Below the pieces are notes generated by a model, which saw only the letters and a program-made list of their open reading frames with translations, made no database searches and was not told the DNA's origin. DNA of 64,000 nt from Terriglobia bacterium (GTDB taxonomy: Bacteria > Acidobacteriota > Terriglobia > Terriglobales > Acidobacteriaceae), in assembly GCA_032252755.1 (NCBI GenBank), contig JAVUPY010000067.1, positions 62,001-126,000 on the forward strand, written 5' to 3'. Made by a program: the position numbers and the translations under genes. Shown in pieces: positions 1 through 64,000 of this stretch; the first letter of the stretch is position 1, and the number at the start of each line of letters is the position of its first letter.

Positions 1-1
1 G

Positions 2-94
2 GCCGCTCGGAACGAGGTAGTCTCAAGATTCGATGTGTCGTCGCATGCTGAGTCTGTTGCGCGGCTCTACGAAGGCCTATGTCACGGCAAATGA
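2..94 (+). CDS. C-terminal end of an unidentified protein, probably a glycosyltransferase (cut by window edge)
   Basis: Frame 2 is open from the window edge and ends at TGA 92-94, giving a 30-residue tail that includes VVSRFDVSSHAESVARLYEG. This helical tail is of the type that closes GT-B (family 4) glycosyltransferases. The stop overlaps the next gene's ATG at 91 as ATGA, which implies translational coupling with the glycosyltransferase that follows. The product is inferred from the tail's character and the neighbourhood; the catalytic domain lies outside the window. Confidence 0.55.
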   Translation, partial: AARNEVVSRFDVSSHAESVARLYEGLCHGK

Positions 95-1338
95 AAATAC
101 TCTGGCTGTCCCATTTCGTACCGTACCCGCCTAAAGGAGGGAATCTCCAGAGGAGCTACAACCTTCTGCGAGAACTCTCAAGAGAACATGAGGTGACCCT
201 TGTCGCGTTCAATATGGAAAACCATCCACCAGATCGCCTGGCCGCTTACAAGGAGCAACTGCGGAAGTTTTGCCGTGAGGTGGCTTTCTGGCAATTGCCG
301 GTACGTTGGCGCGGTCTGCGGTGGTGGCTTCAAATGGCTGCATCACCACTGAGAGCAATGCCACACGCATGTTCCTCGTTTTGGTCGAAGGAAACTCAGG
401 GTCAGTGGCAAGCCATTTTGCAGCGAAACTGGTCGGTGGTTCATTTCGATTCGCCCGACTTGGCACACTTCGTTGCCTCGTCGGCCCATTTTCCCAGAGT
501 TCTCAATCATCACAACTGCGAATCGCGAATGATGTACCGTCGCGCGGAACTCGAGCCCTCTGCTGTGAAGCGGCTTTTTTTGAAAGATCAGGCTCAGAAA
601 CTCCGGGCACTGGAGTCAACGCTGTGTGGCCAATGCGATATCAATCTGACCGTGTCCGAAAGCGATGCAGAGCAATTGCGGAAGCACAGCCCCGACGGCC
701 TTTTCCACATTGTGGAGAATGGTACTGACTGCTCCTATTTCTCGCCGCAGGAAGAGTTAGAGTCATCAAACTCCATAGTCTTTGCGGGTTCTCTGAATTG
801 GTATCCGAATCAAACCGCTCTGCGGTTCTTCGGCGAGCAGGTCTGGCCCATCCTCAAGAAACGCCATCCTGGCATTCGGTTGTACGTAGCCGGAATGTCA
901 CCGGCGCGCTGGATATTCGATTGGGCGGCGAAAGATGGAAGTACAGAAGTAATCGCCAGCCCAGAGGACATACGGCCTTGGATACACCGTGCCGCCGTGT
1001 TTGTCTGTCCAATACAGGACGGTGGGGGCACAAAGCTCAAGATCCTCGATGCCTTGGCGATGGGCAAAGCTGTAGTCAGCACCACGTTTGCTACAGAAGG
1101 CCTGCGGGTCGTTCCGGGAGAGCACCTACTGGTGGCGGATAGCGCGGCCGACTTCGCAGAAGCCACCGCTCAGTTGCTTTCCGACAGTTCGATACGGAAA
1201 AAGATTGGTTGCGCTGGTCGTCAGTTCGTGGAAGCAGAGTATTCCTGGACCAGTATCGGGAGAGAGTTGACGGACGCGTACAAGAAGGCGATCAGAAACT
1301 TTGAAAATGACCATTCGAAGAGCCAAGTTATGGGATGA
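91..1338 (+). CDS. glycosyltransferase, GT-B fold, exosortase/EPS-locus type
   Basis: This is a 415-aa GT-B glycosyltransferase expected to move a sugar from an activated donor onto a growing surface glycan at the inner face of the membrane. The N-terminus (KILWLSHFVPYPPKGG, then RSYNLLREL) resembles the PEP-CTERM/exosortase-associated sugar transferases. The C-terminal half has the donor-binding Rossmann domain with a conserved glycine/acid loop (residues near VCPIQDGGGTKLKILDALAM). I prefer the ATG at 91, which overlaps the preceding TGA as ATGA. An in-frame ATG at 79 is possible, but its GAAGG would sit only 3 nt away. The 3' end overlaps the convergent FemAB-like gene by 11 bp. Donor and acceptor cannot be read from sequence. 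Confidence 0.85.
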   Translation: MKILWLSHFVPYPPKGGNLQRSYNLLRELSREHEVTLVAFNMENHPPDRLAAYKEQLRKFCREVAFWQLPVRWRGLRWWLQMAASPLRAMPHACSSFWSKETQGQWQAILQRNWSVVHFDSPDLAHFVASSAHFPRVLNHHNCESRMMYRRAELEPSAVKRLFLKDQAQKLRALESTLCGQCDINLTVSESDAEQLRKHSPDGLFHIVENGTDCSYFSPQEELESSNSIVFAGSLNWYPNQTALRFFGEQVWPILKKRHPGIRLYVAGMSPARWIFDWAAKDGSTEVIASPEDIRPWIHRAAVFVCPIQDGGGTKLKILDALAMGKAVVSTTFATEGLRVVPGEHLLVADSAADFAEATAQLLSDSSIRKKIGCAGRQFVEAEYSWTSIGRELTDAYKKAIRNFENDHSKSQVMG

Positions 1339-2395
1339 ATCTAACGATTTTCGGCCCGAACGTATTGGCAACTGAGAGAGGTAGCTTCTTCCAGACATTA
1401 ATTGCAAGTCGATACTTCGGATTGTCAGGTCGAATGCGTGGAACGGGAACGCCTGGGGCAAGCCAATAATACCAGTGTAATGGTATTTCTTCGCAAGCCC
1501 ACTGCTGCTTGAATTGATACGTTCCGCCGTCCTTGGTACAGCGACCCAGGTCTACCTTTCGGAAACCCTGCTCGATTGCCCAAGTAATCGCTGTCCAGTA
1601 GAGCAATGCGGTCGAATAGTGCTTTCGCGCCTCCGGAGTAGAGGCGATCCATGGCAATTCCACGGTGTCACGAAACCGGAACATCACGGTGGCGGCGACC
1701 GGTGTCTTGCCGTCCCATATGGAAAGGATTTGCGCTTGGTCCCCCATGCTTTCGAGGACGTTTTCGAACCAAATTTTCGGATACACGGGAGTTCCGAGGT
1801 CTCGCATATTAACTGCGAATACCGAGTAAAAGTCATCGAGGAGTTCGCGCCCGCCCCAACGGCACTCCAGTCCGTGTTTTTCGGCATGACGAATCTTGTT
1901 ACGAAGGCGTGAACTCAGCATTTTGGAATACTGCGCCTTATCCGACGGAAGAGGGACGACCATCGCTACTTTAGCTGAAACCTCCGCTAGGTTTAGAGGT
2001 ATCTGCGTTCCCTGACGAAGTTCAATATGGCGGGATCCCAGTTCCTGTGCCAACGCAGAGGCTCTTTGGATCAGCGCTTCACGAGATAACTCGTCATCCG
2101 CGAGAACCCCACCGTAATTGAAATAGGGAACCGAGATGAGGAACTTCCCGAACAACCAGCTTTTCATTTCAACCAGCGGGAGCACGCCTGTGACGGCCCC
2201 GTCTCTTTCACAGGCCAGATAGTAGCCTCGATGACCAAAAGACTTCTCTATCACAGCCTTCCACCCGTATTGGTGGTAGATCGTGGCCGACGAGTTACTC
2301 TTGACGTAGTTGCCCCATGCGAGAGCGTTCGAACACTCGCTGACCGTAACCCTCGTCGCTTCAGGTGCAAAACGAGTACTCAAAGCTCGAACCAC
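1328..2395 (-). CDS. FemAB-like (GNAT-fold) protein of the PEP-CTERM/exosortase type
   Basis: This 355-aa protein has the two-lobed acyltransferase architecture of the FemAB-related family that accompanies exosortase/EPS loci. Seen motifs include YHQYGWKAVIEKSFGH near residue 40, YFNYGGVLAD near 93, a charged LRNKIRHAEKHGL segment near 165 and KVDLGRCTKDGGTYQFKQQW near 285. Classical FemX enzymes transfer amino acids from aminoacyl-tRNA to peptidoglycan; the role of the exosortase-associated branch is unproven. The GTG start is supported by GAAGGG about 6 nt upstream, and a good sigma-70-type promoter lies about 40 nt further up. It is transcribed against the preceding glycosyltransferase and overlaps its 3' end. 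Confidence 0.82.
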   Translation of the reverse strand: MVRALSTRFAPEATRVTVSECSNALAWGNYVKSNSSATIYHQYGWKAVIEKSFGHRGYYLACERDGAVTGVLPLVEMKSWLFGKFLISVPYFNYGGVLADDELSREALIQRASALAQELGSRHIELRQGTQIPLNLAEVSAKVAMVVPLPSDKAQYSKMLSSRLRNKIRHAEKHGLECRWGGRELLDDFYSVFAVNMRDLGTPVYPKIWFENVLESMGDQAQILSIWDGKTPVAATVMFRFRDTVELPWIASTPEARKHYSTALLYWTAITWAIEQGFRKVDLGRCTKDGGTYQFKQQWACEEIPLHWYYWLAPGVPVPRIRPDNPKYRLAINVWKKLPLSVANTFGPKIVRFIP

Positions 2396-2442
2396 CCCAA
2401 ACCCTTCTGTCGTGAAATAAACCAGGGGGAAGACTTAAAGCT

Positions 2443-2471
2443 AGGATAGGGGGGCGATTTAATGAAGTCAA
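2443..2471 (-). promoter_or_regulatory. sigma-70-type promoter for the FemAB-like gene
   Basis: Read on the minus strand there is TTGACT (2471-2466), 17 nt, then TATCCT (2448-2443), a close match to the vegetative consensus. The predicted transcript starts near 2436 and has a leader of about 40 nt before the GTG at 2395. Confidence 0.6.
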
Positions 2472-2569
2472 TCTATGCAGAAAGAACGTTGGTTACTCTG
2501 GTTCACCCAAACAGCTTGGGCGAATTGCTTTTTGGGAGGCATGTATCGTAGTGTGAGACACAATGCTGG

Positions 2570-2854
2570 AAGTCCTTAAGAAGACTCGGGAAACACCTCT
2601 CCGTCTACGGTCAGCTTTTAAGCCGGGCCATCAGTTTCTTGATGATCCCGGTTTACGCGTATTACTTCTCCGCAGCGGACTACGACATATTGGGCTTGCT
2701 GGACCTTACGAGTTATGTGTGAGGGATATTCATGTCCCCAGGTGTTTCTTCAGCGGTGTTCATATTCTACCTTGAGTATGAAACCGAATACGACTGCGAT
2801 CAGGTTATCAGTACCTCGTATTTTGTGATTAGATACATTCGGTCGCTGGAATGA
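2570..2854 (+). pseudogene. relic of a Wzx-type polysaccharide flippase N-terminus
   Basis: One frame can be read from about 2570 to the TGA at 2852-2854 with an internal TGA at 2720-2722. It matches the first ~95 residues of the intact flippase at 22185 almost without gaps: LRRLGKH against LRRLLKH, SFLMIPVYAYYFSAADYD against GFLMIPIYTRCLAPSDYG, LGLLDL against LELLDL, then after the stop GIF, SAVF, FY and VIS in the same order. The remaining ~400 residues are missing, because the next glycosyltransferase starts at 2851. There is no start codon in good context. This is a decayed, truncated copy; it diverges too far from the 22-kb copy to be a recent duplication. Confidence 0.82.
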
Positions 2855-4245
2855 TGAGTACCGAGCAACTACAGGACGTCGAAGAATTGAAGCAGGGTTC
2901 TGGGGTGGCGCCGAACAGGGTTTTGTTCATCTGCTATGATTTTCCGCCGAGAAGGACGAGTGCGGTCTACCGGCACGTCGGCATAATGAAATATCTGCCG
3001 ATGCTCGGCTGGAAACCGACCATCCTGACAATTCTGCCCGAGGCGACCGATGTTCAAGACGAAGGGCTGCTGGAAGGTCTCGATCCCCGAATAGAAATTG
3101 TCCGCACCTCTCGCAACGACATTACCCGTTGGGAGGGCAAAGCCGAGCAAACGATTAAGTCGAGCGGTGGACTCTCCCCGGCGAAATCAGACGGCGACGA
3201 GTCTCTTCTCAATCGCATGATTCGCCGAGTAGGAGCATTTATCCGCTCCCTCGTTTATTTCCCGGACGATACCGTGGGCTGGACACTTCCAGGCCTGCGC
3301 GAAGCGATCAAACTCCACCGCAAGAACACTTTCGATATCGTGTATACCAGCAGCCCGCCACGCTCGGCACCGCTCATTGGGCTCGGTCTGAAACTCCTAT
3401 TCGGTATTCCGTGGGTGGCCGAATTCCGCGATCCCTGGTATCCGCCAAAACGCCCTCTTCGCCGGCGTTTTGAGCGAATGCTCCAAAAGTTCGTTCTCCG
3501 CAAAGCCGACGCCATCGTCCTGATTTCAGACGGACTCGCGGCCGAACTTCAAAGTTCCTTCGGTATCCCCGCGGCCAAACTAAATGTCGTGCCGAACGGT
3601 TATGACGAGAGTGAATTCACGCCAGATGCGGGGCCGGTGGCGATCTTTGACAGCACAAAATTCAACATCTCGCATTTCGGAACAGTTTACAAAGGCCTCT
3701 GCGGCAAGTTTTTCCATGCCCTCAAGGAAGTAGTTGAGGAAAACCCGGTCTGTCGTCAGCAGGTTCGCATCAACATTATTGGCTTTCCCGACGACCCAGA
3801 ATTGGCGGAATGGAGCCAGTCCCCCGAATTGGGAGAAATGATCAAGTTCCATGCGTTTATGCCGCAGAAAGATGCGCTCAAGGCAATGCAGGCCAGCGAC
3901 TGTCTTCTTCTGTTTCTCGGCAGCAACGCCATGAGTCGATTGTCTGGACTCGGGAAAATCTATTGGTACCTGAGGGTCGGGCGCCCCATCCTCGCCATCG
4001 CGCCGGAAGGCGGCACCAAGGACCTCATCGAGAAAGCCCACGCAGGTTGGGTGGCCGCTCCCGAAGACACCGAATTCATGAAGCGCGCCCTTCGTGAGGT
4101 AATTTCGGCAGGACACCAACCAGTGCCTACTCAACCTATTGATCCCGAATTCGTGGAGCAGTTCCGGTATGATCGGCTGAGCGTAAAGATATCAGATCTA
4201 CTCAAAATGGTGTTTCGTGTCAGCGATGTGAATTGTAGTAGGTAG
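2851..4245 (+). CDS. glycosyltransferase family 4 protein
   Basis: This 464-aa GT-B enzyme has an N-terminal acceptor domain starting RVLFICYDFPPRRTSAVYRH near residue 23 and a long insert. The middle region (IPWVAEFRDPWYP, then RKADAIVLISDGLAAEL) is typical of WcaI-like family 4 transferases. The donor domain has NVVPNGYDESEF near 250 and a C-terminal segment around LGKIYWYLRVGRPILAIAPEGG. It probably adds one sugar during polymer repeat-unit assembly at the cytoplasmic membrane. ATG 2851 and ATG 2854 are adjacent, and both overlap the stop of the flippase relic. Its 3' end faces the FkbM gene with only 21 bp between them. Confidence 0.83.
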   Translation: MMSTEQLQDVEELKQGSGVAPNRVLFICYDFPPRRTSAVYRHVGIMKYLPMLGWKPTILTILPEATDVQDEGLLEGLDPRIEIVRTSRNDITRWEGKAEQTIKSSGGLSPAKSDGDESLLNRMIRRVGAFIRSLVYFPDDTVGWTLPGLREAIKLHRKNTFDIVYTSSPPRSAPLIGLGLKLLFGIPWVAEFRDPWYPPKRPLRRRFERMLQKFVLRKADAIVLISDGLAAELQSSFGIPAAKLNVVPNGYDESEFTPDAGPVAIFDSTKFNISHFGTVYKGLCGKFFHALKEVVEENPVCRQQVRINIIGFPDDPELAEWSQSPELGEMIKFHAFMPQKDALKAMQASDCLLLFLGSNAMSRLSGLGKIYWYLRVGRPILAIAPEGGTKDLIEKAHAGWVAAPEDTEFMKRALREVISAGHQPVPTQPIDPEFVEQFRYDRLSVKISDLLKMVFRVSDVNCSR

Positions 4246-4266
4246 GAGTCTGGGAGAGCGTAGTGG

Positions 4267-4905
4267 TTAAACGAAGAACACGTTAGATCCTGTCGCAGGT
4301 TTCGTGCTGTATCCGAGTTGCTTCATTAGTTGTACCGTTTCTTCACCGGACACCTCTATTAGCCATTTTGGATGACAACGCTCGATCAACTGCACAGCAC
4401 CCCTGATAACCTCTAGCTCATGTCCTTCCACGTCGCACTTGATGAAAGTTGGATTCAGATTCGAGAAAACATCGTCAAGACGGCATTTACAAACGGGAAT
4501 ATCTCCATCCTCACATAGGCGCGCCTCGTATATATTCTTACCACCGCCATGCCATTTAGGAATGGTCATTTTAGCCATTCCATTCTCGGAAGATGCCGCG
4601 ATATTGTAGAAGATCACATTCTTTAAACGGCTTCCAGAAACGTTTGAGACAAGGTAATCAAAAGTTTCTGGGATCGGCTCTAGCGCGTGTACGATCGCTC
4701 CATTTTCAGAGAAGACCCTGGTGTAGTCGCCAACATTAGCTCCGACATCAATGACTAAGTCTCCAGGCTTAAAGTAACTTCTGCACGCCAAGGCATCCGC
4801 CTCAGAGGTCTGTCCTTGAAATTGTCTTCTGTAGTATGCCCGGGCAACTGGACGTTGGAATTGTTCAGGCAAGATATGATCAAATATCCAGCGCATTAAG
4901 GACAT
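4267..4905 (-). CDS. FkbM-family SAM-dependent methyltransferase
   Basis: This is a 212-aa class I methyltransferase. Motif I is DLVIDVGANVGDYTRVF near residues 49-65, followed by an acidic end of beta-2 (HALEPIPETFDYL) and the FkbM hallmark FIKCDVEGHELEVIRGA near 155. FkbM proteins O-methylate sugar or polyketide hydroxyls; beside glycosyltransferases the likely target is a sugar of the surface polymer. Its start lies 10 bp inside the upstream glycosyltransferase, so the two are translationally coupled. The N-terminal ~35 residues are basic and aromatic, perhaps membrane-apposed. Confidence 0.85.
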   Translation of the reverse strand: MSLMRWIFDHILPEQFQRPVARAYYRRQFQGQTSEADALACRSYFKPGDLVIDVGANVGDYTRVFSENGAIVHALEPIPETFDYLVSNVSGSRLKNVIFYNIAASSENGMAKMTIPKWHGGGKNIYEARLCEDGDIPVCKCRLDDVFSNLNPTFIKCDVEGHELEVIRGAVQLIERCHPKWLIEVSGEETVQLMKQLGYSTKPATGSNVFFV

Positions 4906-6074
4906 TCACGACTCCCAAAGCAATCGAAGCCGAAACCGCGCTCGATAACCGAAATTAGCTGAGAGATCTGCCTCTCCGGTGCGAACTGTTTCGCGACCCG
5001 TTCCCGAGCTGCCACCCCCATGTTGGTGGCTTTAGTCGGATTAGTCAGTAACTCCAAGATAGCCTTCGACAGTGTACTTTCATCGCCCGGGGAAACGAGA
5101 CAACCTGTAACGCCATCCTCAACCAGTTCCGGAATTCCGCCGACTTTAGTTGCGACTACCGGTTTTGCGAATGCCATAGGCTCAAGGACAGACATCCCAA
5201 ATGCCTCCTGCCACAGTGAAGGCACAACGCAGAGATCGCCTGCGCGTATCAATTCCTGCACATCATTTCGGTACCCAAGAATTAGAATGTTTCGTTTCGC
5301 AGGAAGATGGTCCCGCAGTGCCTTGAGCTCATGAAGCATGGGACCGTCGCCCGCGTAGATCAGGACGGGTGATATATGTGGATCTAACTCCCGGAGAGTT
5401 GACGAAAATGCGCGGAATAAGTGTTGTACTCCCTTTTCCGGAGTAGCCCGACATGCACATACAATAACGGGCGTATCCTCGCTAATGCCGAGTTCGCCCC
5501 GGATGTTGGTGGTTTCCTCTAACGCCGGCAGTGGCAACCCGTTCCAAATGCGAACTACTCTTTCCGCGGGGATCATGGAGACCTCAGTTTGGCGCCGCGC
5601 GACGTAATCGCTGACGGCAATGATAACGTCCGGAACGAGGGGAGGTATTCGGGCGAGGGCGTATTTTGTAGCCTTTTTCAGAAATCTGGGCTTCGTTCGC
5701 TCTCCCGATGAGTGATCGTGGTTGACGATGTATTTAATTCCGGCCCTGCGTAACCTCCAATAAGTCGGATCCATCGCTTCACGGTCGGTGAAGTAAATTG
5801 CTCTGATATTCTCACGCCTGATCAGGTCGATCATCGCATTGACGGAATCGCTGGATTGCAGTGATCCGTCCAGCAGAACGGGTCGGGCTGCGCTCCCGGC
5901 AAGCATTTTGGGTGGAGATGGAATCGACGGATAGGAAACGAGCGTTCGAATTCCGTGCATGGCTAGGTGGTTGGCGATATTGGCGTAAAAGCCCCCGATA
6001 AGATTCCATGCGTAGCCGCGGTCAGACTTCACATTGGCAACGCATAACAAGGAACGTTGAGGATCTTTGGTCAT
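4896..6074 (-). CDS. glycosyltransferase family 4 protein
   Basis: This 392-aa GT-B transferase has a clear family 4 donor site: VCACRATPEKGVQHLFRAF near residue 208, IYAGDGPMLHELKAL near 240, and the E-x7-E motif in EAFGMSVLEPMAFAKPVVAT near 290 followed by VGGIPELVEDGVTGCLV. It ends inside the downstream FkbM gene (10-bp overlap) and starts 24 bp after the 640-aa exported protein gene, so all three minus-strand genes probably share a transcript. The substrate is not predictable from sequence. Confidence 0.88.
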   Translation of the reverse strand: MTKDPQRSLLCVANVKSDRGYAWNLIGGFYANIANHLAMHGIRTLVSYPSIPSPPKMLAGSAARPVLLDGSLQSSDSVNAMIDLIRRENIRAIYFTDREAMDPTYWRLRRAGIKYIVNHDHSSGERTKPRFLKKATKYALARIPPLVPDVIIAVSDYVARRQTEVSMIPAERVVRIWNGLPLPALEETTNIRGELGISEDTPVIVCACRATPEKGVQHLFRAFSSTLRELDPHISPVLIYAGDGPMLHELKALRDHLPAKRNILILGYRNDVQELIRAGDLCVVPSLWQEAFGMSVLEPMAFAKPVVATKVGGIPELVEDGVTGCLVSPGDESTLSKAILELLTNPTKATNMGVAARERVAKQFAPERQISQLISVIERGFGFDCFGSRECP

Positions 6075-6098
6075 GGCGAAAATTCAGGGGGGTCACCT

Positions 6099-8021
6099 TT
6101 AGTTCACTAGAACTATTGCTTCCGCATTGTTGAGGACTTGATTATGAACAGGTGGACTGAGAGAACCATCCATATACAGGATTCTACAGAATCTATCTCT
6201 TTCGCAGATGTCAGTACCAGCTCCGCTAATCACGCCGTCATAACTAAAATCGTAGCCATTTGTGGGTACGGCGATTAGGATGACCGCCTTCGAGTAGTCT
6301 CGACGCCATAGCGTATAGCCCTTGCCATTCGAGTCCACTCCCTTAGCGATCATGCAGCGCCTAGTCGAGTTTCCGCAATGAACTGGATCGCGCGATTTGA
6401 TGGGCTGCCCGATGTCATAGCCGATCGCATCCCAATAAATCTTCGTGAAGTCGCCTGAGGCTCCGGGCGCTAGGCCCGCATTCAGATTATTAGCAGGTTC
6501 GAGTGCGAGGAGTCCTTTCCTTGCAAGCATCCAGTATCCGCCTAAGTACCACATGTTCACTCGTTCGAGTCCGTTGCGGTAATTGCCTGGAACGAAATTG
6601 TGGTCAGTGGGAACACCGGCACGATTTTGCGAGGTGGCGACGAAAACTCTGGAGTCTAGCAAATCATCGATATAGTCCCAAAATGCGGTGACAAAGTTCC
6701 CGTATGTGCCCGGGTTCGAATAACCATTCTCCTGATAGGCGCCTTGAACTGACTCCATCCATTTTGCCGTCCCCAGAGAAGCGGACTGGCTAATGTTCCC
6801 CAACGTGAGCCAATCAGGGCCGAGTTGCTCATGCATGTATACCGCTAGTACCTGCAGGTTTTTGAAATAGTCCAGCGAGGACTGCAATTCCAAATAAGAC
6901 TTGTTCCCTAGTTCCGCAATCATGCCCTTACCTTTTACTGGTGGAGCAAATCGTGTGCATCCTCCCGTTGGGCAAGGATTCCCCCTTCGAGCTTGCAGAT
7001 CGAAATAACTGGTCGGCGGGCGTTCAAGCTCATCTACCCACGCACCACGGTATAAGCCTTTAGCGTTTAGTTCGTCGTATCTGTGCTTCAGAAATGGCGC
7101 ATAGCAAGTCTTGTCTCCCGCATTCATTACATACCGTCGTGCATCCCAGACGCATAACTGCACTCTCGATTCTTGCCGGTTATTGGCAGAACCGCCGCCC
7201 CACCCAGGAATCTGCAGGTTCTGTCCGTTGCATTCGGGAGTCCCCACATTCTGAAGCTTTACCGTCGTGTCGTCATAGTAGTGATAGAACGCGTTTTCAG
7301 GGTCGACGTGCAGCTTGTCGGTGCAGTACTTAGTCATGTTGCGTATAAAACGATCCGGATGACTCCGTGAGGTGTCTGTTATTTGAGATTCCCAAAGCAT
7401 GTACACGCCGTAATCGAATGTCGGATCCACCGTCTTCAGCAATGGGGCGAAGTTGGGATCATTGGCGCCGGCGTCGACGTGATTGGCAATCCATCGAGCG
7501 TAATTCTCCGTAGAGGGATTGGACCAGCTGTTTAAGGCGCTATACACGAGTGTAGATTGATACAATCGCGACCCGTTCAGCGGATTACCGGAAGGGTACG
7601 GCAGCGACAAGACTATGGTGATTGGGTAAGAGACAGATCGACTGTTATCCGTTTCGGAAGTTGCAGTAATTATGACCGTTCCAGGGGTGCAGCCGGTTGT
7701 GTCGAAATATGCTTCCAATGGCGTCGGAGAGAAAGGAATCCTGCGACTCTTTGCGAAGGAGCCGCAACCGTTGTTTCCGGAATGCGCCCATTGCACTCCT
7801 TTCCTCCCCAAGTCGCCTTGAACGTAAGCATAGAAATGTCTGACTTCGCCGGGTATTGCGGGTGCCACTCCGGCGGTCATCCATACGCGAATGGGATCAG
7901 TTCGCGTATCACTACAGAAACCCATGCCAATCAAGAGCATGCAGACCACGAGTACGCTCAATATCGAGTTGCTTCGGGAAAGTAACTGGTCCGTACACGC
8001 CTTCAATTCCGTTTTCCTCAT
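6099..8021 (-). CDS. exported protein of unknown family, glycoside-hydrolase-like; short paralog of the gene upstream
   Basis: This 640-aa protein has a hydrophobic segment near residues 20-37 (ILSVLVVCMLLIGMGFC) that fits a signal peptide or anchor. Residues from about 44 to the end align along their whole length with the last ~590 residues of the 1169-aa neighbour: MTAGVAPA near the start, NPLNGSRLYQS, FYHYYDDTT, IPGWGGGSA, VWDARRYVMN, and NMWYLGGYWMLARKGLLALE. A conserved GLYRGAWVDE (about 325-334) recalls the beta-strand carrying catalytic acids in TIM-barrel hydrolases; this is inference from motif shape only. It lacks the Ig repeats of its paralog. It leads a likely operon with the glycosyltransferase and FkbM genes downstream, suggesting work on the same glycan. 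Confidence 0.75.
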   Translation of the reverse strand: MRKTELKACTDQLLSRSNSILSVLVVCMLLIGMGFCSDTRTDPIRVWMTAGVAPAIPGEVRHFYAYVQGDLGRKGVQWAHSGNNGCGSFAKSRRIPFSPTPLEAYFDTTGCTPGTVIITATSETDNSRSVSYPITIVLSLPYPSGNPLNGSRLYQSTLVYSALNSWSNPSTENYARWIANHVDAGANDPNFAPLLKTVDPTFDYGVYMLWESQITDTSRSHPDRFIRNMTKYCTDKLHVDPENAFYHYYDDTTVKLQNVGTPECNGQNLQIPGWGGGSANNRQESRVQLCVWDARRYVMNAGDKTCYAPFLKHRYDELNAKGLYRGAWVDELERPPTSYFDLQARRGNPCPTGGCTRFAPPVKGKGMIAELGNKSYLELQSSLDYFKNLQVLAVYMHEQLGPDWLTLGNISQSASLGTAKWMESVQGAYQENGYSNPGTYGNFVTAFWDYIDDLLDSRVFVATSQNRAGVPTDHNFVPGNYRNGLERVNMWYLGGYWMLARKGLLALEPANNLNAGLAPGASGDFTKIYWDAIGYDIGQPIKSRDPVHCGNSTRRCMIAKGVDSNGKGYTLWRRDYSKAVILIAVPTNGYDFSYDGVISGAGTDICERDRFCRILYMDGSLSPPVHNQVLNNAEAIVLVN

Positions 8022-8042
8022 TTACGACCGAGCCTTTCACAT

Positions 8043-8075
8043 AAAAAGGCCGGCAAACAATGGTTTGCCAGCCTT
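8043..8075 (-). terminator. intrinsic terminator of the 1169-aa lipoprotein gene
   Basis: On the minus strand a 13-bp stem (arms 8075-8063 and 8058-8046, one G-U pair) with a 4-nt loop runs directly into U5. It lies 27 bp past the stop at 8102 and upstream of the 640-aa paralog, so that gene needs read-through or its own promoter. Confidence 0.85.
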
Positions 8076-8101
8076 GCGAATACTGCAAAAACAGGGTGAA
8101 G

Positions 8102-11100
8102 TTACGGGACCAGTACAAGTGCCTCTGCATTGTGAATGTTAACGCCATCCACCGCAGGTCCCTTAGTCCCGTCTTGATACAGGATGTGGCAGGTTCCATC
8201 TCCCGACCCACCGCAGTTCTTGCCGACGCTGACGTATGCTGTTCCATCATAGAGGAAATCGTATCCGTTTGCCGGAACAGCGATGAGAACGATACCTTTG
8301 GAGTAGTCTCGACGCCAGAGACGATAGCCCTTCCCATTGCTATCCGTCCCCGTGTTCGCAAGACATCTTTTATCGGAGGTGCCACAGTCGACTGTGTCTC
8401 GGGAAGCAATAGGTCGGCCAATATCATAGCCGATTGCGTCCCAGTACCGTTTTGTAAAGTCGCCGCCGGAGTTATCGCCAACGAATGTGTTGGCCGGTTC
8501 AATTGCTAGCAGACCGTTACGGGAAAGTATCCAGTACCCTCCCAGGTACCACATGTTCATTCGTTCTACGCCAGATCGATAGTTGCCAACCGTGAAGTTG
8601 TTGGTTGTCGGAACCCCCTCACGATTCTGTGAAGTCGCGACGAAGATACCATCATCGATCATTTTGTCGATGTAGTTCCAATAGACACCTGCGTAATCGC
8701 CCACATGGCCAGGATTCATGTACCCATTTTCGAAGTACACACCCTTGATCGATTTCATCCACTTCTCAGTTCCCAGGGTCAATGTTTGCGCGGCATTGCC
8801 AAACGACATGAAATCGCTGTTATTGGCATTGTGCATACTGCTTGCCAGCGAGTTAAGCCCGTTGATGTAGCTGACTGAGCCCTGTAACTGCGAGTAGGTT
8901 TGATTGCCCAATTCCGCAATGGCGCCTGTTCCCGCAATTGGCGGCTGGAACTTAGTGCAGCCCGAGGTCGGACATGGGTTTTTTCCGACAAGTACATCGT
9001 AATAACTTGTCGGCGTTGTGTCTGCTTCGTCCACCCAAACTCCGCGGTACAGCCCGGTCGAATTCAGTGCGTCATACCTGTATTTCACGAACGGTTGGTA
9101 GCAGCTGCTGTCTGAATGATTCATCACGTAGCGTCTAGAGTCATAGACGCATAGCTGCGCTCTTGACTGGCTGCGCTGAGAAGCACTTCCCCCGCCCCAA
9201 CCTGGAATCGTGAGGTTTTGACCACTGCACTCTGGTACACCAAGGTTGGGGAGCTTAATGGTGGTGTCCGAATAGTAGTGATAGAAGGCATTCTCAGGGT
9301 CTGTGTGGAGTGTGTTGTTGCAGTAGTTGATCATCGACGCAACAAAAGTGTCCGGATGGCTCGTCGAGAACTCAGTTATCTGAGTTTCCCAAAGCATGTA
9401 GGCGCCGTAGTCGAAGTCAGGAGCGAGCGCTTTCACGACTGGGGCTAGTTGTTGGTTGTTTGCACCCGCGTCGACGTGATCGATCACCCACCATCCATAA
9501 TTCGTGGTCGAGGCATTCGCCCAACTGTTGAGGGCACTATACAGAATGCTGGACTGATAGAGCCGCGAGCCGTTCAGCGGATTACCAACTGGGTAGGGCA
9601 GACTAGAAACGATTTCGATGGGATAGCTTGCGTATTTAGTCGTATTTGAAATCGACGTTGCTGTGATAGTTACGGTGCCGACAGGGCACCCTGTGGTATT
9701 GAAGTAAGCCTCAGTCGTGGTCGGAGGCGTGGGCGTTTGGGCGAAGACTCCGCAGCCTCCATCTCCACTGGCGGACCACTTGACACCGTAGGCATCCGAG
9801 TGAGCAATGAAGTGGCGGATCTCACCCGCCAGAGCCGGTGCTACACCAGCCGTCATCCAGATGCCATTGCTAGTTCCAGAACTGGCTGAACTATTTGCGA
9901 TCGTAACGCTATAACTCTTGCTGCTGGTATTTGCCGGTGAGGCCGAGTCGGTTACCTGCAGGGTGAAGTTATATTGGGCTGCGGTGCCGGGGGTTCCGCT
10001 GAGTTGGCCGGTTGTCGCGCTCAGGGTCACGCCAGAGGGCAGTGCGCCGGACGTAACGTTCCAGGTATAGGCTCCGGTTCCGCCCGTGGCTTGTACCGTT
10101 GCAGAGTAGTTCGAACCGACGGTGCCGCCTGGCAACGCCGACGTGGTGATGCTTAAGGGGTTCGTGGGCGCAGCCGCTGCCACAGTAATAGACAGAGCCT
10201 TGCTCGACGTCTGTGTCGTGCTCGAGGTGTCAGTCACCTTTGCGGTAAAGCTGAAGGTTCCGGATGAGGTGGGGGTACCGGAAATAACGCCACCGGAACT
10301 CATAGAGAGTCCTGCCGGCAAGCCGGTTTGCGACCACGTATAAGGAGTGCTGCCGCCTGTCGCCATCAACGTGACGTTGTACCCCTGTCCGCTCGTCGCG
10401 TTCGGCACCGAGGTGGTCGAGATTGAGAGTGGTGCAGAGGGGGCGGAGGCTATATTCAGCGAGAGCGTAGCGTTGGCCGTCTGCGCTGGTGATGCCGTAT
10501 CCGTGACCTTGAACCCAAGGCTGAATGTGCCGGATGTGCTCGGGGTCCCAGACAGAACGCCGTTCGAGTTTAGTGTCAAACCTGCCGGTAGCGCGGTGGT
10601 TGCTGACCACGTGTACGGACTCATACCGCCGCTCGCGCTTAGTGTCGTCGAATAACTTGTTCCGCTCGTTCCGCTCGGCAGAGATGACGTTGCAACTATG
10701 AGAGGCGCGGCCGCAGTCGTTACCGTGAGTTTGTACGCGGCTGAGCTGCTTTGAGCCGGCGAGGAAGAGTCCTTTACAACTGCATTGAAACCGAAGGTGC
10801 CGGCCGCTGTTGGTGTGCCGCTTACCACGCCTGCTGAACTTAATGTCAGCCCCGCAGGCATCGAAGTACTGGCGGACCAAGTGTAAGGCGATTGTCCGCC
10901 GGATAGTGTCAAAGCCGCGCTATACGGGGTTCCAGTTGTCGCTCCAGGCAAAGTCTGCGAAGTTGCCGAGAGTGTCGAAGCGCCAGAAACGACATTGAGG
11001 GAAACCGTTGCGGAAGTTGTAAGACTGGGATTGCTGTTGTCCCGTAGCGTCGCGACAAAACTGTAACTGCCGGCCTGTGTAGGTGTACCACTCAGTGCCC

Positions 11101-11611
11101 CGGATGACGATAGAGTCAATCCCGGCGGAAGAGCTGTTCCCGCACCCCACGTGTAGGGGTGTTTGCCACCCGTGGCAGTCAACGAGGTGCTATATCCAGC
11201 CCCCAAGACCGCGTTGGCGAGCGCCGTGCTCGTAATCGACAAAGGAGAGACAACCTTCACATGACTCGTGTTGGACTTAATGCTGCTTCTCGGATCGTTC
11301 ACGTATACAGTCGCGGTGGTAGGGTGGGCAACATCAGTAGAACTGATTCTGGCTATCAACAAGTTCGGCGAGACGAAGGTCGTTGCTTTTGTAACGCCGT
11401 CCCAGACAACTTGGCTTTCGGGAATAAAGTTCTGACCTTGAATTCTTAACGTAATATTCGTAGCCACGTGCGCTGTATTGGGTGAAACTGCGAAAATTTG
11501 GGGATTAGTGCCACTGGGACCTGCCGCCGAGACATTTCCGCCACACGCGACGAAACAAAGAATGAGAGTTACGAGCGATCCGGTTATGAGGAGCCGTTTA
11601 CCCAATCCCAT
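8102..11611 (-). CDS. large surface lipoprotein: IPT domain, five Ig-like repeats, unknown hydrolase-like C-terminal domain
   Basis: This is a 1169-aa exported protein. The N-terminus is a lipoprotein signal (basic KR, hydrophobic core, lipobox FVAC with Cys23). Residues ~34-120 look like an IPT/TIG domain (FAVSPNTAHVATNITLRIQG). Residues ~125-575 hold five He_PIG-type Ig repeats of about 90 residues, each with a form of SGTPTxxGxxSF after PAGLTLSSxG. Residues ~580-1169 are homologous to the whole mature 640-aa neighbour, including GLYRGVWVDE near 857. Ig arrays usually act as stalks, so I infer a surface-anchored effector domain held away from the membrane. A hairpin covers the ribosome-binding site, and a strong terminator follows. 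Confidence 0.82.
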   Translation of the reverse strand: MGLGKRLLITGSLVTLILCFVACGGNVSAAGPSGTNPQIFAVSPNTAHVATNITLRIQGQNFIPESQVVWDGVTKATTFVSPNLLIARISSTDVAHPTTATVYVNDPRSSIKSNTSHVKVVSPLSITSTALANAVLGAGYSTSLTATGGKHPYTWGAGTALPPGLTLSSSGALSGTPTQAGSYSFVATLRDNSNPSLTTSATVSLNVVSGASTLSATSQTLPGATTGTPYSAALTLSGGQSPYTWSASTSMPAGLTLSSAGVVSGTPTAAGTFGFNAVVKDSSSPAQSSSAAYKLTVTTAAAPLIVATSSLPSGTSGTSYSTTLSASGGMSPYTWSATTALPAGLTLNSNGVLSGTPSTSGTFSLGFKVTDTASPAQTANATLSLNIASAPSAPLSISTTSVPNATSGQGYNVTLMATGGSTPYTWSQTGLPAGLSMSSGGVISGTPTSSGTFSFTAKVTDTSSTTQTSSKALSITVAAAAPTNPLSITTSALPGGTVGSNYSATVQATGGTGAYTWNVTSGALPSGVTLSATTGQLSGTPGTAAQYNFTLQVTDSASPANTSSKSYSVTIANSSASSGTSNGIWMTAGVAPALAGEIRHFIAHSDAYGVKWSASGDGGCGVFAQTPTPPTTTEAYFNTTGCPVGTVTITATSISNTTKYASYPIEIVSSLPYPVGNPLNGSRLYQSSILYSALNSWANASTTNYGWWVIDHVDAGANNQQLAPVVKALAPDFDYGAYMLWETQITEFSTSHPDTFVASMINYCNNTLHTDPENAFYHYYSDTTIKLPNLGVPECSGQNLTIPGWGGGSASQRSQSRAQLCVYDSRRYVMNHSDSSCYQPFVKYRYDALNSTGLYRGVWVDEADTTPTSYYDVLVGKNPCPTSGCTKFQPPIAGTGAIAELGNQTYSQLQGSVSYINGLNSLASSMHNANNSDFMSFGNAAQTLTLGTEKWMKSIKGVYFENGYMNPGHVGDYAGVYWNYIDKMIDDGIFVATSQNREGVPTTNNFTVGNYRSGVERMNMWYLGGYWILSRNGLLAIEPANTFVGDNSGGDFTKRYWDAIGYDIGRPIASRDTVDCGTSDKRCLANTGTDSNGKGYRLWRRDYSKGIVLIAVPANGYDFLYDGTAYVSVGKNCGGSGDGTCHILYQDGTKGPAVDGVNIHNAEALVLVP

Positions 11612-11618
11612 AGGGGAG

Positions 11619-11644
11619 CCTCCAGGGCCGATGCGGTCTGGAGG
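11619..11644 (-). promoter_or_regulatory. hairpin sequestering the Shine-Dalgarno of the lipoprotein gene
   Basis: In the transcript, CCUCCAG (11644-11638) can pair perfectly over 7 bp with CUGGAGG (11625-11619), closing a 12-nt loop. CUGGAGG contains the GGAGG that sits 7 nt before the AUG at 11611. The start would be masked in the closed form. Two further small hairpins lie upstream in the leader (11699-11716 and 11731-11748). Confidence 0.5.
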
Positions 11645-11871
11645 TCAGAGTAAGGATTACGTACCGCGATAACTACTGACCTGAAGCACTGAATAGGGAC
11701 AGGTGAATCGACCTGTTCTCCTTGCGTTTGCCTGTACTTAAGGACAGGAGTGACGTCGGCTGCGGTCTTGCGTCGCAAATCGAAAGGGGGATTCGGTCCC
11801 ATCAGGGATTCAAATGCTTCCTTGCGAGGCTCTCTTTACATTGAATGGAGGACCTTTTTTCGGTACTCTAA

Positions 11872-12588
11872 ATGCCAGTGCGGAACTCTCCTCCAACCCG
11901 AAAAATTTCGGTTTGTCTCCTGTCGGGGCATGCGATCGTGCTGCAGGAACTGAATCGGCTCTTGCAACAGTCGCTTTTCTTAGTTGCTGTGAGAAAACTT
12001 TCAGACTTAGAGGCTGGAAGCAATCCGGGTATCCCTGCTGCGGATGTGTATGTGATTGACGCGGAGAGTGTAACGGGTGGTACCGAGCAGCTCGTAAACC
12101 AGGTGCTACTGGCGAATTTGGATGCCAAGTTTCTGGTTTTGGCAGGCGAATGGACGGAGAAAACCGCGTTTCCCATGCTCGGCATCGGCGTGAAGGGCCT
12201 GATCACACATGACCTCATCAACCAGCAGCTCGGGCTTGCCCTCGAGAAGGTCGCTGCCGGCGGTTACTGGGTTCCAAGAACGCTGCTCGCAAGCTTCGTC
12301 GATTCTGTGATCACTCGCTCCCGGCGCAAGGAACTGGGACGACTGAATCAAGTGGAAGTCAGCCGGCGAGAGAAGGACATTGTTGATTGCCTATTGTCGA
12401 ATATGTCCAACAAAGAGATTGCGAGCAAACTGAATATTTCCGAGCGGACCGTAAAATTCCACGTCTCTAACTTGTTGAGCAAGTTTAAAGTCCAGCGCAG
12501 AGCGGACCTGATCTTGCTCTGGTACCAACAAGGCTCACAAGCACCTGGTTCGGTAGCTGCATCAGCCGCAAGCCGTCGCATTCAGTGA
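11872..12588 (+). CDS. LuxR-type response-regulator-like protein with degenerate receiver
   Basis: This 238-aa protein has an N-terminal receiver-like domain (~12-140) and a C-terminal GerE/LuxR helix-turn-helix (~163-225: VSRREKDIVDCLLSNMSNKE, then IASKLNISERTVKFHVSNL). The receiver keeps a plausible phospho-acceptor (D63 in VYVIDAES). The acidic pair at the first strand is replaced (LLSGH), and the usual Lys after the last strand is His (GLITHDL), so normal phosphorylation is doubtful. No histidine kinase is nearby. It is 178 bp upstream of the NRPS on the same strand and divergent from the lipoprotein gene, so it may control either. The start is uncertain because the only GGAGG is 19 nt away. 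Confidence 0.82.
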   Translation: MPVRNSPPTRKISVCLLSGHAIVLQELNRLLQQSLFLVAVRKLSDLEAGSNPGIPAADVYVIDAESVTGGTEQLVNQVLLANLDAKFLVLAGEWTEKTAFPMLGIGVKGLITHDLINQQLGLALEKVAAGGYWVPRTLLASFVDSVITRSRRKELGRLNQVEVSRREKDIVDCLLSNMSNKEIASKLNISERTVKFHVSNLLSKFKVQRRADLILLWYQQGSQAPGSVAASAASRRIQ

Positions 12589-12766
12589 TAAGTTATTGAT
12601 CTGCTTTCAATAAACTGGCCGCAGAGCTAGTAACGTTGCAGGGTGTTACGGAAGTCTTTGTTTGACCGGAGCTTTCTCTCTTTGTCCCCCGAAGGTGCGG
12701 TAAACTCCATTCGGCGCCAGAAGCCTTTGTATGTGCACCCGAAGCTAAGGGGGATCTACGGGACCA

Positions 12767-15700
12767 ATGGGCCACTCTCAATCTGCCGGTGCGGGCGGGA
12801 CTGTTTACACCGGGCTCATCGACGCGACTCAGTCCGCGCCGGAAGCCATTGCCTTGCTTGGCCCGGAAAATCTTCCCGCAACCTACGAGGACGTTTCGCA
12901 ACAAGTTAGGAGAGTCGCCGGATCGCTCACGTCTTTGGGAATTAACGTGGGCGACAAGGTTGCTACCGTTGTGCCCGACTCGCCAGAAATGGCGACCCTC
13001 TTTCTCGGCTGCGCTTCCGTCGCAACCTGCGCTCCTTTGAATCCGCGTTATCGCTCCAGCGATTTCGAGTTCTATCTTTCTGATCTGAAGCCCAAACTAG
13101 TTGTCGTTGACTCCGATTTGGATTCTCCGGCTCGCGACATCGCAAAATCGCTTCGCCTTCGAATGGTCGAGTTGCGTCGAATCTCGGGAGCCAAGGCTGG
13201 CTATTTTGATCTAGAATCCGCCGATTCCACGGCGGAAATTAGGCTGGCCGAAGCCCACGATATCGCGCTTGTGTTGCACACGTCCGGCACCACCTCCCGC
13301 CCTAAGATGGTGCCTATCTCGCACTCGAACCTCGTGGCGTCGGCAGCGAACATAAGCCATTCTCTGGCACTCACTTCCGCCGATCGCTGCCTGAACACCA
13401 TGCCGCTCTTCCACATCCACGGTTTAGTAGGTGCGGTCTTGTCCTCGTTGTCCGCGGGTGGAAGCGTGATCTGCATGCCCGGTTTTCAGGCCAGGCAATT
13501 CTTTGAGTGGATGAAGGACCTTCATCCAACCTGGTATTCATCAGTGCCGACGATGCACCAAGCGATTCTTGCGAGAGCGGAGGAAAACGAGGAGGTCATC
13601 CGAGGTAACCGGTTGCGCTTCATCCGTTCGTGTTCGTCGGCGCTTTCTCCGTCCGTTATGGCCGAGTTGGAGAAGACGTTCGGTGTTCCGGTCATTGAGG
13701 CCTATGGGATGACGGAGGCGTCGCACCAGATGGCGAGCAATCCTCTGCCCCCGCGAGTGCGAAAGCCGGGCTCGGTGGGAGTTGCGACCGGCACTGAACT
13801 TGGGATCATGGATGGCGCAGGGCATTTGCTACCCTCGATGCAAACCGGCGAAATCGTGGTGCGAGGGCCGAGCGTCACTCTGGGGTACGAGGGCAATCCC
13901 GAGGCGAATCGGAAATCATTCGTCGATGGATGGTTTCGGACGGGCGATCAGGGCTATATGGATTCGGATGGGTATCTGTTTCTGACCGGCCGGATCAAGG
14001 AACTGATCAATCGGGGCGGAGAGAAGATATCGCCCCGAGAGATCGATGATTTGCTGTTATCTCATCCGGCGGTTGCGCAGGCGCTCGCGTTTGCTATTCC
14101 TGATGAAAAGCTCGGCGAGGACGTTGGTGCGGCTGTGGTTTTGAAGCCGGGCGAGAGCGTAACGGAGTTGGAGATACGCGAATACCTGGCTGGACTGACC
14201 GCAGATTTCAAGGTGCCGCGGCGTATTGTTTTTCTGGACAAGCTTCCGACAGGCGCTACAGGGAAACCGCAGCGGATTGGGCTGGCGGGCGTACTAGGAC
14301 TGGATAATCAGGCGGTGGATCGGGGATCGGCTGAATTCGTTGCTCCCCGCAATGAGACTGAGGCGGCATTAGCAGAGTTGTGGAGTGATGTGCTCGGAAG
14401 AAAGCAATCTTCCGTTAATGAGAATTTCTTTGAGGTCGGTGGCGATTCGATTCTGGCCGCGCAGTTAATCGGGCGAATTCGGCGGCGATTCGGAGTCGAA
14501 GTTTCCATGCCGCGCCTGTTTGAGCTTCCGACGATCTGTGCGTTGTCGGAATGGCTTGGAGAGCACCAGTCGAATTCGCATCTTCCGACCATGGTGAGGG
14601 TTGACCGTTCGGGAGACATCCCACTTTCGTTCCCGCAACGGCGGATGTGGTTTGCGTCTCAATATGCGGGTGACAGTCCTGTCTACAACCGTGCATTTGC
14701 AATTCGGCTCAGGGGGCCGCTGGACGTATTCCGGATACAGCAAAGCCTAACGGCGGTAGTGGATCGTCATGAGAGCTTGCGAACGAATTACAAATTGCGC
14801 GATGGGGTTCCGGTGCAGACGATCGGGAACTTCCGCCCGGTCGCGATTTCGATCGTGGACCTTCAGCGGCACAGTGAAGAGCATCGGATTGCGGCCGCAG
14901 TCGATTGGGCTCGGGGAGAAGTGCGCAAGCCCTTTGCTCTCGCTTCAGACCTGATGTTGCGGGCTGGATTATCGAAGCTTGGACCCGAGGATCACGTTCT
15001 GCTGTGCGTCACACATCACATCGCGTTTGATGCGACATCACAAGCGCCATTCCTGAACGACCTTGCCGAAGCCTACCGGGGAATCACCAAAGAGTTGCCG
15101 GGGCTTGACTACCCCGATTATGCCTCCTGGCAGGTGACGCGTGGCTCCGAGCACTTCGACGAGATGCTGGAATGGTGGAAACAGGAACTGCGGGGCATCC
15201 CGTCGGTTCACCGTTTTCCGACGGACTTCAATCGGCCTTCGCGACAGAGTTATCGTGGTGGAAATGTCGGGTTGGTGCTGGATTCTGAGACCTCGGCGAA
15301 GGTGTCGGTCATAGCAAACGAACTTGGCGCCACGCCATTCATGGTGCTGCTGGCTGCATTCAGCGCCCTCACGTCACGATATTGCGATTCCAACGAATGC
15401 GTTGTGGGGACGCCAACCTCGGGACGACTCACTGCCGAATCAGAAGAAATGGTCGGGCTTTTCGTTAATCTGGTGGTACTTCGTACCGGGGTCGAGACCG
15501 GTTGCAATTTCAAGGAACTGGTGACGAATGTCCGTACGACCACGCTGAGAGCGCTCGATCATCAGGATTTTCCATTCGAAAAACTGGTCGAAGGAATGGC
15601 TCCGGAAAGAAGTCTTGCGCATTCCCCGCTGTTTCAGATCATGTTCGAATACCGCAATCATCCTTCGGCGGAGTTGAGGATTGAGGGGATCGCAGCGGAA

Positions 15701-18700
15701 CCGTTCGAGTTCGAATCCGGATATTCGCAATACGACTTGCACTTCGATATCCGGCCAGGCAAGAGCGGAATGAGATTCTTGCTTCACTACAACCAGGACC
15801 TCTTCCGGCGTGAATCAGCGGAACGCATCCTGAGCGATTTCCGGACGATTCTGAGCGGTGCGGTGAAGAATCCGGCGATGAAGATAGAGGAGTTGGAGTG
15901 TGTCGGGGTTGGGGCAAGACAGGCATCAGTCAAGACGACTCCGCAGGCTGTGGAAGAAAACGGTCCGGCGGAACGGGGGATACCACGACAGAAACGGTCG
16001 CCCGGTGAAGCGTCAAAGTTGTCGTTTGCCCAGGAACGGCTTTGGTTCCTGCACCAACTTGAACCGGATAACGCGACGTATAACATTCCCGTCTGGCTGA
16101 AACTAACCGGTGATATAGATGAAGACGCTCTCCGGAAGTCCTTTGAGTTTGTGCTGGACAGGCATGAGAGTCTGCGCACGGTCTTCCGGTCGCGGGATGG
16201 CGCGCCGGTTCAGATGGTTCTGCCGGTAGAAAGGTATGAGTTCCCAATCGTCGATGCCGCAAACCTCTCGCACTCGGAACTGCACGATGCCGCCCGGCGA
16301 GAAATACTCCGGCCTTTCGACCTGGCGAACGATGCGATGATTCGTGCCGCACTCTATCGGGTGCGTCCGGACACGCACTACATGCTGATTGTTGTGCACC
16401 ACATTGCGGCTGACGGGTGGTCGATGCCAATCCTTCAGCAGGAGCTTAGTGCCGCCTACCGCGCTTATGTTCGTGGCTTGGAGCCGAATCTTCCGCGACT
16501 TCCGGTTCAGTATGCGGATTTCGCTGCATGGCAACGGGAATTTCTGAGTGGCAAAGTCTTCGAACAGCAGCTCGACTTCTGGACTCGTCAGCTGAAAGGC
16601 GCACCCAATAATCCGCTGATGCTTACCGATCGTCCGCGCGGCGCCCGGCAAACGTATGGTGGTGAACGGTACATAGTTCCGATGAGCGCGGAATTCGAAG
16701 CGGAACTAAACCGCTTCAACCGCAAGGAGCGTGTCACGCTGTTCATGACCTTGCTTGCTGGGCTCGAAACAGTGCTCCATCGCAGGACGGGACAAACCGA
16801 TATTGTGGTGGGCGCGCCAATCGCGAATCGGACGAGGGTAGATCTCGAGCCGCTGATTGGGTTCTTTGTGAATACGCTGGCATTGCGCTGCGATTTCTCG
16901 GATGATCCCACTTTTCGGGAGGTTCTGAATCGGATTCGCGAAAAGACGCTTGAGGCGTACCAGAACCAGGATCTGCCATTTGAGAAGCTGGTGCAGGCTC
17001 TGCAACCAGAACGCAGTTTGAGTCATACGCCGGTATTCCAGGTGATTCTTGCAGTTCAGAACACACCGGATGAGAACACGGATTTCGGGGCACTGTCGGT
17101 TGTGCAGGAGGACATCGACGAGCGCCTGGCGAAATTCGATATGAGCATCTCCGTTGAGTTCAAGCCTCGGCTGCGGATTGTCTACAACGTCAATACTGAC
17201 TTGTTTGAGCACGAAACCGTGGTTCGCTTTGCGGAGCATTTTGAAAATTTCGTACGTGCCGCAATGGCTTCTCCGGACGTGAGAGTTTCGCAGCTCGAAA
17301 TGATATCTACGGTAGAGCGTGAGCAGTTGCTGCGCTGGGGGCAGAACTCTCGTCCGTATCCGGATAAGGCGGTTCACGAGATTTTCGAGGCGGTCGTGGA
17401 GCGCTCTCCTGATTCGATAGCTATCGTCGCGGGTGACCGGCAGTACTGTTACAGGGAATTGGATGAACGCGCCAACCAACTCGCCAGGGCGCTTCATGCC
17501 GTGGGAATCGGTCCGGGAAAGCGCGTTGGACTTCTGATGCGCCGATCGTTCGAGACAATCGCATCCATGCTGTCAGTCCTGAAGTTGGGTGCTGCCTACG
17601 TGCCCCTCGACAAGGACTACCCAAGGCAGCGAATCGAGTTTATTTCGCGCGATTGCGAACTCGCGGCGGTGCTCACCACGCCGGACATGATCGATCGGGT
17701 TCCAGCGGATCGACGAATCGTTCGCGCTGACGAGACGGAGAGCAATTCCAAGGAGGCGCTCGATATTCGGGTTGGTCCCGATGAAGCCGCATACGTCATC
17801 TACACTTCGGGATCGACGGGGCAGCCGAAAGGGGTGGAGGTTCCACACCGGGGAATTGTTCGACTCGTATTTGATCAGGAGTATGCGCAATTCGGGCCGT
17901 CGGAAACGACGCTGCAACTGGCACCGCTTTCATTTGACGCTTCGACGCTGGAGATATGGGCCGCGTTACTGCACGGAGGCACCTGCGTTCTGTTCTCGGG
18001 GTCGCGCATAGATGCCGAGCAGGTCGGAGCAACCGTCAAGGCGCACGGTGTGTCCACTTTATGGCTTACCTCGTCACTATTTAACATCATCATCGATGAA
18101 TCACTGGAAGCTCTGGCTCCCGTGCGTCAACTTCTTGCCGGTGGAGAAGCCCTGTCTGTGCCGCATGTCCGCAAGGCTTTCAAGACGCTGAAACAGACGC
18201 AATTGATCAACGGATATGGGCCAACGGAAAACACGACCTTCTCCTGCTGCCACCGGATCAGTGCGGAAACCCTTAAGACGCGATCCAGTATTCCGATTGG
18301 GAAACCTATCGCAAACACCGACGCACTCATTCTGAATGGGAGAATGGAGATGGTCCCGATCGGAGTTCCCGGAGAACTCTATTTGGGGGGCGATGGCCTT
18401 GCGATCGGATACGTGAATCGTCCTGAACTGACGGCACAGAAGTTCGTTTCCGTAAACCTGGGTGGGCGAACGCGCAGGCTTTACCGCACCGGAGACATTT
18501 GCCGATGGCTGAATGACGGTACGATCGAATTCCTTGGACGCAGCGACGACCAGGTGAAAATCCGGGGATTCCGGATCGAGTTGGGAGAGATCGAAACGGC
18601 AATCGCCGGCAATGAAGGTGTCAACTCCGTCGCGGTAGTCGTAATCGGTGAAGGTGCTAATAAGCGACTGGTTGCGTACGTGGTTGCAAAGAATGGGCGT

Positions 18701-19936
18701 GAGGTAACCGGTCCAAAGCTGCGCGAGTACCTGCGAGAGAGTTTGCCGGACTACATGATCCCGGCGCAGTACGTTTTTCTGTCCGAACTGCCGATTTCGA
18801 AGAATGGAAAAATCGACAAAGCTGCTCTTCCGGAGCCGAGCGGACAACTCGTCAAAGACGCAATTGCTGCTCCGCACGATGCCGTCGAGGCGAAGCTTAA
18901 GCCAATTTGGGAGAATGTGCTGGGGATTGCTCCCATAGGGGTCGACCAGGACTTTTTCGAATTAGGCGGTCACTCACTTTTGGCTACCAAGCTTTTGGCT
19001 CGGATCGAGCGAATGTTCGGTGTCAAGCTGCCGATCGCGTCAATTTTCCAATATTCGACCATTGAAGAACTCGCGCCCCTTGTTCGGAATCAGTCGGCGC
19101 TCGCAAAACCGGGCGGTGCTTCACAGCCACCTCTATTGTGGGTCGGTGGGGGGACCTTCCTGCGGCCGATTGCGAAATGGCTGCAACCCGATCGTGCGCT
19201 CATTTCGGTGTCTCTTGAACCGGAGGAATGGGCAGCGTTGAAACCACCGTTCCGACTTGAAGCAGTGGCGGCGGTCCTGGCAGGACGGATTCTGAAAAAT
19301 CACCCGACCGGACCCTATCATCTGGCAGGCTGGTGTTACGAGGGACTGCTCGCTTACGAAACCGCGCAGCAATTACGAGCGCAGGGGGCCGACGTCGGAC
19401 TGCTCGTGCTCGTGGATGCCGCAACCCCGTCGAGTAGGAAGAGCTTTTCGAAAGTGGGAGAGGTGGTTGCACGGATTCAGCGCGAGACATTCCACTTGTC
19501 GCGATTGGTGCGCAGAAGCCCATCGAAATGGCCGGCATACCTGCGGGAACGTTTTCAGGAATTTTCGAAGCGGCTGACCAGGAACAAGTGGCAGAGCGCA
19601 TATGAAAATGAAGCGCGGTCGGAATCGTCAGGGGGCGAGGAGGGCAATCGAATTCTGCACCTGTCGATCGTTGATCACGTTCTCAAGCCGTATGATGGGC
19701 CGTTGCTGTTCTTCCAGGCAGCAGAACGGCCAGTCGGCAAGTATTGGGATCTTGCGTGGGAATGGAAAGACCTGACAGAGGGCCGTTGCGACTGCAGGGA
19801 GATTCCCGGGGACCACGTTACGCTCTTAAAGCCGCCGAATATCGATCTGCTTGCAGAGCACCTCAAGACGGCGTTGGATGCTGCTTCGGATTCCACGTCA
19901 AGAAAACGGCGTACGACCGACGTGACCTACGCATGA
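12767..19936 (+). CDS. nonribosomal peptide synthetase: AL-T-C-C-A-T-TE
   Basis: This is a 2389-aa single-protein assembly line. (1) Residues 20-515 are an acyl-CoA-synthetase-like ligase (HTSGTTSRPK near 170, YGMTEASHQM, closing Lys in TGATGKPQRI). (2) A carrier has FEVGGDSI near 556. (3) Condensation domain 1 has HHIAFDA near 749, Ala replacing the motif's last Gly. (4) Condensation domain 2 has HHIAADG near 1210. (5) The adenylation domain runs 1535-2000 (YTSGSTGQPKG, NGYGPTENT, NGKIDKAAL). My hand alignment gives the pocket D-A-L-W-L-G-G-T-F, closest to valine-type codes. (6) A carrier has FELGGHSLL near 2063. (7) A thioesterase has GWCYEG near 2187 with Cys in the nucleophile position and a later GDHVTLL. 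The likely product is an acylated aliphatic amino acid or derivative. The PPTase gene is coupled directly behind it. Confidence 0.9.
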   Translation: MGHSQSAGAGGTVYTGLIDATQSAPEAIALLGPENLPATYEDVSQQVRRVAGSLTSLGINVGDKVATVVPDSPEMATLFLGCASVATCAPLNPRYRSSDFEFYLSDLKPKLVVVDSDLDSPARDIAKSLRLRMVELRRISGAKAGYFDLESADSTAEIRLAEAHDIALVLHTSGTTSRPKMVPISHSNLVASAANISHSLALTSADRCLNTMPLFHIHGLVGAVLSSLSAGGSVICMPGFQARQFFEWMKDLHPTWYSSVPTMHQAILARAEENEEVIRGNRLRFIRSCSSALSPSVMAELEKTFGVPVIEAYGMTEASHQMASNPLPPRVRKPGSVGVATGTELGIMDGAGHLLPSMQTGEIVVRGPSVTLGYEGNPEANRKSFVDGWFRTGDQGYMDSDGYLFLTGRIKELINRGGEKISPREIDDLLLSHPAVAQALAFAIPDEKLGEDVGAAVVLKPGESVTELEIREYLAGLTADFKVPRRIVFLDKLPTGATGKPQRIGLAGVLGLDNQAVDRGSAEFVAPRNETEAALAELWSDVLGRKQSSVNENFFEVGGDSILAAQLIGRIRRRFGVEVSMPRLFELPTICALSEWLGEHQSNSHLPTMVRVDRSGDIPLSFPQRRMWFASQYAGDSPVYNRAFAIRLRGPLDVFRIQQSLTAVVDRHESLRTNYKLRDGVPVQTIGNFRPVAISIVDLQRHSEEHRIAAAVDWARGEVRKPFALASDLMLRAGLSKLGPEDHVLLCVTHHIAFDATSQAPFLNDLAEAYRGITKELPGLDYPDYASWQVTRGSEHFDEMLEWWKQELRGIPSVHRFPTDFNRPSRQSYRGGNVGLVLDSETSAKVSVIANELGATPFMVLLAAFSALTSRYCDSNECVVGTPTSGRLTAESEEMVGLFVNLVVLRTGVETGCNFKELVTNVRTTTLRALDHQDFPFEKLVEGMAPERSLAHSPLFQIMFEYRNHPSAELRIEGIAAEPFEFESGYSQYDLHFDIRPGKSGMRFLLHYNQDLFRRESAERILSDFRTILSGAVKNPAMKIEELECVGVGARQASVKTTPQAVEENGPAERGIPRQKRSPGEASKLSFAQERLWFLHQLEPDNATYNIPVWLKLTGDIDEDALRKSFEFVLDRHESLRTVFRSRDGAPVQMVLPVERYEFPIVDAANLSHSELHDAARREILRPFDLANDAMIRAALYRVRPDTHYMLIVVHHIAADGWSMPILQQELSAAYRAYVRGLEPNLPRLPVQYADFAAWQREFLSGKVFEQQLDFWTRQLKGAPNNPLMLTDRPRGARQTYGGERYIVPMSAEFEAELNRFNRKERVTLFMTLLAGLETVLHRRTGQTDIVVGAPIANRTRVDLEPLIGFFVNTLALRCDFSDDPTFREVLNRIREKTLEAYQNQDLPFEKLVQALQPERSLSHTPVFQVILAVQNTPDENTDFGALSVVQEDIDERLAKFDMSISVEFKPRLRIVYNVNTDLFEHETVVRFAEHFENFVRAAMASPDVRVSQLEMISTVEREQLLRWGQNSRPYPDKAVHEIFEAVVERSPDSIAIVAGDRQYCYRELDERANQLARALHAVGIGPGKRVGLLMRRSFETIASMLSVLKLGAAYVPLDKDYPRQRIEFISRDCELAAVLTTPDMIDRVPADRRIVRADETESNSKEALDIRVGPDEAAYVIYTSGSTGQPKGVEVPHRGIVRLVFDQEYAQFGPSETTLQLAPLSFDASTLEIWAALLHGGTCVLFSGSRIDAEQVGATVKAHGVSTLWLTSSLFNIIIDESLEALAPVRQLLAGGEALSVPHVRKAFKTLKQTQLINGYGPTENTTFSCCHRISAETLKTRSSIPIGKPIANTDALILNGRMEMVPIGVPGELYLGGDGLAIGYVNRPELTAQKFVSVNLGGRTRRLYRTGDICRWLNDGTIEFLGRSDDQVKIRGFRIELGEIETAIAGNEGVNSVAVVVIGEGANKRLVAYVVAKNGREVTGPKLREYLRESLPDYMIPAQYVFLSELPISKNGKIDKAALPEPSGQLVKDAIAAPHDAVEAKLKPIWENVLGIAPIGVDQDFFELGGHSLLATKLLARIERMFGVKLPIASIFQYSTIEELAPLVRNQSALAKPGGASQPPLLWVGGGTFLRPIAKWLQPDRALISVSLEPEEWAALKPPFRLEAVAAVLAGRILKNHPTGPYHLAGWCYEGLLAYETAQQLRAQGADVGLLVLVDAATPSSRKSFSKVGEVVARIQRETFHLSRLVRRSPSKWPAYLRERFQEFSKRLTRNKWQSAYENEARSESSGGEEGNRILHLSIVDHVLKPYDGPLLFFQAAERPVGKYWDLAWEWKDLTEGRCDCREIPGDHVTLLKPPNIDLLAEHLKTALDAASDSTSRKRRTTDVTYA

Positions 19937-20658
19937 AACCCATTTGGCAGGCAGCGCCGGCGGACCTCGAGGTTCGGCAGGACGAGGCTCACGTCTGGTT
20001 CTGCAATTTCTCGGAGGTAAGTGATTTCGCGGACGGTTCCCAAGTTCTTTCCGAAGCAGAACAGAACCGCGCTGATCGATTCAAGACGGAAGACTCAAAA
20101 TTAACCTATATTGGATCGCACATCTTCCTGCGGCGGGTGCTCGGATCGTGTCTGCCAATCCCAGCTTCGGCAGTGCGGTTTTCCGTCTCGACGGGTGGAA
20201 AGCCGTGCCTCGATCAGCTCATTCACGCAACTGATCTCCAATTCAACCTGAGCCATTCGCAGCGGAGCGCAGCCTGCATTATTGCCCGCGGCACAGCCGT
20301 TGGAATTGACCTGGAACGCTCTGATCCCGAGCTGTGCGATGACGATACTGCCAGACAGGTGTTTGGACAGGAAGAGCTGCACTATCTCAACCAGCGCGGG
20401 CAGACAGAACGAACAGCGGCATTCTTTCGGGGATGGACAAAAAAGGAAGCCTACGCGAAGTGCAAGGGAACTGGACTCTCGTCCGACTTGGCCGCCTTAA
20501 CTATAGGTTGCCACGACGCTGAGTCGGTGTTCGGCGGTGTTTCTTTGCTTTCGTTCCGATTTCCAAACGGATACGCAGGGGCTCTCGCGATCGAGGGACC
20601 GTCTGTGCCTGTGAGTTATTGGACTATGTCGCCGCAACGCTTGATCAATTTGACATGA
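19933..20658 (+). CDS. 4'-phosphopantetheinyl transferase, Sfp type
   Basis: This is a 241-aa enzyme that transfers phosphopantetheine from CoA to the carrier-domain serines of the adjacent NRPS. Signatures are FNLSHSQRSAACI near residue 104, the metal-binding GIDLERS near 122, and WTKKEAYAKCKGTGL near 173. The reading frame extends upstream, but the ATG at 19933 overlaps the NRPS stop as ATGA, which settles the start and indicates coupled translation. The stop codon lies next to the terminator of the convergent PEP-CTERM gene. Confidence 0.92.
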   Translation: MKPIWQAAPADLEVRQDEAHVWFCNFSEVSDFADGSQVLSEAEQNRADRFKTEDSKLTYIGSHIFLRRVLGSCLPIPASAVRFSVSTGGKPCLDQLIHATDLQFNLSHSQRSAACIIARGTAVGIDLERSDPELCDDDTARQVFGQEELHYLNQRGQTERTAAFFRGWTKKEAYAKCKGTGLSSDLAALTIGCHDAESVFGGVSLLSFRFPNGYAGALAIEGPSVPVSYWTMSPQRLINLT

Positions 20659-20680
20659 AAAAGCCGCCCGCGAGGGCGGC
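20658..20680 (-). terminator. intrinsic terminator of the PEP-CTERM gene
   Basis: A perfect 7-bp GC stem (20663-20669 with 20674-20680) and 4-nt loop are followed on the minus strand by U5. The U-tract DNA abuts the stop codon of the convergent phosphopantetheinyl transferase gene, which may also use the stem as a weak stop. Confidence 0.85.
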
Positions 20681-20702
20681 CTGAGCTAGTAGGAACATTT
20701 CG

Positions 20703-21323
20703 TCAGATCAGAAAGCGACGGCGAATCGCGCCCGCTGCGCCGAGGATACCAGTTCCAAGAAGGAACAGGCTACCCGGTTCAGGAACGAAGCCAACTAGAG
20801 GCTGAGGTCCATCAGTAATAAACTGCCCATCTGAGTTGACCGGCAGATAGAACAGGGCATTGGAGGCGTTGTAACCACCTTCAATCGCTGCGAGTGCGTC
20901 AGCAATGTCCTGATCAACATCCGCCTGATTGAACTGACCCTGGAAGGTAGTGCCGGTCAGTCCCGCGACCTGCCAAATTGCTACCTGCAAGTCGATATCG
21001 CCCGGATGCTGCACCAATTGCCAAGCCAGCCAAGCAATCTCGGTGTACGACTGCGTAGTCTGGTTGAAGGGACCAGCCACTGGCACATCGGCAATTGTGT
21101 AAACGTTCGCCGTCCAACTCTCGCCGATGGAGATCTCGTTCTGGTCAGACCAGCAAACGAGCCACTGATTCCCTGAGGGATACGCCGGATTAGACTGCTG
21201 GACGTTGAACTTGTATGGACCGGCCTGCCCATAAGGTGCAGAAACGGTCGTAATCTGAGCCGTATCAGCAAAGGCCCAGCTTGCAGCACATATTAACAAC
21301 AAAACCACCAAGAGCTTCTTCAT
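20703..21323 (-). CDS. PEP-CTERM surface protein with thioester-domain-like motifs
   Basis: This 206-aa exported protein has a signal peptide (MKKLLVVLLLICAASWAFA) and ends in a textbook PEP-CTERM sorting tag: VPEPGS, a hydrophobic span, then RRR at residues 180-206. It would be cleaved and anchored by an exosortase not present in this window. Cys57 (WLVCWSD) and Gln113 in DLQVAIWQV, separated by an AWLAWQL helix, match the layout of thioester (TQXA) adhesin domains, where Cys and Gln form an internal thioester. A longer reading frame exists upstream, but the ATG at 21323 has GGGGAAGG about 8 nt before it. A sigma-54-like promoter and a terminator flank the gene. Confidence 0.88.
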   Translation of the reverse strand: MKKLLVVLLLICAASWAFADTAQITTVSAPYGQAGPYKFNVQQSNPAYPSGNQWLVCWSDQNEISIGESWTANVYTIADVPVAGPFNQTTQSYTEIAWLAWQLVQHPGDIDLQVAIWQVAGLTGTTFQGQFNQADVDQDIADALAAIEGGYNASNALFYLPVNSDGQFITDGPQPLVGFVPEPGSLFLLGTGILGAAGAIRRRFLI

Positions 21324-21371
21324 TCGCGAAATCCTTCCCCCTCGACAGTTGAAACCGCCGCCCTGAGCTAG

Positions 21372-21387
21372 TGCATGTTGCTCGCCA
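21372..21387 (-). promoter_or_regulatory. sigma-54-type promoter of the PEP-CTERM gene
   Basis: On the minus strand TGGCGAGCAACATGCA fits the -24/-12 consensus TGGCACG-N4-TTGCA, with the invariant GG and GC exactly 10 nt apart. It would place the transcript start near 21360 and leave a leader of about 37 nt. Sigma-54 control of PEP-CTERM genes through PrsK/PrsR is established in other exosortase bacteria. Confidence 0.5.
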
Positions 21388-21599
21388 TAAGCAAACGAAT
21401 GATTACCATTGTTTTTCAATGACTTAGATGGGGTTTGAGCTGCTTAACGCCGGCTTGCAAAGGGAGATGTGCAAAAGCTTGCACTGGGAATGGTACCGTC
21501 GGGGTGTACGGGTCTGCTGATGGAGGCAGTAAAGGTAAGGTGGCCGCAGCCACAGATTCTGACGGCGACTATCGCTAGAACGGCCAGTTGCTAGAGTCG

Positions 21600-21710
21600 C
21601 AGTTCCCCGACTACCCTGATTCCACATTCGTGGAAGATACCGCGATCGTGGCTTCGCGCGCGGCAATTCTGTGTCAACCGGGAGCACCTAGCCGCCGGGG
21701 CGAAGTAGCC
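21600..21710 (+). pseudogene. relic of a dimethylarginine dimethylaminohydrolase-like gene
   Basis: A 37-codon stretch includes PDSTFVEDTAIV and QPGAPSRRGEV, the conserved N-terminal block of DDAH-family amidinotransferase-fold hydrolases (Asp-rich loop, then the R-PGAPSRRGE segment). Upstream and downstream sequence in this frame is unrelated, and the other ~220 residues and the catalytic Cys are missing. It is a fragment, not a working gene. Confidence 0.65.
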
Positions 21711-21712
21711 AT

Positions 21713-21826
21713 CTCGCAACGGCACTGGGCAAACTCCTTGAGCAACGCGAACTCGAGTATCTGCCGCTCAACGGGCGCAATTTCGCTGAATTCGGATTGC
21801 TGCAAGTCGGCGTAGTTCAAAGAATT
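21713..21826 (+). pseudogene. relic of an Acidobacteriota-type TonB-dependent receptor
   Basis: A different frame directly after the DDAH relic reads LGKLLEQRELEYLPLNGRNF, then AEFGLLQVGVV. ELPLNGRNF-x-x-L-x-x-LxPGV is the plug-domain start of the large carboxypeptidase-regulatory/TonB receptor family of Acidobacteriota. Only about 38 codons survive. A weak further echo, TDSDGDYR near 21553-21577, may be the regulatory-domain part of the same gene. Confidence 0.6.
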
Positions 21827-22184
21827 CAAACCTCGTACAGCTTACTTGAATGCGGTCACGTGCCTCCGGTTCGGAGGCAAGATTGCCGACCGGATGGCTG
21901 TCGCGTCATTTCATCGCATAAAGCGTCACAAGCGAACCGTTACCGCTGGGTGGGAATTGGGTTACGGAAGTCACTGCGCCCGTGTGCCCCCACCTGTAGC
22001 CGCGCACGAAGAAATCGAGGTAGAGTTGATCGTTAGAGAGTACACCGATAGGTTGCTTGGGTATCTTGCACGTGGTAGTAATCGACGAAGGAAAGTAAAA
22101 CAGATTCACGACGAAGTAATGCAGGCAATACGTCTCCTCTGATGTATCGTGGGAAATCCGGGTTACGGGTTCGAGCAAAAATAC
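21827..22184 (+). other. intergenic stretch with no recognisable gene
   Basis: This is about 360 bp between the TonB relic and the flippase. Short open frames exist on both strands, but none has a ribosome-binding site, family motif or coupling to a neighbour. It probably belongs to the same decayed segment. Confidence 0.5.
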
Positions 22185-23678
22185 ATGATTGAAGAGTTAC
22201 GCCGATTACTGAAGCACTCGGGCATTTATGGCGTCAGCGTAGTCCTATCGAAAATGGTGGGATTCCTGATGATTCCCATCTACACCCGCTGCCTTGCGCC
22301 GAGCGACTACGGAGTGCTCGAACTCCTGGACTTGTTAATGTTTCTCACCGGCATTTTTGCCTCGATGGGCATCTATTCCGCCGTTTTCAAGTTTTATTCA
22401 GCGTATGAAAGTCAGCAGGACAAGAGAGAGGTAATTTCCAGTGCTCTTCTCTACTACTGCGCGATTTCGGGAGCACTTTCTGTCTGCATGATTCTGGCGG
22501 CCAAGCCCTTAGCGTATTTCGTTTTCGGTGGGGCGCAGTATGTGGTTTTCATCCGGATTACCGCGTTTACCTTGTTCTTTTCGAGCTTGGCGGATGTGCC
22601 GCAAGCTTACTGGCGAGTTCAAGAGAAGACTGTACTTTTCGCCGGTCTAGGGGTGATGAAGACTTTCGTTTCCATTCTTTCCCTCATCACAGCACTAGTA
22701 ATCCTGAAATTGGGACTGCGGGGTGCCGTGTACGCCAACATGGTGACTGCGGCGATCTTTGGGATACCGTTGTTTGGCTGGACTTTGGCAAAGATGCCGA
22801 GAAGGGTTGTTCCGGCCAAATTGAAGGAAATGTTGAAATATGGCGCACCCTTGATTGTGCAGAGTCTTGGCTCTTTCGTATTGGTTTACTCCGACCGCTT
22901 CTTCCTTCGGCACTACACAGATCTCAATGAGGTTGGTGTTTATTCACTTGGATATAAGCTTGCCGGTATTGTCAGCGTTCTAGTTACAGGCCCGTTCAGC
23001 TTCGCATGGCAGTGGCAACAGTTTGAGATCGCAAAGAGAGAAGACGGGAAGCGCATTCAGGCGCGCATACAAACATACCAGTTGCTGGTTTCTCTGCTGG
23101 TTGGATTGGGCGTATCGGTGTTGGCTAAGGACATTCTCTCAGTAATTGCTCCGAAATCGTATTTCGGGGCCGATACTGTTGTGCCACTTATTGTGCTCAG
23201 CTATATTTTCGCGAACATGCGAATTGTGGTAGCCAGCGGTGTTCTAGTGCAGCGGACCACAGAACAGATGGCGCTAATTTACAGTTTGTCGGCAGCATCG
23301 AATCTAGCTCTTAACTGGTGGCTTATACCCCGGTTTGGAATGATGGGGGCTGCCATTGCTACGGCCGGATCGTACGGATTCAGCTTGCTTTTGGCATTTA
23401 TTGTGGCGCAGAGGCTCTACTATGTTCCGTACGAATACAAGCGGAATTTTCTCTTATTAGGCATTTCATTTGCCACCTACTATCTCAGTACTTTGATTCG
23501 GTTCTCCCTGATATTTTCGGTGGTGGCCAAATGTCTCTTGTTGGGGGCCTTCGTTATTTTGGCGATGTGCGTGCTGGATTCGAAAGAACGAAAGATGGGA
23601 GTCGAATTGATGCGGGCGGCAGTTTATAGGGTTCGGGGGAAATTGAAAGCTGGTGGGGAACGAGTACTTCAGCCGTGA
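22185..23678 (+). CDS. polysaccharide flippase, Wzx/MurJ-like (MOP superfamily)
   Basis: This is a 497-aa integral membrane protein with about 12-14 hydrophobic segments over its whole length, starting with VVLSKMVGFLMIPIYTRCLA near residue 17. The SKxVGFxxIPIYTRxL-x-P-x-DYG pattern is the hallmark of O-antigen/EPS flippases, which move lipid-linked repeat units across the inner membrane. An upstream GTG at 22149 adds 12 residues, but ATG 22185 (MIEELRRLLKHSG) fits the family better. It is the intact counterpart of the relic at 2570. The following kinase-like gene starts 30 bp later. Confidence 0.88.
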   Translation: MIEELRRLLKHSGIYGVSVVLSKMVGFLMIPIYTRCLAPSDYGVLELLDLLMFLTGIFASMGIYSAVFKFYSAYESQQDKREVISSALLYYCAISGALSVCMILAAKPLAYFVFGGAQYVVFIRITAFTLFFSSLADVPQAYWRVQEKTVLFAGLGVMKTFVSILSLITALVILKLGLRGAVYANMVTAAIFGIPLFGWTLAKMPRRVVPAKLKEMLKYGAPLIVQSLGSFVLVYSDRFFLRHYTDLNEVGVYSLGYKLAGIVSVLVTGPFSFAWQWQQFEIAKREDGKRIQARIQTYQLLVSLLVGLGVSVLAKDILSVIAPKSYFGADTVVPLIVLSYIFANMRIVVASGVLVQRTTEQMALIYSLSAASNLALNWWLIPRFGMMGAAIATAGSYGFSLLLAFIVAQRLYYVPYEYKRNFLLLGISFATYYLSTLIRFSLIFSVVAKCLLLGAFVILAMCVLDSKERKMGVELMRAAVYRVRGKLKAGGERVLQP

Positions 23679-23708
23679 CCTGGGATCATCCTGCGAACGC
23701 GCACTAGT

Positions 23709-25313
23709 ATGGCAACTGATGTACATCTCGAGGCTGCAGTTGAGGATCCGGCCCAATCCCAGTGGTTGAACTTCCTGCCGAACCTTCAGGGACAGAGGGT
23801 GCTCGTTGCTGGCAAATGCCCGGCGGACGTGATCCGGGCACTTCGAGCCCGCAGCGGAATGCCGGTAACTTCCATTGGTGAGGAAAATGCGGTCCTTGGC
23901 TGTGAGCTTATGTCCCTGCCGGTTCGTCCTCCCGTTTCCGACAAGTTTTCTTTTGCAGTAATTGATGGGATCGCCGGTGTTTCGGAGTTTGATTTAGCAA
24001 TTGACCAGGTCATTCCTATTTTCCAATCAGATGTCGGCAAAATGGTGGTATGCCTGGCTGCGGGATGGAGTAAATTGCGGCTCCGGCGGTACGCTCGAAG
24101 CAAAGTTCGCGATCTTGGTTTTGCAAGCGCCGCTTATTATTGCGATCCCGACGTAGATAAGCCGGAGCGAATCATTTCGCTCTGCGCCGGAGCAGGGCCA
24201 GCTCTTTCCATACTATGTCCTCGACCCGATTCCGTCTTTGCGCGTGTTAAGTGGGCTTTCAAAGCAATGTTTTACCGGGTCGCGGGCTGCCTCAATCCAA
24301 GGTTCGGGTTGGTTTTGATCGCCCAAAAAGAGGTGAACGCTGTCAATCAGGGCAGCATGGCACAGCTGGCCACGGAATTGGTGAATCTTTCGGCGAAGGA
24401 GGCCACCGTTGTTTCTGTTTCGCAGCACTACAATGGTCGTCAGTTCTTGTTTGTTTACGATTCTTCTGCGAAATCGAAACTCCGGGCAGTAGCTAAATTT
24501 GCGAATAGAAGATATCCGCGCTTCGCTTTGTCGAAGAGAGAGTATCGTGCGTTATCCTTGGCGGATTCTGTTTCTAGCAGGATGCCAATGGATTCCAGGT
24601 TCGCACCAACGGTTCTGTTTTCAGAATGTAGCAGCGAATCAACGGCAATCGTTCTGAGTGCGGCTGACGGACAGTCCATTGCTCAGCTATGCAGTAGTCG
24701 AGAAATGAGCAGAAATTCTGAATTGGCAGGACAGGTGCTGGCGAAAGGCGTTCGGCTGCTTCGTCGTATTCAGAAAGAGATTTCGCTGGATCCCGCTAGC
24801 ATCGACTTCCGCTGTGATCACCGCTATCTTGAAAACTACCTTCAGCTCCCAATACTGATGTCTCCGAAAGTGGACGAAGATGTGCAACATGGAGATTTTA
24901 CTGTGGAACACGTCTTCTTTGATCCGGCTAAGAATCGCTGGACCGTACTGGATTGGGAATGGCTGGGTAGAGGATATCCCTTTCTTATGGATGTCTTTTC
25001 GTTCTTGCGCTCGGTACGTTTCTTGCAACCGAGAAACCAGGGAGCGCACTGGAAAGATGTCTCTTTCTTGTCTCTCCAAGACACATTCTTTCGGGAAAAC
25101 TGGTTCAGTGAACTGAGCCGAGCGATTGTATCGGAATACATTGCGGCACGCGGATTATCTCACCTTGACCGCTATTCTTGTTTTCTTCAGTACCTTCTCT
25201 TCCGCTGTAACAAAGTAAGACTGGACGAAGTGTTCTGGCCTCACCAACTTAGAGATTGGGAGAGGCTCACTGAATTTGCCGTAACCAATAGAAATCAATT
25301 TCAGCTTTGGTGA
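23709..25313 (+). CDS. two-domain protein: degenerate methyltransferase-like N-terminus plus phosphotransferase (APH)-like C-terminus
   Basis: This 534-aa protein has no single recognised family over its full length. Residues ~25-210 resemble a Rossmann methyltransferase that has lost the glycine-rich SAM loop (RVLVAGKCPADVIRAL). Residues ~220-530 resemble aminoglycoside-phosphotransferase-like kinases: catalytic HGD in VQHGDFTVEHVFF near 393 and the metal-binding Asp in VLDWEWLGRGYPF near 415. The Asn that normally follows HGDxxx is His here, so activity may be altered. It lies between the flippase and a methyltransferase with 30-bp and 3-bp gaps, so all three probably form one operon acting on the surface polymer or its lipid carrier. 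Confidence 0.7.
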   Translation: MATDVHLEAAVEDPAQSQWLNFLPNLQGQRVLVAGKCPADVIRALRARSGMPVTSIGEENAVLGCELMSLPVRPPVSDKFSFAVIDGIAGVSEFDLAIDQVIPIFQSDVGKMVVCLAAGWSKLRLRRYARSKVRDLGFASAAYYCDPDVDKPERIISLCAGAGPALSILCPRPDSVFARVKWAFKAMFYRVAGCLNPRFGLVLIAQKEVNAVNQGSMAQLATELVNLSAKEATVVSVSQHYNGRQFLFVYDSSAKSKLRAVAKFANRRYPRFALSKREYRALSLADSVSSRMPMDSRFAPTVLFSECSSESTAIVLSAADGQSIAQLCSSREMSRNSELAGQVLAKGVRLLRRIQKEISLDPASIDFRCDHRYLENYLQLPILMSPKVDEDVQHGDFTVEHVFFDPAKNRWTVLDWEWLGRGYPFLMDVFSFLRSVRFLQPRNQGAHWKDVSFLSLQDTFFRENWFSELSRAIVSEYIAARGLSHLDRYSCFLQYLLFRCNKVRLDEVFWPHQLRDWERLTEFAVTNRNQFQLW

Positions 25314-25316
25314 ACC

Positions 25317-26372
25317 ATGGTGCCTATGAATCAAGTTGACGCATCGATCTATTACAGTTGCCCTCAATGTGGAGTTCAACTGCTGGACATCGATTCGGAT
25401 CTTTCCTGCAATAAGTGTGGATCGAAATGGAGGAAGGTCAACGGGATTCCATATTTCGTAGAAGACGCACCATATTGGGGCGAGTCAGGGTTGCCACAGG
25501 ACGTCATGCGCAACATTCTGAAACAGATGGAATCGCGCGATTGGCACGAAGTGCTTCTAAACTACCCAGACGCTGCCGTGCGAAACAGGTACAAGTTTAT
25601 TGCTGATACATCTCGCGCTCGTTGGCACGAAAAGCTGGATTTAGGGCCCGAGCATAAAGTGCTTGATCTCGGGGCCGGGCTCGGCACCGCCACCGAAGCG
25701 TTAGCTGGACGCGGTGCCCAAGTGTATTCCGCAGAGCAGGTGGAAGAACGCGTACAGTTCATGCGCATTCGTTTTCAGCAAAAGGGATTTTCGAACGTTC
25801 ACCTCCTTCGTGCCGGCGCGGATTCGCTCCCATTTCGGGGCGCGATCTTTGATCTGATTGTGCTCAATGGAGTGCTGGAATGGATGCCGTTCAGCAGACC
25901 ACAGGATAATCCCCGTGATGCACAGTTGCATTACCTCAAGAAAGCTTACGATCTGCTCAAACCCGGAGGCACCCTGTATTTGGGAATTGAGAATCGGACA
26001 AACTACTCCCTGCTCTTGGGATCCTCCGATCCTCACATATTGTTAAGGTGGGTAGCGGTTTTGCCGAGGCCTCTGGCGAATGCAGTGACGATGAAAAAAA
26101 CCGGGCAGCCTTATCGTACCTACATTTATTCCTATAGGGGATACTGCAAAATGCTTTCGGAGACAGGCTTCAAGAACGTGAAGGGATACGCAGCGCTACC
26201 GTCCTACGCGAATCCTCAGCGAATGGTGGATCTTGGAGCGAATGGAAATGAATTGTCTGACGAAGTGTGGCCGACCGTCAACCCGGTATCGAAGGCTTTT
26301 AAGAGCTTGGCATTGCGCTTCGACAAGCTCAAATACTTCGGCCCAGCATATGTAATGTTTGCACAAAAATAG
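25317..26372 (+). CDS. SAM-dependent methyltransferase with N-terminal zinc ribbon
   Basis: This 351-aa protein begins with a Trm112-like zinc ribbon (CPQCGVQLL then CNKCGSKW, residues ~15-40). A class I methyltransferase follows with motif I VLDLGAGLGTATEALAG near 116, an acidic second strand (YSAEQVEERV) and LIVLNGVLEWM near 183. The C-terminal half (YRTYIYSYRGYCKMLSETGF) resembles sugar or lipid-head-group methyltransferases of EPS loci. It starts 3 bp after the kinase-like gene; ATG 25326 is a second possible start. The target is unknown. Confidence 0.8.
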   Translation: MVPMNQVDASIYYSCPQCGVQLLDIDSDLSCNKCGSKWRKVNGIPYFVEDAPYWGESGLPQDVMRNILKQMESRDWHEVLLNYPDAAVRNRYKFIADTSRARWHEKLDLGPEHKVLDLGAGLGTATEALAGRGAQVYSAEQVEERVQFMRIRFQQKGFSNVHLLRAGADSLPFRGAIFDLIVLNGVLEWMPFSRPQDNPRDAQLHYLKKAYDLLKPGGTLYLGIENRTNYSLLLGSSDPHILLRWVAVLPRPLANAVTMKKTGQPYRTYIYSYRGYCKMLSETGFKNVKGYAALPSYANPQRMVDLGANGNELSDEVWPTVNPVSKAFKSLALRFDKLKYFGPAYVMFAQK

Positions 26373-27150
26373 CGCCGATGATTATGGCGCCATCCGCCAG
26401 CTGTTTTGCCATTCAGAAGCACCAGATTGAGCTTTTGGCGCGTGTGATAGGCGCGACCGCGTGCCGATCGTTTTCGCGTCACAGCGTTAGCGGTCCGTTG
26501 TGCGTTATCGACTCCGATGCGCAGAGAAGAGAACGACAACCTGGTAAGGGATTCAGCTTGAATGCCGCCAGTGCTGGTCGAACCATTGCAGTCGCACTTC
26601 GGCGGTAATATTTTTCCGATCAATGACGGGGTGGCCCTCGCCGTCCACGTACGGATCATTGCCGCGACGGTGTTCACGATCGGCCGCAATGGGCTGCGAG
26701 CCGGGACCCGCGAAGCCACGTTGCTTGCTCCCTGCTCTCTACACCCCCAACACTATTGCTACGGAGCCGGTAGTCGTTATCGCGGTTTAGTCTTTTGCAA
26801 TGCTCTTCCTCGGCGAGTTTGCCACGCCGGGACCTTGCAATCGGTAGAGTGGCTGAGCGGGCATCTGCCGGCCACCTCGACTCGGTGCTCCTGATCGCTC
26901 CGGCGGCCCCAGCCGAGAGATCGGAGGTCGGCGCTTTAGAACAGGGCAGCTTGTAACTTTCGGTGCTTGCGGAGAACGTGGTTCCGCAGACAGATAGGAA
27001 GTGGCTTCGTTGCTGGCCACAATCGTGGGTCGTTTTCGTTCAGGGAAACCACGCGATCATTGTCACAGCGTTCTTCGTAGTCTTCAAGTACAGTCATTTA
27101 TTTGTTCTCAGTATTTCCGCCGCGTCGGCGCGAGATGAGGAGACCTGCAG
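26373..27150 (+). other. 778-bp gene-poor boundary segment
   Basis: No convincing gene, tRNA or mobile element is visible. Open frames of 76-167 codons on both strands lack ribosome-binding sites and family motifs. A weak 5-bp hairpin (26372-26376 with 26386-26390) follows the methyltransferase stop without a T-tract. To the right, base composition looks richer in G+C, so this gap may mark the edge of the accessory block. Confidence 0.5.
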
Positions 27151-27804
27151 GTGGACGATATTTTCCAGCAATTGCGGCAAGCGATTATTGACGGCATGCC
27201 TTCTATGGCGAAGGTAGCGGCGCAGAGGGCGCTGGCGGACGGCGTGGAGCCGATGCTGGCGCTCAACACGGCCTGTGTGCCGGCGATGGACTACGTCGGC
27301 GAACGTTTTGGCTGCCGGGAGATGTTCCTGCCTGACGTGCTCGCATCTAGTGAGGCGATGAAGGCCGCCGTTGCCGTGCTCGAGCCCGAGATGAGGAAAC
27401 GGGGCGATCGGCGCGAGGTTCATGGCCGGGTCATTTTGGGCACTGTAAGGGGCGACATCCATGAGATTGGAAAAGGATTGGTCGGCATCCTTCTGGGGGC
27501 CAGCGGTTTTGAAGTGCACGACCTTGGCGTTGGCGTTTCGCCAGAGGTATTTGCGGCCAAAGCGCGCGAACTGAAGGCCGATATCGTCGGCGTTTCGGCG
27601 CTGCTCACCACGACGATGAATCTGCAGCGCGACGTTGTGCAGCGTTTCGATCGCGAGGGGCTGCGGCCGGCGGTCAAGGTGATCGTCGGTGGCGCACCCG
27701 TGTCGCAGAAGTGGGCGACGGAGATCGGAGCTGATGGCTATGGCAAAGACGCGATGAGCGCGGTCGCACTGGCGCGCAACCTGATGAAAAAGGATCGACC
27801 GTGA
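27151..27804 (+). CDS. corrinoid (B12-binding) protein of a methyltransferase system, MttC/MtaC-like
   Basis: This 217-aa protein carries the cobalamin that shuttles the methyl group between two methyltransferases. Residues ~1-85 form the helical cap (ALADGVEPMLALNTACVPAM, then a GERF-x5-FLPDVLASSEAM segment). Residues ~90-217 are the B12-binding Rossmann domain with the cobalt-ligand motif D-x-H-x-x-G in GDIHEIGKGLVG near 111, then VSALLTTTM and VIVGGAPV. The GTG start is backed by GAGGAGA 7 nt upstream. The next gene's GTG overlaps its stop (GTGA), so corrinoid protein and methyltransferase are co-translated. Confidence 0.9.
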   Translation: MDDIFQQLRQAIIDGMPSMAKVAAQRALADGVEPMLALNTACVPAMDYVGERFGCREMFLPDVLASSEAMKAAVAVLEPEMRKRGDRREVHGRVILGTVRGDIHEIGKGLVGILLGASGFEVHDLGVGVSPEVFAAKARELKADIVGVSALLTTTMNLQRDVVQRFDREGLRPAVKVIVGGAPVSQKWATEIGADGYGKDAMSAVALARNLMKKDRP

Positions 27805-29240
27805 GACCGAAACTGGAATTGCTCGATCGCGATCTCGTCCGGCGCATCCTGGAAGAAGCATTTCAACTGATCGACGAGGTTGGCGTAAGAGTGCAGACGC
27901 CCGAAGTGATAGAAATGCTGCGCTCTGCCGGAGCCCGCATCGCCGAGGGACGCGCGCACATCCCCACCAGCCTGGCACAGAAAGCGCTGGCGTCGGCGCC
28001 GCGCGAATTTCATCTGTATGACCGAAGCGGTCGCGCTGCCGTTCATTACGGCGGCGATGATGTGCATTTCGATCCCGGCTCATCGTGCCTCAATGTCCTC
28101 GACCCCGATACGTTACAGGCACGACCCGCGCAAGCCGCAGACCTCGTTCGCCTCGTGCAAATCACGGAGATGCTGCCGCAGTACGCGGCGCAGTCCACCG
28201 CGGTCGTTTGTGGCGATGTGCCGCAACAACTCGGGGACTTGTACCGCCTGTTCCTGGTGCTCTGGTATTCGGACAAGCCGGTGGTGACCGGCGCCTTCAG
28301 CGCCAAAGGCGTGCAGCCGATGATCGATCTTCTGGCGGTCGATGCAGGAGGGCGAGCAGCGCTCGCGGCAAAGCCCAGGGCAGTGTTTGACGTCTGTCCA
28401 TCACCGCCTCTGAACTGGTCGGAGTTCGGGGCGGAGAACCTTGTGGAGCTGGCGCGAGCGGGCGTTCCGACAGAAGTCGTTTCCATGCCCCTGGCAGGTG
28501 TGGCCGCTCCGGTCACGCTGGCAGGAGCGGTGGTGCAGCACGCGGCCGAGAGCATCAGCGGCATCGTGATCCATCAGCTTGCGGCTGCGGGTGCACCGAT
28601 CGTGTGGGGTGGCGCCGCGGCCATCTTCGACATGTGCTCCGCGACCACTCCCATGGGCGCGATCGAGACCGCCATGATCGACCTCGCCTGTGCGCAAGTT
28701 GGCAAGCATCTCGGTTTGCCAACTCATACGTATCTGGTCGCCAGCGATTCGAAGCTGGTCGACGCACAAGCGGGCATGGAGAGCGGAATCTCGGCCATGC
28801 TCGGCGCACTCGCCGGCGTCAATATGATTTCTGGGGCGGGCATGCTGGACTTCCTTGCGTGCCATTCGGTCGAAAAACTGGTGATTGATGCCGAGGCGAT
28901 CGCCTCGGCGCAGCGCCTGCTGGAAGGCATCGCGGTGCGCACTGAAACGCTCGCGACTGCAATGGCAGCGGCTGCGGCTATATCCGGGGATTACCTGAGC
29001 CTTCCAGAAACGCGCCGGCTGTTCCGCAGTGAACAGCATTTTCCGTCGAGTGTCATCGATCGGAGTTCCGGTACCCAAGAGGAACCGGGCGATACCTTCC
29101 GCCGCGCTCGCATTCGTGTTGCCGAATTGCTGGCGTCGTATCAACGGCGACAGCTACCGACCGAGCTCGAAGAGAGGCTGCGTGCGGTGGTTGAGGAGCG
29201 TGGCCGGGAGTTTGGTCTCGAGCAACTGCCCGGCGTTTAA
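27801..29240 (+). CDS. MttB-family methyltransferase lacking pyrrolysine (MtgB-like)
   Basis: This 479-aa TIM-barrel protein of the trimethylamine methyltransferase superfamily passes a methyl group from an amine or betaine-type substrate to the corrinoid protein encoded just upstream. The length equals that of full family members. The frame has no internal TAG, so it belongs to the non-pyrrolysine branch, whose characterised members act on glycine betaine, proline betaine or carnitine. Visible family segments include HYGGDDVHFDPGSSCLNVLD near 76, SPPLNWSEFGAENLVELARA near 195 and GAGMLDFLACHSVEKLVID near 350. The start GTG overlaps the corrinoid gene stop by 4 bp. The substrate is not determined. 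Confidence 0.88.
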   Translation: MRPKLELLDRDLVRRILEEAFQLIDEVGVRVQTPEVIEMLRSAGARIAEGRAHIPTSLAQKALASAPREFHLYDRSGRAAVHYGGDDVHFDPGSSCLNVLDPDTLQARPAQAADLVRLVQITEMLPQYAAQSTAVVCGDVPQQLGDLYRLFLVLWYSDKPVVTGAFSAKGVQPMIDLLAVDAGGRAALAAKPRAVFDVCPSPPLNWSEFGAENLVELARAGVPTEVVSMPLAGVAAPVTLAGAVVQHAAESISGIVIHQLAAAGAPIVWGGAAAIFDMCSATTPMGAIETAMIDLACAQVGKHLGLPTHTYLVASDSKLVDAQAGMESGISAMLGALAGVNMISGAGMLDFLACHSVEKLVIDAEAIASAQRLLEGIAVRTETLATAMAAAAAISGDYLSLPETRRLFRSEQHFPSSVIDRSSGTQEEPGDTFRRARIRVAELLASYQRRQLPTELEERLRAVVEERGREFGLEQLPGV

Positions 29241-29460
29241 ACAGACACACGGATGATCAGGCTTTGATCTCCCGTTACTACATAGGCCAGCGCGAACCGA
29301 GGCAAGAAACTGGAGTTGCCATGTTCTTATGCGCTTTCGCATCGGTGTCTACGGTCCGATTTCGGGCGGGCCGAGGTGTACGAGTGCTGACGTATCCTTC
29401 CGGAAAGATGCCGGTGGTTGCTCTGATGTGAATAGGAGATGGAGCTAGAGCATTGATCGT

Positions 29461-30684
29461 TTAACGTCGATCATCTCGAGAAGGGATGGGATAACGACCA
29501 AACTCCTCGGCGGCCTCGCGCAGCTTTTGAATATTTGCCGGGGGCGCTGAGGGGGGGACCGAACATGCCGTGCTGAGGATGTAACCTCCGCCCGGGCCTG
29601 CGGTGAGGATTCGTTCGCGTGCTGCTGCAAAGGTCTGTTCGGGAGTACCAAGTAGAACGGTGTTGACGGGATCGAGATTGCCTTTGAGGAACTGTTTGCC
29701 TGCCGTGATGCGCTTCGCATCAGCCAATTCGACGGTTCCCAGCGGCGGGGGATCGAGAGTGTCGATACCGTCGGTTCCAGTGGCGGCCATGAGATCGAGA
29801 CGGTCTCCAATGGCTCCGCAGGTATGCGTGTAGATGGGAATATCCGAACTTTTCTTAATACCTGCAATTACTTTTTGTTCGTAGGGCAGTACGAACTCCT
29901 TATAGTGTTGACGGGAGATCAACCCACCGCCCGCAAATGCGGACGAAACGACAATCGCATGCACGCCGGCAGCGACTAGTCCGCGTCCGAGCCCGATCGT
30001 ACCTTCAGAAAGCGCATCAAGGCACGCCTTTGCTTTTCCTGCGTCGTACACCAGCGACAGGAACCCGTTCGTGTAATCGAGCATTTCGATGAGCTGCGAG
30101 AAAGGTGAAAACACTTCGCCGTGGACGCTGATTTCATTGCCGACGCGCTCCACTACGTAGTTGACAGTGTCGTAGTGCCAAGGAGGGAAAAAGTCATCTC
30201 CTCGAGGCGCCGGCTCGTCGTCAAATCCCCACGAGTAGGGATAGGTGATACCTGAGAGATCGTGCGGATCCATGTAGAAGAGCTTTTCGGGGTCGACCTC
30301 GGCAAAGGTCGGAAAGTAGCGCGTTCCGTCCGACTGGTAGACGTGGGGATTGTCATCTTCGGGCGCGACCGTGTACCAGCCGTTTTTCCAGCGGATCCAG
30401 CGCTCACCCTCGTGCTGTTCGATTTTCGTGATGTACTTACTCCAGTTCGGATCGCGGCCCGGAAGGTTGATGAGGATGCCGTCGAATCCATACCGCTGCT
30501 GCAACGTAATCAGCGCCTGGCCGAATGCCTCGGTCGAATGCCAGATGTCGATCTCATCCAGGCCTGAATGCAGGAAGTAATGTCCGAGCGCGAGTTGGCA
30601 CATAACTGGCACGCGATCTGGGATTCGCAGCTGCATGGCGGCATTCATGCGTTCACGACTGTTCATCTCTGCCTTCTTGGTCAC
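29461..30684 (-). CDS. uroporphyrinogen-decarboxylase-fold methyltransferase (MtaA/MtbA/MtgA-like)
   Basis: This 407-aa UroD-fold protein probably takes the methyl group from methyl-corrinoid to its final acceptor, tetrahydrofolate in bacteria. Family features are the N-terminal RERMNAAMQLRIPDRVPV near residue 10, IPIYTHTCGAIGDRLDLM near 283 with the zinc-type His and Cys, and FLKGNLDPVNTVLLGTPEQ near 337. It differs from true heme-pathway HemE and sits opposite the corrinoid/MttB pair, which it would complete. It is divergent from the symporter gene, with a 169-bp shared promoter region. Confidence 0.82.
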   Translation of the reverse strand: MTKKAEMNSRERMNAAMQLRIPDRVPVMCQLALGHYFLHSGLDEIDIWHSTEAFGQALITLQQRYGFDGILINLPGRDPNWSKYITKIEQHEGERWIRWKNGWYTVAPEDDNPHVYQSDGTRYFPTFAEVDPEKLFYMDPHDLSGITYPYSWGFDDEPAPRGDDFFPPWHYDTVNYVVERVGNEISVHGEVFSPFSQLIEMLDYTNGFLSLVYDAGKAKACLDALSEGTIGLGRGLVAAGVHAIVVSSAFAGGGLISRQHYKEFVLPYEQKVIAGIKKSSDIPIYTHTCGAIGDRLDLMAATGTDGIDTLDPPPLGTVELADAKRITAGKQFLKGNLDPVNTVLLGTPEQTFAAARERILTAGPGGGYILSTACSVPPSAPPANIQKLREAAEEFGRYPIPSRDDRR

Positions 30685-30853
30685 GTGGTTGTTATGCCGG
30701 TGATTTTACTCGGAAGTTTTCGCTTGGCGAGTGAGCACCATCACCGGTGTGGCATTCACAGGAGGCGCACGGGGCACTTCGAGTGAGTTCGAACTTCTGA
30801 TTGCCCGGTAAGAACTGCCGAGATACGCTGCTGGCGTCATTCCAATCATTCAT

Positions 30854-32677
30854 ATGGCACTCACTAGCCTCGACTGGATCGCAATCGTCTCATATCTCGT
30901 CATCACCCTGACCCTCGGTCTTTACTTTCGGCGCAAGTCCGGGAAGAGCACCGAGGAATATTTCGTCTCCGGCCGCTCCGTCAGTTGGTGGCTCGCCGGA
31001 ACCTCGATGGTGGCCACAACTTTCGCTGCCGACACACCCCTGGTTGTTACTGGATTGGTGTACACGCAGGGCATCGCGGGAAATTGGTTGTGGTGGAGCT
31101 TCCTGCTTTCTGGAATGATGACCGTCTTTCTCTTCGCGCGAATGTGGCGTCGCTCCGAACTCATCACCGATGTTCAATTCGCGGAGTTGCGATACTCCGG
31201 GAAACCAGCCGCGTTCCTTCGGGGATTTCGAGCCATCTATCTCGGCCTCTTGATGAACTGCATCATCCTTGGCTGGGTCACCAAAGCGATGGTCAGCATC
31301 ATTGCGATCGTGCTTGGTGTCAGCCAATGGAGCGCACTGGCGATTTGTGTCTTTTTTCTCATACCGTTCACCGGATTGTACGTAGCCCTGGGCGGACTGT
31401 GGGGTGTGCTGTGGACAGACCTGTTCCAGTTCGTGCTCAAAATGTCCATCGTGATTGCCGTTGCGTATTACGCTATTCACGCCGTCGGTGGCATGGGGCC
31501 ACTGCTTCGCCGGTTGTCTAACCTGCAACACTCGAATCCTAATTCGGGCAACGCGGTTGCGTTTTTTCCCGACTTCACGCAAGGGTTCACCCACGAATCC
31601 CTCTGGACGCTCCCGGTAATTACCCTTCTCGTCAATCTCGGATTGCAGTGGTGGGCGTTCTGGTATCCCGGGGCGGAACCTGGAGGTGGAGGCTACATTG
31701 CGCAGCGCATCTTCAGCGCGCGTGACGAACGGCACGGCGTGCTTTCAGTATTGTGGTTCAATGTGGCGCATTACGCCCTGCGGCCCTGGCCCTGGATCTT
31801 GACCGCACTTGCGGCCATTGTTTTGTATCCCGGCCTTGAGCACCCCGAAGATGGGTACATGTTAGTGGTTACGCACCACGTCCCAGCCGCTCTCCGCGGC
31901 ATTGTCATTGCGGGGTTCATGGCGGCATTCATGTCTACCGTGGCGACGCAGTTGAATTGGGGGGCTTCTTATCTTGTCGCCGACTTCTACCGCCGATTCG
32001 TCCGGAAATCGGCCAGTGAACACCATTACGTCCTGGTGTCACGCCTATGCACAATTCTGCTCGTTATCATTGCCGCCGTTGTGTCTGCGAACCTTTCATC
32101 AATCAAAGGAGGATGGACACTCGTGCTGGAGATCGGTGCCGGTACAGGGGCTGTGTACCTATTACGCTGGTACTGGTGGCGCATCAATGCCTGGAGCGAA
32201 ATTTCTGCGATGGCAACCTCATTGGGCGTTACTGTACTCCTGCACTGGAGCGCGCTCTGGATGCGACTCGTCGGGCGTCCGCAACTCTTCTCTGGATCGG
32301 CGCCGGTGGTCTTTGCCGAATCTGCACTCGTAACGACCGTAGTCACCACCCTCGTTTGGCTAACAGTTACTTACGCTACGCGCCCTGAGCCAAAAGAAGT
32401 TCTTGTCCCGTTCTATCGCAAGGTTCGGCCGGATGTGCGCGGATGGAAACCGGTTGCAGCGCTTTTGCCCGAGGTGGCCGCGACGCACAATATCGGCCGC
32501 GACCTGTGGGCATGGCTACTCGGGTGCGCCATGGTCTATATGGCGCTCTTTGGGAGTGGAAAATTGTTAATGAAGGATCCAGTGCGCGGAATCGTGCTAC
32601 TCGCAGCCTCCGCCCTGGCCGGCATTACGCTTTACCGCCAGCAATCTCGGTATCATTGGGGTGCAATCGACAAATAG
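30854..32677 (+). CDS. sodium:solute symporter (SSS family)
   Basis: This 607-aa inner-membrane transporter has about 13-15 hydrophobic helices. The N-terminal SSS signature is clear: DWIAIVSYLVITLTLGLYFR, then STEEYFVSGRSVSWW and GTSMVATTFAADTPL near residue 50. Sodium-coupled substrates of this family include sugars, amino acids, proline and betaines. Being divergent from the UroD-like methyltransferase and next to the MttB pair, it may import the methylated substrate; that link is inferred from context only. Confidence 0.88.
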   Translation: MALTSLDWIAIVSYLVITLTLGLYFRRKSGKSTEEYFVSGRSVSWWLAGTSMVATTFAADTPLVVTGLVYTQGIAGNWLWWSFLLSGMMTVFLFARMWRRSELITDVQFAELRYSGKPAAFLRGFRAIYLGLLMNCIILGWVTKAMVSIIAIVLGVSQWSALAICVFFLIPFTGLYVALGGLWGVLWTDLFQFVLKMSIVIAVAYYAIHAVGGMGPLLRRLSNLQHSNPNSGNAVAFFPDFTQGFTHESLWTLPVITLLVNLGLQWWAFWYPGAEPGGGGYIAQRIFSARDERHGVLSVLWFNVAHYALRPWPWILTALAAIVLYPGLEHPEDGYMLVVTHHVPAALRGIVIAGFMAAFMSTVATQLNWGASYLVADFYRRFVRKSASEHHYVLVSRLCTILLVIIAAVVSANLSSIKGGWTLVLEIGAGTGAVYLLRWYWWRINAWSEISAMATSLGVTVLLHWSALWMRLVGRPQLFSGSAPVVFAESALVTTVVTTLVWLTVTYATRPEPKEVLVPFYRKVRPDVRGWKPVAALLPEVAATHNIGRDLWAWLLGCAMVYMALFGSGKLLMKDPVRGIVLLAASALAGITLYRQQSRYHWGAIDK

Positions 32678-32773
32678 CTCACTCAATTGGCCGACGCGTG
32701 GGGTTGATTTCGGATCGGCTGTCCACGACGATTACTATCACCTGCGTTTCAGACCGCGAGTAAACTGTACGGC

Positions 32774-34903
32774 ATGAACATCATTGCTATCAGTGCCGCC
32801 ATCATTCTAGGTATGACAACTGTCACAACTGTTCAAGCTCAGGAGTTTGGCCCCAACAATCCGTTCTACGCGCCGAGTAAACTGCCTTTCCAGGCGCCTC
32901 CGTTCGACAAGATCAAGGATTCCGATTATCAGCCCGCCATCGAGGCAGGGATGGCGGAGCACCGCAAGCAAATCGAGGCTATCGCGAACAACCCCGCCGC
33001 ACCGACTTTCGAGAACACGATCGTCGCCATGGAGAAGAGTGGTCAGCTGTTGCAGCGGGCGACCACCACTTTTTTCGCGGTTGTGGGCGCGAACAGCAAT
33101 CCGGACCTTCTCAAGGTCAGGCAAATCGAAGCGCCGAAACTCGCGGCTCATCAGGACGCGATATACCTCGACGCGAAGCTGTTCAAACGCGTAGCCACCA
33201 TATACAAAGAGCGCCAGTCGCTGAAGCTCACTCCGGAACAACTTCGGCTGATCGAGTATGAGTACAAGGAGTTCGTACGCGCGGGCGCCAATCTCAGCGA
33301 ATCGGACAAGGCGGAACTGAAGAAGATTAACGAAGAGCTGGCGACTTTATCCGAGACTTTCTCCAGCAAGCTTCTCGCAGCCACGAAAGAAGGCGCGTAC
33401 GTCACGACCGACAAGGCTGCCCTGGCGGGGTTGAGCGATGCCGAAATCACGGCCGCCGCCGAAGCGGCGAAAGGCCGCAAGGTGGAGGGGTACGTCCTCT
33501 CGCTCCAGAACACGACGCAGCAGCCGGTTCTCGCTGAGTTGACAGACCGTTCGACCAGGCAGGCGATCTTTGAGAGGTCGTGGGGACGCACCGAACGCGG
33601 CGATGCCAACGATACGCGCGACACGATTGCGAAGATCGCCCAGTTGCGCGCTCAGAAGGCGAAGTTACTTGGGTATCCGAATTTCGCCGCCTGGAAATTG
33701 ACCGACCAGATGGCTAAGACGCCCGCGGCTGCGCTTAAGTTCATGGACGACCTCGTCCCGGCGGCCACCGCGCGAGACGCGGCGGAAGCAAAAGATATCC
33801 AAGACCTGATCGACAAGCAGACCGGTGGCATCCAGTTGCAGCCGTGGGACTGGGAGTTCTACTCCGAGAAGGTTCGAAAGGCTAAGTACGACCTCAACGA
33901 GGAAGAAGTTAAGCCGTATTTTGAGCTCAACAACGTCCTCCAGAACGGTGTCTTCTTTGCAGCGAATCAGCTATATGGCCTGACGTTCAAGGAGCGCACG
34001 GACCTCCCGGTCTATGCTCCCGGCGTTCGCGTTTTCGAGGTTTCGAATGCGGACGGGACCCCGCTTGCACTTTTCTATTGCGATTACTTCAAGCGCGACA
34101 ACAAGCGGGGCGGGGCCTGGATGAACAACCTGGTCGAGCAGTCGTGGTTGCTGGGCACCAAACCGGTCGTCACAAACGTCGCCAATTTCGCTCCTCCAGC
34201 GCCGGGCGAGCCTGCGCTCCTCACGTCCGACGACGTCCGGACGATGTTCCACGAGTTCGGGCACGCGTTACACGGCATGTTTTCAGACGCCGAGTATCCG
34301 AGTCTCTCCGGAACCTCCACCGCGCGGGACTTCGTCGAGTTCCCATCGCAATTCAACGAGCACTGGGCGACGTACCCGTCCGTCTTCGCCCATTACGCGA
34401 AGCATTACAAGACCGGCGCCCCGATGCCCAAGGAACTCGCCGAGAAGATCGCAAAGGCGAAGACCTTCAACGAGGGATACGACACGACCGAACTGCTCGC
34501 CGCAGCCGAACTCGACATGAAATGGCACGCTCTTCCCGCCGATGCCGCCTTGCAGGATCCGGACAGCTTCGAAAAGAGCGCGCTCGAACAGAGTCACCTC
34601 TGGATCACCTACACTCCGCCTCGTTACCGCTCCAGTTACTTTGCGCACATTTGGGGCAGCGGATACGCTGCGGGCTACTACGCTTACATTTGGACGCAAA
34701 TGCTGGCTGACGACGGCTACCAGTGGTTCGAGGAGCACGGTGGCCTCACGCGCGCGAACGGGGACCGGTTCCGCAAGATGGTTCTTTCGAGGGGCAATAC
34801 CGAGGACCTCGAAAAAATGTACGAGACCTGGCGGGGCAAGAAGCCGAGTATCGAGCCCATGCTGAAGTACCGGGGGCTCGTGGCCGAGAAGCCTTTGAAG
34901 TAA
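32774..34903 (+). CDS. exported M3-family metallopeptidase (Dcp/oligopeptidase A-like)
   Basis: This 709-aa zinc peptidase has a signal peptide (IAISAAIILGMTTVTTVQA) and the M3 active site HEFGHALHGMF near residue 493. Downstream FPSQFNEHWA and YRSSYFAHIWGSGYAAGYYA are typical of peptidyl-dipeptidase Dcp. It would trim short peptides in the periplasm. Length and order match the family without truncation. A strong terminator follows, and the gene stands alone on its transcript. Confidence 0.92.
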   Translation: MNIIAISAAIILGMTTVTTVQAQEFGPNNPFYAPSKLPFQAPPFDKIKDSDYQPAIEAGMAEHRKQIEAIANNPAAPTFENTIVAMEKSGQLLQRATTTFFAVVGANSNPDLLKVRQIEAPKLAAHQDAIYLDAKLFKRVATIYKERQSLKLTPEQLRLIEYEYKEFVRAGANLSESDKAELKKINEELATLSETFSSKLLAATKEGAYVTTDKAALAGLSDAEITAAAEAAKGRKVEGYVLSLQNTTQQPVLAELTDRSTRQAIFERSWGRTERGDANDTRDTIAKIAQLRAQKAKLLGYPNFAAWKLTDQMAKTPAAALKFMDDLVPAATARDAAEAKDIQDLIDKQTGGIQLQPWDWEFYSEKVRKAKYDLNEEEVKPYFELNNVLQNGVFFAANQLYGLTFKERTDLPVYAPGVRVFEVSNADGTPLALFYCDYFKRDNKRGGAWMNNLVEQSWLLGTKPVVTNVANFAPPAPGEPALLTSDDVRTMFHEFGHALHGMFSDAEYPSLSGTSTARDFVEFPSQFNEHWATYPSVFAHYAKHYKTGAPMPKELAEKIAKAKTFNEGYDTTELLAAAELDMKWHALPADAALQDPDSFEKSALEQSHLWITYTPPRYRSSYFAHIWGSGYAAGYYAYIWTQMLADDGYQWFEEHGGLTRANGDRFRKMVLSRGNTEDLEKMYETWRGKKPSIEPMLKYRGLVAEKPLK

Positions 34904-34927
34904 GCTTCGGTATCGAATAGCTTTAAC

Positions 34928-34973
34928 ACACCCGGCGTGCTTTCCGCCCAAGGGAAGTCACCGGGTGTTTTTC
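34928..34973 (+). terminator. intrinsic terminator after the M3 peptidase gene
   Basis: An 8-bp outer stem ACACCCGG/CCGGGTGT (34928-34935 with 34961-34968) encloses a second imperfect helix and is followed by a T-rich stretch. It starts 25 bp past the peptidase stop. The rest of the gap to 35193 shows nothing recognisable. Confidence 0.75.
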
Positions 34974-35193
34974 GCTTTGTCGAGTTTCCCTTCATATTCA
35001 CCCTGCATCAACGCTGTCGGTAACTACGGAACGGGTGCCTATCCGAGCGGGCTTTGCATGTTGGGCAAGATAGTTGGTGCCGATGATTCCTATTGAGAGA
35101 GTGTGGGTGGGCACAAGTCGGCAGTCATAGCCTTCATCGGAGAATCAATTCACCTTTCGACATGTGGCGTTCAGCAGGCGATGTCACGAGAAG

Positions 35194-36549
35194 TTACTCT
35201 TTGCCTTCCAGCCACATCTGTCCGTTCGCGGCGGCGACGGCGCGGGCGGAGCGTTCCACGGGTTCGAGCTCGGGGATATCTTCCTTGGTGGCCGCGCCAA
35301 GTTCGTTGAATTTGCGGGCGGAGACCAGGACGCGGCTCTCGAACGAGCCGACGGCATCGTTGTAGCACTTCACGGCGGAATCCAGACCCTTGCCAAGCTT
35401 TTCTAGATGTGCGGCCATGGTTCGGAGGCGCTCGTGCAATTCACGGCCGAGGTCGGAGATGGTTTGCGCGTTTTCGGCAAGCTTCTCCTGTCGCCAGCCA
35501 TAGGCTACCGCCCGCAGTAGCGCAATCAGTGTTGTCGGGGAAGCGGGAATTACTCGCTGTTCCACTCCCTGTTCGATGAGCGCAGGTAGTTGTTCGAGGG
35601 CCGAGCTGAAGAACACCTCACCGGGCAGGAACATGACGACGAATTCGGGCGTCGATTCGAACTGCTCCCAGTAGCTCTTCGCCGCCAGCTTGTTCATGTG
35701 GTCTTTGATCTGTCCGGCGTGCGCCAGAAGCTTGGCGCGACGGGTGTCTTCATCGGGTGTCTCGAGGGCCTCAAGATAGGCCTGCAGCGGAGCCTTGGAG
35801 TCGACGATGATCTGCTTGCCGCCCGGCAGGCGGACGATAAGGTCGGGACGGACGCGTCCATCGTTAGTGGTAACGCTCTGCTGCTCGACGAAATCGCAGA
35901 AGGGAAGCATGCCGGCGATTTCGACGACACGACGCAACTGGATTTCTCCCCAGCGGCCACGAACCTGCGGAGCACGCAGGGCCTGAACGAGGCGGCCGGT
36001 TTCGGTCTGCAACTCTTTCTGCGTGCCGATGAGCGACTTCACCTGGGCGCTGAGATTACCGTAGGCTTCGGCGCGGTCCTTCTCGATGAGTCGGATTTGC
36101 TGGTCGACTTTGCCGAGGGATTCCGAGATCGGCCTGACGAGGGCTTCGACCGCTTGCTTGCGCTGTTCGAGGTCGCCGGAAGCCTGGTTTTGAAATTGCG
36201 CTAGGGATTCTTTCGCCAGTTGGAGGAACGATTCGTTGTTGCTCTGCAGGGCCTTGGCGGCGAGGGAATCGAATGCGTTCTTCAATTCGGCGCCAGCCTT
36301 CGTGAGCAGTTCAAGTTTTTCGGCAGCGGCCTTGCGTTCTTGTTCCAGCGTGGCTCGTAGCGTGGCTGTTTCGTTTTGTGCCTGCTGGAGTTCTTTCGCA
36401 CGCCCGTCAAGTTGCGACCGCAGGGAAGCCAGTTCCTGCTCCTGCAGTCGGGCCCGTTCTTGGAGTGCAGCGGAACGGGCTTTCAAGAAGAGCCAGGACA
36501 GTGCAGCGCCAATCGCCGCGCCGAGCAGGATATAGAGGGGCATAATCAT
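35194..36549 (-). CDS. rmuC: DNA recombination protein RmuC
   Basis: This 451-aa protein has an N-terminal membrane anchor ([18 protein letters not shown]), a long coiled coil to about residue 190, and the RmuC nuclease-like domain. That domain shows [18 protein letters not shown] near 200, [20 protein letters not shown] near 235 with the D/E...D-x-K pattern of PD-(D/E)XK folds, and [17 protein letters not shown] near 310. RmuC limits rearrangements at inverted repeats; its exact biochemical role is not settled. ATG at 36549 or 36543 could serve as start. Confidence 0.92.
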
Positions 36550-36642
36550 CTGGTAGAGATTGTACCGCGACGTGGATAAGGATCAACGCGGAGGAGGCAG
36601 AGGGCGCGAAGGGAAATGATGAATGGGATAATAACGACGAAG

Positions 36643-36660
36643 AGCGCGGAAAACCGCGCT
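36643..36660. repeat. perfect 7-bp palindrome with AAAA loop
   Basis: AGCGCGG-AAAA-CCGCGCT lies between the divergent rmuC and CAP-domain genes, without a T-tract, so it is not a terminator. It resembles the other short GC-rich intergenic palindromes in this window. Confidence 0.6.
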
Positions 36661-36727
36661 ACTCCTTAATTCGGACCGTATCAGGTTAGGATGTTCCAAC
36701 TGTGGTTTTCGTGAGGACATCTCAGAT

Positions 36728-37540
36728 TTGGGCAAATTCGTGAAACGTTCTAGCATTTTCATCTTGGGATTTCTGTTCGTCGCGGGTGTAATAGCTGCGG
36801 CTGCGCAGCAGTTCGACTCGGCCGCGGAGCAGGAGATATTTCGACTGGTGAACGCAGATCGCGCGCAGGCCGGGTTGCCGCCGCTAGAACTGGACGCGAG
36901 GCTAACGGCAATTGCCCGGAAACACACCGAAGAGATGGCGCGGAAGCAAACCCTGGCGCACCAGTTTCCTGATGAGCCTGACGTTCGTCATCGTGTGATT
37001 GCTTCCGGGGTGCGGTTTGAGATGAGTGGCGAGAACGTCGCCAACAGTCGCGACGCCGATTCCGCGGAGCGTGCGTTGATGAACTCGCCGCCGCATCGGG
37101 CGAACATCCTGCGGCGACAGTTCAACGCTATCGGGATTGGCGTGATTCACGCTGGAGACAGCATCTATGTGACGCAGGATTTTGCGCAGCGCCTGCAGGA
37201 ATTTACGCCGACACAGGCGGAAAACGCGGTGTCGCAAGCGTTCGAACAACTGCGGCGGCAATCGGGAGCGCCATTGTTGCCGCGCGTTCGGCAACCCAAC
37301 CTGCGCCAGTTGGCCTGCGATATGGCACGCAATGACCGGCTCGAGACGGATCTCGCACGGGATATCGCAAATGTGAGAGGCGTAGTGGTGTGGACGGCCA
37401 GCGATCCGCAGAAGCTCCCCGCCGACCTGCTGAAGCTTAATAAAACTACCGCAAGCGGTTGGTCCGTAGGAGCCTGCTTCGCCTCAAGCCAGCATTATCA
37501 GAACCCGGTGTGGTGGATGGTCGCGGTGACATATTTCTAG
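36728..37540 (+). CDS. exported CAP-domain (SCP/PR-1-like) protein
   Basis: This ~270-aa protein has a signal peptide (SIFILGFLFVAGVIAAAAQ) followed by a CAP domain (~residues 35-155). Hallmarks are EIFRLVNADRAQAGLPPLEL, a His in LAHQFP, the acidic GENVA and the second His in SPPHRANILRRQFNAIGIGV. About 110 further residues form a C-terminal domain I do not recognise. Bacterial CAP proteins are secreted and of largely unknown activity. The start is either TTG 36728 (GAGG 11 nt upstream) or GTG 36740; both keep the signal peptide. A shared terminator separates it from the convergent next gene. Confidence 0.85.
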   Translation: MGKFVKRSSIFILGFLFVAGVIAAAAQQFDSAAEQEIFRLVNADRAQAGLPPLELDARLTAIARKHTEEMARKQTLAHQFPDEPDVRHRVIASGVRFEMSGENVANSRDADSAERALMNSPPHRANILRRQFNAIGIGVIHAGDSIYVTQDFAQRLQEFTPTQAENAVSQAFEQLRRQSGAPLLPRVRQPNLRQLACDMARNDRLETDLARDIANVRGVVVWTASDPQKLPADLLKLNKTTASGWSVGACFASSQHYQNPVWWMVAVTYF

Positions 37541-37563
37541 AAGTCCCATTTTGCAGGAACAAC

Positions 37564-37588
37564 AAAGCCCTCAATTGCTGAGGGCTTT
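37564..37588. terminator. bidirectional terminator-like hairpin
   Basis: A perfect 10-bp stem AAAGCCCTCA/TGAGGGCTTT with a 5-nt loop lies between the convergent CAP gene (ends 37540) and the LolA-like gene (ends 37606). The T-tract is short on either strand, but placement and symmetry suggest it serves both. Confidence 0.75.
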
Positions 37589-37605
37589 GCCGAGTAGCTG
37601 AGTCG

Positions 37606-38481
37606 CTACTGCTGCGGTTTCTGCGGTGGCGGATTCTGCTGTTGTGGGTTCTGCTCTGGCTGCCCGTTCTTGTTCTTCTGGACCTCCTGCCCTTCGTACG
37701 TGATCTTCGTGTTGGAGCCGAAACGCTTGTAGTTCGTGTACTTCACTATTTCACGAATATGCACGTCGCCAGTCGAGAAGTGCAGTGTGTCGTCGATGCT
37801 GGTGTAGGTGGGGAACCAGTATTTGCCGTCGATCAGTTCACGGTACGTCGTGAAGTTCGGGAATAGGTTTTCATTATTCTTCTTCCGAATGTCCGGCACG
37901 TTCTTGCCGTAGGTTTTTACGATCTGGAAGTCGGTATCGTCCACCCAGATGCGCCCCTGAAAGTAGCGTTGCTTGGGCTCGATCTTCTTTGGCGCGACGT
38001 CGAAGACGTAGGTATTGAGTTCGTCCTCGCGCTGCTGCCCGAGGTAGCGGATGTCGTATTCGGGAATTTCATCGGAGGTGAGCACGAACGGCAGCCGATG
38101 GCGCAGGTCTTCGAAATCTTCGCGTGACATCGTGATGTTCTTGAGAGTGCTTTGCGGCGCGAAAGTGACGTGCTCGATGCGATTGCCCTGATCGTCGAAC
38201 AGAATGTCGCTGACCTGTCGGAATTCGCCGCTGCCGTTGGCCCCGTCATCTTCGACGGTCAAGTCCTGCGTCCAGGTGTAGTGTTCGCGGGCTTCCTTGA
38301 AGACCTTTTCTTTGGCGGCGAATTTCTGGATTACCTCATCGGGCGTTAGGCCGTTCTTGGGTGGCTCGTTGACGAGCGGGCCTTCGCCCCTTTGTGCCAC
38401 TGCGGCCAGCGGCGTCAGGCTGAGCAGGCAGACAATAGCCCAAGCCCAATTTCCAAAGCGGAACATGTGCTTTCTTTTCAT
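37606..38481 (-). CDS. exported protein of unknown function, outer-membrane-lipoprotein-sorting-like
   Basis: This 291-aa protein has a signal peptide (WAWAIVCLLSLTPLAAVAQ) and a mature domain of repeated beta-type segments (IWVDDTDFQIVKTYGKNVPD near residue 185, then YWFPTYTSID). The pattern of residue pairs in front of W/Y recalls LolA/LolB-like periplasmic folds. The last ~30 residues are Gln/Pro/Asn-rich (QNPQQQNPPPQKPQQ). A second ATG at 38466 would shorten the basic head. Function cannot be assigned from sequence; a role in envelope lipids is only a fold-based guess. Confidence 0.6.
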   Translation of the reverse strand: MKRKHMFRFGNWAWAIVCLLSLTPLAAVAQRGEGPLVNEPPKNGLTPDEVIQKFAAKEKVFKEAREHYTWTQDLTVEDDGANGSGEFRQVSDILFDDQGNRIEHVTFAPQSTLKNITMSREDFEDLRHRLPFVLTSDEIPEYDIRYLGQQREDELNTYVFDVAPKKIEPKQRYFQGRIWVDDTDFQIVKTYGKNVPDIRKKNNENLFPNFTTYRELIDGKYWFPTYTSIDDTLHFSTGDVHIREIVKYTNYKRFGSNTKITYEGQEVQKNKNGQPEQNPQQQNPPPQKPQQ

Positions 38482-38560
38482 CTCAAGATTCCCGGGATCT
38501 TACGTTGTTTGGATGCAAACCGAGCAGCGGAGTTGCTGTTAACTATTGTAAAACGGTCGC

Positions 38561-38654
38561 CGGTAGTTGGTGGCCGGTGGTTAGTGATTTGCGTCAGTTC
38601 GTAGTGAGGTTCTGACTATCTATCAGCCACCAGCGGCCAGCCACGGTTTGTGCC
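38561..38654. repeat. imperfect inverted repeat (GGTGGCCGGTGG type)
   Basis: A TGGTGGCCGGTGG arm (38568-38580) faces CCACCAGCGGCCAGCCA (38637-38653) across about 57 nt, upstream of the S9 peptidase gene. Such G/T-rich intergenic repeats are of the REP-like kind; copy number elsewhere is unknown. Confidence 0.5.
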
Positions 38655-38715
38655 GACGTTTCCTTTTGCCCTAAGTCTCTTGTCCTTATAAACTTTTCCC
38701 GCCCATGGAGGTCCC

Positions 38716-40938
38716 ATGATTCGCCGCATATTCTTAGCGATTACGCTTTTTTGTTTAGCTCTTCCACTTTTGGCCCAGACGAAGCGCCCCTTCACCTTCG
38801 AAGACATGATGAAGCTGAAGCGTATCGGCGACTTCACCGTCTCGCCCGACAGCAAGTGGGTCACCTTCAGCGCCGTCGATGTCAACCTCGATGCGAATAC
38901 CCGAAAGTCCCATCTCTGGATCGTTCCCGTGGCCGGAGGCGAATCGCGCCGGTTGACGGCGGAGGGCAGCAGCCAGACGGAAGATCGGCTGCGCTTTGCG
39001 CCTGACGCAAAACGCGTGCTATACACCATCGTTCGCGACGGCCATTCGCAGATCTGGACGCAGGACTTTGATCCCGAGCAGGGAGCGCTGGTCGGCGCGC
39101 CGCATGAAGTAACGAACATTTCGACTGACGCCGACGGTGCGATCTGGTCCCCCGACGGCAAGTCGATCCTGTTCGTCTCTGCCGTCTATCCCGATTGCCG
39201 GGACGACGCCTGTAATAAGCAGCGCGACGAGGCCGCCGAAAAGAGCAAGGTCAAAGCGAAGATATTCACCCACCTGCTCTACCGTCACTGGACCGCCTAC
39301 AGCAACGGCAAGCGCTCGCACTTGTTTCTCGTTGAAGCCGACTGCGACGCCGAAGGCGGCAATACCGCCTGCGCCGGACGCGACCTCACTCCTGGCGACC
39401 ACGACGTGCCACCGTTCTCACTCGGCGGGCAGGACCAGTACCAGTTCTCGCCCGACGGCAAGGAGATCGCCTACACCAGCAACCTCGATGAGGTCGAAGC
39501 CACCTCAACCAACAGCGACGTCTTCACCCTCTCGCTGACCGACCCCAACGCTAAGCCCAAAAACCTGACCGCCGAAAACAAGGGCTCCGACTCGACCCCG
39601 ATGTACTCGCCCGATGGCAAATGGCTCGCCATCCGCTCGCAGTTCCGGGCGGGATACGAGAGCGACCGGTTCCGGTTGAGACTGATCGATCGGGCGACCG
39701 GGAAGATCACGAACCTGACCGAGAATTGGGATCGCTGGGTCGATTCGATGGGGTGGGCCGCAGATTCGAAAGCACTGCTGGTAACAGCTGGGAACGAGGG
39801 CGAGGCTCCGATTTATGTCGTTTCGATTACAGCTCCGCTAAATCGGAAGCTGGCTTCGGGGGAGACACTTGTTCCGCAGGCATTAGTTCCGCACGGCACC
39901 AACGACTCTCCTATGGCAGTTTCGGGGATTCAATCAAACGCGCCCCTTGCGAGCACAACAGATCCGAACAAGGGCATTGTTGTTTTCGCTCGCAACTCGG
40001 TTGCGTTTCCGACAGAGCTTTTCGTCCTCGATTTGAAAAGGTGGGAGAGTGCAGCTTCCGCTTGGGATTGCCCCACCGGTAAGGCTCCCTGTCCGGAGAT
40101 CCCGCAAGCTCAACAGCTGACGCACCTGAACGATGCAGTTCTGTCAGGGATCTCCATGCAGCCCGTAGAGTCCTTCTGGTTCACCGGTTCCGAGAAAGCC
40201 AAAGTCCAAGGCTTTATCGTAAAGCCGCCGAACTTCGACGCCTCGAAGAAGTATCCCGTGAAGTTCCTCATCCACGGTGGCCCGCAAGGCGCATGGGGAG
40301 ACGACTGGTCCTTCCGCTGGAACCCGAACCTGTTCGCCGCCGACGGCTACGTCATCGTGATGATCAATCCGCGCGGCTCGACCGGCTACGGGCAGAAGTT
40401 CATCGACGACATCAATGGCGATTGGGGCGGACGCGCCTACCAGGACCTGATGCTCGGCCTCGACTACGCCGAGAAGACGTATCCGTTCATCGACAAGAAT
40501 CGCGAGTGCGCCCTGGGCGCCAGCTACGGCGGCTACATGGCCAACTGGATCCTCGGACACACCACGCGCTTCAAGTGCATCGTCTCGCACGACGGCATGT
40601 TCAACTCCGAGTCCGCTTGGGGCACCACCGAAGAGTTATGGTTCAACGAGTGGGAGTTCAAGGGCACGCCGTGGACGAACCGCGAACTCTATCGCAAGTG
40701 GTCGCCACACCTCTTTGCCGCTAATTTCAAGACGCCGACGCTGGTCGTCCACAGCCAGCTCGACTACCGCCTTGACGTCAGCGAAGGCTTCCAACTCTTC
40801 ACCACGCTCCAGCGCCTCGGCGTCCCGTCGAAAATGCTCTACTTCCCGGATGAGGGTCACTGGGTGCTAAAGCCGCAAAACTCCCAGCTCTGGTGGAAGA
40901 CGGTCGGTGACTGGGTGGATCAGTGGACCAAGAAGTAA
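38716..40938 (+). CDS. exported S9-family serine peptidase (prolyl oligopeptidase/DPP-like)
   Basis: This 740-aa protein has a short signal peptide (FLAITLFCLALPLLAQ), an N-terminal beta-propeller (~30-480) with repeated SPDGKxI/LxF blades, and a C-terminal alpha/beta hydrolase domain. The nucleophile is Ser in LGASYGGYMANW near residue 600, the acid is likely Asp in HSQLDYRLDVSEG, and the His is in FPDEGHWVLKP near 716. The enzyme would cleave peptides in the periplasm. Length is normal for the acylaminoacyl-peptidase/DPP subgroup. It is preceded by AGG in CCATGGAGG 7 nt from the ATG. Confidence 0.9.
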   Translation: MIRRIFLAITLFCLALPLLAQTKRPFTFEDMMKLKRIGDFTVSPDSKWVTFSAVDVNLDANTRKSHLWIVPVAGGESRRLTAEGSSQTEDRLRFAPDAKRVLYTIVRDGHSQIWTQDFDPEQGALVGAPHEVTNISTDADGAIWSPDGKSILFVSAVYPDCRDDACNKQRDEAAEKSKVKAKIFTHLLYRHWTAYSNGKRSHLFLVEADCDAEGGNTACAGRDLTPGDHDVPPFSLGGQDQYQFSPDGKEIAYTSNLDEVEATSTNSDVFTLSLTDPNAKPKNLTAENKGSDSTPMYSPDGKWLAIRSQFRAGYESDRFRLRLIDRATGKITNLTENWDRWVDSMGWAADSKALLVTAGNEGEAPIYVVSITAPLNRKLASGETLVPQALVPHGTNDSPMAVSGIQSNAPLASTTDPNKGIVVFARNSVAFPTELFVLDLKRWESAASAWDCPTGKAPCPEIPQAQQLTHLNDAVLSGISMQPVESFWFTGSEKAKVQGFIVKPPNFDASKKYPVKFLIHGGPQGAWGDDWSFRWNPNLFAADGYVIVMINPRGSTGYGQKFIDDINGDWGGRAYQDLMLGLDYAEKTYPFIDKNRECALGASYGGYMANWILGHTTRFKCIVSHDGMFNSESAWGTTEELWFNEWEFKGTPWTNRELYRKWSPHLFAANFKTPTLVVHSQLDYRLDVSEGFQLFTTLQRLGVPSKMLYFPDEGHWVLKPQNSQLWWKTVGDWVDQWTKK

Positions 40939-40950
40939 GGGGAAAACTGC

Positions 40951-41030
40951 AGCCGCGGATTTCCGCGGATAACGAAGAACTCAGGAGCTTTAGTGTCAAT
41001 GAGATACGCGATTATCCGCGCGAATCCGAG
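40951..41030. repeat. REP-like palindromic unit built on CCGCGG / CGCGGATAA
   Basis: The 189-bp gap after the S9 gene contains CCGCGG twice (40953-40958, 40963-40968) and then CGCGGATAAC, whose near-complement GATTATCCGCG recurs about 45 nt later. The unit could form a cruciform or an RNA hairpin. Related CCGCG-type strings lie at 43567-43598 and 50077-50107. Confidence 0.5.
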
Positions 41031-41127
41031 GTCGCTTTTTGGCGTTCACAAATCACCCGGCCATCGTCCAGATATCACTGCATTCGGGTCATGAAGGGTG
41101 GGATAACAGAACCTTCAGGAGGCCGTT

Positions 41128-41667
41128 ATGCATGACTTCGGCACCCGAATCCGCCCCGAAGAAATTACTCCCGAGCTTCGCGAACAGCTCATCGGCGACT
41201 GCCGTTTATCGGAGATACTGCTTCACACTGCCGCGTTTCTGGGTGTCGTTGCCGTATCGCTCCTGCTATCGCTCGTTTATCGCTGGCACCAGGAGCCTTG
41301 GGGGAGCGAATGGCGCCCCATCGTATTCGCGGTCATGGTGGGAGTCTTGGTCATGATCGGGATCCGCATGTGGTTCCATTGGGAGAACCGCTTTCTGAAA
41401 AATGCGCCCGCAGCACCGGCCGAGGTTGAGGAGATCGACGTTACCGCTGACCACAAGCACTACCTGAAACTGAAGTTCGACCCTGCGTCGGCGCCCGGCA
41501 CACCATCGCACGAAGGAGAAGTAACCGCCGAGTTGCACACTGATGCGCCGGCGTTCAACGAGCAGTTACACACCGGAGATCTCGTGTCCGTCATTTATGA
41601 GCCGTCGAATCCAGAGCATGTCGAGGTGGTTGAAGTGGAACACGAGCATCCGGTTGGGGCGAAGTAG
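41128..41667 (+). CDS. small membrane protein of unknown function (paralog 1 of 2)
   Basis: This 179-aa protein has two transmembrane helices (~28-50 and ~63-85) followed by a soluble C-terminal beta-rich domain. That domain ends HTGDLVSVIYEPSNPEHVEV, a DUF3592-like 'G-D-x-V-x-V-x-Y-x-P' ending. It shares its layout and several motifs (FGxRIRPxxxT at the N-terminus, GDxVSxIYxP at the end) with the next gene but not high identity. A strong AGGAGG lies 5 nt before the ATG, and the same AGGAGGCCGT leader precedes the paralog. Function unknown. Confidence 0.75.
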   Translation: MHDFGTRIRPEEITPELREQLIGDCRLSEILLHTAAFLGVVAVSLLLSLVYRWHQEPWGSEWRPIVFAVMVGVLVMIGIRMWFHWENRFLKNAPAAPAEVEEIDVTADHKHYLKLKFDPASAPGTPSHEGEVTAELHTDAPAFNEQLHTGDLVSVIYEPSNPEHVEVVEVEHEHPVGAK

Positions 41668-41889
41668 AGAGAAGACCCACATCTGCTGAATGCGGCAGAT
41701 GCGGGCACTGTACGAGGGCTCGGTGGGAAAGAGAATTTGAGCGACCATGTCCGGTCGCCTTCGTCACTTTCGTTCGTGTCATTCGTCACTGAGTTCCACT
41801 TGCCAGACATGGCATAAACCTCACACTCATATCCGTTCCGGGCTTATTTATCTCTATTCATAGCGGCATCTTTTTAAGGAGGCCGTCGT

Positions 41890-42510
41890 ATGCCCGGATT
41901 TGGCGATAGGATTCGTCCCGACCAGGTCACACTCGCCATGCGAGCCCGCCTTGCGCGAAGCGTGTACCGACGCGAGTTTCTCGCTCTTGCTGCTGTTTTT
42001 CTTCCGTGCCTGCTGATCGCGGGCGTGGTGATAGCGTTTTACCACTTTCACAACGAAGCCGTGGGAACGGTGTGGCAAGTCATTGGACCGATCGTCGTCA
42101 CCGGTGCCCTAATCGCGGTGGTCGTCCACGCCTGGGGACTGCGCGAAAGGAAGTTCGTCGAAACCGCGCCGCTTGCCGCCGCAGTCGTCAAACAAATCGA
42201 GACCTCTTCCGACTACACCTACAAGCATCGAGTGATCCTGTCCTATCGTCCTATCCAGTATAAGTCGAATAGCGACATGCTCCCGGGGCTGAGCCCTGCG
42301 CACTCCGTGGTCGCGACAGTAGAGTCGAACTTCCCCGGCTTCAGCCAATTGCTGCAGAAGGGAGACAGCGTTTCGATAATCTACGACCCGGTCGAACCGG
42401 ACCACGTGTGGATCGTCGAGGAAGAGAAGGCGGTCTTTGCTAGTTCCCGCAACCCCCCCGCTGTCGAAGAAGGAGGGACCAACTATGCCGCTAGCCGACG
42501 TTGCTCGTGA
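41890..42510 (+). CDS. small membrane protein of unknown function (paralog 2 of 2)
   Basis: This 206-aa protein has the same plan as its upstream neighbour: MPGFGDRIRPDQVT start, two membrane helices (~32-52 and ~65-85), a soluble domain and a KGDSVSIIYDPVEPDHVWI segment near residue 160. AAGGAGG lies about 7 nt before the ATG in a leader nearly identical to that of paralog 1. The 222-bp spacer has no recognisable element. Its last 28 bp overlap the convergent glycosyltransferase gene. Function unknown. Confidence 0.75.
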   Translation: MPGFGDRIRPDQVTLAMRARLARSVYRREFLALAAVFLPCLLIAGVVIAFYHFHNEAVGTVWQVIGPIVVTGALIAVVVHAWGLRERKFVETAPLAAAVVKQIETSSDYTYKHRVILSYRPIQYKSNSDMLPGLSPAHSVVATVESNFPGFSQLLQKGDSVSIIYDPVEPDHVWIVEEEKAVFASSRNPPAVEEGGTNYAASRRCS

Positions 42511-43562
42511 AATTCCAACATGATCCGCTCGTAGAGAGCTTCGTATCCATTTGCCATTGTTCGCGCCGAGAAGTTCTCCTCAGCAACCGCTCGCGCGTCT
42601 TCCGGCCATAAGCGATCGAGGTCGCCGATCGCATGGGCCATCTGAGAAACGTCTGTGACGAGATATCCGCTGACGTTGTTGCGCACAATCTCCAGCAGCG
42701 CGCCATTGGGGAAGGCGATCACCGGAGTCCCGCATGCCATCGCCTCCATGACGACGAGCGAACTGGTTTCCGGAGCGAGCGTTGGCAGGAGCAACGCACG
42801 GGCCTCCGCGAGCAACTCCATTTTCTCCGCGAAACTGGGCTTCTCGATCCATCGTATGCGGCCCTGGGCGCGTTCCAGTCGCGGCCGCACCTCGCGTTCG
42901 AAGTACTCCTGATGCCAGGAGAACGGATACACCTGCCCAGCCATGACGAGCCGAACACCGGCGCGTTCCGCAGCATCGATTGCGAGATGCGGAGCTTTCT
43001 CCGGACAAATTCTCCCAAGCCAGAAAACGTAATCGCTCTTGTTCGGCTCAAAACGAAAGCGCTCCAGGGCGATCCCGTTGGGAACGACACCGAACATCTG
43101 CGGGAAGTCGTCGAATGTTCGAGCCTGAGAACGGGAGACGCAATTAAAAGAGACGTTCTCCGGAAGAGATTGAAACAACTTCTGGTCATAGAAGGTTCGC
43201 GGCAGATGCAGAGTCGCGAGCACCGGCAGATCGAGCGTTCCAGCGTGTTGCCAGAAGAAGCCGCTTTCGTCGTGCACGACATCGAATTCCTGCTCTTCGA
43301 TGGCGCGAATCACAGACTGCGAATGCTGTTTAGCTCGCGCGTCAAATTCATCGACAGCAGTCGGCGCCTCTCCCGTCGCGATCAAGTCGCCGGAAACCTG
43401 CGAACCTTCGCAGGCGGCAACCGCGGTGCGATATCCGCGACGCGCCATCTCGCGCTCCAGAGTCCACAGCATCTGTTCAGCGCCGCCGCAACTGGCGTCG
43501 CTCACCGGCAACATGGGATAGGAAACGAAAAGAATGTTCATCGAAGCACTCGGCTGAATCAT
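42483..43562 (-). CDS. glycosyltransferase family 4 protein paired with a deacetylase
   Basis: This ~359-aa GT-B enzyme starts MIQPSASMNILFVSYPMLPV. Donor-site features are VVPNGIALERFRFEPNKSDY near residue 165, YVFWLGRICPEKAPHLAIDA, and the E-x7-E region PETSSLVVMEAMACGTPVIA near 280. The ATG at 43562 overlaps the stop of the PIG-L gene (TAATG). ATG 43541, beginning at the first beta strand, is the alternative. The frame extends further upstream only as a shadow inside the deacetylase gene. With the deacetylase it probably makes or remodels an N-acetylated glycoside. Confidence 0.85.
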   Translation of the reverse strand: MIQPSASMNILFVSYPMLPVSDASCGGAEQMLWTLEREMARRGYRTAVAACEGSQVSGDLIATGEAPTAVDEFDARAKQHSQSVIRAIEEQEFDVVHDESGFFWQHAGTLDLPVLATLHLPRTFYDQKLFQSLPENVSFNCVSRSQARTFDDFPQMFGVVPNGIALERFRFEPNKSDYVFWLGRICPEKAPHLAIDAAERAGVRLVMAGQVYPFSWHQEYFEREVRPRLERAQGRIRWIEKPSFAEKMELLAEARALLLPTLAPETSSLVVMEAMACGTPVIAFPNGALLEIVRNNVSGYLVTDVSQMAHAIGDLDRLWPEDARAVAEENFSARTMANGYEALYERIMLEFHEQRRLAA

Positions 43563-44371
43563 TAAGCGATCCGCGAATCTCCGCGTCCGTCCGCGGTAGC
43601 ATTCGCCTTTAACGCGTTCTGGAACTCCTCGAACTTCGCCGATACCTGCGTTCCTGTCATCGACCACTGCCACAACTCGTAGTTCAGCTTGCCTTCGTGC
43701 GGTGGACGCCAGTAGTCGTACTGCTTCTGCGGGCGGAAGATCTCTGGCTCGATGCGGAAGACCTGCAGGAAGTCTCCCTGCGACGGATACGAGGCGCACA
43801 TCGCCCGTTTGCGCTCGATCTCCTCCGGATTCGGCGAATGTGCGGCCTCGGATCCGTTCGGCTCCAGGAATTCCTGCACAGACAACTGGGTTCGATTACG
43901 GCGATAGAGAGGCGCTTCCCAGACCGGAATTGCCAGGTGCTTCCCCAGTTCGTGGGCGAGCAGGCTGCAACTGTCGTGATCCGGATGACCGCCTTCGTAT
44001 GCCATGGTCAGTATCGCCTGCGGCTGCAGCTGTCTCGCTTCGTGCGCGAGCAGTTCGTAGGCTGCGGCAAGGTTCTGGAACAACTCCTGGTCAACGAGTC
44101 GTGGCTCCAGGTTGGCGAGGAAGACGATCTCGCGCACGCCGACCTGCGCCAGCGCGTGGCGACACTCCTCCTGGCGCATCCGCGAGTAAGCTTCGCGGCT
44201 GCCATACTTCTGCCAGAAGTAAGGGTCCTGGGGCGCGCCGTCGGTGGCGTAAACCACGACGGGGTCGCGCATGCGCTGCAGCAGGCCGCCGCAGGTGATG
44301 CACTCGTCGTCGGGATGAGCGACCAGCACCAGCGTCCGGCCCAACAGGGTTTCCAAGTCAACCGCCATCAT
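43562..44371 (-). CDS. PIG-L/LmbE-family N-acetylglycosaminyl deacetylase
   Basis: This 269-aa zinc hydrolase removes acetyl groups from N-acetylglucosamine-type conjugates. The metal motif is VLVAHPDDECITCGG near residues 16-30 (H, D, D), with the second site GGHPDHDSC near 129. It is coupled to a family 4 glycosyltransferase by TAATG. The GT-plus-PIG-L pairing resembles the first two steps of bacillithiol or mycothiol synthesis, but no ligase gene is adjacent and the glycosyltransferase lacks an obvious BshA signature, so a different glycoconjugate is equally possible. Confidence 0.87.
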   Translation of the reverse strand: MMAVDLETLLGRTLVLVAHPDDECITCGGLLQRMRDPVVVYATDGAPQDPYFWQKYGSREAYSRMRQEECRHALAQVGVREIVFLANLEPRLVDQELFQNLAAAYELLAHEARQLQPQAILTMAYEGGHPDHDSCSLLAHELGKHLAIPVWEAPLYRRNRTQLSVQEFLEPNGSEAAHSPNPEEIERKRAMCASYPSQGDFLQVFRIEPEIFRPQKQYDYWRPPHEGKLNYELWQWSMTGTQVSAKFEEFQNALKANATADGRGDSRIA

Positions 44372-44494
44372 CCGAAGTAAGATGCGCTCAGAACGAGGGA
44401 TGTTTGTGACATCTGTGATCGAAAGTTTCGACTGCCGGATGGTCGCTCCGCAAAGTCGCGCGAAGGCGCGCTGGACGTTATACTGCCCTCACCC

Positions 44495-45331
44495 ATGCAT
44501 CCGCTTCGCCAGGAGATTGAGCGCCTGTACGCCCTCGGCGCCGAGGCAAAGAACGAGCGCTCGGCAATCCAGACCTTTCACCAGTTCCGCGATGCCCTCA
44601 CGCGCGGCGAAATCCGCTCGGCGCAGAAAGACGGCGACCGCTGGGTGACGAACGTCTGGGTGAAAGAGGGAATCCTGCTCGGGTTTCGGCTGGGTGAACT
44701 GGAGTCGATGGACGATGGACCGGCGCTGTCGTTCGTGGACAAGGGAACGTACCCGACCCGGCGTTTCTCGCCGGCGGATCGCGTGAGGGTTGTTCCGGGA
44801 GGTTCGAGCGTCCGAGCGGGAGCATATGTTGCACCGGGCGTTATCTGCATGCCGCCAATGTACATCAACGTTGGGGCATACGTAGATGAAGGCAGCTTGA
44901 TCGATTCGCATGCGCTGGTTGGGTCGTGTGCGCAGGTTGGCAAGCGCGTGCATTTGAGTGCGGCGGCGCAGATCGGCGGAGTGCTGGAGCCGATCAACGC
45001 CTCACCGGTCATCATTGAGGACGACGTGATGATTGGTGGAAATTGCGGGATTTACGAAGGCACGCTGGTTCGGCGACGGGCGGTGCTCGGTGCAGGGACG
45101 ATCCTGACCAGATCGACGCCGCTGTTCGACATCATGAAAGACGAAGTTTATCGCGCGACCGTTGACCAGCCGCTCACGGTCCCAGAGAACGCAGTCGTGG
45201 TGCCTGGCTCCCGCGCCGTAACGAAGGGCATGGCCAAGGAGTGGGGGCTATCGCTCTATACTCCGGTGATCGTGAAGTATCGCGACGAGAAGACAGATAA
45301 AGGAGTGGAGTTGGAGGATATTCTGCGGTGA
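44495..45331 (+). CDS. dapD: 2,3,4,5-tetrahydropyridine-2,6-dicarboxylate N-succinyltransferase
   Basis: This 278-aa enzyme of the diaminopimelate/lysine pathway succinylates tetrahydrodipicolinate using succinyl-CoA in the cytoplasm. The N-terminal helical domain is followed by a left-handed beta-helix of hexapeptide repeats, with [20 protein letters not shown] near 122, [20 protein letters not shown] and [20 protein letters not shown] near 168. Length equals that of E. coli DapD. A TATACT at 44479 lies just upstream, but no -35 match is visible. Transcribed alone, divergent from the deacetylase. Confidence 0.95.
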
Positions 45332-45380
45332 ACTTCATTCGTCATTTCGAAATTCATCATTCGTCATTGCCGCGCAGCCG

Positions 45381-46754
45381 ATGAAAACCAGGTCTCTCTA
45401 CCTCACTCTCGCTGCTTTCGCCCTCTGGGCCGTGCTCGCCGTCGTTAGCCGGTTTGTGGCACTGCCAGCGCATTTGCTGTTCAGCGTTCGTTGGATCGCC
45501 CTGGGATTGTTCGTCGTCTACGGATTCTACAAGCGGAAGCTCACGGCCTGGATCCTGGTGGCGATGGCGGTTGGCGCGGCTATCGGTTACGACTGGCCGC
45601 ACGTCGCTGTCAGCCTGCGGGTAGTCGCATCGATTTTCCTGCGCCTGATCAAGACGATCATCGCGCCGCTGCTGTTCGCGACATTGGTCAGCGGGATTGC
45701 CGCGCATTCCGACCTGAAGAAGGTCGGACGCATGGGCATCAAGGCGATCCTTTATTTTGAAGCTGTCACCACGATCGCGCTGTTCATTGGGCTGGCCGCT
45801 ATCAACATCAGCAAGGCCGGTGTAGGAGCGCATATTCCGGCTCCGACGGGAGAAACGCTTACCGCGCAGAAAGTCGCCGGGTCGGACATCATCCTGCACA
45901 TCTTCCCGGAGAACATCGCCAAGTCAATCGCCGAAGGGCAGATCCTGCAGGTCGTCGTTTTCAGCATCATTTTTGGTATTGCGCTGGCGATGGTGCGCGA
46001 GGACCGGCGCCGACCGATGCTGGCGTTTACGGAGAGCCTGACCGAGGTGATGTTTAAATTCACGAACATCGTCATGTGGTTTGCACCGTTCGGAGTGGGT
46101 GCGGCGATCGCTTACACGGTCGGAACGACCGGGCTGGGGATTCTCGGAAATCTCGCGAAGTTGCTGGCGACGCTCTATGCCGCGCTGCTGGTATTCATCT
46201 TCGGTGTTCTTCTTCCTATCGCTGTACTGGTGAAAGTGCCGTTGCGCCGATTTGTTTCCGCTGTGGCCGAGCCGTTTTCGATTGCGTTCGGCACTTCCAG
46301 TTCCGAGGCAGCGCTTCCGCGGGCGATGGAAGCTATGGAAGCGATGGGCGTGCCTCGGCAGACAGTCGCTTTTGTAATGCCCACAGGCTACAGCTTCAAT
46401 CTTGACGGCAGTACCTTGTATCTCTCGCTAGCCTCGATTTTTGTTGCGCAGGCGGCCGGTGTGCACCTCAGCCTCGGTCGGCAATTGCTGCTCATGCTGA
46501 CGCTGATGCTCACGAGCAAGGGTGTGGCCGGGGTTTCTCGTGCAGCTATCGTGATCCTTCTCGGAACGGCAGGCTCGTTCGGTTTACCTACCGAGCCGAT
46601 CTTCATTCTGCTCGGCATCGATCAACTGATGGACATGGCTCGAACGGCCACCAATGTTCTCGGGAATTGCCTTGCGACGGTGGTGGTGGCGCGGTGGGAA
46701 GGGGATTTCGGAAAGGAACAGCCGTCGCCAGCTGCGCTCAACGCGGCGAACTAG
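45381..46754 (+). CDS. dicarboxylate/amino acid:cation symporter (DAACS family, GltP/DctA-like)
   Basis: This 457-aa inner-membrane carrier has about ten hydrophobic segments. The core family motifs are present: re-entrant-loop serines in FGTSSSEAALPRAMEAME near residue 300 and PTGYSFNLDGSTLYLSLA near 334, then LTSKGVAGVSRAAIVIL. It would import glutamate, aspartate or C4-dicarboxylates with Na+ or H+. The first ~75 residues, with two extra hydrophobic stretches and KRKLTAWIL, exceed the usual start of the family. The stop overlaps the convergent EcsC gene by 4 bp. Confidence 0.9.
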   Translation: MKTRSLYLTLAAFALWAVLAVVSRFVALPAHLLFSVRWIALGLFVVYGFYKRKLTAWILVAMAVGAAIGYDWPHVAVSLRVVASIFLRLIKTIIAPLLFATLVSGIAAHSDLKKVGRMGIKAILYFEAVTTIALFIGLAAINISKAGVGAHIPAPTGETLTAQKVAGSDIILHIFPENIAKSIAEGQILQVVVFSIIFGIALAMVREDRRRPMLAFTESLTEVMFKFTNIVMWFAPFGVGAAIAYTVGTTGLGILGNLAKLLATLYAALLVFIFGVLLPIAVLVKVPLRRFVSAVAEPFSIAFGTSSSEAALPRAMEAMEAMGVPRQTVAFVMPTGYSFNLDGSTLYLSLASIFVAQAAGVHLSLGRQLLLMLTLMLTSKGVAGVSRAAIVILLGTAGSFGLPTEPIFILLGIDQLMDMARTATNVLGNCLATVVVARWEGDFGKEQPSPAALNAAN

Positions 46755-47428
46755 CCTGCTGTCTGCTGGACACGTTCGGCCATCTTTGCCCGTGTCTCCA
46801 GGTGACGGCTGCGGAAGTGGGCCATGGCGCGGCGTCCCCAGCCCCGGACGAAATAGTAGTTCAGACCAGCGCCGATTGCCGAACTCGCCAGAGGGATAAG
46901 ACGTCCAGCCCATTTTTCCGCGACATCGGCGGATGCCTGCGTGGCGATCTTCTGAGCGACCTGCGGGATGAAACGGTTCACCACTTGTTTTTCCAGCAAC
47001 TCGCGGCTGATATCGACCCCGGCGGCTGACGCTGCTGCGACCCACAACTCCGCCTGCTCTTCGTCGGTATTGAATTCGAAACCATAGACAAGGCTGAGCT
47101 TCTGGATCGTCCGCATCGTAATTGCCGAGAGGATGCTGAGATCGGGAAGCAGCGTAAAAATCCCCCCCAATCCGAACCCCGCGCCCTCGGCGGCGGCCAT
47201 CTTCATTCCTGCACGAATGGTCTGGCGCGCGAGATCATCGAGCACGTCGACCGGAAGGGTGAACATTCCCTGGTAGCTCTGGACAGGAAGGTCATGAGCC
47301 GCGCGTAGCTTGAATAGATATTCCTGCGGGTTGACGGCGATGGTTTTGAAGGCGTGCTTGAGAGCGCGCTTGGCGATGGCCTCTACGGCGCGCCGGGTTA
47401 GTCCGTGTTTCTGCGTCGGCTCACTCAT
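46751..47428 (-). CDS. EcsC-family protein
   Basis: This 225-aa protein has the EcsC domain over most of its length: LPVQSYQGMFTLPVDVLDDL near 48, a hydrophobic Gly-rich segment (GAGFGLGGIFTLLPDLSILS) near 82, and GRLIPLASSAIGAGLNYYFV near 180. EcsC accompanies ABC transporters in Bacillus, but its biochemical role is unknown. The reading frame continues upstream to 47461; ATG 47428 (MSEPTQKHGL) preceded by GAAGAGAT is the better start. It is divergent from two ABC-type permeases. Confidence 0.83.
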   Translation of the reverse strand: MSEPTQKHGLTRRAVEAIAKRALKHAFKTIAVNPQEYLFKLRAAHDLPVQSYQGMFTLPVDVLDDLARQTIRAGMKMAAAEGAGFGLGGIFTLLPDLSILSAITMRTIQKLSLVYGFEFNTDEEQAELWVAAASAAGVDISRELLEKQVVNRFIPQVAQKIATQASADVAEKWAGRLIPLASSAIGAGLNYYFVRGWGRRAMAHFRSRHLETRAKMAERVQQTAG

Positions 47429-47528
47429 GATCTCTTCTTCGATGGTACACCGGAACTTCAACTCCGGTTTGCTCGTACTTCAAAACAGGGTTGCTGCGGC
47501 AGCCGAGAGCACCCAAAAGCCGGGCTCC

Positions 47529-48788
47529 ATGAACTTATCCGAAATCCTAAAACGAACGTTTGCGACGCTGCGGGCGCACAAGATGCGCAGCTTTCTCACG
47601 ATGTTCGGAATTATCTGGGGCATCGCCTCCGTCATTTTGCTGGTGGGGTTGGGGCTTGGATTCAAGCAGGATCAGAAGAAGCGGATGGAGACGCTGGGCA
47701 AGGACCTGGTCATCATCTGGGCCGGGCGCACGAGTTCGCAGGCCGGAGGTCTCGCCGCCGGGCGCGAGATCGAGATTACGATCGACGACGCACGCCTTAT
47801 TCGCAAAGAGTGTTACCGGATTAAGGCTATCAGCCCCGAATTGCAGCGTACGGTACCACAGGTGAGCCAGTTTAATTCCTCGGCGCGGCAGGTCTCCGGT
47901 GTGTGGCCGTCGTACCAGGACTTTCGTTCGCTTATTCTGGCGGACGGTCGTTACATGACCGAGGAAGATGAGCAGGAGATGCGGCGCGTGACGATCCTCG
48001 GGTGGAATGCCGCGAGACAACTGTTTCCGGGGCAAAACGCCATCGGGGCCACGGTCGCGATGGCGGGATATCCCTACGTCGTGATTGGCGTCCTGGCGGA
48101 GAAGAAGCAGAACTCGAACTATAGCGGGCCTGACAACGACATGATCTACGTTCCTTACTCGGCGATGGCGCGGGATTTTCCGCCGCCGCCTGAGAAGGGA
48201 CAGATCATCAACAGAGGCACGCTCTCGGACATCGTGATGGAGGTGGCCGATCCCGACGAGCACGACGAGGCGGTAATGCAGGTGCGCCGCGTTCTCGGGC
48301 GCATGCATCATTTCGATCCGGCGGACAAAGACGCGCTCTTCATCTGGGACACCATGGAGTTCGCCAAGGTTCTGGCGCGAATCTTCGACACCATCACCAT
48401 CTTCTTCGGGATAGTCGCAGTCACAACACTTGCGCTCGGCGGCATTGGCGTAATGAATATCATGCTCGTCGCTGTTACCGAGCGTACGCGGGAGATTGGC
48501 GTTCTGAAGGCGCTGGGCGCGACCCGGCGCGACATCCTCAACCAGTTCTTCAGCGAGTCGGCGGCGCTGACCGTGATCAGTGGAGTGCTGGGATACGCGG
48601 TTGGCGTCGGATTGTGCGTGCTCCTGAAGAGCGCGCCTCTGCCGGATTTCGTTCCGAAGCCGATCATCTCGCCTATCGCGATTGTCGGCTCGTTGGTCAC
48701 GCTGTCGCTCATCACGGTGAATGCGGGTATGTATCCGGCGCAGCGGGCCGCGGACATGGAGCCGACCGAGTGTCTGCGGTACGAGTGA
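47529..48788 (+). CDS. MacB/FtsX-type ABC transporter permease (first of tandem pair)
   Basis: This 419-aa permease has the MacB plan: an N-terminal membrane helix (MRSFLTMFGIIWGIASVILL), a periplasmic MacB-PCD domain (~45-280), and the FtsX domain with three helices from about 290 and the signature VAVTERTREIGVLKALGATR near 320. The frame is open upstream to 47310, but that extension is antisense to EcsC; ATG 47529 starts at the family-typical MNLSEILKRTFATLRAH. Such permeases work with an ATPase to export peptides, lipoproteins or metabolites. No ATPase gene is adjacent. The partner permease follows after 13 bp. Confidence 0.88.
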   Translation: MNLSEILKRTFATLRAHKMRSFLTMFGIIWGIASVILLVGLGLGFKQDQKKRMETLGKDLVIIWAGRTSSQAGGLAAGREIEITIDDARLIRKECYRIKAISPELQRTVPQVSQFNSSARQVSGVWPSYQDFRSLILADGRYMTEEDEQEMRRVTILGWNAARQLFPGQNAIGATVAMAGYPYVVIGVLAEKKQNSNYSGPDNDMIYVPYSAMARDFPPPPEKGQIINRGTLSDIVMEVADPDEHDEAVMQVRRVLGRMHHFDPADKDALFIWDTMEFAKVLARIFDTITIFFGIVAVTTLALGGIGVMNIMLVAVTERTREIGVLKALGATRRDILNQFFSESAALTVISGVLGYAVGVGLCVLLKSAPLPDFVPKPIISPIAIVGSLVTLSLITVNAGMYPAQRAADMEPTECLRYE

Positions 48789-48801
48789 GCGGAGGTGGAG
48801 C

Positions 48802-50058
48802 ATGTATTGGAGACAACTGATCGAGCAAAGCTGGATCGCGCTGCTGAGAAATCGCATGCGCTCGGTGCTCACGATGCTGGGAATCGCCTGGGGCGTCGTT
48901 TCGGTTGTGCTCCTGCTGGCTTTCGGTGAGGGGCTCGGTGGTGGGATTACCCGGGCGGTCGGCAACATGGGAAACAACGTTATCGTGCTCTGGCCCGGGC
49001 AAACCAGCATGCAGGCCGGTGGTCAGCGCGCGGGACGCAAGGTTCGCTATGAGTACGAAGACGTGGAGGCGATCCGGCAGGAGGTCCCGATCATTCGTGC
49101 GGTGAGCGCCGAATCGACGGGCAATTTCGGTTTCAAGGTGGGTACGCGGGTTGTTTCCATCCGGACGCGCGGCATCGAAGCTCCGTATCCGGCCATGCGC
49201 AATATCAAGGTTGCCGAAGGGCGCATGATCGAACCAGCCGAATATACGGAGCGCCGCCCGGTCGTAATCCTCGGCAATGCTGCGGCGAAGCGGTTGTTCC
49301 AGGGAGCGCCTGCAGTTGGCCAGAACGTCCTTATTCAAGGCCGCTCGTTCGAGATCATCGGCGTCATGGGAATCAAAATCCAGGACTCGATGTATGAAGG
49401 TCCGGACAATGAAGAAGCATTCATCCCGTATCTGCTGTACAACGAACTCAAGCAAGCGAAGTATCCGGATATGATCGTCATTCAGCCAATCAGCGCGGAA
49501 CTGCACCTCCAGGCCTTGCAGGCGGCGCGTACGGTGATTGCCCGTAGACATCACTTCAATCCCGCTGACACCAAGGCCACGCCTGACTGGGACACGGTCG
49601 ACAGCGGCCAGATGCTTCGCGCGTTCACCATCGGTCTGGAAGCTCTGCTTGGGATTATCGGGTCGTTGACGCTCGGCGTCGGTGGTGTCGGGGTGATGAA
49701 CATCATGCTCGTGAGCGTGACGGAACGCACGCGCGAAATTGGCCTGCGCAAGGCATTGGGTGCGCGGCAGCGCCAAATACTGGTTCAGTTCCTGCTCGAA
49801 GCGCTTGGGATCAGTTTTGTCGGCGGTGTTCTTGGGATGGTCTTTTCGTGGCTGCTGACAGTGGTGATTCCGCCGATGCCGCTTTACAGCGCCTTCTATC
49901 ACACGGCGAACCACGAGGGCGACATCTTCCTGCACGCCTCGGTCCAGGTGATGGTGATTTCTTTCGCGATCCTCGGCCTGGTCGGTATTACGAGCGGTTT
50001 CTGGCCGGCGCTGAAGGCTTCGCGACTGGAACCGATCGAAGCGCTGCGATTCGAATAG
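48802..50058 (+). CDS. MacB/FtsX-type ABC transporter permease (second of tandem pair)
   Basis: This 418-aa protein is a paralog of the preceding permease with the same domain order: NRMRSVLTMLGIAWGVVSVV helix, periplasmic domain to about 275, FtsX domain with VSVTERTREIGLRKALGARQ near 320 and two further helices. A strong GGAGGTGGAG sits immediately before the ATG at 48802, so the in-frame extension upstream is a shadow. The pair probably forms a heterodimeric permease whose ATP-binding subunit is encoded elsewhere. Confidence 0.9.
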   Translation: MYWRQLIEQSWIALLRNRMRSVLTMLGIAWGVVSVVLLLAFGEGLGGGITRAVGNMGNNVIVLWPGQTSMQAGGQRAGRKVRYEYEDVEAIRQEVPIIRAVSAESTGNFGFKVGTRVVSIRTRGIEAPYPAMRNIKVAEGRMIEPAEYTERRPVVILGNAAAKRLFQGAPAVGQNVLIQGRSFEIIGVMGIKIQDSMYEGPDNEEAFIPYLLYNELKQAKYPDMIVIQPISAELHLQALQAARTVIARRHHFNPADTKATPDWDTVDSGQMLRAFTIGLEALLGIIGSLTLGVGGVGVMNIMLVSVTERTREIGLRKALGARQRQILVQFLLEALGISFVGGVLGMVFSWLLTVVIPPMPLYSAFYHTANHEGDIFLHASVQVMVISFAILGLVGITSGFWPALKASRLEPIEALRFE

Positions 50059-50076
50059 GTTCTTTCGCGCGTTTCT

Positions 50077-50107
50077 CTCCGCGTGAATCCGCGAAATCCG
50101 CGATTGC
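50077..50107. repeat. REP-like CCGCG repeat
   Basis: CTCCGCG, ATCCGCG and ATCCGCG recur at about 9-nt steps between the permease and yjbQ-like genes. Similar strings at 43567-43598 and 40951-41030 suggest a dispersed short repeat. Confidence 0.45.
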
Positions 50108-50148
50108 CGTTTCCGCCTGCCTCGGTATCGGCGAGAATAGGATTCGTC

Positions 50149-50562
50149 ATGAAATCGCATACCGAGTACCTGACCTTCAAGACCCCGAATCACCGCGAGT
50201 ACGTTCACATCACCCCGCAAGTCGAGTCGATTCTCAGCCGTAGCGGCATCAAGGACGGCATTGTGCTGGTTTCGGCCATGCATATCACCGCCGGTGTTTA
50301 TGTAAACGATTTGGAAGACGGTCTGATCGAAGACATCGATCAGTGGCTGGAAAAGCTTGCGCCATTCAAACGCGACTATCACCATCACCAGACGGGCGAA
50401 GACAACGGCGACTCGCATCTGAAAGCGATTCTCGTGCATCATCAGGTGATTCTGCCCGTCACGAAGGGGAAGTTGGACCTGGGAACATGGCAGCGCGTGT
50501 TCTACGCCGAGTTCGACGGGCAACGCAGCAAGCGCGTCCTGGTGAAAGTAATGGGTGAGTAG
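50149..50562 (+). CDS. YjbQ-family protein (UPF0047, secondary thiamine-phosphate synthase-like)
   Basis: This 137-aa single-domain beta-sandwich protein shows family signatures [20 protein letters not shown] near residue 43, a His/Asp cluster ([19 protein letters not shown]) near 77 and [19 protein letters not shown] near 107. YjbQ of E. coli has weak thiamine-phosphate synthase activity; the true role is not settled. The ATG at 50149 begins [10 protein letters not shown] as in homologs; upstream frame is shadow. Confidence 0.88.
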
Positions 50563-50571
50563 GAGCTAACT

Positions 50572-51234
50572 CTAAGGGCGCCGGACCGCCAGCGCTCCCG
50601 TTTCCATCCGCGTCCTGTAGATCGCGCCGCTGGCTTTCACCTCGCCTACCGCATCTGCGTTTACAACGTAGGTCCCGTACGGCAGGGTCGATTCGAATGG
50701 GATAGGTGGGCTCTCGGTTTGGGGAGCAAGAGTGAAGTGCTGATATCCCAGGGCAAACGCCTTCCCGTAGCTGTTGACCGCGAGCACGATGACGGTCTGG
50801 TCGAGCGACTGCCCAGTTCCGTTCGTGACCTCCATGCGGCCGCGAATGGCGTCTCCTGCAACTCGCGGTGGTTCGATCCACCGAATCGTAAGGGCCGCCC
50901 TGATCGCCAGCGTGTATTTGCGCTCGACCTGGTTGCGCGGAACGCTCGAGTCCGCCAGCACGAGGGTGAGATGGAATTCGCCTGCAGCGGTGGGCACGCC
51001 GAATAAGGTGCCGGATTTCTCGTCCAGCCGAAGTCCTGGCGGGAGGTTGGCTTCGGGGACACTCCATAAGTAAGGCTGGCGGCCACCATCGGCGACCAGC
51101 CGAGTCTTATATGCCGTTCCAGCGAGACCCACGGGCAGGGTTTCGGTCTTGATCGTCAGGCGAGCGGTTTGGGCGGTTGCGAGGCTCGACATCAGGAAGG
51201 CTGTCGTGACGATCCATGTTGTCTTCAGTTTCAT
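50572..51234 (-). CDS. exported Ig-like (He_PIG) domain protein
   Basis: This 220-aa protein has a signal peptide (WIVTTAFLMSSLATAQ). One putative Ig repeat covers ~22-105 with LPVGLAGTAYKTRLVADGG, LPPGLRLDEKSGTLFGVPT and AGEFHLTLVLAD, the same motif type as in the 1169-aa lipoprotein. A second beta-rich domain (~110-220) is unassigned. ATG 51234 has AAGG 5 nt upstream (GAAGGTGCT). It is probably periplasmic or surface-exposed; function unknown. Confidence 0.78.
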   Translation of the reverse strand: MKLKTTWIVTTAFLMSSLATAQTARLTIKTETLPVGLAGTAYKTRLVADGGRQPYLWSVPEANLPPGLRLDEKSGTLFGVPTAAGEFHLTLVLADSSVPRNQVERKYTLAIRAALTIRWIEPPRVAGDAIRGRMEVTNGTGQSLDQTVIVLAVNSYGKAFALGYQHFTLAPQTESPPIPFESTLPYGTYVVNADAVGEVKASGAIYRTRMETGALAVRRP

Positions 51235-51353
51235 AGCACCTTCGTCCGAACGCAATGGTGTAGTGAGATGTGCGCCAGAAGGCTCGTGGTTCTGCTCGCC
51301 CGACCTCCCGGTATTCCGATTCCGCATCTTACGCTGTGCTAGCATCAAGAGAA

Positions 51354-53024
51354 ATGCCAGTAGGAAAACTGCAAGTAGTGGCGTTGGGCGGCCTGGGCGA
51401 GTTCGGAATGAACTGCATGGCCGTTCGCTGGGGAGATGACATTATTGTCATCGACGTCGGGTTGATGTTTCCCGAAAGTGAATTGCTCGGCGTCGACATC
51501 GTTGTTCCAGATATCACTTATCTCATTCAGAACCGCGACAAGGTTCGCGCGCTCATTCTTACCCACGGGCACGAGGATCATATCGGCGGCATCGCCTGGT
51601 TGCTCGGCGAACTCAACATTCCCGTTTACGGTACGGAGTTTACGCTGGCGTTGGTTGAGGGAAAACTCGATGAGCACGGGCTGCTGGACGATGCGGAACT
51701 GAATGAGATTCGTCCTGGTGACGCCATCAAAATCGGCCCGTTCACGATTCATCCCATTCGCGTCACGCACAGCCTCGTGGATTGCGTTTCTCTGGCGATT
51801 CATACGCCCTTGGGAGTGCTGATTCACACGGGAGATTTCAAGGTCGACCCGACGCCAACCGACAACAAGCTCTTCGACCTGCACGCTTTTGCCGAATACG
51901 GCAAGAATGGCGTGCTCGCGCTGTTCCAGGATTCGACGAACGTCGAGCGCCCGGGTTATACACCGAGCGAGCGCGCAGTGCATCCGCGATTCGCCGATAT
52001 CTTCCAACACGCGCAGCGGCGCGTTTTCATTTCGTGCTTCTCGTCATCGATCCATCGCATCAAGCTTGCGATTGAACTCGCGCACGACTTCAACCGCAAG
52101 GTGGCGATCATCGGGCGCTCCATGGTCGAGTCCACCGAGATCGCGCAAGATCTCGGCTATCTCGACCTTCCAAAGCACCTGTTTATTAATCCCGGCCAGA
52201 TCAGGGATTATGCGCCCGGACAAGTGTGTGTGCTTATAAGTGGCACGCAGGGTGAGCCGATGTCGGCGCTCTCGCGGGCTGCCGTCGATAACCATAAGCA
52301 CGCGAAGATCGAGGCAGGCGACACGGTTGTGCTCTCGTCTCGAATTATTCCAGGGAATGAAAAGGCCATTTACAGGGTCATCGATCACCTGTTCCGTCGC
52401 GACGCGCACGTCATCTATGAGGACGGCAGCAAGCCTCCGGTACACGTCAGCGGACACGCCAGCCAGGAAGAACTTAAGCTGCTGATCAATCTGGTGCGTC
52501 CGCGGTACTTCATCCCGATCCATGGCGAGTACCGTCAGCTCAAGTTGCATGCCGAACTGGCCGCTTCAATGCGCGGGGCAGTCGGGAACGTGATGATGAT
52601 TGAAAGCGGCGAGGTGCTGGAATTTGACGAACTCGGGGCGCGCAAGGTCGGTACGGTGCCCGTCGGGCGCGTTTGCATCGACTCGGGTTCGACGGCCGAT
52701 ATCGTCGAGGATCTCATCATCAAGGATCGGCGTCACCTCAGCGAAGACGGCTTCGTGCTGCCCATCATCGCCATTAACAAATTGACGGGGCAAGTCGAGG
52801 CGGTTCCGGAAATCGTGATGCGCGGGTTCGCGGGCGCGCCCGCCGACAACGGTTTCGTCTCCGAAGCCCGCGAGACCGTTATGCGTACGCTCGAACTCTC
52901 GACGAAAGAAGAGAAGGCCGACTATGGCGTGATCAAGGAGAAGATCCGGGTGGAACTCAAGCGCTACATCGCCAAGAACACGCAGCGGCGACCGCTGATT
53001 ATGCCGGTGATCCTCGAAGTCTAA
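51354..53024 (+). CDS. rnj: ribonuclease J
   Basis: This 556-aa metallo-beta-lactamase/beta-CASP nuclease processes and degrades RNA in the cytoplasm. Catalytic motifs are HGHEDHIGG near residue 71 (motif 2), SLVDCVSLAIHTPLGVLIHT with the motif 3 His before it, GDFKVDPTP for motif 4, the beta-CASP region around PGYTPSERAVHP, and SGHASQEELKLLINLVRPRY near 365. The C-terminal ~100 residues hold the usual J domain. ATG 51354 (AAGAGA just upstream) is preferred to a longer frame from 51270. Confidence 0.93.
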   Translation: MPVGKLQVVALGGLGEFGMNCMAVRWGDDIIVIDVGLMFPESELLGVDIVVPDITYLIQNRDKVRALILTHGHEDHIGGIAWLLGELNIPVYGTEFTLALVEGKLDEHGLLDDAELNEIRPGDAIKIGPFTIHPIRVTHSLVDCVSLAIHTPLGVLIHTGDFKVDPTPTDNKLFDLHAFAEYGKNGVLALFQDSTNVERPGYTPSERAVHPRFADIFQHAQRRVFISCFSSSIHRIKLAIELAHDFNRKVAIIGRSMVESTEIAQDLGYLDLPKHLFINPGQIRDYAPGQVCVLISGTQGEPMSALSRAAVDNHKHAKIEAGDTVVLSSRIIPGNEKAIYRVIDHLFRRDAHVIYEDGSKPPVHVSGHASQEELKLLINLVRPRYFIPIHGEYRQLKLHAELAASMRGAVGNVMMIESGEVLEFDELGARKVGTVPVGRVCIDSGSTADIVEDLIIKDRRHLSEDGFVLPIIAINKLTGQVEAVPEIVMRGFAGAPADNGFVSEARETVMRTLELSTKEEKADYGVIKEKIRVELKRYIAKNTQRRPLIMPVILEV

Positions 53025-53091
53025 TCCCGACCGACGCGCGCAAGCACTGTTTTCGCTTTACCCGTTCTGCGCGTTCCTGTACAAACCTTGC

Positions 53092-54297
53092 ATGTCCTCA
53101 GGCCGAAAGCGCCGGCTTCTGCTCGCGGCTTTGGTCATCCTGCTTTTGCTGAGCGGCGGCCATCTTTGGCTCAATCCTTATCTTGATGCCGCATCCGTCC
53201 TGCTTCGAGTTAGCGATCCTAATCGGCACGACTGGCTGACTCGCCACGATACGAACCCAATTACTATTCGTGATACGAGCGTTCAGACCCCCGCCGGCCC
53301 GGTACGCGGGCGCTTGTACATCCCAGAGGGTATTCCGAATCCTCCGGCGATGGTGATTCTCCATGGCGTCCATTACCTCGGCATTGACGAGCCACGCCTG
53401 GTGAATTTCTCTCGCGCGCTCTCGACGCACGGAGTGCTCGTGCTGACACCTGAACTTGCAGACTTGGCCGACTATCACGTCGAATTGGGTTCCATTGACT
53501 TGATTGGTTACGCCGCGCGCGATCTCAAGGCGCGCACCGGGGCGAACTCCGTCGCGGTACTGGGGCTCAGTTTCGCCGGGGGATTGGCGCTGGTGGCCGC
53601 ATCCGAACCACAGTACGAGAAGGACGTCAGCATAGTGATTTCCATCGGCGGTTACGACAGCCTGCCTCGGGTTCTGCGGTTTTATGCGACGAATACTGTC
53701 CAGGGACCCCGCGGCGCCGTACTACATATGCAGGCTCACGAATACGGAATACTGGTCGTCGCCTATGCCCATCCGGAGGACTTCTTCTCGCCCGCCGATG
53801 TTCCTCGCGCGCGCGAGGCCATTCGCCAGCAACTGCATGAGAAAACCGCGCAGGCACAGGCGATCGCCCAACGACTTTCTCCCGCAGGGCGCGCCCGCAT
53901 GGAAGATCTCCTCGCCCACAAGGATGGCGGCCTATCCGCCGACCTTCTCCGAAGTCTGTCTGAGCACAAGACTGACGCCGAAGCCGTGTCGCCGGAAGGC
54001 AAACTGGCGCACATTCGCGCCGATGTCTTCCTCGCGCACGGTGAGGCCGACAATGTCATTCCCCCTGCAGAACTAATGTGGCTTAAGAAAGATGTTCCAG
54101 CGGATAAGCTCAAAGCCGCGCTTATAAGCCCGGTGATCAGCCATGTCGAACTCGGGGGCAAGCCCTCTTTTGCGGACGAGTGGCGCCTAGTAGACTTCAT
54201 GAAGGATGTGCTGCAGGATTGCGACAAACATGCGCGTTCGCATCACGAACTCGCGCCTGCGCAACTTGAAGCAGCCCCAGCTTCCGGAAGGCACTGA
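53092..54297 (+). CDS. membrane-anchored alpha/beta-hydrolase-like protein
   Basis: This 401-aa protein has an N-terminal anchor (LLLAALVILLLLSGGHLWL) followed by an alpha/beta-hydrolase fold: oxyanion-type MVILHGVHYLGIDE near residue 86, nucleophile Ser in AVLGLSFAGGLAL near 158, acid in ADVFLAHGEADNVIPPAEL near 315 and His in SPVISHVELGG near 350. The substrate cannot be inferred. Its TGA overlaps the ATG of the next gene (TGATG), so the two are co-translated. Confidence 0.78.
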   Translation: MSSGRKRRLLLAALVILLLLSGGHLWLNPYLDAASVLLRVSDPNRHDWLTRHDTNPITIRDTSVQTPAGPVRGRLYIPEGIPNPPAMVILHGVHYLGIDEPRLVNFSRALSTHGVLVLTPELADLADYHVELGSIDLIGYAARDLKARTGANSVAVLGLSFAGGLALVAASEPQYEKDVSIVISIGGYDSLPRVLRFYATNTVQGPRGAVLHMQAHEYGILVVAYAHPEDFFSPADVPRAREAIRQQLHEKTAQAQAIAQRLSPAGRARMEDLLAHKDGGLSADLLRSLSEHKTDAEAVSPEGKLAHIRADVFLAHGEADNVIPPAELMWLKKDVPADKLKAALISPVISHVELGGKPSFADEWRLVDFMKDVLQDCDKHARSHHELAPAQLEAAPASGRH

Positions 54298-55262
54298 TGG
54301 TTACCTTAGACGACATTCAACTCGCACACTCGCGGCTGCACGGCATCGCCGTGCGCACGCCGCTCATCCGCTGTTTCACCGGCGACGAAACTGCCTTCTA
54401 TTTGAAACCAGAGAGTTTTCAGCCAATCGGCAGCTTCAAGCTTCGCGGGGCTTATAACAAGATTGCGTCGGCGGCGGAGGCCGACCGCGAGCGCGGCGTC
54501 ATCAGCTACTCCAGTGGGAATCACGCGCAGGGCGTCGCCTATGCGGCGCGAGCATTCGGTGTGAAGTGCGTGATCGTAATGCCTCGCAACGCCCCGAAGG
54601 GGAAGATGGACGCCACCGCTGCGCTTGGAGCGGAGATCGTCACCGTCGGGCCGGGCAGCGATGAGCGAAAAAAGAAAGCGGAAGAGCTTGCCGCACAGCA
54701 CGGATACATGATCGTGCCGCCATACAACGACGAGGCGATCATCGCCGGGCAGGGCACCGTCGGGCTGGAGATCGTGACCGACCTCCCCGACGTCGATCTC
54801 GTGCTGTGCCCAGTCGGCGGCGGTGGGCTGATCAGCGGTGTGGCCACGGCGGTGAAGCTCAGCGGCTCGCGGGCAAAGGTAGTCGGTGTCGAACCCGAGC
54901 TTGCCAACGATGCACAGCAGAGCTTTCGCTCCGGCAGCATCGTTTCCATTCCGCCGGAGCGGGCCACGAGCACGCTGGCGGACGGACTTCGGACACAGAG
55001 CGTCGGGCCGATCAACTTCGAGCACATTCGCAGGCACGTCGACGATATCGTCACTGTGAGCGAAAACGAGATCCGCGGCGCAGTGAAGCGGATGGTCACA
55101 ACTGCACACATCGCGCCCGAGGCAAGCGGAGCCGTGACCTTCGCGGCATGGCTCTACCATCGCACGCAACTGCCCGAGGCCTCCAAGGCAGTCGCGGTGG
55201 TCAGCGGTGGCAATATCGAGCCGGAACTGCTGGCGGAATTGCTGAGAGGCAGTTCGGAATAA
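54297..55262 (+). CDS. PLP-dependent threonine/serine dehydratase (IlvA/TdcB/serine racemase-like)
   Basis: This 321-aa fold-type II PLP enzyme has its Schiff-base Lys in FQPIGSFKLRGAYNKI near residue 45, the substrate loop SSGNHAQGVAYAARAFG near 72 and the phosphate-binding glycine loop PVGGGGLISGVATAVKLSG near 172. It lacks the regulatory ACT domain of biosynthetic IlvA, so catabolic threonine dehydratase, serine racemase or 3-hydroxyaspartate dehydratase are all possible. The start overlaps the preceding hydrolase stop. Confidence 0.88.
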   Translation: MVTLDDIQLAHSRLHGIAVRTPLIRCFTGDETAFYLKPESFQPIGSFKLRGAYNKIASAAEADRERGVISYSSGNHAQGVAYAARAFGVKCVIVMPRNAPKGKMDATAALGAEIVTVGPGSDERKKKAEELAAQHGYMIVPPYNDEAIIAGQGTVGLEIVTDLPDVDLVLCPVGGGGLISGVATAVKLSGSRAKVVGVEPELANDAQQSFRSGSIVSIPPERATSTLADGLRTQSVGPINFEHIRRHVDDIVTVSENEIRGAVKRMVTTAHIAPEASGAVTFAAWLYHRTQLPEASKAVAVVSGGNIEPELLAELLRGSSE

Positions 55263-55273
55263 CAAGGCGCTAA

Positions 55274-55300
55274 GAACCACGAAGGCACGAAGACACGAAA
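55274..55300. repeat. CACGAAGGCACGAAGACACGAA-type direct microrepeat
   Basis: Three units of CACGAAG/A follow each other in the 75-bp gap between the dehydratase and pseudouridine synthase genes. The string is of the kind found as dispersed intergenic repeats in several phyla. Confidence 0.5.
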
Positions 55301-55337
55301 GTTTGGGTTAGAAAACTTTGTGGCGAAGAACACAACA

Positions 55338-56450
55338 ATGCCAGACCGCTATCCTCGGGATTTCGCCGCAGCCACAGACGACGCGGGCTCGCGTCTCGAT
55401 CAGTTCCTCGTTACTCGCATCGGCGATGTCAGCCGCGCCCGGGTGCAGCAGTTGATCGAGGAAGGGAAGATCGTCGTCAACGGTAAGCCTGCGAAGCCAT
55501 CGCTACGGCTCAAAGGCGGCCAGACGATCACTCTACTTGGCCCAGTCGAATTGCCTCCTCTGAGAGCCTTCGCCGAGGACATTCCGCTCGACGTTGTTTA
55601 TGAGGACAAAGATATTGCGGTGATCAACAAGCCTGCGGGCATGACGGTACACGCGGTGGCAGGAGCGAGTGACGATCCGCGCAACCGAGGCACCTTGGTC
55701 AACGCCCTGTTACATCGATTTGCGAAGCTTTCGAGTGGCAGCGATGAGCTGCGTCCCGGGATCGTCCATCGGTTAGACAAGGAGACGAGCGGGTTGCTGG
55801 TGGTTGCCAAAAGCGACAGCACTCATCGCAAACTGGCTCGGCTTTTCGCTGAGCGTCAGGTCGATAAGCGGTACACCGCATTGGTGCATGGATGGCCGAA
55901 GGCGGACAGCGGCACCATCGATGCCCCGGTTGGACGCGATCGCGCCAACCGCGCTCGCATGAGCATTCGGGGCGACGGCGCTCGGGACGCCGTTTCGCAT
56001 TACAAAGTCCTGGAGCGCATTGATTCGCGCTTCGGCAGGTTTGCCCTGGTCGATGTAAAGATCGAGACGGGCCGCACCCACCAGATTCGCGTGCATATGG
56101 CATCTCTGGGCCATCCGGTCGTCGGGGATACTCTTTATGGCGCTCCCGCGGTGCTATCTCCCCACACGCGCGAACGGCAACGCTTTGGCCATGCGATTTC
56201 AACGCGGGCCGAGGCGAAGCGAGCAGAGTTGAAGAAGAAGAAGGGTGCCGACACCAGCGTGCTACAACTGGATCGAAATTTCCTTCACGCTGCCTCCATT
56301 CGGCTACCACATCCGCGCACTAGTCGGGAACTGGCGTTGGATGTCGCTCTTCCAGGGGAACTAAGTGGATTTCTCGAAAAGCTGCGCGAATCGGACTCCG
56401 GGCATCGAAGCAAGCGACGTTCCGGAAGTATAATGAGTCAGCACTCATGA
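55338..56450 (+). CDS. RluA-family 23S rRNA pseudouridine synthase (RluD-like)
   Basis: This ~370-aa enzyme has an N-terminal S4 RNA-binding domain (GSRLDQFLVTRIGDVSRARV, ~15-75) and the RluA catalytic domain with the conserved Asp in HRLDKETSGLLVVAKSD near 148. Later motifs are DKRYTALVHGWP and ETGRTHQIRVHMASLGHPVV near 237. It converts uridines in rRNA to pseudouridine. ATG 55338 has GAAGA 9 nt upstream; GTG 55320 would add six residues. The C-terminal ~60 residues carry an insert rich in Lys/Arg/Glu (EAKRAELKKKKGA). Its stop overlaps the VWFA gene start as ATGA. Confidence 0.92.
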   Translation: MPDRYPRDFAAATDDAGSRLDQFLVTRIGDVSRARVQQLIEEGKIVVNGKPAKPSLRLKGGQTITLLGPVELPPLRAFAEDIPLDVVYEDKDIAVINKPAGMTVHAVAGASDDPRNRGTLVNALLHRFAKLSSGSDELRPGIVHRLDKETSGLLVVAKSDSTHRKLARLFAERQVDKRYTALVHGWPKADSGTIDAPVGRDRANRARMSIRGDGARDAVSHYKVLERIDSRFGRFALVDVKIETGRTHQIRVHMASLGHPVVGDTLYGAPAVLSPHTRERQRFGHAISTRAEAKRAELKKKKGADTSVLQLDRNFLHAASIRLPHPRTSRELALDVALPGELSGFLEKLRESDSGHRSKRRSGSIMSQHS

Positions 56451-57742
56451 AGATCCGTTTGATACTCGGTTGCGCGCTTTTGTCGCTGGGGATTTGCGCC
56501 TTTGCCCAATCTTCGGCTGACCTCCCGGATGCTCCTTCAGCGACGATCGCACCAAAGCCGAAGCCCAAGCCACCCGCTCCCGCGCCAGCACAAACACCGC
56601 AAACTCAGAACAACTCCACTGACCAGCAGGGGCAGCCGGCGCAGCCGCAACAGCCTGCGAACAATCAGCCGCCCGCTCCTCAAGCGGCGCCCGGCCAAGC
56701 GCCGCAGCAGGACAAGTCAGCCGACAATTCTGCAGACGATGACAGTCCGACGCAATCGCAATCGAACACGCAATCGGAGTCCAGTGCGCAGGACAATGCG
56801 AATCCGCAGCAACCAACGAACGCGTCGAAGCCGTCCGATGTAAATACCGAGAATCCAGCGGAGACTATCACCAAGAACGTAAACGAAGTAAATATCGTCT
56901 TTACTGTCACCGATAAGCACGGACGTTTCGTCAAAGACCTGAAGAAACAAGATTTCAAAGTTCTCGACGACGACAAGCCACAGCAGATATTGAGCTTCCG
57001 CAGCGAGACGGATCTACCGTTGCGAGTGGGATTGCTGATCGACGCGAGCAACTCGATTCGCGATCGCTTCAAGTTCGAGCAGGAAGCGGCGATCGAATTC
57101 CTCAACCAGATCATTCGCCAGAGAAAAGACGAAGCATTTGTTATCGGTTTCGACACGGTCGCGGAGGTCACGCAGGACTACACCGACAACACGGAAAACC
57201 TGGCCCACGGAGTTCGCATGCTGCGTGCGGGCGGCGGAACTGCGCTCTACGACGCCATTTACTATGCCTGCCGTGAGAAGCTGTTGAACCCACCGTCGAG
57301 CCCCGATGGCACGCGGCGCGCCATCATCCTGCTCAGCGACGGTGACGACAACCAGAGCCGCGTAACTCGTGAGGAAGCCGTCGAAATGGCGCAGCGAGCC
57401 GGCGTCATCATCTACGCCATCTCGACGAATATTACCGGTCAGAAGACACGCGGTGACAAAGTGTTGGAGCGCTTCGCCGAAACCACCGGCGGACGCCTGT
57501 TTACGCCATTCAAGTTGCAGGAAGTATCGGATGCTTTCACCGATATTCAGAGCGAGCTGCGAAGCCAATACGCGATTTCTTACCACCCAACCGATTTTGT
57601 GGCCGATGGGCGCTATCGTACGATTGCCATCGATGCTTTCGGGAAAAAGAACCTGAAGGTTCGAGCCAAGAAAGGTTACTACGCTCCAAAGAACGTCTCT
57701 GCGACTTCTCAGAATGTGCCGCCCGCAACTGTCAATAAATAA
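56447..57742 (+). CDS. exported VWFA-related protein of the Acidobacterial family
   Basis: This 431-aa protein has a signal peptide (LGCALLSLGICAFA), a low-complexity Pro/Gln/Asn/Ser-rich stretch to about residue 135, a beta-rich segment (FTVTDKHGRFVKDLKKQDFK) and a von Willebrand A domain with an intact MIDAS (LLIDASNSIRDRF near 200). It ends in the shared RAKKGYYAPK motif. The family is known chiefly from Acidobacteriota and is of unknown function; metal-dependent adhesion is the usual expectation for VWA. It is coupled to the pseudouridine synthase gene by ATGA. Confidence 0.88.
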   Translation: MKIRLILGCALLSLGICAFAQSSADLPDAPSATIAPKPKPKPPAPAPAQTPQTQNNSTDQQGQPAQPQQPANNQPPAPQAAPGQAPQQDKSADNSADDDSPTQSQSNTQSESSAQDNANPQQPTNASKPSDVNTENPAETITKNVNEVNIVFTVTDKHGRFVKDLKKQDFKVLDDDKPQQILSFRSETDLPLRVGLLIDASNSIRDRFKFEQEAAIEFLNQIIRQRKDEAFVIGFDTVAEVTQDYTDNTENLAHGVRMLRAGGGTALYDAIYYACREKLLNPPSSPDGTRRAIILLSDGDDNQSRVTREEAVEMAQRAGVIIYAISTNITGQKTRGDKVLERFAETTGGRLFTPFKLQEVSDAFTDIQSELRSQYAISYHPTDFVADGRYRTIAIDAFGKKNLKVRAKKGYYAPKNVSATSQNVPPATVNK

Positions 57743-57801
57743 AGAAACCCAAAGCTGAGAACCTCATTCTTCGCAGCCGTTTAGAAGGGTGGGGCTGTCG
57801 A

Positions 57802-58857
57802 CTATTGGTCATGGCCACCGGGGGCATAGTATCCCTTGCGCGCCTGGATCTTGTAGTCCTTGTTGACCGGCTTTACTTCCACTTTGCGATATGTGCCGTC
57901 GCTCTTCTGGTTCGTCGGGGTATACCCGATGTAGTACTGGCTGCGCAGTTCGCTCGATATCTGGTCAAAAGCCGCCTTTAGTTTCTTCGGATTATCGCCG
58001 ACATCGATTACCCGGCCGCCTGTTTCTTCGGCGACCTTCTTCATGTCTCCCTTACCGCTGCCCCACGTCGCCGCGCGATCAGCCTCGAAGATCACGTACA
58101 CGATGGCGTCGGATTTCTGGGCTGCTTCGATGGCCTCGCGCAGAGTTGTCTTGCTGCCCTGGTCTTCGCCGTCGGTCAGGATGATCAGCGCCTTGCGCCC
58201 GACTTCCTCTTTCAACTTGTCGTTTGAAGCGAGATAGATCGCGTCATACAGCAGGGTTCCCTTGGGGTTGCTGACCGGCACGGGGCCCTGGCCGATGCCG
58301 GGCACGCCGTACGATCCGCCGCCAACATTGATACGAGTCTTGTGCAGCGCCCGGGACAGCAACTGCGGGTCAGCGGTGAAGTCCTGCATGAGTTCGACCT
58401 GAATATCGAAGCTGATGAGGAAGGCTTCATCCTTGGGGCGGAGGACGTCATGAACGAACTGCGACCCAATCTCCTGGGTCATTGGCAGCACACGCTCCTG
58501 GCTCCCGGAGCAGTCGATCATGATTCCCAGAGTCAGGGGTTGGATGGAGTTGGCACTGAAGTACTTGATTGTCTGTGGCTTGCCGTCTTCGAAGACCTGG
58601 AAATCGTCTTTCTTCAGATCGGGGATAAGAGCGCCGTGCTTGTCTTTGACGTTAAAGTACAGGTTGACTACGTTGACGTTAACCCTGAACGTGGGGCCCT
58701 GCTCCTGGTCTTGCGATTGCTGCTGTGAAGACTGATCCTGCGCGAGGGCTGGCAGCATCCAAAGAAGGAGCAACGCAGTGAACGCAAATCTTAGTGTCCC
58801 ATACCTGCGCGTTTTTCGCAGATGTGGGCCGGCTACGGTGGCGACACGTACGGGCAT
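57802..58857 (-). CDS. exported VWFA-related protein of the Acidobacterial family
   Basis: This 351-aa protein has a signal peptide (FAFTALLLLWMLPALAQ), a short Gln/Ser-rich linker, the N-terminal beta segment (NVKDKHGALIPDLKKDDFQV) and a VWA domain with MIDAS IMIDCSGSQERV near 115. It ends QARKGYYAPGG. The frame is open up to 59292, but that extension is Gly/Cys-rich antisense of the next gene. ATG 58857 with GGAGAGAAGG just upstream is the real start. It is convergent with the preceding family member and divergent from the next. Confidence 0.87.
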   Translation of the reverse strand: MPVRVATVAGPHLRKTRRYGTLRFAFTALLLLWMLPALAQDQSSQQQSQDQEQGPTFRVNVNVVNLYFNVKDKHGALIPDLKKDDFQVFEDGKPQTIKYFSANSIQPLTLGIMIDCSGSQERVLPMTQEIGSQFVHDVLRPKDEAFLISFDIQVELMQDFTADPQLLSRALHKTRINVGGGSYGVPGIGQGPVPVSNPKGTLLYDAIYLASNDKLKEEVGRKALIILTDGEDQGSKTTLREAIEAAQKSDAIVYVIFEADRAATWGSGKGDMKKVAEETGGRVIDVGDNPKKLKAAFDQISSELRSQYYIGYTPTNQKSDGTYRKVEVKPVNKDYKIQARKGYYAPGGHDQ

Positions 58858-58972
58858 ACCTTCTCTCCCTGAAGACTGTAATCTAGTATTTACGACACGA
58901 GCGGGGTCTATATTAGTGTTAGTTGCAGAAAAGAGTGAAACAGCAGCTTGCGAGAACGGAGATATTAATTTC

Positions 58973-60301
58973 ATGAGAACCGTTGGGCGCAGCCTGGCAA
59001 TCTTCATCGCATTATCCATTTTGACCATTCCAGTGTGGGGGCAACAGAGCCTGCCAGACGCTCCCAAGCCACAGCCCGGAGCTGCGCAGCAGCAACCCTC
59101 GTCGAACATTCCCTTGCCGCCACCCTCGACCAGCAATGCTCCGCCGCCGAGCGATGAGGCAGCTCCGCAGCAACAGCAGCAACAACCCGCGGCGCAACAA
59201 CCATCCGGCGCAATGCCCGACACCTCCGCGCCACCGCCCCCGCCACCAAAGAAGCCGGTTATCAAGACCGTACCGCAGGGTGGCGAGACCAAAGAGCCGG
59301 AAGGGCCGCAGGAACGTCTGAAGACTTTCGTCGTAAATACGAACGCTGTCGTGGTTCCGGTTACCGTAAAGAACGATAGCGGACGACCGGTCTATGGTCT
59401 CACTGTCGACAACTTCAGGGTCCTGGAAAACGGAAAGCCACAGAAGATCAACTTCTTCAGCAGCGATCCCCTCGGTATCTCTGCCGCTATCGTGATCGAC
59501 GTTGGGATGTCCGACATCGCTTTGAAGAAGGTCCAGGAGACCTTCAGCGCTCTGGTTGGCGCATTCAGTGACTACGACGAGGTTTCTATCTACACCTATG
59601 GCGCCACCGTGAAACAGCAGCAGGATTACTACGCGGCACTGGGTGAGCGCACGTCAACGACCCTGCGCCGGGTCCAGGAACAGCAGGGAACAACCGGAGG
59701 CGCGGCTACCAACGCCGGTCCCATGGTCTCCGGCCCAACTGTCAACGGCAAGGTTTTTAATCCCGGTGATCCCAGCCGACCCGTCACGACCAGTGTCAAG
59801 AATCTGGAGCCACCTCACGTGCTGAATGACGCCATCCTGCGTGCCGCAATCGACCTTTCTCATCGTCCGCGCGATCGCCGCAAGGTCATCTTCGTGATCG
59901 GCGACGGTAAGGAGGACCGCAGCAGTGCGAGTTACAGCGACGTCCTGAAGGTTCTGCTTTCGAATGAAGTCCAGGTGTATGCCCTCGGGGTTAGTGAGGC
60001 AGCCACTCCGCTATTCGGTAAGCTCTCGAAATTCCGCCTTCCGCGGCAGCCCTACGGCGACATTCTCCCCAAGTACGCAAACGCCACCGGTGGAGAGGTG
60101 ATTAACTCGAACGACCGTTCTGCGATCGAGGACGCCTATTCGAGACTGATGGACGATGCCCGCAACCAGTACACGATCGGTTACACGAGCTCAGTAGCGC
60201 TTTCGACCGCTTATCGCAGCATCGAGGTGCAGGTAACGCGGTCGGACCTGAAGGTCTATGCCAAGGAAGGCTACTACCCGCTACCGCCGATGCGGCAATA
60301 G
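58973..60301 (+). CDS. exported VWFA-related protein with a degenerate MIDAS
   Basis: This 442-aa protein has a signal peptide (SLAIFIALSILTIPVWGQ) and a long Pro/Gln-rich linker (~20-105). The domain order matches its two neighbours. The MIDAS is altered (IVIDVGMSDIALK near 165, DxGxS instead of DxSxS), so metal binding is doubtful. It ends YAKEGYYPLPPMRQ. ATG 58973 has GGAGA 10 nt upstream; the longer frame starting inside the divergent neighbour is rejected. The 115-bp gap at 58858-58972 must hold both promoters and has a TATATT near 58911. Confidence 0.86.
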   Translation: MRTVGRSLAIFIALSILTIPVWGQQSLPDAPKPQPGAAQQQPSSNIPLPPPSTSNAPPPSDEAAPQQQQQQPAAQQPSGAMPDTSAPPPPPPKKPVIKTVPQGGETKEPEGPQERLKTFVVNTNAVVVPVTVKNDSGRPVYGLTVDNFRVLENGKPQKINFFSSDPLGISAAIVIDVGMSDIALKKVQETFSALVGAFSDYDEVSIYTYGATVKQQQDYYAALGERTSTTLRRVQEQQGTTGGAATNAGPMVSGPTVNGKVFNPGDPSRPVTTSVKNLEPPHVLNDAILRAAIDLSHRPRDRRKVIFVIGDGKEDRSSASYSDVLKVLLSNEVQVYALGVSEAATPLFGKLSKFRLPRQPYGDILPKYANATGGEVINSNDRSAIEDAYSRLMDDARNQYTIGYTSSVALSTAYRSIEVQVTRSDLKVYAKEGYYPLPPMRQ

Positions 60302-60502
60302 TTTCAGTAACTTGGCTCTTCGTAACCTGTGCAGGGAGTGACAAACGGGTTGCGACGCGAGACAATCGGGAGAGTAGCTGTCTTGCTTATGTTATAACCT
60401 TGGTTTCCGGCAAGTTGTTCAGCCGGAAGGCAGTCGGAACATCCCCTCGCGCGCCGCTCCTTCCTCCGACAGCGTCGTCGCGACCGATAACTGAGGATTC
60501 TT

Positions 60503-61087
60503 TTGAGTTTTATCAACTTCGCCGCCCGCGAGATCAACTGCAAAATCGTCTACTACGGCCCCGGTTTGGGCGGTAAAACGACGAACCTGCAGTGCATTTA
60601 CGACAAAACCGCGGAAAAACAAAAAGGCAAGATGATCTCGCTGGCGACCGAGACCGATCGAACCCTGTTTTTCGACTTCCTGCCCCTCGATCTCGGCACC
60701 GTCCGCGGCTTCAAAACCCGCTTCCACCTCTACACCGTACCCGGCCAGGTCTTCTACGACGCCAGCCGCAAACTCATCCTGCGTGGCGTTGACGGGGTAG
60801 TCTTCGTCGCCGATTCCCAGGAAGAGCGGATGGACGCCAACGTCGAAGCGCTCGACAACCTCGTCGAAAATCTCAAAGAGCACGGCTACGACTTCTATAA
60901 GATCCCCTACGTTCTGCAGTTGAACAAGCGAGACCTGCCCAACGTGCTGGCCGTTGACAATCTGAAGAAAGAACTCGTGAAGCGTAACGAACCCGTTTTT
61001 GAAGCGGTGGCTTTTCAGGGCCAGGGCGTTTTCGAAACGCTGAAGGAAGTTGCGCGGCAGGTGCTGATCGAACTCAAAAAAGGGTAA
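60503..61087 (+). CDS. mglA: MglA-type small Ras-like GTPase
   Basis: This 194-aa protein is homologous to the polarity/gliding GTPase MglA. The P-loop is [11 protein letters not shown] near residue 19, switch regions are around [14 protein letters not shown] and [14 protein letters not shown] (about 78-91), and the base-recognition motif is LNKRDLPN near 141. A TTG start begins [20 protein letters not shown] as in homologs and has GAGGA 5-6 nt upstream. No MglB/roadblock partner gene is adjacent. It could set cell polarity or localise surface machinery, but no partner is visible here. Confidence 0.9.
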
Positions 61088-61116
61088 GCGTTACAGGACA
61101 GCCACCCAGCCCGACG

Positions 61117-61476
61117 TTACATCCCAAGCTTGAATAAGAAGATCAACGACGCAATCGTTCCGAAGCCCACCACAACCAGATGTGCATACAAGATCCGTGG
61201 AGGCACATTCGTTCGAAACGCAACCGAAGCGCCTACTACTGCGGCCAAAGCCACAAGTGGTCTTCCGAAAATGCCGCCCATCCCAACCAGTGCACCGGAT
61301 ATCTGGCCCCATTCCTCGGGGTCCCGATAGAGTAATAAGTTCAAGAGAAACGCGGTTACACCAATCAGGCTGGGAAGGCAGAGAAGAATTGTCAGGATAA
61401 GGCTGAAGGTGCCTTTCGGTGGTGCTGGGACAGTTTGAAGTTTTTCTGCGGTGGCAACAACCCCTGCTCTCGGCAT
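61117..61476 (-). CDS. small hypothetical membrane protein
   Basis: This 119-aa protein has three predicted membrane helices (FSLILTILLCLPSLIGVTAF ~23-47, a Gly/Ala-rich helix ~68-88, LVVVGFGTIASLIFLFKLG ~98-118) and a short polar head. I recognise no family. It is on the same strand as, and 143 bp after, the YbhB-like gene. Coding is supported by hydrophobic periodicity rather than homology. Confidence 0.55.
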   Translation of the reverse strand: MPRAGVVATAEKLQTVPAPPKGTFSLILTILLCLPSLIGVTAFLLNLLLYRDPEEWGQISGALVGMGGIFGRPLVALAAVVGASVAFRTNVPPRILYAHLVVVGFGTIASLIFLFKLGM

Positions 61477-61619
61477 GTACTTGCCCCCAATGAGGCTTGG
61501 GCGAGAACCTCTGTAGCCGAATCATGCCGCGAATATCGGCAACCGTCCGTGACGGGGAGCACACAACTCAGGGCAAGTCATGTGCCCGATTCTGCGCCGG
61601 ATTTGGGGGACGAAGCACG

Positions 61620-62195
61620 CTATCGGCCGTACTTCCCCATCGCTTCCGCCTGCCCAAGGATGTGCCCTTTCAGGGCACTTTCCAGCTCGCCTCTGCTCGC
61701 TCCGGGATTCAAGTCCAGCTTCGTTCCGAGCGCGTACAGTTTGAAGAAATATCGATGGGGTTTTCCCGGCGGCGGGCAAGGACCGTTGTAGCCAATGCGT
61801 TTGAAGTCATTTTTGCCCTGGAGAGTGCCATCCGGGAGCTTCTCGGTTTTCGAAACTCCTTCGGACAGTTTTGTGGTGCTTGCAGGAATGTTCCACGCGA
61901 CCCAGTGCGTCCAAGTGCCGGCGGGAGCGTCCGGATCGGTGACGGTCAGTGCAAATGACTGCGTTCCCGCCGGAGCATTGGCCCATGTCAGTTCCGGCGA
62001 AACGTCGGCGCCATCGCACGTGTATTTCTTCGGGATAGCGCCACCTTCGGTGAATGCACTCGTCTGAACAGCAAATGACATAGTGCGACCTCCTTGCGTT
62101 AGAACGTCTGGATCCGCAAATAATCTTCTGGCGGGAGTGAAGTAGAAAAGCGATAGCAGCAGAGTGGTGGCGACCACGTAGCTCTTTGTGTTCAT
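61620..62195 (-). CDS. YbhB/YbcL-family (PEBP/Raf-kinase-inhibitor-like) protein
   Basis: This is a 191-aa PEBP fold: CDGADVSPELTWANAPAGTQ near residue 60, SFALTVTDPDAPAGTWTHWV near 80 and YNGPCPPPGKPHRYFFKLYA near 140. From ATG 62195 (AAGGA 6 nt upstream) it has a signal-peptide-like head (YVVATTLLLSLFYFTPARRLF). A second ATG at 62081 (MSFAVQTSAF) has a consensus AAGGAGGT about 7 nt upstream and would give a 153-aa cytoplasmic form like E. coli YbhB. Both starts may be used. It follows the CCA-enzyme gene by 18 bp. Function of bacterial PEBP proteins is unclear. Confidence 0.87.
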   Translation of the reverse strand: MNTKSYVVATTLLLSLFYFTPARRLFADPDVLTQGGRTMSFAVQTSAFTEGGAIPKKYTCDGADVSPELTWANAPAGTQSFALTVTDPDAPAGTWTHWVAWNIPASTTKLSEGVSKTEKLPDGTLQGKNDFKRIGYNGPCPPPGKPHRYFFKLYALGTKLDLNPGASRGELESALKGHILGQAEAMGKYGR

Positions 62196-62213
62196 AATCG
62201 TCCTTCGCGGAGA

Positions 62214-63596
62214 CTATACGCCTGTCGTGAGCGGAAATTCGCGACGAACGAACTCCATGGCTTCTTCTTTCGACTGCACGCGCCCTTCCAACTGTGCATC
62301 CTCAACGGCGCTCAATATCTCCTTGAAGCGCGGTCCCTGTTCGTAGCCGGCGGCGAGCAGGTCGTGCCCGTCGATGAGAAGTGTCGGGCGAACCTGCTCG
62401 GGTTCGAGTTGTGCCATCTTCTCCCGGGTGTAGCAGTAGAGGTCAAGAATGCCGTGGCTGCCGAGGCAATCGATGCGATGGAGTTCAAGGTGCTCGTCGA
62501 ACCGGGGGAGCCGGATGAAGCGCTTGAAAGTTGACTCCTTCATGTTTTTCACGTCCGCAAAGCGCAGATGATTCGCGACCAGCGCCATGATCTGCGCGAT
62601 GTCATCATTCGACATGCGAAAGCGATGACCTATGGCTTCGGCCATGCGAGTGCCCACTTCGACATGGTTGTCGAAGCGAATCCGGTCCGGCGCGATACGA
62701 AACGTCGGCGGCTTCCCGACGTCATGCAACAGCGCTCCCCACGCGAGAGTGCGCGACGCTCCGGGTTTCAACATGCCGAGGAGCAATAGGGTGTGGATCC
62801 AGACGTCGCCCTCGGGATGGAATTGCGGTGGCTGTTCCACACCCTTCATTTTTTCGACTTCCGGCAGAACCTCATGCAGCAGGCCGGAGCTGTCGAGCAG
62901 TTCGAAGGCGCGCCGCGCGTGGCCTTCGGTGAGCATCTTGGTGATTTCGTCGCGCTGGCGCTCGTGGCTTACATGGAGGATCTCCGGTGCGAGTCGACGA
63001 ATGGCCGCGAAGGCCTCAGCATCAATTTTGTATTCGAATCGGGCGGCAAATCGAACGGCGCGCATCATGCGCAGCTTGTCTTCGCGAAAACGACGCTCGG
63101 GATCGCCGATCGTCCGCACCAGGTGTCGCTGGAGATCTTGCTGGCCACCGACGTAGTCGAGCACGTGCTGGCCATCTAGCGGATCGAGCATCAGCCCGTT
63201 AATGGTGAAATCCCGGCGCTGGACATCTTCGCGTGGGTCGGCGGAATATCGCACGGCATCCGGGTGGCGCCCGTCGGAGTACGCGCCATCGCTGCGGAAC
63301 GTCGCGACCTCGATCACCTTGGGATGCTCAGCCGTCAATTCCTCACCCTCCGCGGCCCCACCGTCCACTCCGACGGCACGGAACGGCACTAGCACGACCC
63401 CGAACTGCGCGCCGACGGCGTAAGTTTGCGGGAAAATACGCATTACCTGATCCGGCGTGGCGTCGGTCGAAACGTCGAAGTCAGCGGGATCGCGGCCGAG
63501 CAGCAGGTCACGCACGCACCCGCCGACGAAGTAGGCCTGGTGCCCCTGCGAGCGCAGGGTACGGACGACCTCGGTGGCGGCGCGGCGAGCGAGCAT
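62214..63596 (-). CDS. cca: CCA-adding tRNA nucleotidyltransferase / poly(A)-polymerase-family enzyme
   Basis: This ~460-aa class II nucleotidyltransferase shows FVGGCVRDLLLGRDPADFDV near residue 24 (GG and DxD catalytic motifs), RDFTINGLMLDPLDG near 130, REDKLRMMRAVRFAARFEYK near 170, and an HD domain (ALLHDVGKPPTF near 285). It adds or repairs the 3' CCA of tRNA. The frame extends to 63656 through a palindromic repeat; ATG 63596 (MLARRAATEVVRTL) is the sensible start. The HD domain suggests additional phosphohydrolase activity, as in proteobacterial CCA enzymes. It heads a minus-strand run with the YbhB-like gene. Confidence 0.92.
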   Translation of the reverse strand: MLARRAATEVVRTLRSQGHQAYFVGGCVRDLLLGRDPADFDVSTDATPDQVMRIFPQTYAVGAQFGVVLVPFRAVGVDGGAAEGEELTAEHPKVIEVATFRSDGAYSDGRHPDAVRYSADPREDVQRRDFTINGLMLDPLDGQHVLDYVGGQQDLQRHLVRTIGDPERRFREDKLRMMRAVRFAARFEYKIDAEAFAAIRRLAPEILHVSHERQRDEITKMLTEGHARRAFELLDSSGLLHEVLPEVEKMKGVEQPPQFHPEGDVWIHTLLLLGMLKPGASRTLAWGALLHDVGKPPTFRIAPDRIRFDNHVEVGTRMAEAIGHRFRMSNDDIAQIMALVANHLRFADVKNMKESTFKRFIRLPRFDEHLELHRIDCLGSHGILDLYCYTREKMAQLEPEQVRPTLLIDGHDLLAAGYEQGPRFKEILSAVEDAQLEGRVQSKEEAMEFVRREFPLTTGV

Positions 63597-63605
63597 AGGT
63601 CTTAT

Positions 63606-63685
63606 GGTACCGGGTGCCGGGTACCCGGTGCCAGCAGTGAGACGCAGCTTCAACACCCGGTACCCGCAACCCGGTGCCCGGTACC
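63606..63685. repeat. large inverted repeat GGTACCGGG-x-x-CCGGGT between cca and tsaD
   Basis: A 17-nt arm at 63606-63622 and its near-exact inverse at 63669-63685 differ at two positions that can form G-U pairs. Internal ACCCGGTGCC/ACACCCGGTACCC copies fill the ~46-nt loop. The element occupies almost the whole divergent promoter gap, so it may affect expression of both genes; it is also typical of REP-like elements. Confidence 0.65.
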
Positions 63686-63711
63686 TCTTGTAAGATGAAT
63701 GTGAGCCTGAA

Positions 63712-64000
63712 ATGTCTACGCCCTACATCCTTGCTATCGAGAGTTCCTGCGACGAAACTTCAGCTGCCGTAGTGCGCGGCGGCGAGGAACTGATCTCGAA
63801 CGTCGTTGCTTCGCAGATCGCGACTCATAAGCCTTACGGCGGGGTTGTCCCGGAGCTTGCCTCGCGCGAGCACCTGCGGAATATCGTTCCGGTGGTCCGC
63901 CAGGCCTTGCAGGAGGCGGGCAAGAGGCCCGAGGAGATCGATGCAATCGCGGTCACGCGCGGCCCGGGGCTGGCCGGAGCGTTGCTTGTTGGCGTCAGCT
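63712..64000 (+). CDS. tsaD: tRNA N6-adenosine threonylcarbamoyltransferase, N-terminal part (cut by window edge)
   Basis: The first 96 codons are open to the window end. They begin [20 protein letters not shown], the TsaD/Kae1 signature, followed by [20 protein letters not shown] with [12 protein letters not shown], and [19 protein letters not shown]. TsaD transfers threonylcarbamoyl to A37 of ANN-decoding tRNAs. The iron-binding His and ATP site lie beyond the window. It is divergent from cca across the inverted repeat. Confidence 0.93.

Follow-up and report, generated by a model that had tools for sequence, protein, structure and literature searches.

A PEP-CTERM protein family of Acidobacteriota predicted to carry a thioester-type domain

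Thioester domains (TEDs) were described in 2015 as reported exclusively in Gram-positive bacteria (PMC4450167). A small open reading frame (ORF) in the stretch of DNA analysed here (64,000 nucleotides from a Terriglobia bacterium, referred to below as the window) raises the question of whether such a domain is also found in a Gram-negative lineage, attached to a PEP-CTERM sorting signal, and of which residues would form its internal bond. A sequence-only reading of the window had proposed that the encoded protein may carry an internal thioester between Cys57 and Gln113, in the layout of thioester adhesin domains.

The reading frame, its sorting signal and its family

The features on which that proposal was built (Cys57, an AWLAWQL helix, the motif DLQVAIWQV with Gln113, and a PEP-CTERM tail) are all present in the 206-aa translation, in which a single domain of some 160 aa lies between a signal peptide and the PEP-CTERM tail, as follows:

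20703-21323, minus strand: ORF of the candidate PEP-CTERM thioester-domain protein, 206 aa, ATG at 21323, stop codon included (translation and homologues)
21267-21323, minus strand: putative signal peptide, about residues 1-19, ending in ..SWAFA (read from the sequence)
21153-21155, minus strand: codon of Cys57, the proposed thioester cysteine (Cys in 138 of 139 aligned domains)
20985-20987, minus strand: codon of Gln113 in the helix motif LQVAIW, counterpart of TQxxPhiW, and the bond partner of the sequence-only reading (Gln in 71 of 140)
20802-20804, minus strand: codon of Gln174 in the motif PQPLVG, the proposed thioester glutamine (Gln in 133 of 134; register with solved TEDs)
20790-21266, minus strand: predicted thioester-type domain, residues 20-178 (AlphaFold2 model and fold match to TEDs)
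20715-20786, minus strand: PEP-CTERM sorting signal, residues 180-203 (PF07589 and TIGR02595, above cut-off)

The tail scores 25.7 bits against Pfam PF07589 (curated cut-off 20.7) and 23 bits against NCBIfam TIGR02595 (curated cut-off 16). Two exosortase genes (PF09721; best E 5.5e-75) are present in the same genome, the better scoring of them on the same contig at a distance of 37.6 kb from the ORF, and TIGR02595 detects three PEP-CTERM tails genome-wide. With a C-terminal signal of its own and an exosortase in its genome, the protein belongs among the exosortase-sorted PEP-CTERM proteins. A sigma-54 promoter pattern occurs 32 times in the window, against 30.8 expected, and not at all between the PEP-CTERM ORF and the next gene upstream.

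Judged by sequence comparison, the ORF is not a chance reading frame, since 29 homologues (26-44% identical) can be aligned with it, and of 398 genomes of the same taxonomic family 112 contain a match to a profile built on its domain only. A search with the protein in 200 genomes of that family gave matches in 77, many of them via the tail only, and in a sample of the phylum the domain-only profile matched in 16 of 297 genomes, all 16 from the same taxonomic family. A pattern search of contigs returned a further set of 47 loci (L141-L187) under the titles Acidobacteria, Acidobacteriales, Acidobacteriaceae, Terriglobales, Terriglobia or Candidatus Sulfotelmatobacter; because the two short patterns employed come from a single subfamily, the restriction of these loci to Acidobacteriota does not show that the family is absent elsewhere. 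One homologue, L023 (genome G040, same taxonomic family), is identical to L141 over 160 residues, and gave no tblastn match among plasmids. A contig scan using the window protein alone as query returned 154 stretches, none of which holds a relative. The only group of genes found at all 47 loci is the family itself, and the largest other groups of neighbours resemble antisense readings or neighbours common to related genomes. One locus, L101 (G575:C1:1443249-1446790), contains three genes of the family in tandem.

No curated model in Pfam or NCBIfam was found to describe the domain, either in the window protein or in the family members. Among 30 members scanned against Pfam, 28 matched PEP-CTERM and two VPDSG-CTERM, alongside ten single weak families; the full-protein PEP-CTERM models of NCBIfam gave matches below cut-off only, mostly to the tail, and the best match in PHROGs had an E-value of 0.39. 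The floc_PepA model (NF033554) extends over the domain in L010, L007, L016, L018 and others, below its cut-off, with a best family match at residues 17-199 of L010 (49.3 of 80 bits, E 5.4e-13). When run against 297 genomes it matched in 60, with three proteins over the cut-off (L225-L227), and the proteins at L225-L253 that it matches in part are Acidobacteriota PEP-CTERM proteins of varied make-up. In the reverse comparison, with 64 tail-bearing ORFs from the floc_PepA loci, our family profile recovered only the known members L228, L230, L236 and L246, and did not match L225-L227. Given partial matches in 60 of 297 genomes and the failure of the family profile to find L225-L227, we do not read these matches as homology and reject floc_PepA as a sign of shared ancestry of the domain; the sub-threshold matches say little. 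What the window protein shares with known PEP-CTERM/exosortase proteins (TIGR02595, PF07589, floc_PepA NF033554) is the tail, above the tail models' cut-offs, and the exosortase genes in the same genome, whereas against the full-protein NCBIfam models, floc_PepA included, the window family stays below cut-off.

The PEP-CTERM pattern is found in 120 of 135 tail-bearing members, and a simple pattern identifies a hydrophobic N-terminus in 131 of the 135. Thirteen of the 15 remaining tails are of a PEGG/AEGG type (L081, L084, L087-L090, L092-L094, L096, L098, L109 and L118), in which the variant motif is followed by a hydrophobic stretch and then by Arg/Lys; the other two are a PDAG variant (L134) and a PEP tail cut by the end of the locus (L214). 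Two PEGG members compared with NCBIfam returned nothing at E <= 10, and from its sequence the PEGG/AEGG tail is possibly an undescribed sorting signal. The domain match ends close to the PEP motif, at a median distance of 3 residues.

The predicted fold and the glutamine of the proposed bond

The window domain, modelled with AlphaFold2 from a domain alignment of 30 rows, reached a pLDDT of 90.9 and a pTM of 0.88. In a Foldseek search of the PDB, ranks 1-7 were all occupied by chains of TED-bearing entries, the best being 5a0g_B (E 2.3e-4, probability 1.00, TM-score 0.44); only two matches fell at E <= 0.001, with TM-scores near 0.44. In VIA-align the first 13 entries all carry a TED (Z 9.1-6.8) and the next falls to Z 3.0; 5a0g heads the list (Z 9.1, 143 residues, rmsd 3.7), and among the 13 is 5dcq (FNE), whose title names an adhesin only and which we take to be TED-bearing. 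The model of L023, built from the same 30-row family alignment re-cut to end one residue after the conserved glutamine, had a pLDDT of 94.1 and a pTM of 0.89, and VIA-align again returned TED-bearing entries at ranks 1-11 (Z 9.7-6.8, next Z 3.5); with this shortened model Foldseek did not rank TEDs first, 6fwv_B appearing at rank 5 with E 0.47. By VIA-align, the TED fold, which combines a small beta-barrel part with a central region of three core helices, is the best PDB match of both predicted structures, with a clear gap to the entries that follow. On the strength of a confident model, the window domain is predicted to have a TED-type fold, and the AlphaFold2 model and the PDB fold matches thus bear out the thioester-domain fold suggested earlier.

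At the level of sequence, no significant similarity of the family to TEDs was found. The two Pfam TED models, PF08341 and PF20610, gave no match at E <= 1 in any of 30 members (30/30), and a known TED run as a control matched both. Across 149 genomes of the phylum PF08341 matched in none, a count that is not evidence of absence, the controls being equally silent. Profile-profile comparison with 11 plasmid-borne class II TEDs gave E-values of 0.07-0.13, which are not significant, and aligned 13 columns, covering the cysteine strand only. No TED chain was found among PDB sequences at E <= 10 with the family profile, the top hits of which (a designed repeat protein and antibody chains) we read as chance.

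With class I TEDs (SfbI-TED 5a0l, CpTIE-TED 5a0g, PnTIE-TED 5a0n and Cpa 2xi9/4c0z) the window domain shares its predicted fold over nearly its whole length, as well as a cysteine on the N-terminal strand, a QxxPhiW motif on the central helix, a glutamine on the C-terminal strand, and the lack of the beta-sandwich insert of class II. It differs from them in its low identity (8-12% in the structural alignments), in the failure of the Pfam TED models to recognise it, and in its setting, as a domain of about 160 aa in Acidobacteriota rather than in Gram-positives, sorted by PEP-CTERM instead of LPXTG and lacking a stalk of isopeptide/ester domains. Of class II TEDs, the upper lobe of BaTIE (6fwv), SaTIE (6fx6) and EfmTIE86 (6fwy) can be aligned with it (Z 8.8, 7.6 and 6.8, respectively), and the same Cys/Gln logic applies throughout the class, including TIEpLS20 of plasmid pLS20. 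In contrast to class II, the window domain has no inserted beta-sandwich, and the profile comparison that failed to reach significance was with TIEpLS20 and ten plasmid relatives. A TIE protein has an N-terminal TED, an isopeptide/ester stalk and an LPXTG signal; the window protein has a single domain and a PEP-CTERM tail, and is not one. Complement C3, alpha-2-macroglobulin and TEP proteins also form an internal Cys-Gln thioester (CxEQ) that reacts with nucleophiles. Their cysteine and glutamine are three residues apart, whereas here 117 residues separate the proposed pair, the fold is different, and the CxEQ motif is absent from the window protein; archaeal CxEQ proteins exist (PMC8416519).

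Which glutamine could pair with Cys57 is a question on which the TED literature is informative. According to two papers, the thioester Cys and Gln are the only universally conserved TED residues, the glutamine lies in a weak PhiQ-zeta-PhiPhi motif on the C-terminal strand, and the TQxxPhiW motif of the helix does not provide the bond partner, both its Gln and its Trp being non-essential (PMC4450167, PMC6194298). The published thioester glutamines are Gln267 in 5a0g, Gln261 in 5a0l and Gln247 in 5a0n (PMC4450167). In the window model residue 156 is Gln174, and the last residue, 161 (Gln + 5), is paired by VIA-align with 272, 266 and 252 of 5a0g, 5a0l and 5a0n, respectively; in the L023 model residue 156 (Gln + 1) pairs with 268, 262 and 248. 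The two models agree on the register, and therefore the family glutamine falls on Gln267, Gln261 and Gln247, provided that the last residues are aligned free of gaps, an assumption that the L023 model reduces to a single step. For Cpa, the alignments end at 580 in the window model (581 in 2xid, against 580 in the other entries) and at 576 in the L023 model, which is consistent with Gln575, presumably the Cpa thioester glutamine. The models disagree by one residue on 6fwv (240 minus 5 versus 237 minus 1). At the other end, residue 1 of the window model lies on residue 100 of 5a0g, placing Cys39 of the model (Cys57 of the protein) on Cys138 without gaps; the match is exact only for 5a0g, small gaps being needed for 5a0l, 5a0n and the L023 model, and we take the cysteine alignment as consistency only. 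By the register of the predicted structures, Gln174 is the counterpart of the TED thioester glutamine.

Conservation within the family points to the same residue. A profile from 117 domains, run on the fetched family loci, gave 215 hits that reduce to 140 distinct domains; the loci left out of the count (L002, L003, L031, L188-L200, L221 and L222) hold unrelated PEP-CTERM proteins, exosortases and plasmid TEDs. The set is diverse, with a median pairwise identity of 27% and 128, 73 and 33 clusters at 90, 60 and 40% identity. Wherever a residue is aligned, position 57 is Cys in 138 of 139 domains and position 174 is Gln in 133 of 134, and Trp117 is Trp in all 140. The Gln113 column, in comparison, holds Gln in 71 domains, Asn in 54, Ser in 13, and Ala and Thr in one each (n = 140). 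Ranked by retention as Gln, the Gln/Asn positions of the window protein are headed by Gln174 (99%), followed by Gln113 (51%) and a next position at 32%. Six domains have a gap at 174: L111 and L173 run off their contig ends there, L123 has YGQE further on, L095 and L048 carry an unaligned GGQSF, and the fragment L099 diverges towards its end. An initial alignment of 30 sequences had Cys in 30 of 30 at position 57, this being the sole cysteine of the domain itself in 28 (L007 and L016 have others), and Gln, Asn and Ser in 12, 17 and one at position 113.

The sole domain without Cys57, which has Gly instead, is also the sole domain without Gln174, which is replaced by Glu. This domain belongs to one copy of the L101 array, and the reading frame, helix motif and PEP-CTERM tail of that copy are all intact. 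Joint loss is what a bond between two residues predicts, and it is here a single event seen in sequence. All 13 PEGG/AEGG members have Ser, Thr or Ala at 113 and keep both Cys57 and the glutamine of the C-terminal motif; one of these three residues is found at 113 in 15 domains altogether, the two outside the PEGG/AEGG group being the PEP-tailed L006 and the fragment L099. From the 13 of 13 it follows that the helix residue and the anchor vary together and that the proposed bond pair does not. The family conserves the two residues that are universal in TEDs, a cysteine and a glutamine at the predicted positions of the bond; in the finer motifs the picture is mixed. The cysteine motif [YFL]C-Phi-zeta is lacking, since the window protein reads V-C-W-S, in which the two positions after the cysteine fit and the preceding one does not; in homologues the preceding residue is mostly Met, Ile or Val, with some Leu or Phe, and Asp often follows. 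A proline after Gln174 likewise departs from the described TED motif, and the helix motif has QxxPhiW (QVAIW) with Leu in place of the Thr of TQxxPhiW. The missing cysteine motif lowers the case for TED membership, with which the sequence is still compatible, and the departure is not decisive because the TED papers call only Cys and Gln universal.

Of the sequence-only reading, the fold and Cys57 stand, and Gln113 as the bond partner does not: it had itself named a lack of co-conservation as grounds for refutation, and a residue that is Gln in about half of the domains is not co-conserved with a cysteine found in all but one.

Proposed mechanism and competing explanations

The best overall explanation, and one that we regard as probable, is that the family consists of exported, exosortase-sorted proteins of TED fold, in which a thioester between Cys57 and Gln174 binds nucleophiles covalently. 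The signal peptide would export the protein and the PEP-CTERM tail would hand it to an exosortase; the side chains of Cys57 and Gln174 would condense autocatalytically, with loss of ammonia, to yield the internal thioester. Once exported, whether to the cell surface or into the exopolysaccharide matrix, the protein would meet a nucleophile that attacks this bond; a primary amine, as in lysine, a polyamine or an amino sugar, or else a hydroxyl is the most likely attacker. The target would end up covalently joined to the carbonyl of Gln174, with Cys57 freed. For this family we infer the formation of the thioester, its target, its location and its role. The likeliest function is to form a covalent link with an amine or hydroxyl belonging to the matrix, to a neighbour or to a host. 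Such chemistry is established for TEDs: that of SfbI forms its bond with one lysine of fibrinogen (PMC4450167), and efficient conjugation depends on the TED cysteine of TIEpLS20 (PMC8092201). Coupling to matrix polymers or touching cells is more likely than reaching a distant host receptor, since the stalkless domain lies within a few residues of the tail and its reach would be short. The matrix is the more natural guess, because PEP-CTERM systems have been linked to exopolysaccharide (PMC1569441) and in Aquincola, overexpression of PepA leaves less exopolymer soluble and more of it bound (PMC9850573).

A bond between Cys57 and Gln113 of the helix motif DLQVAIW retains hardly any probability. 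Gln113 sits in a TQxxPhiW-like helix, and in TEDs the glutamine of that motif makes a hydrogen bond to the backbone of the thioester cysteine, so that Gln113 is probably near Cys57; it is nevertheless replaced in about half of the domains, mostly by Asn or Ser, while Cys57 is kept, and the TED helix glutamine is not the bond partner and proved non-essential in the mutagenesis cited in that work (PMC4450167). It is on these two grounds, conservation and the published work on TEDs, that the pair is rejected, and Gln113 is probably a supporting residue. More weight, albeit still at a low probability, falls on a TED fold without a thioester, in which Cys57 and Gln174 serve packing and the protein is an ordinary matrix or structural protein of the PEP-CTERM type. 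Such an explanation would suit a family without significant sequence similarity to TEDs, and PEP-CTERM proteins can work in the matrix, as PepA of Aquincola does (PMC9850573); our family profile gave no match to PepA-type proteins. Packing alone, however, should allow Ser or Ala at position 57 and Glu or Asn at position 174 more often than is observed, whereas both residues are among the most conserved columns of a family with so low a median identity, and the sole loss affects both together.

We consider it very unlikely, if less so than the Gln113 bond, that Cys57 acts as a lone cysteine for intermolecular disulfides or thiol modification without any thioester. Its near invariance, and its being the sole domain cysteine in 28 of 30 members, would fit such a role, which nonetheless leaves the invariance of Gln174, the joint loss and the TED fold unexplained. 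A cysteine protease or a transglutaminase-like enzyme was set aside because no histidine is among the most conserved columns.

Candidate thioester domains on PEP-CTERM tails and the surroundings of the ORF

A second candidate comes from another family of the phylum. L254 (411-1112, minus strand, genome G425) is a PEP-CTERM protein with the motifs YCLD and IQLALWEV and a late NQDF. It matches the Pfam TED model PF08341 over residues 70-142 with E 0.0099 and 16.7 bits (cut-off 22), and, counted from the ends of the match, its Cys72 lies on profile position 4, as does the cysteine of TIEpLS20. The window-family profile did not match it at E <= 10, a search of 287 genomes recovered no protein but L254 itself, plasmids gave no relative, and a comparison with PDB sequences returned nothing of note. 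As one protein, below the cut-off, L254 is a hint from sequence that TEDs occur on PEP-CTERM tails.

On balance we lean slightly towards the broader proposition that a Gram-negative lineage has paired a thioester domain with the exosortase system, giving a large, stalkless, reactive family in soil Acidobacteriota, one branch of which is PEGG-tailed and without a curated match (in the two members scanned), with L254 suggesting that TEDs entered this context more than once. If so, the proteins would act as a covalent weld between a cell and its matrix, other cells, or polymers of plant, fungal or soil origin. The action of PEP-CTERM proteins in the exopolymer matrix is described as largely unknown in PMC9850573, and a TED on a PEP-CTERM tail would provide the system with a testable chemistry, a covalent bond to an extracellular nucleophile. 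Soil Acidobacteriota would also gain a candidate mechanism of irreversible attachment. The novelty is the combination of a predicted TED-like fold and its proposed bond pair with a new mode of anchoring, in proteins that the curated TED families do not cover. Among the open-access papers searched, none was found in which the terms "thioester domain" and "PEP-CTERM" occur together, and the parts available of PMC12617251 and PMC8416519 do not join an exosortase to a thioester.

Several other genes of the window were read alongside the ORF. Within 12767-20658 on the plus strand, a 2389-aa protein reads, from its sequence, as a nonribosomal peptide synthetase, and an ORF read as resembling an Sfp-type phosphopantetheinyl transferase overlaps its end and adjoins the PEP-CTERM gene. 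At 22149-25313 on the plus strand, a protein resembling polysaccharide flippases (PF01943) is encoded ahead of a 534-aa one for which Pfam gave nothing at E <= 0.001. A homologue of the trimethylamine methyltransferase MttB (PF06253, E 3.4e-85) is encoded at 27801-29240, plus strand, and several putative Ig (He_PIG) domains are recognised in a translation of 1168 aa at 8102-11611, minus strand.
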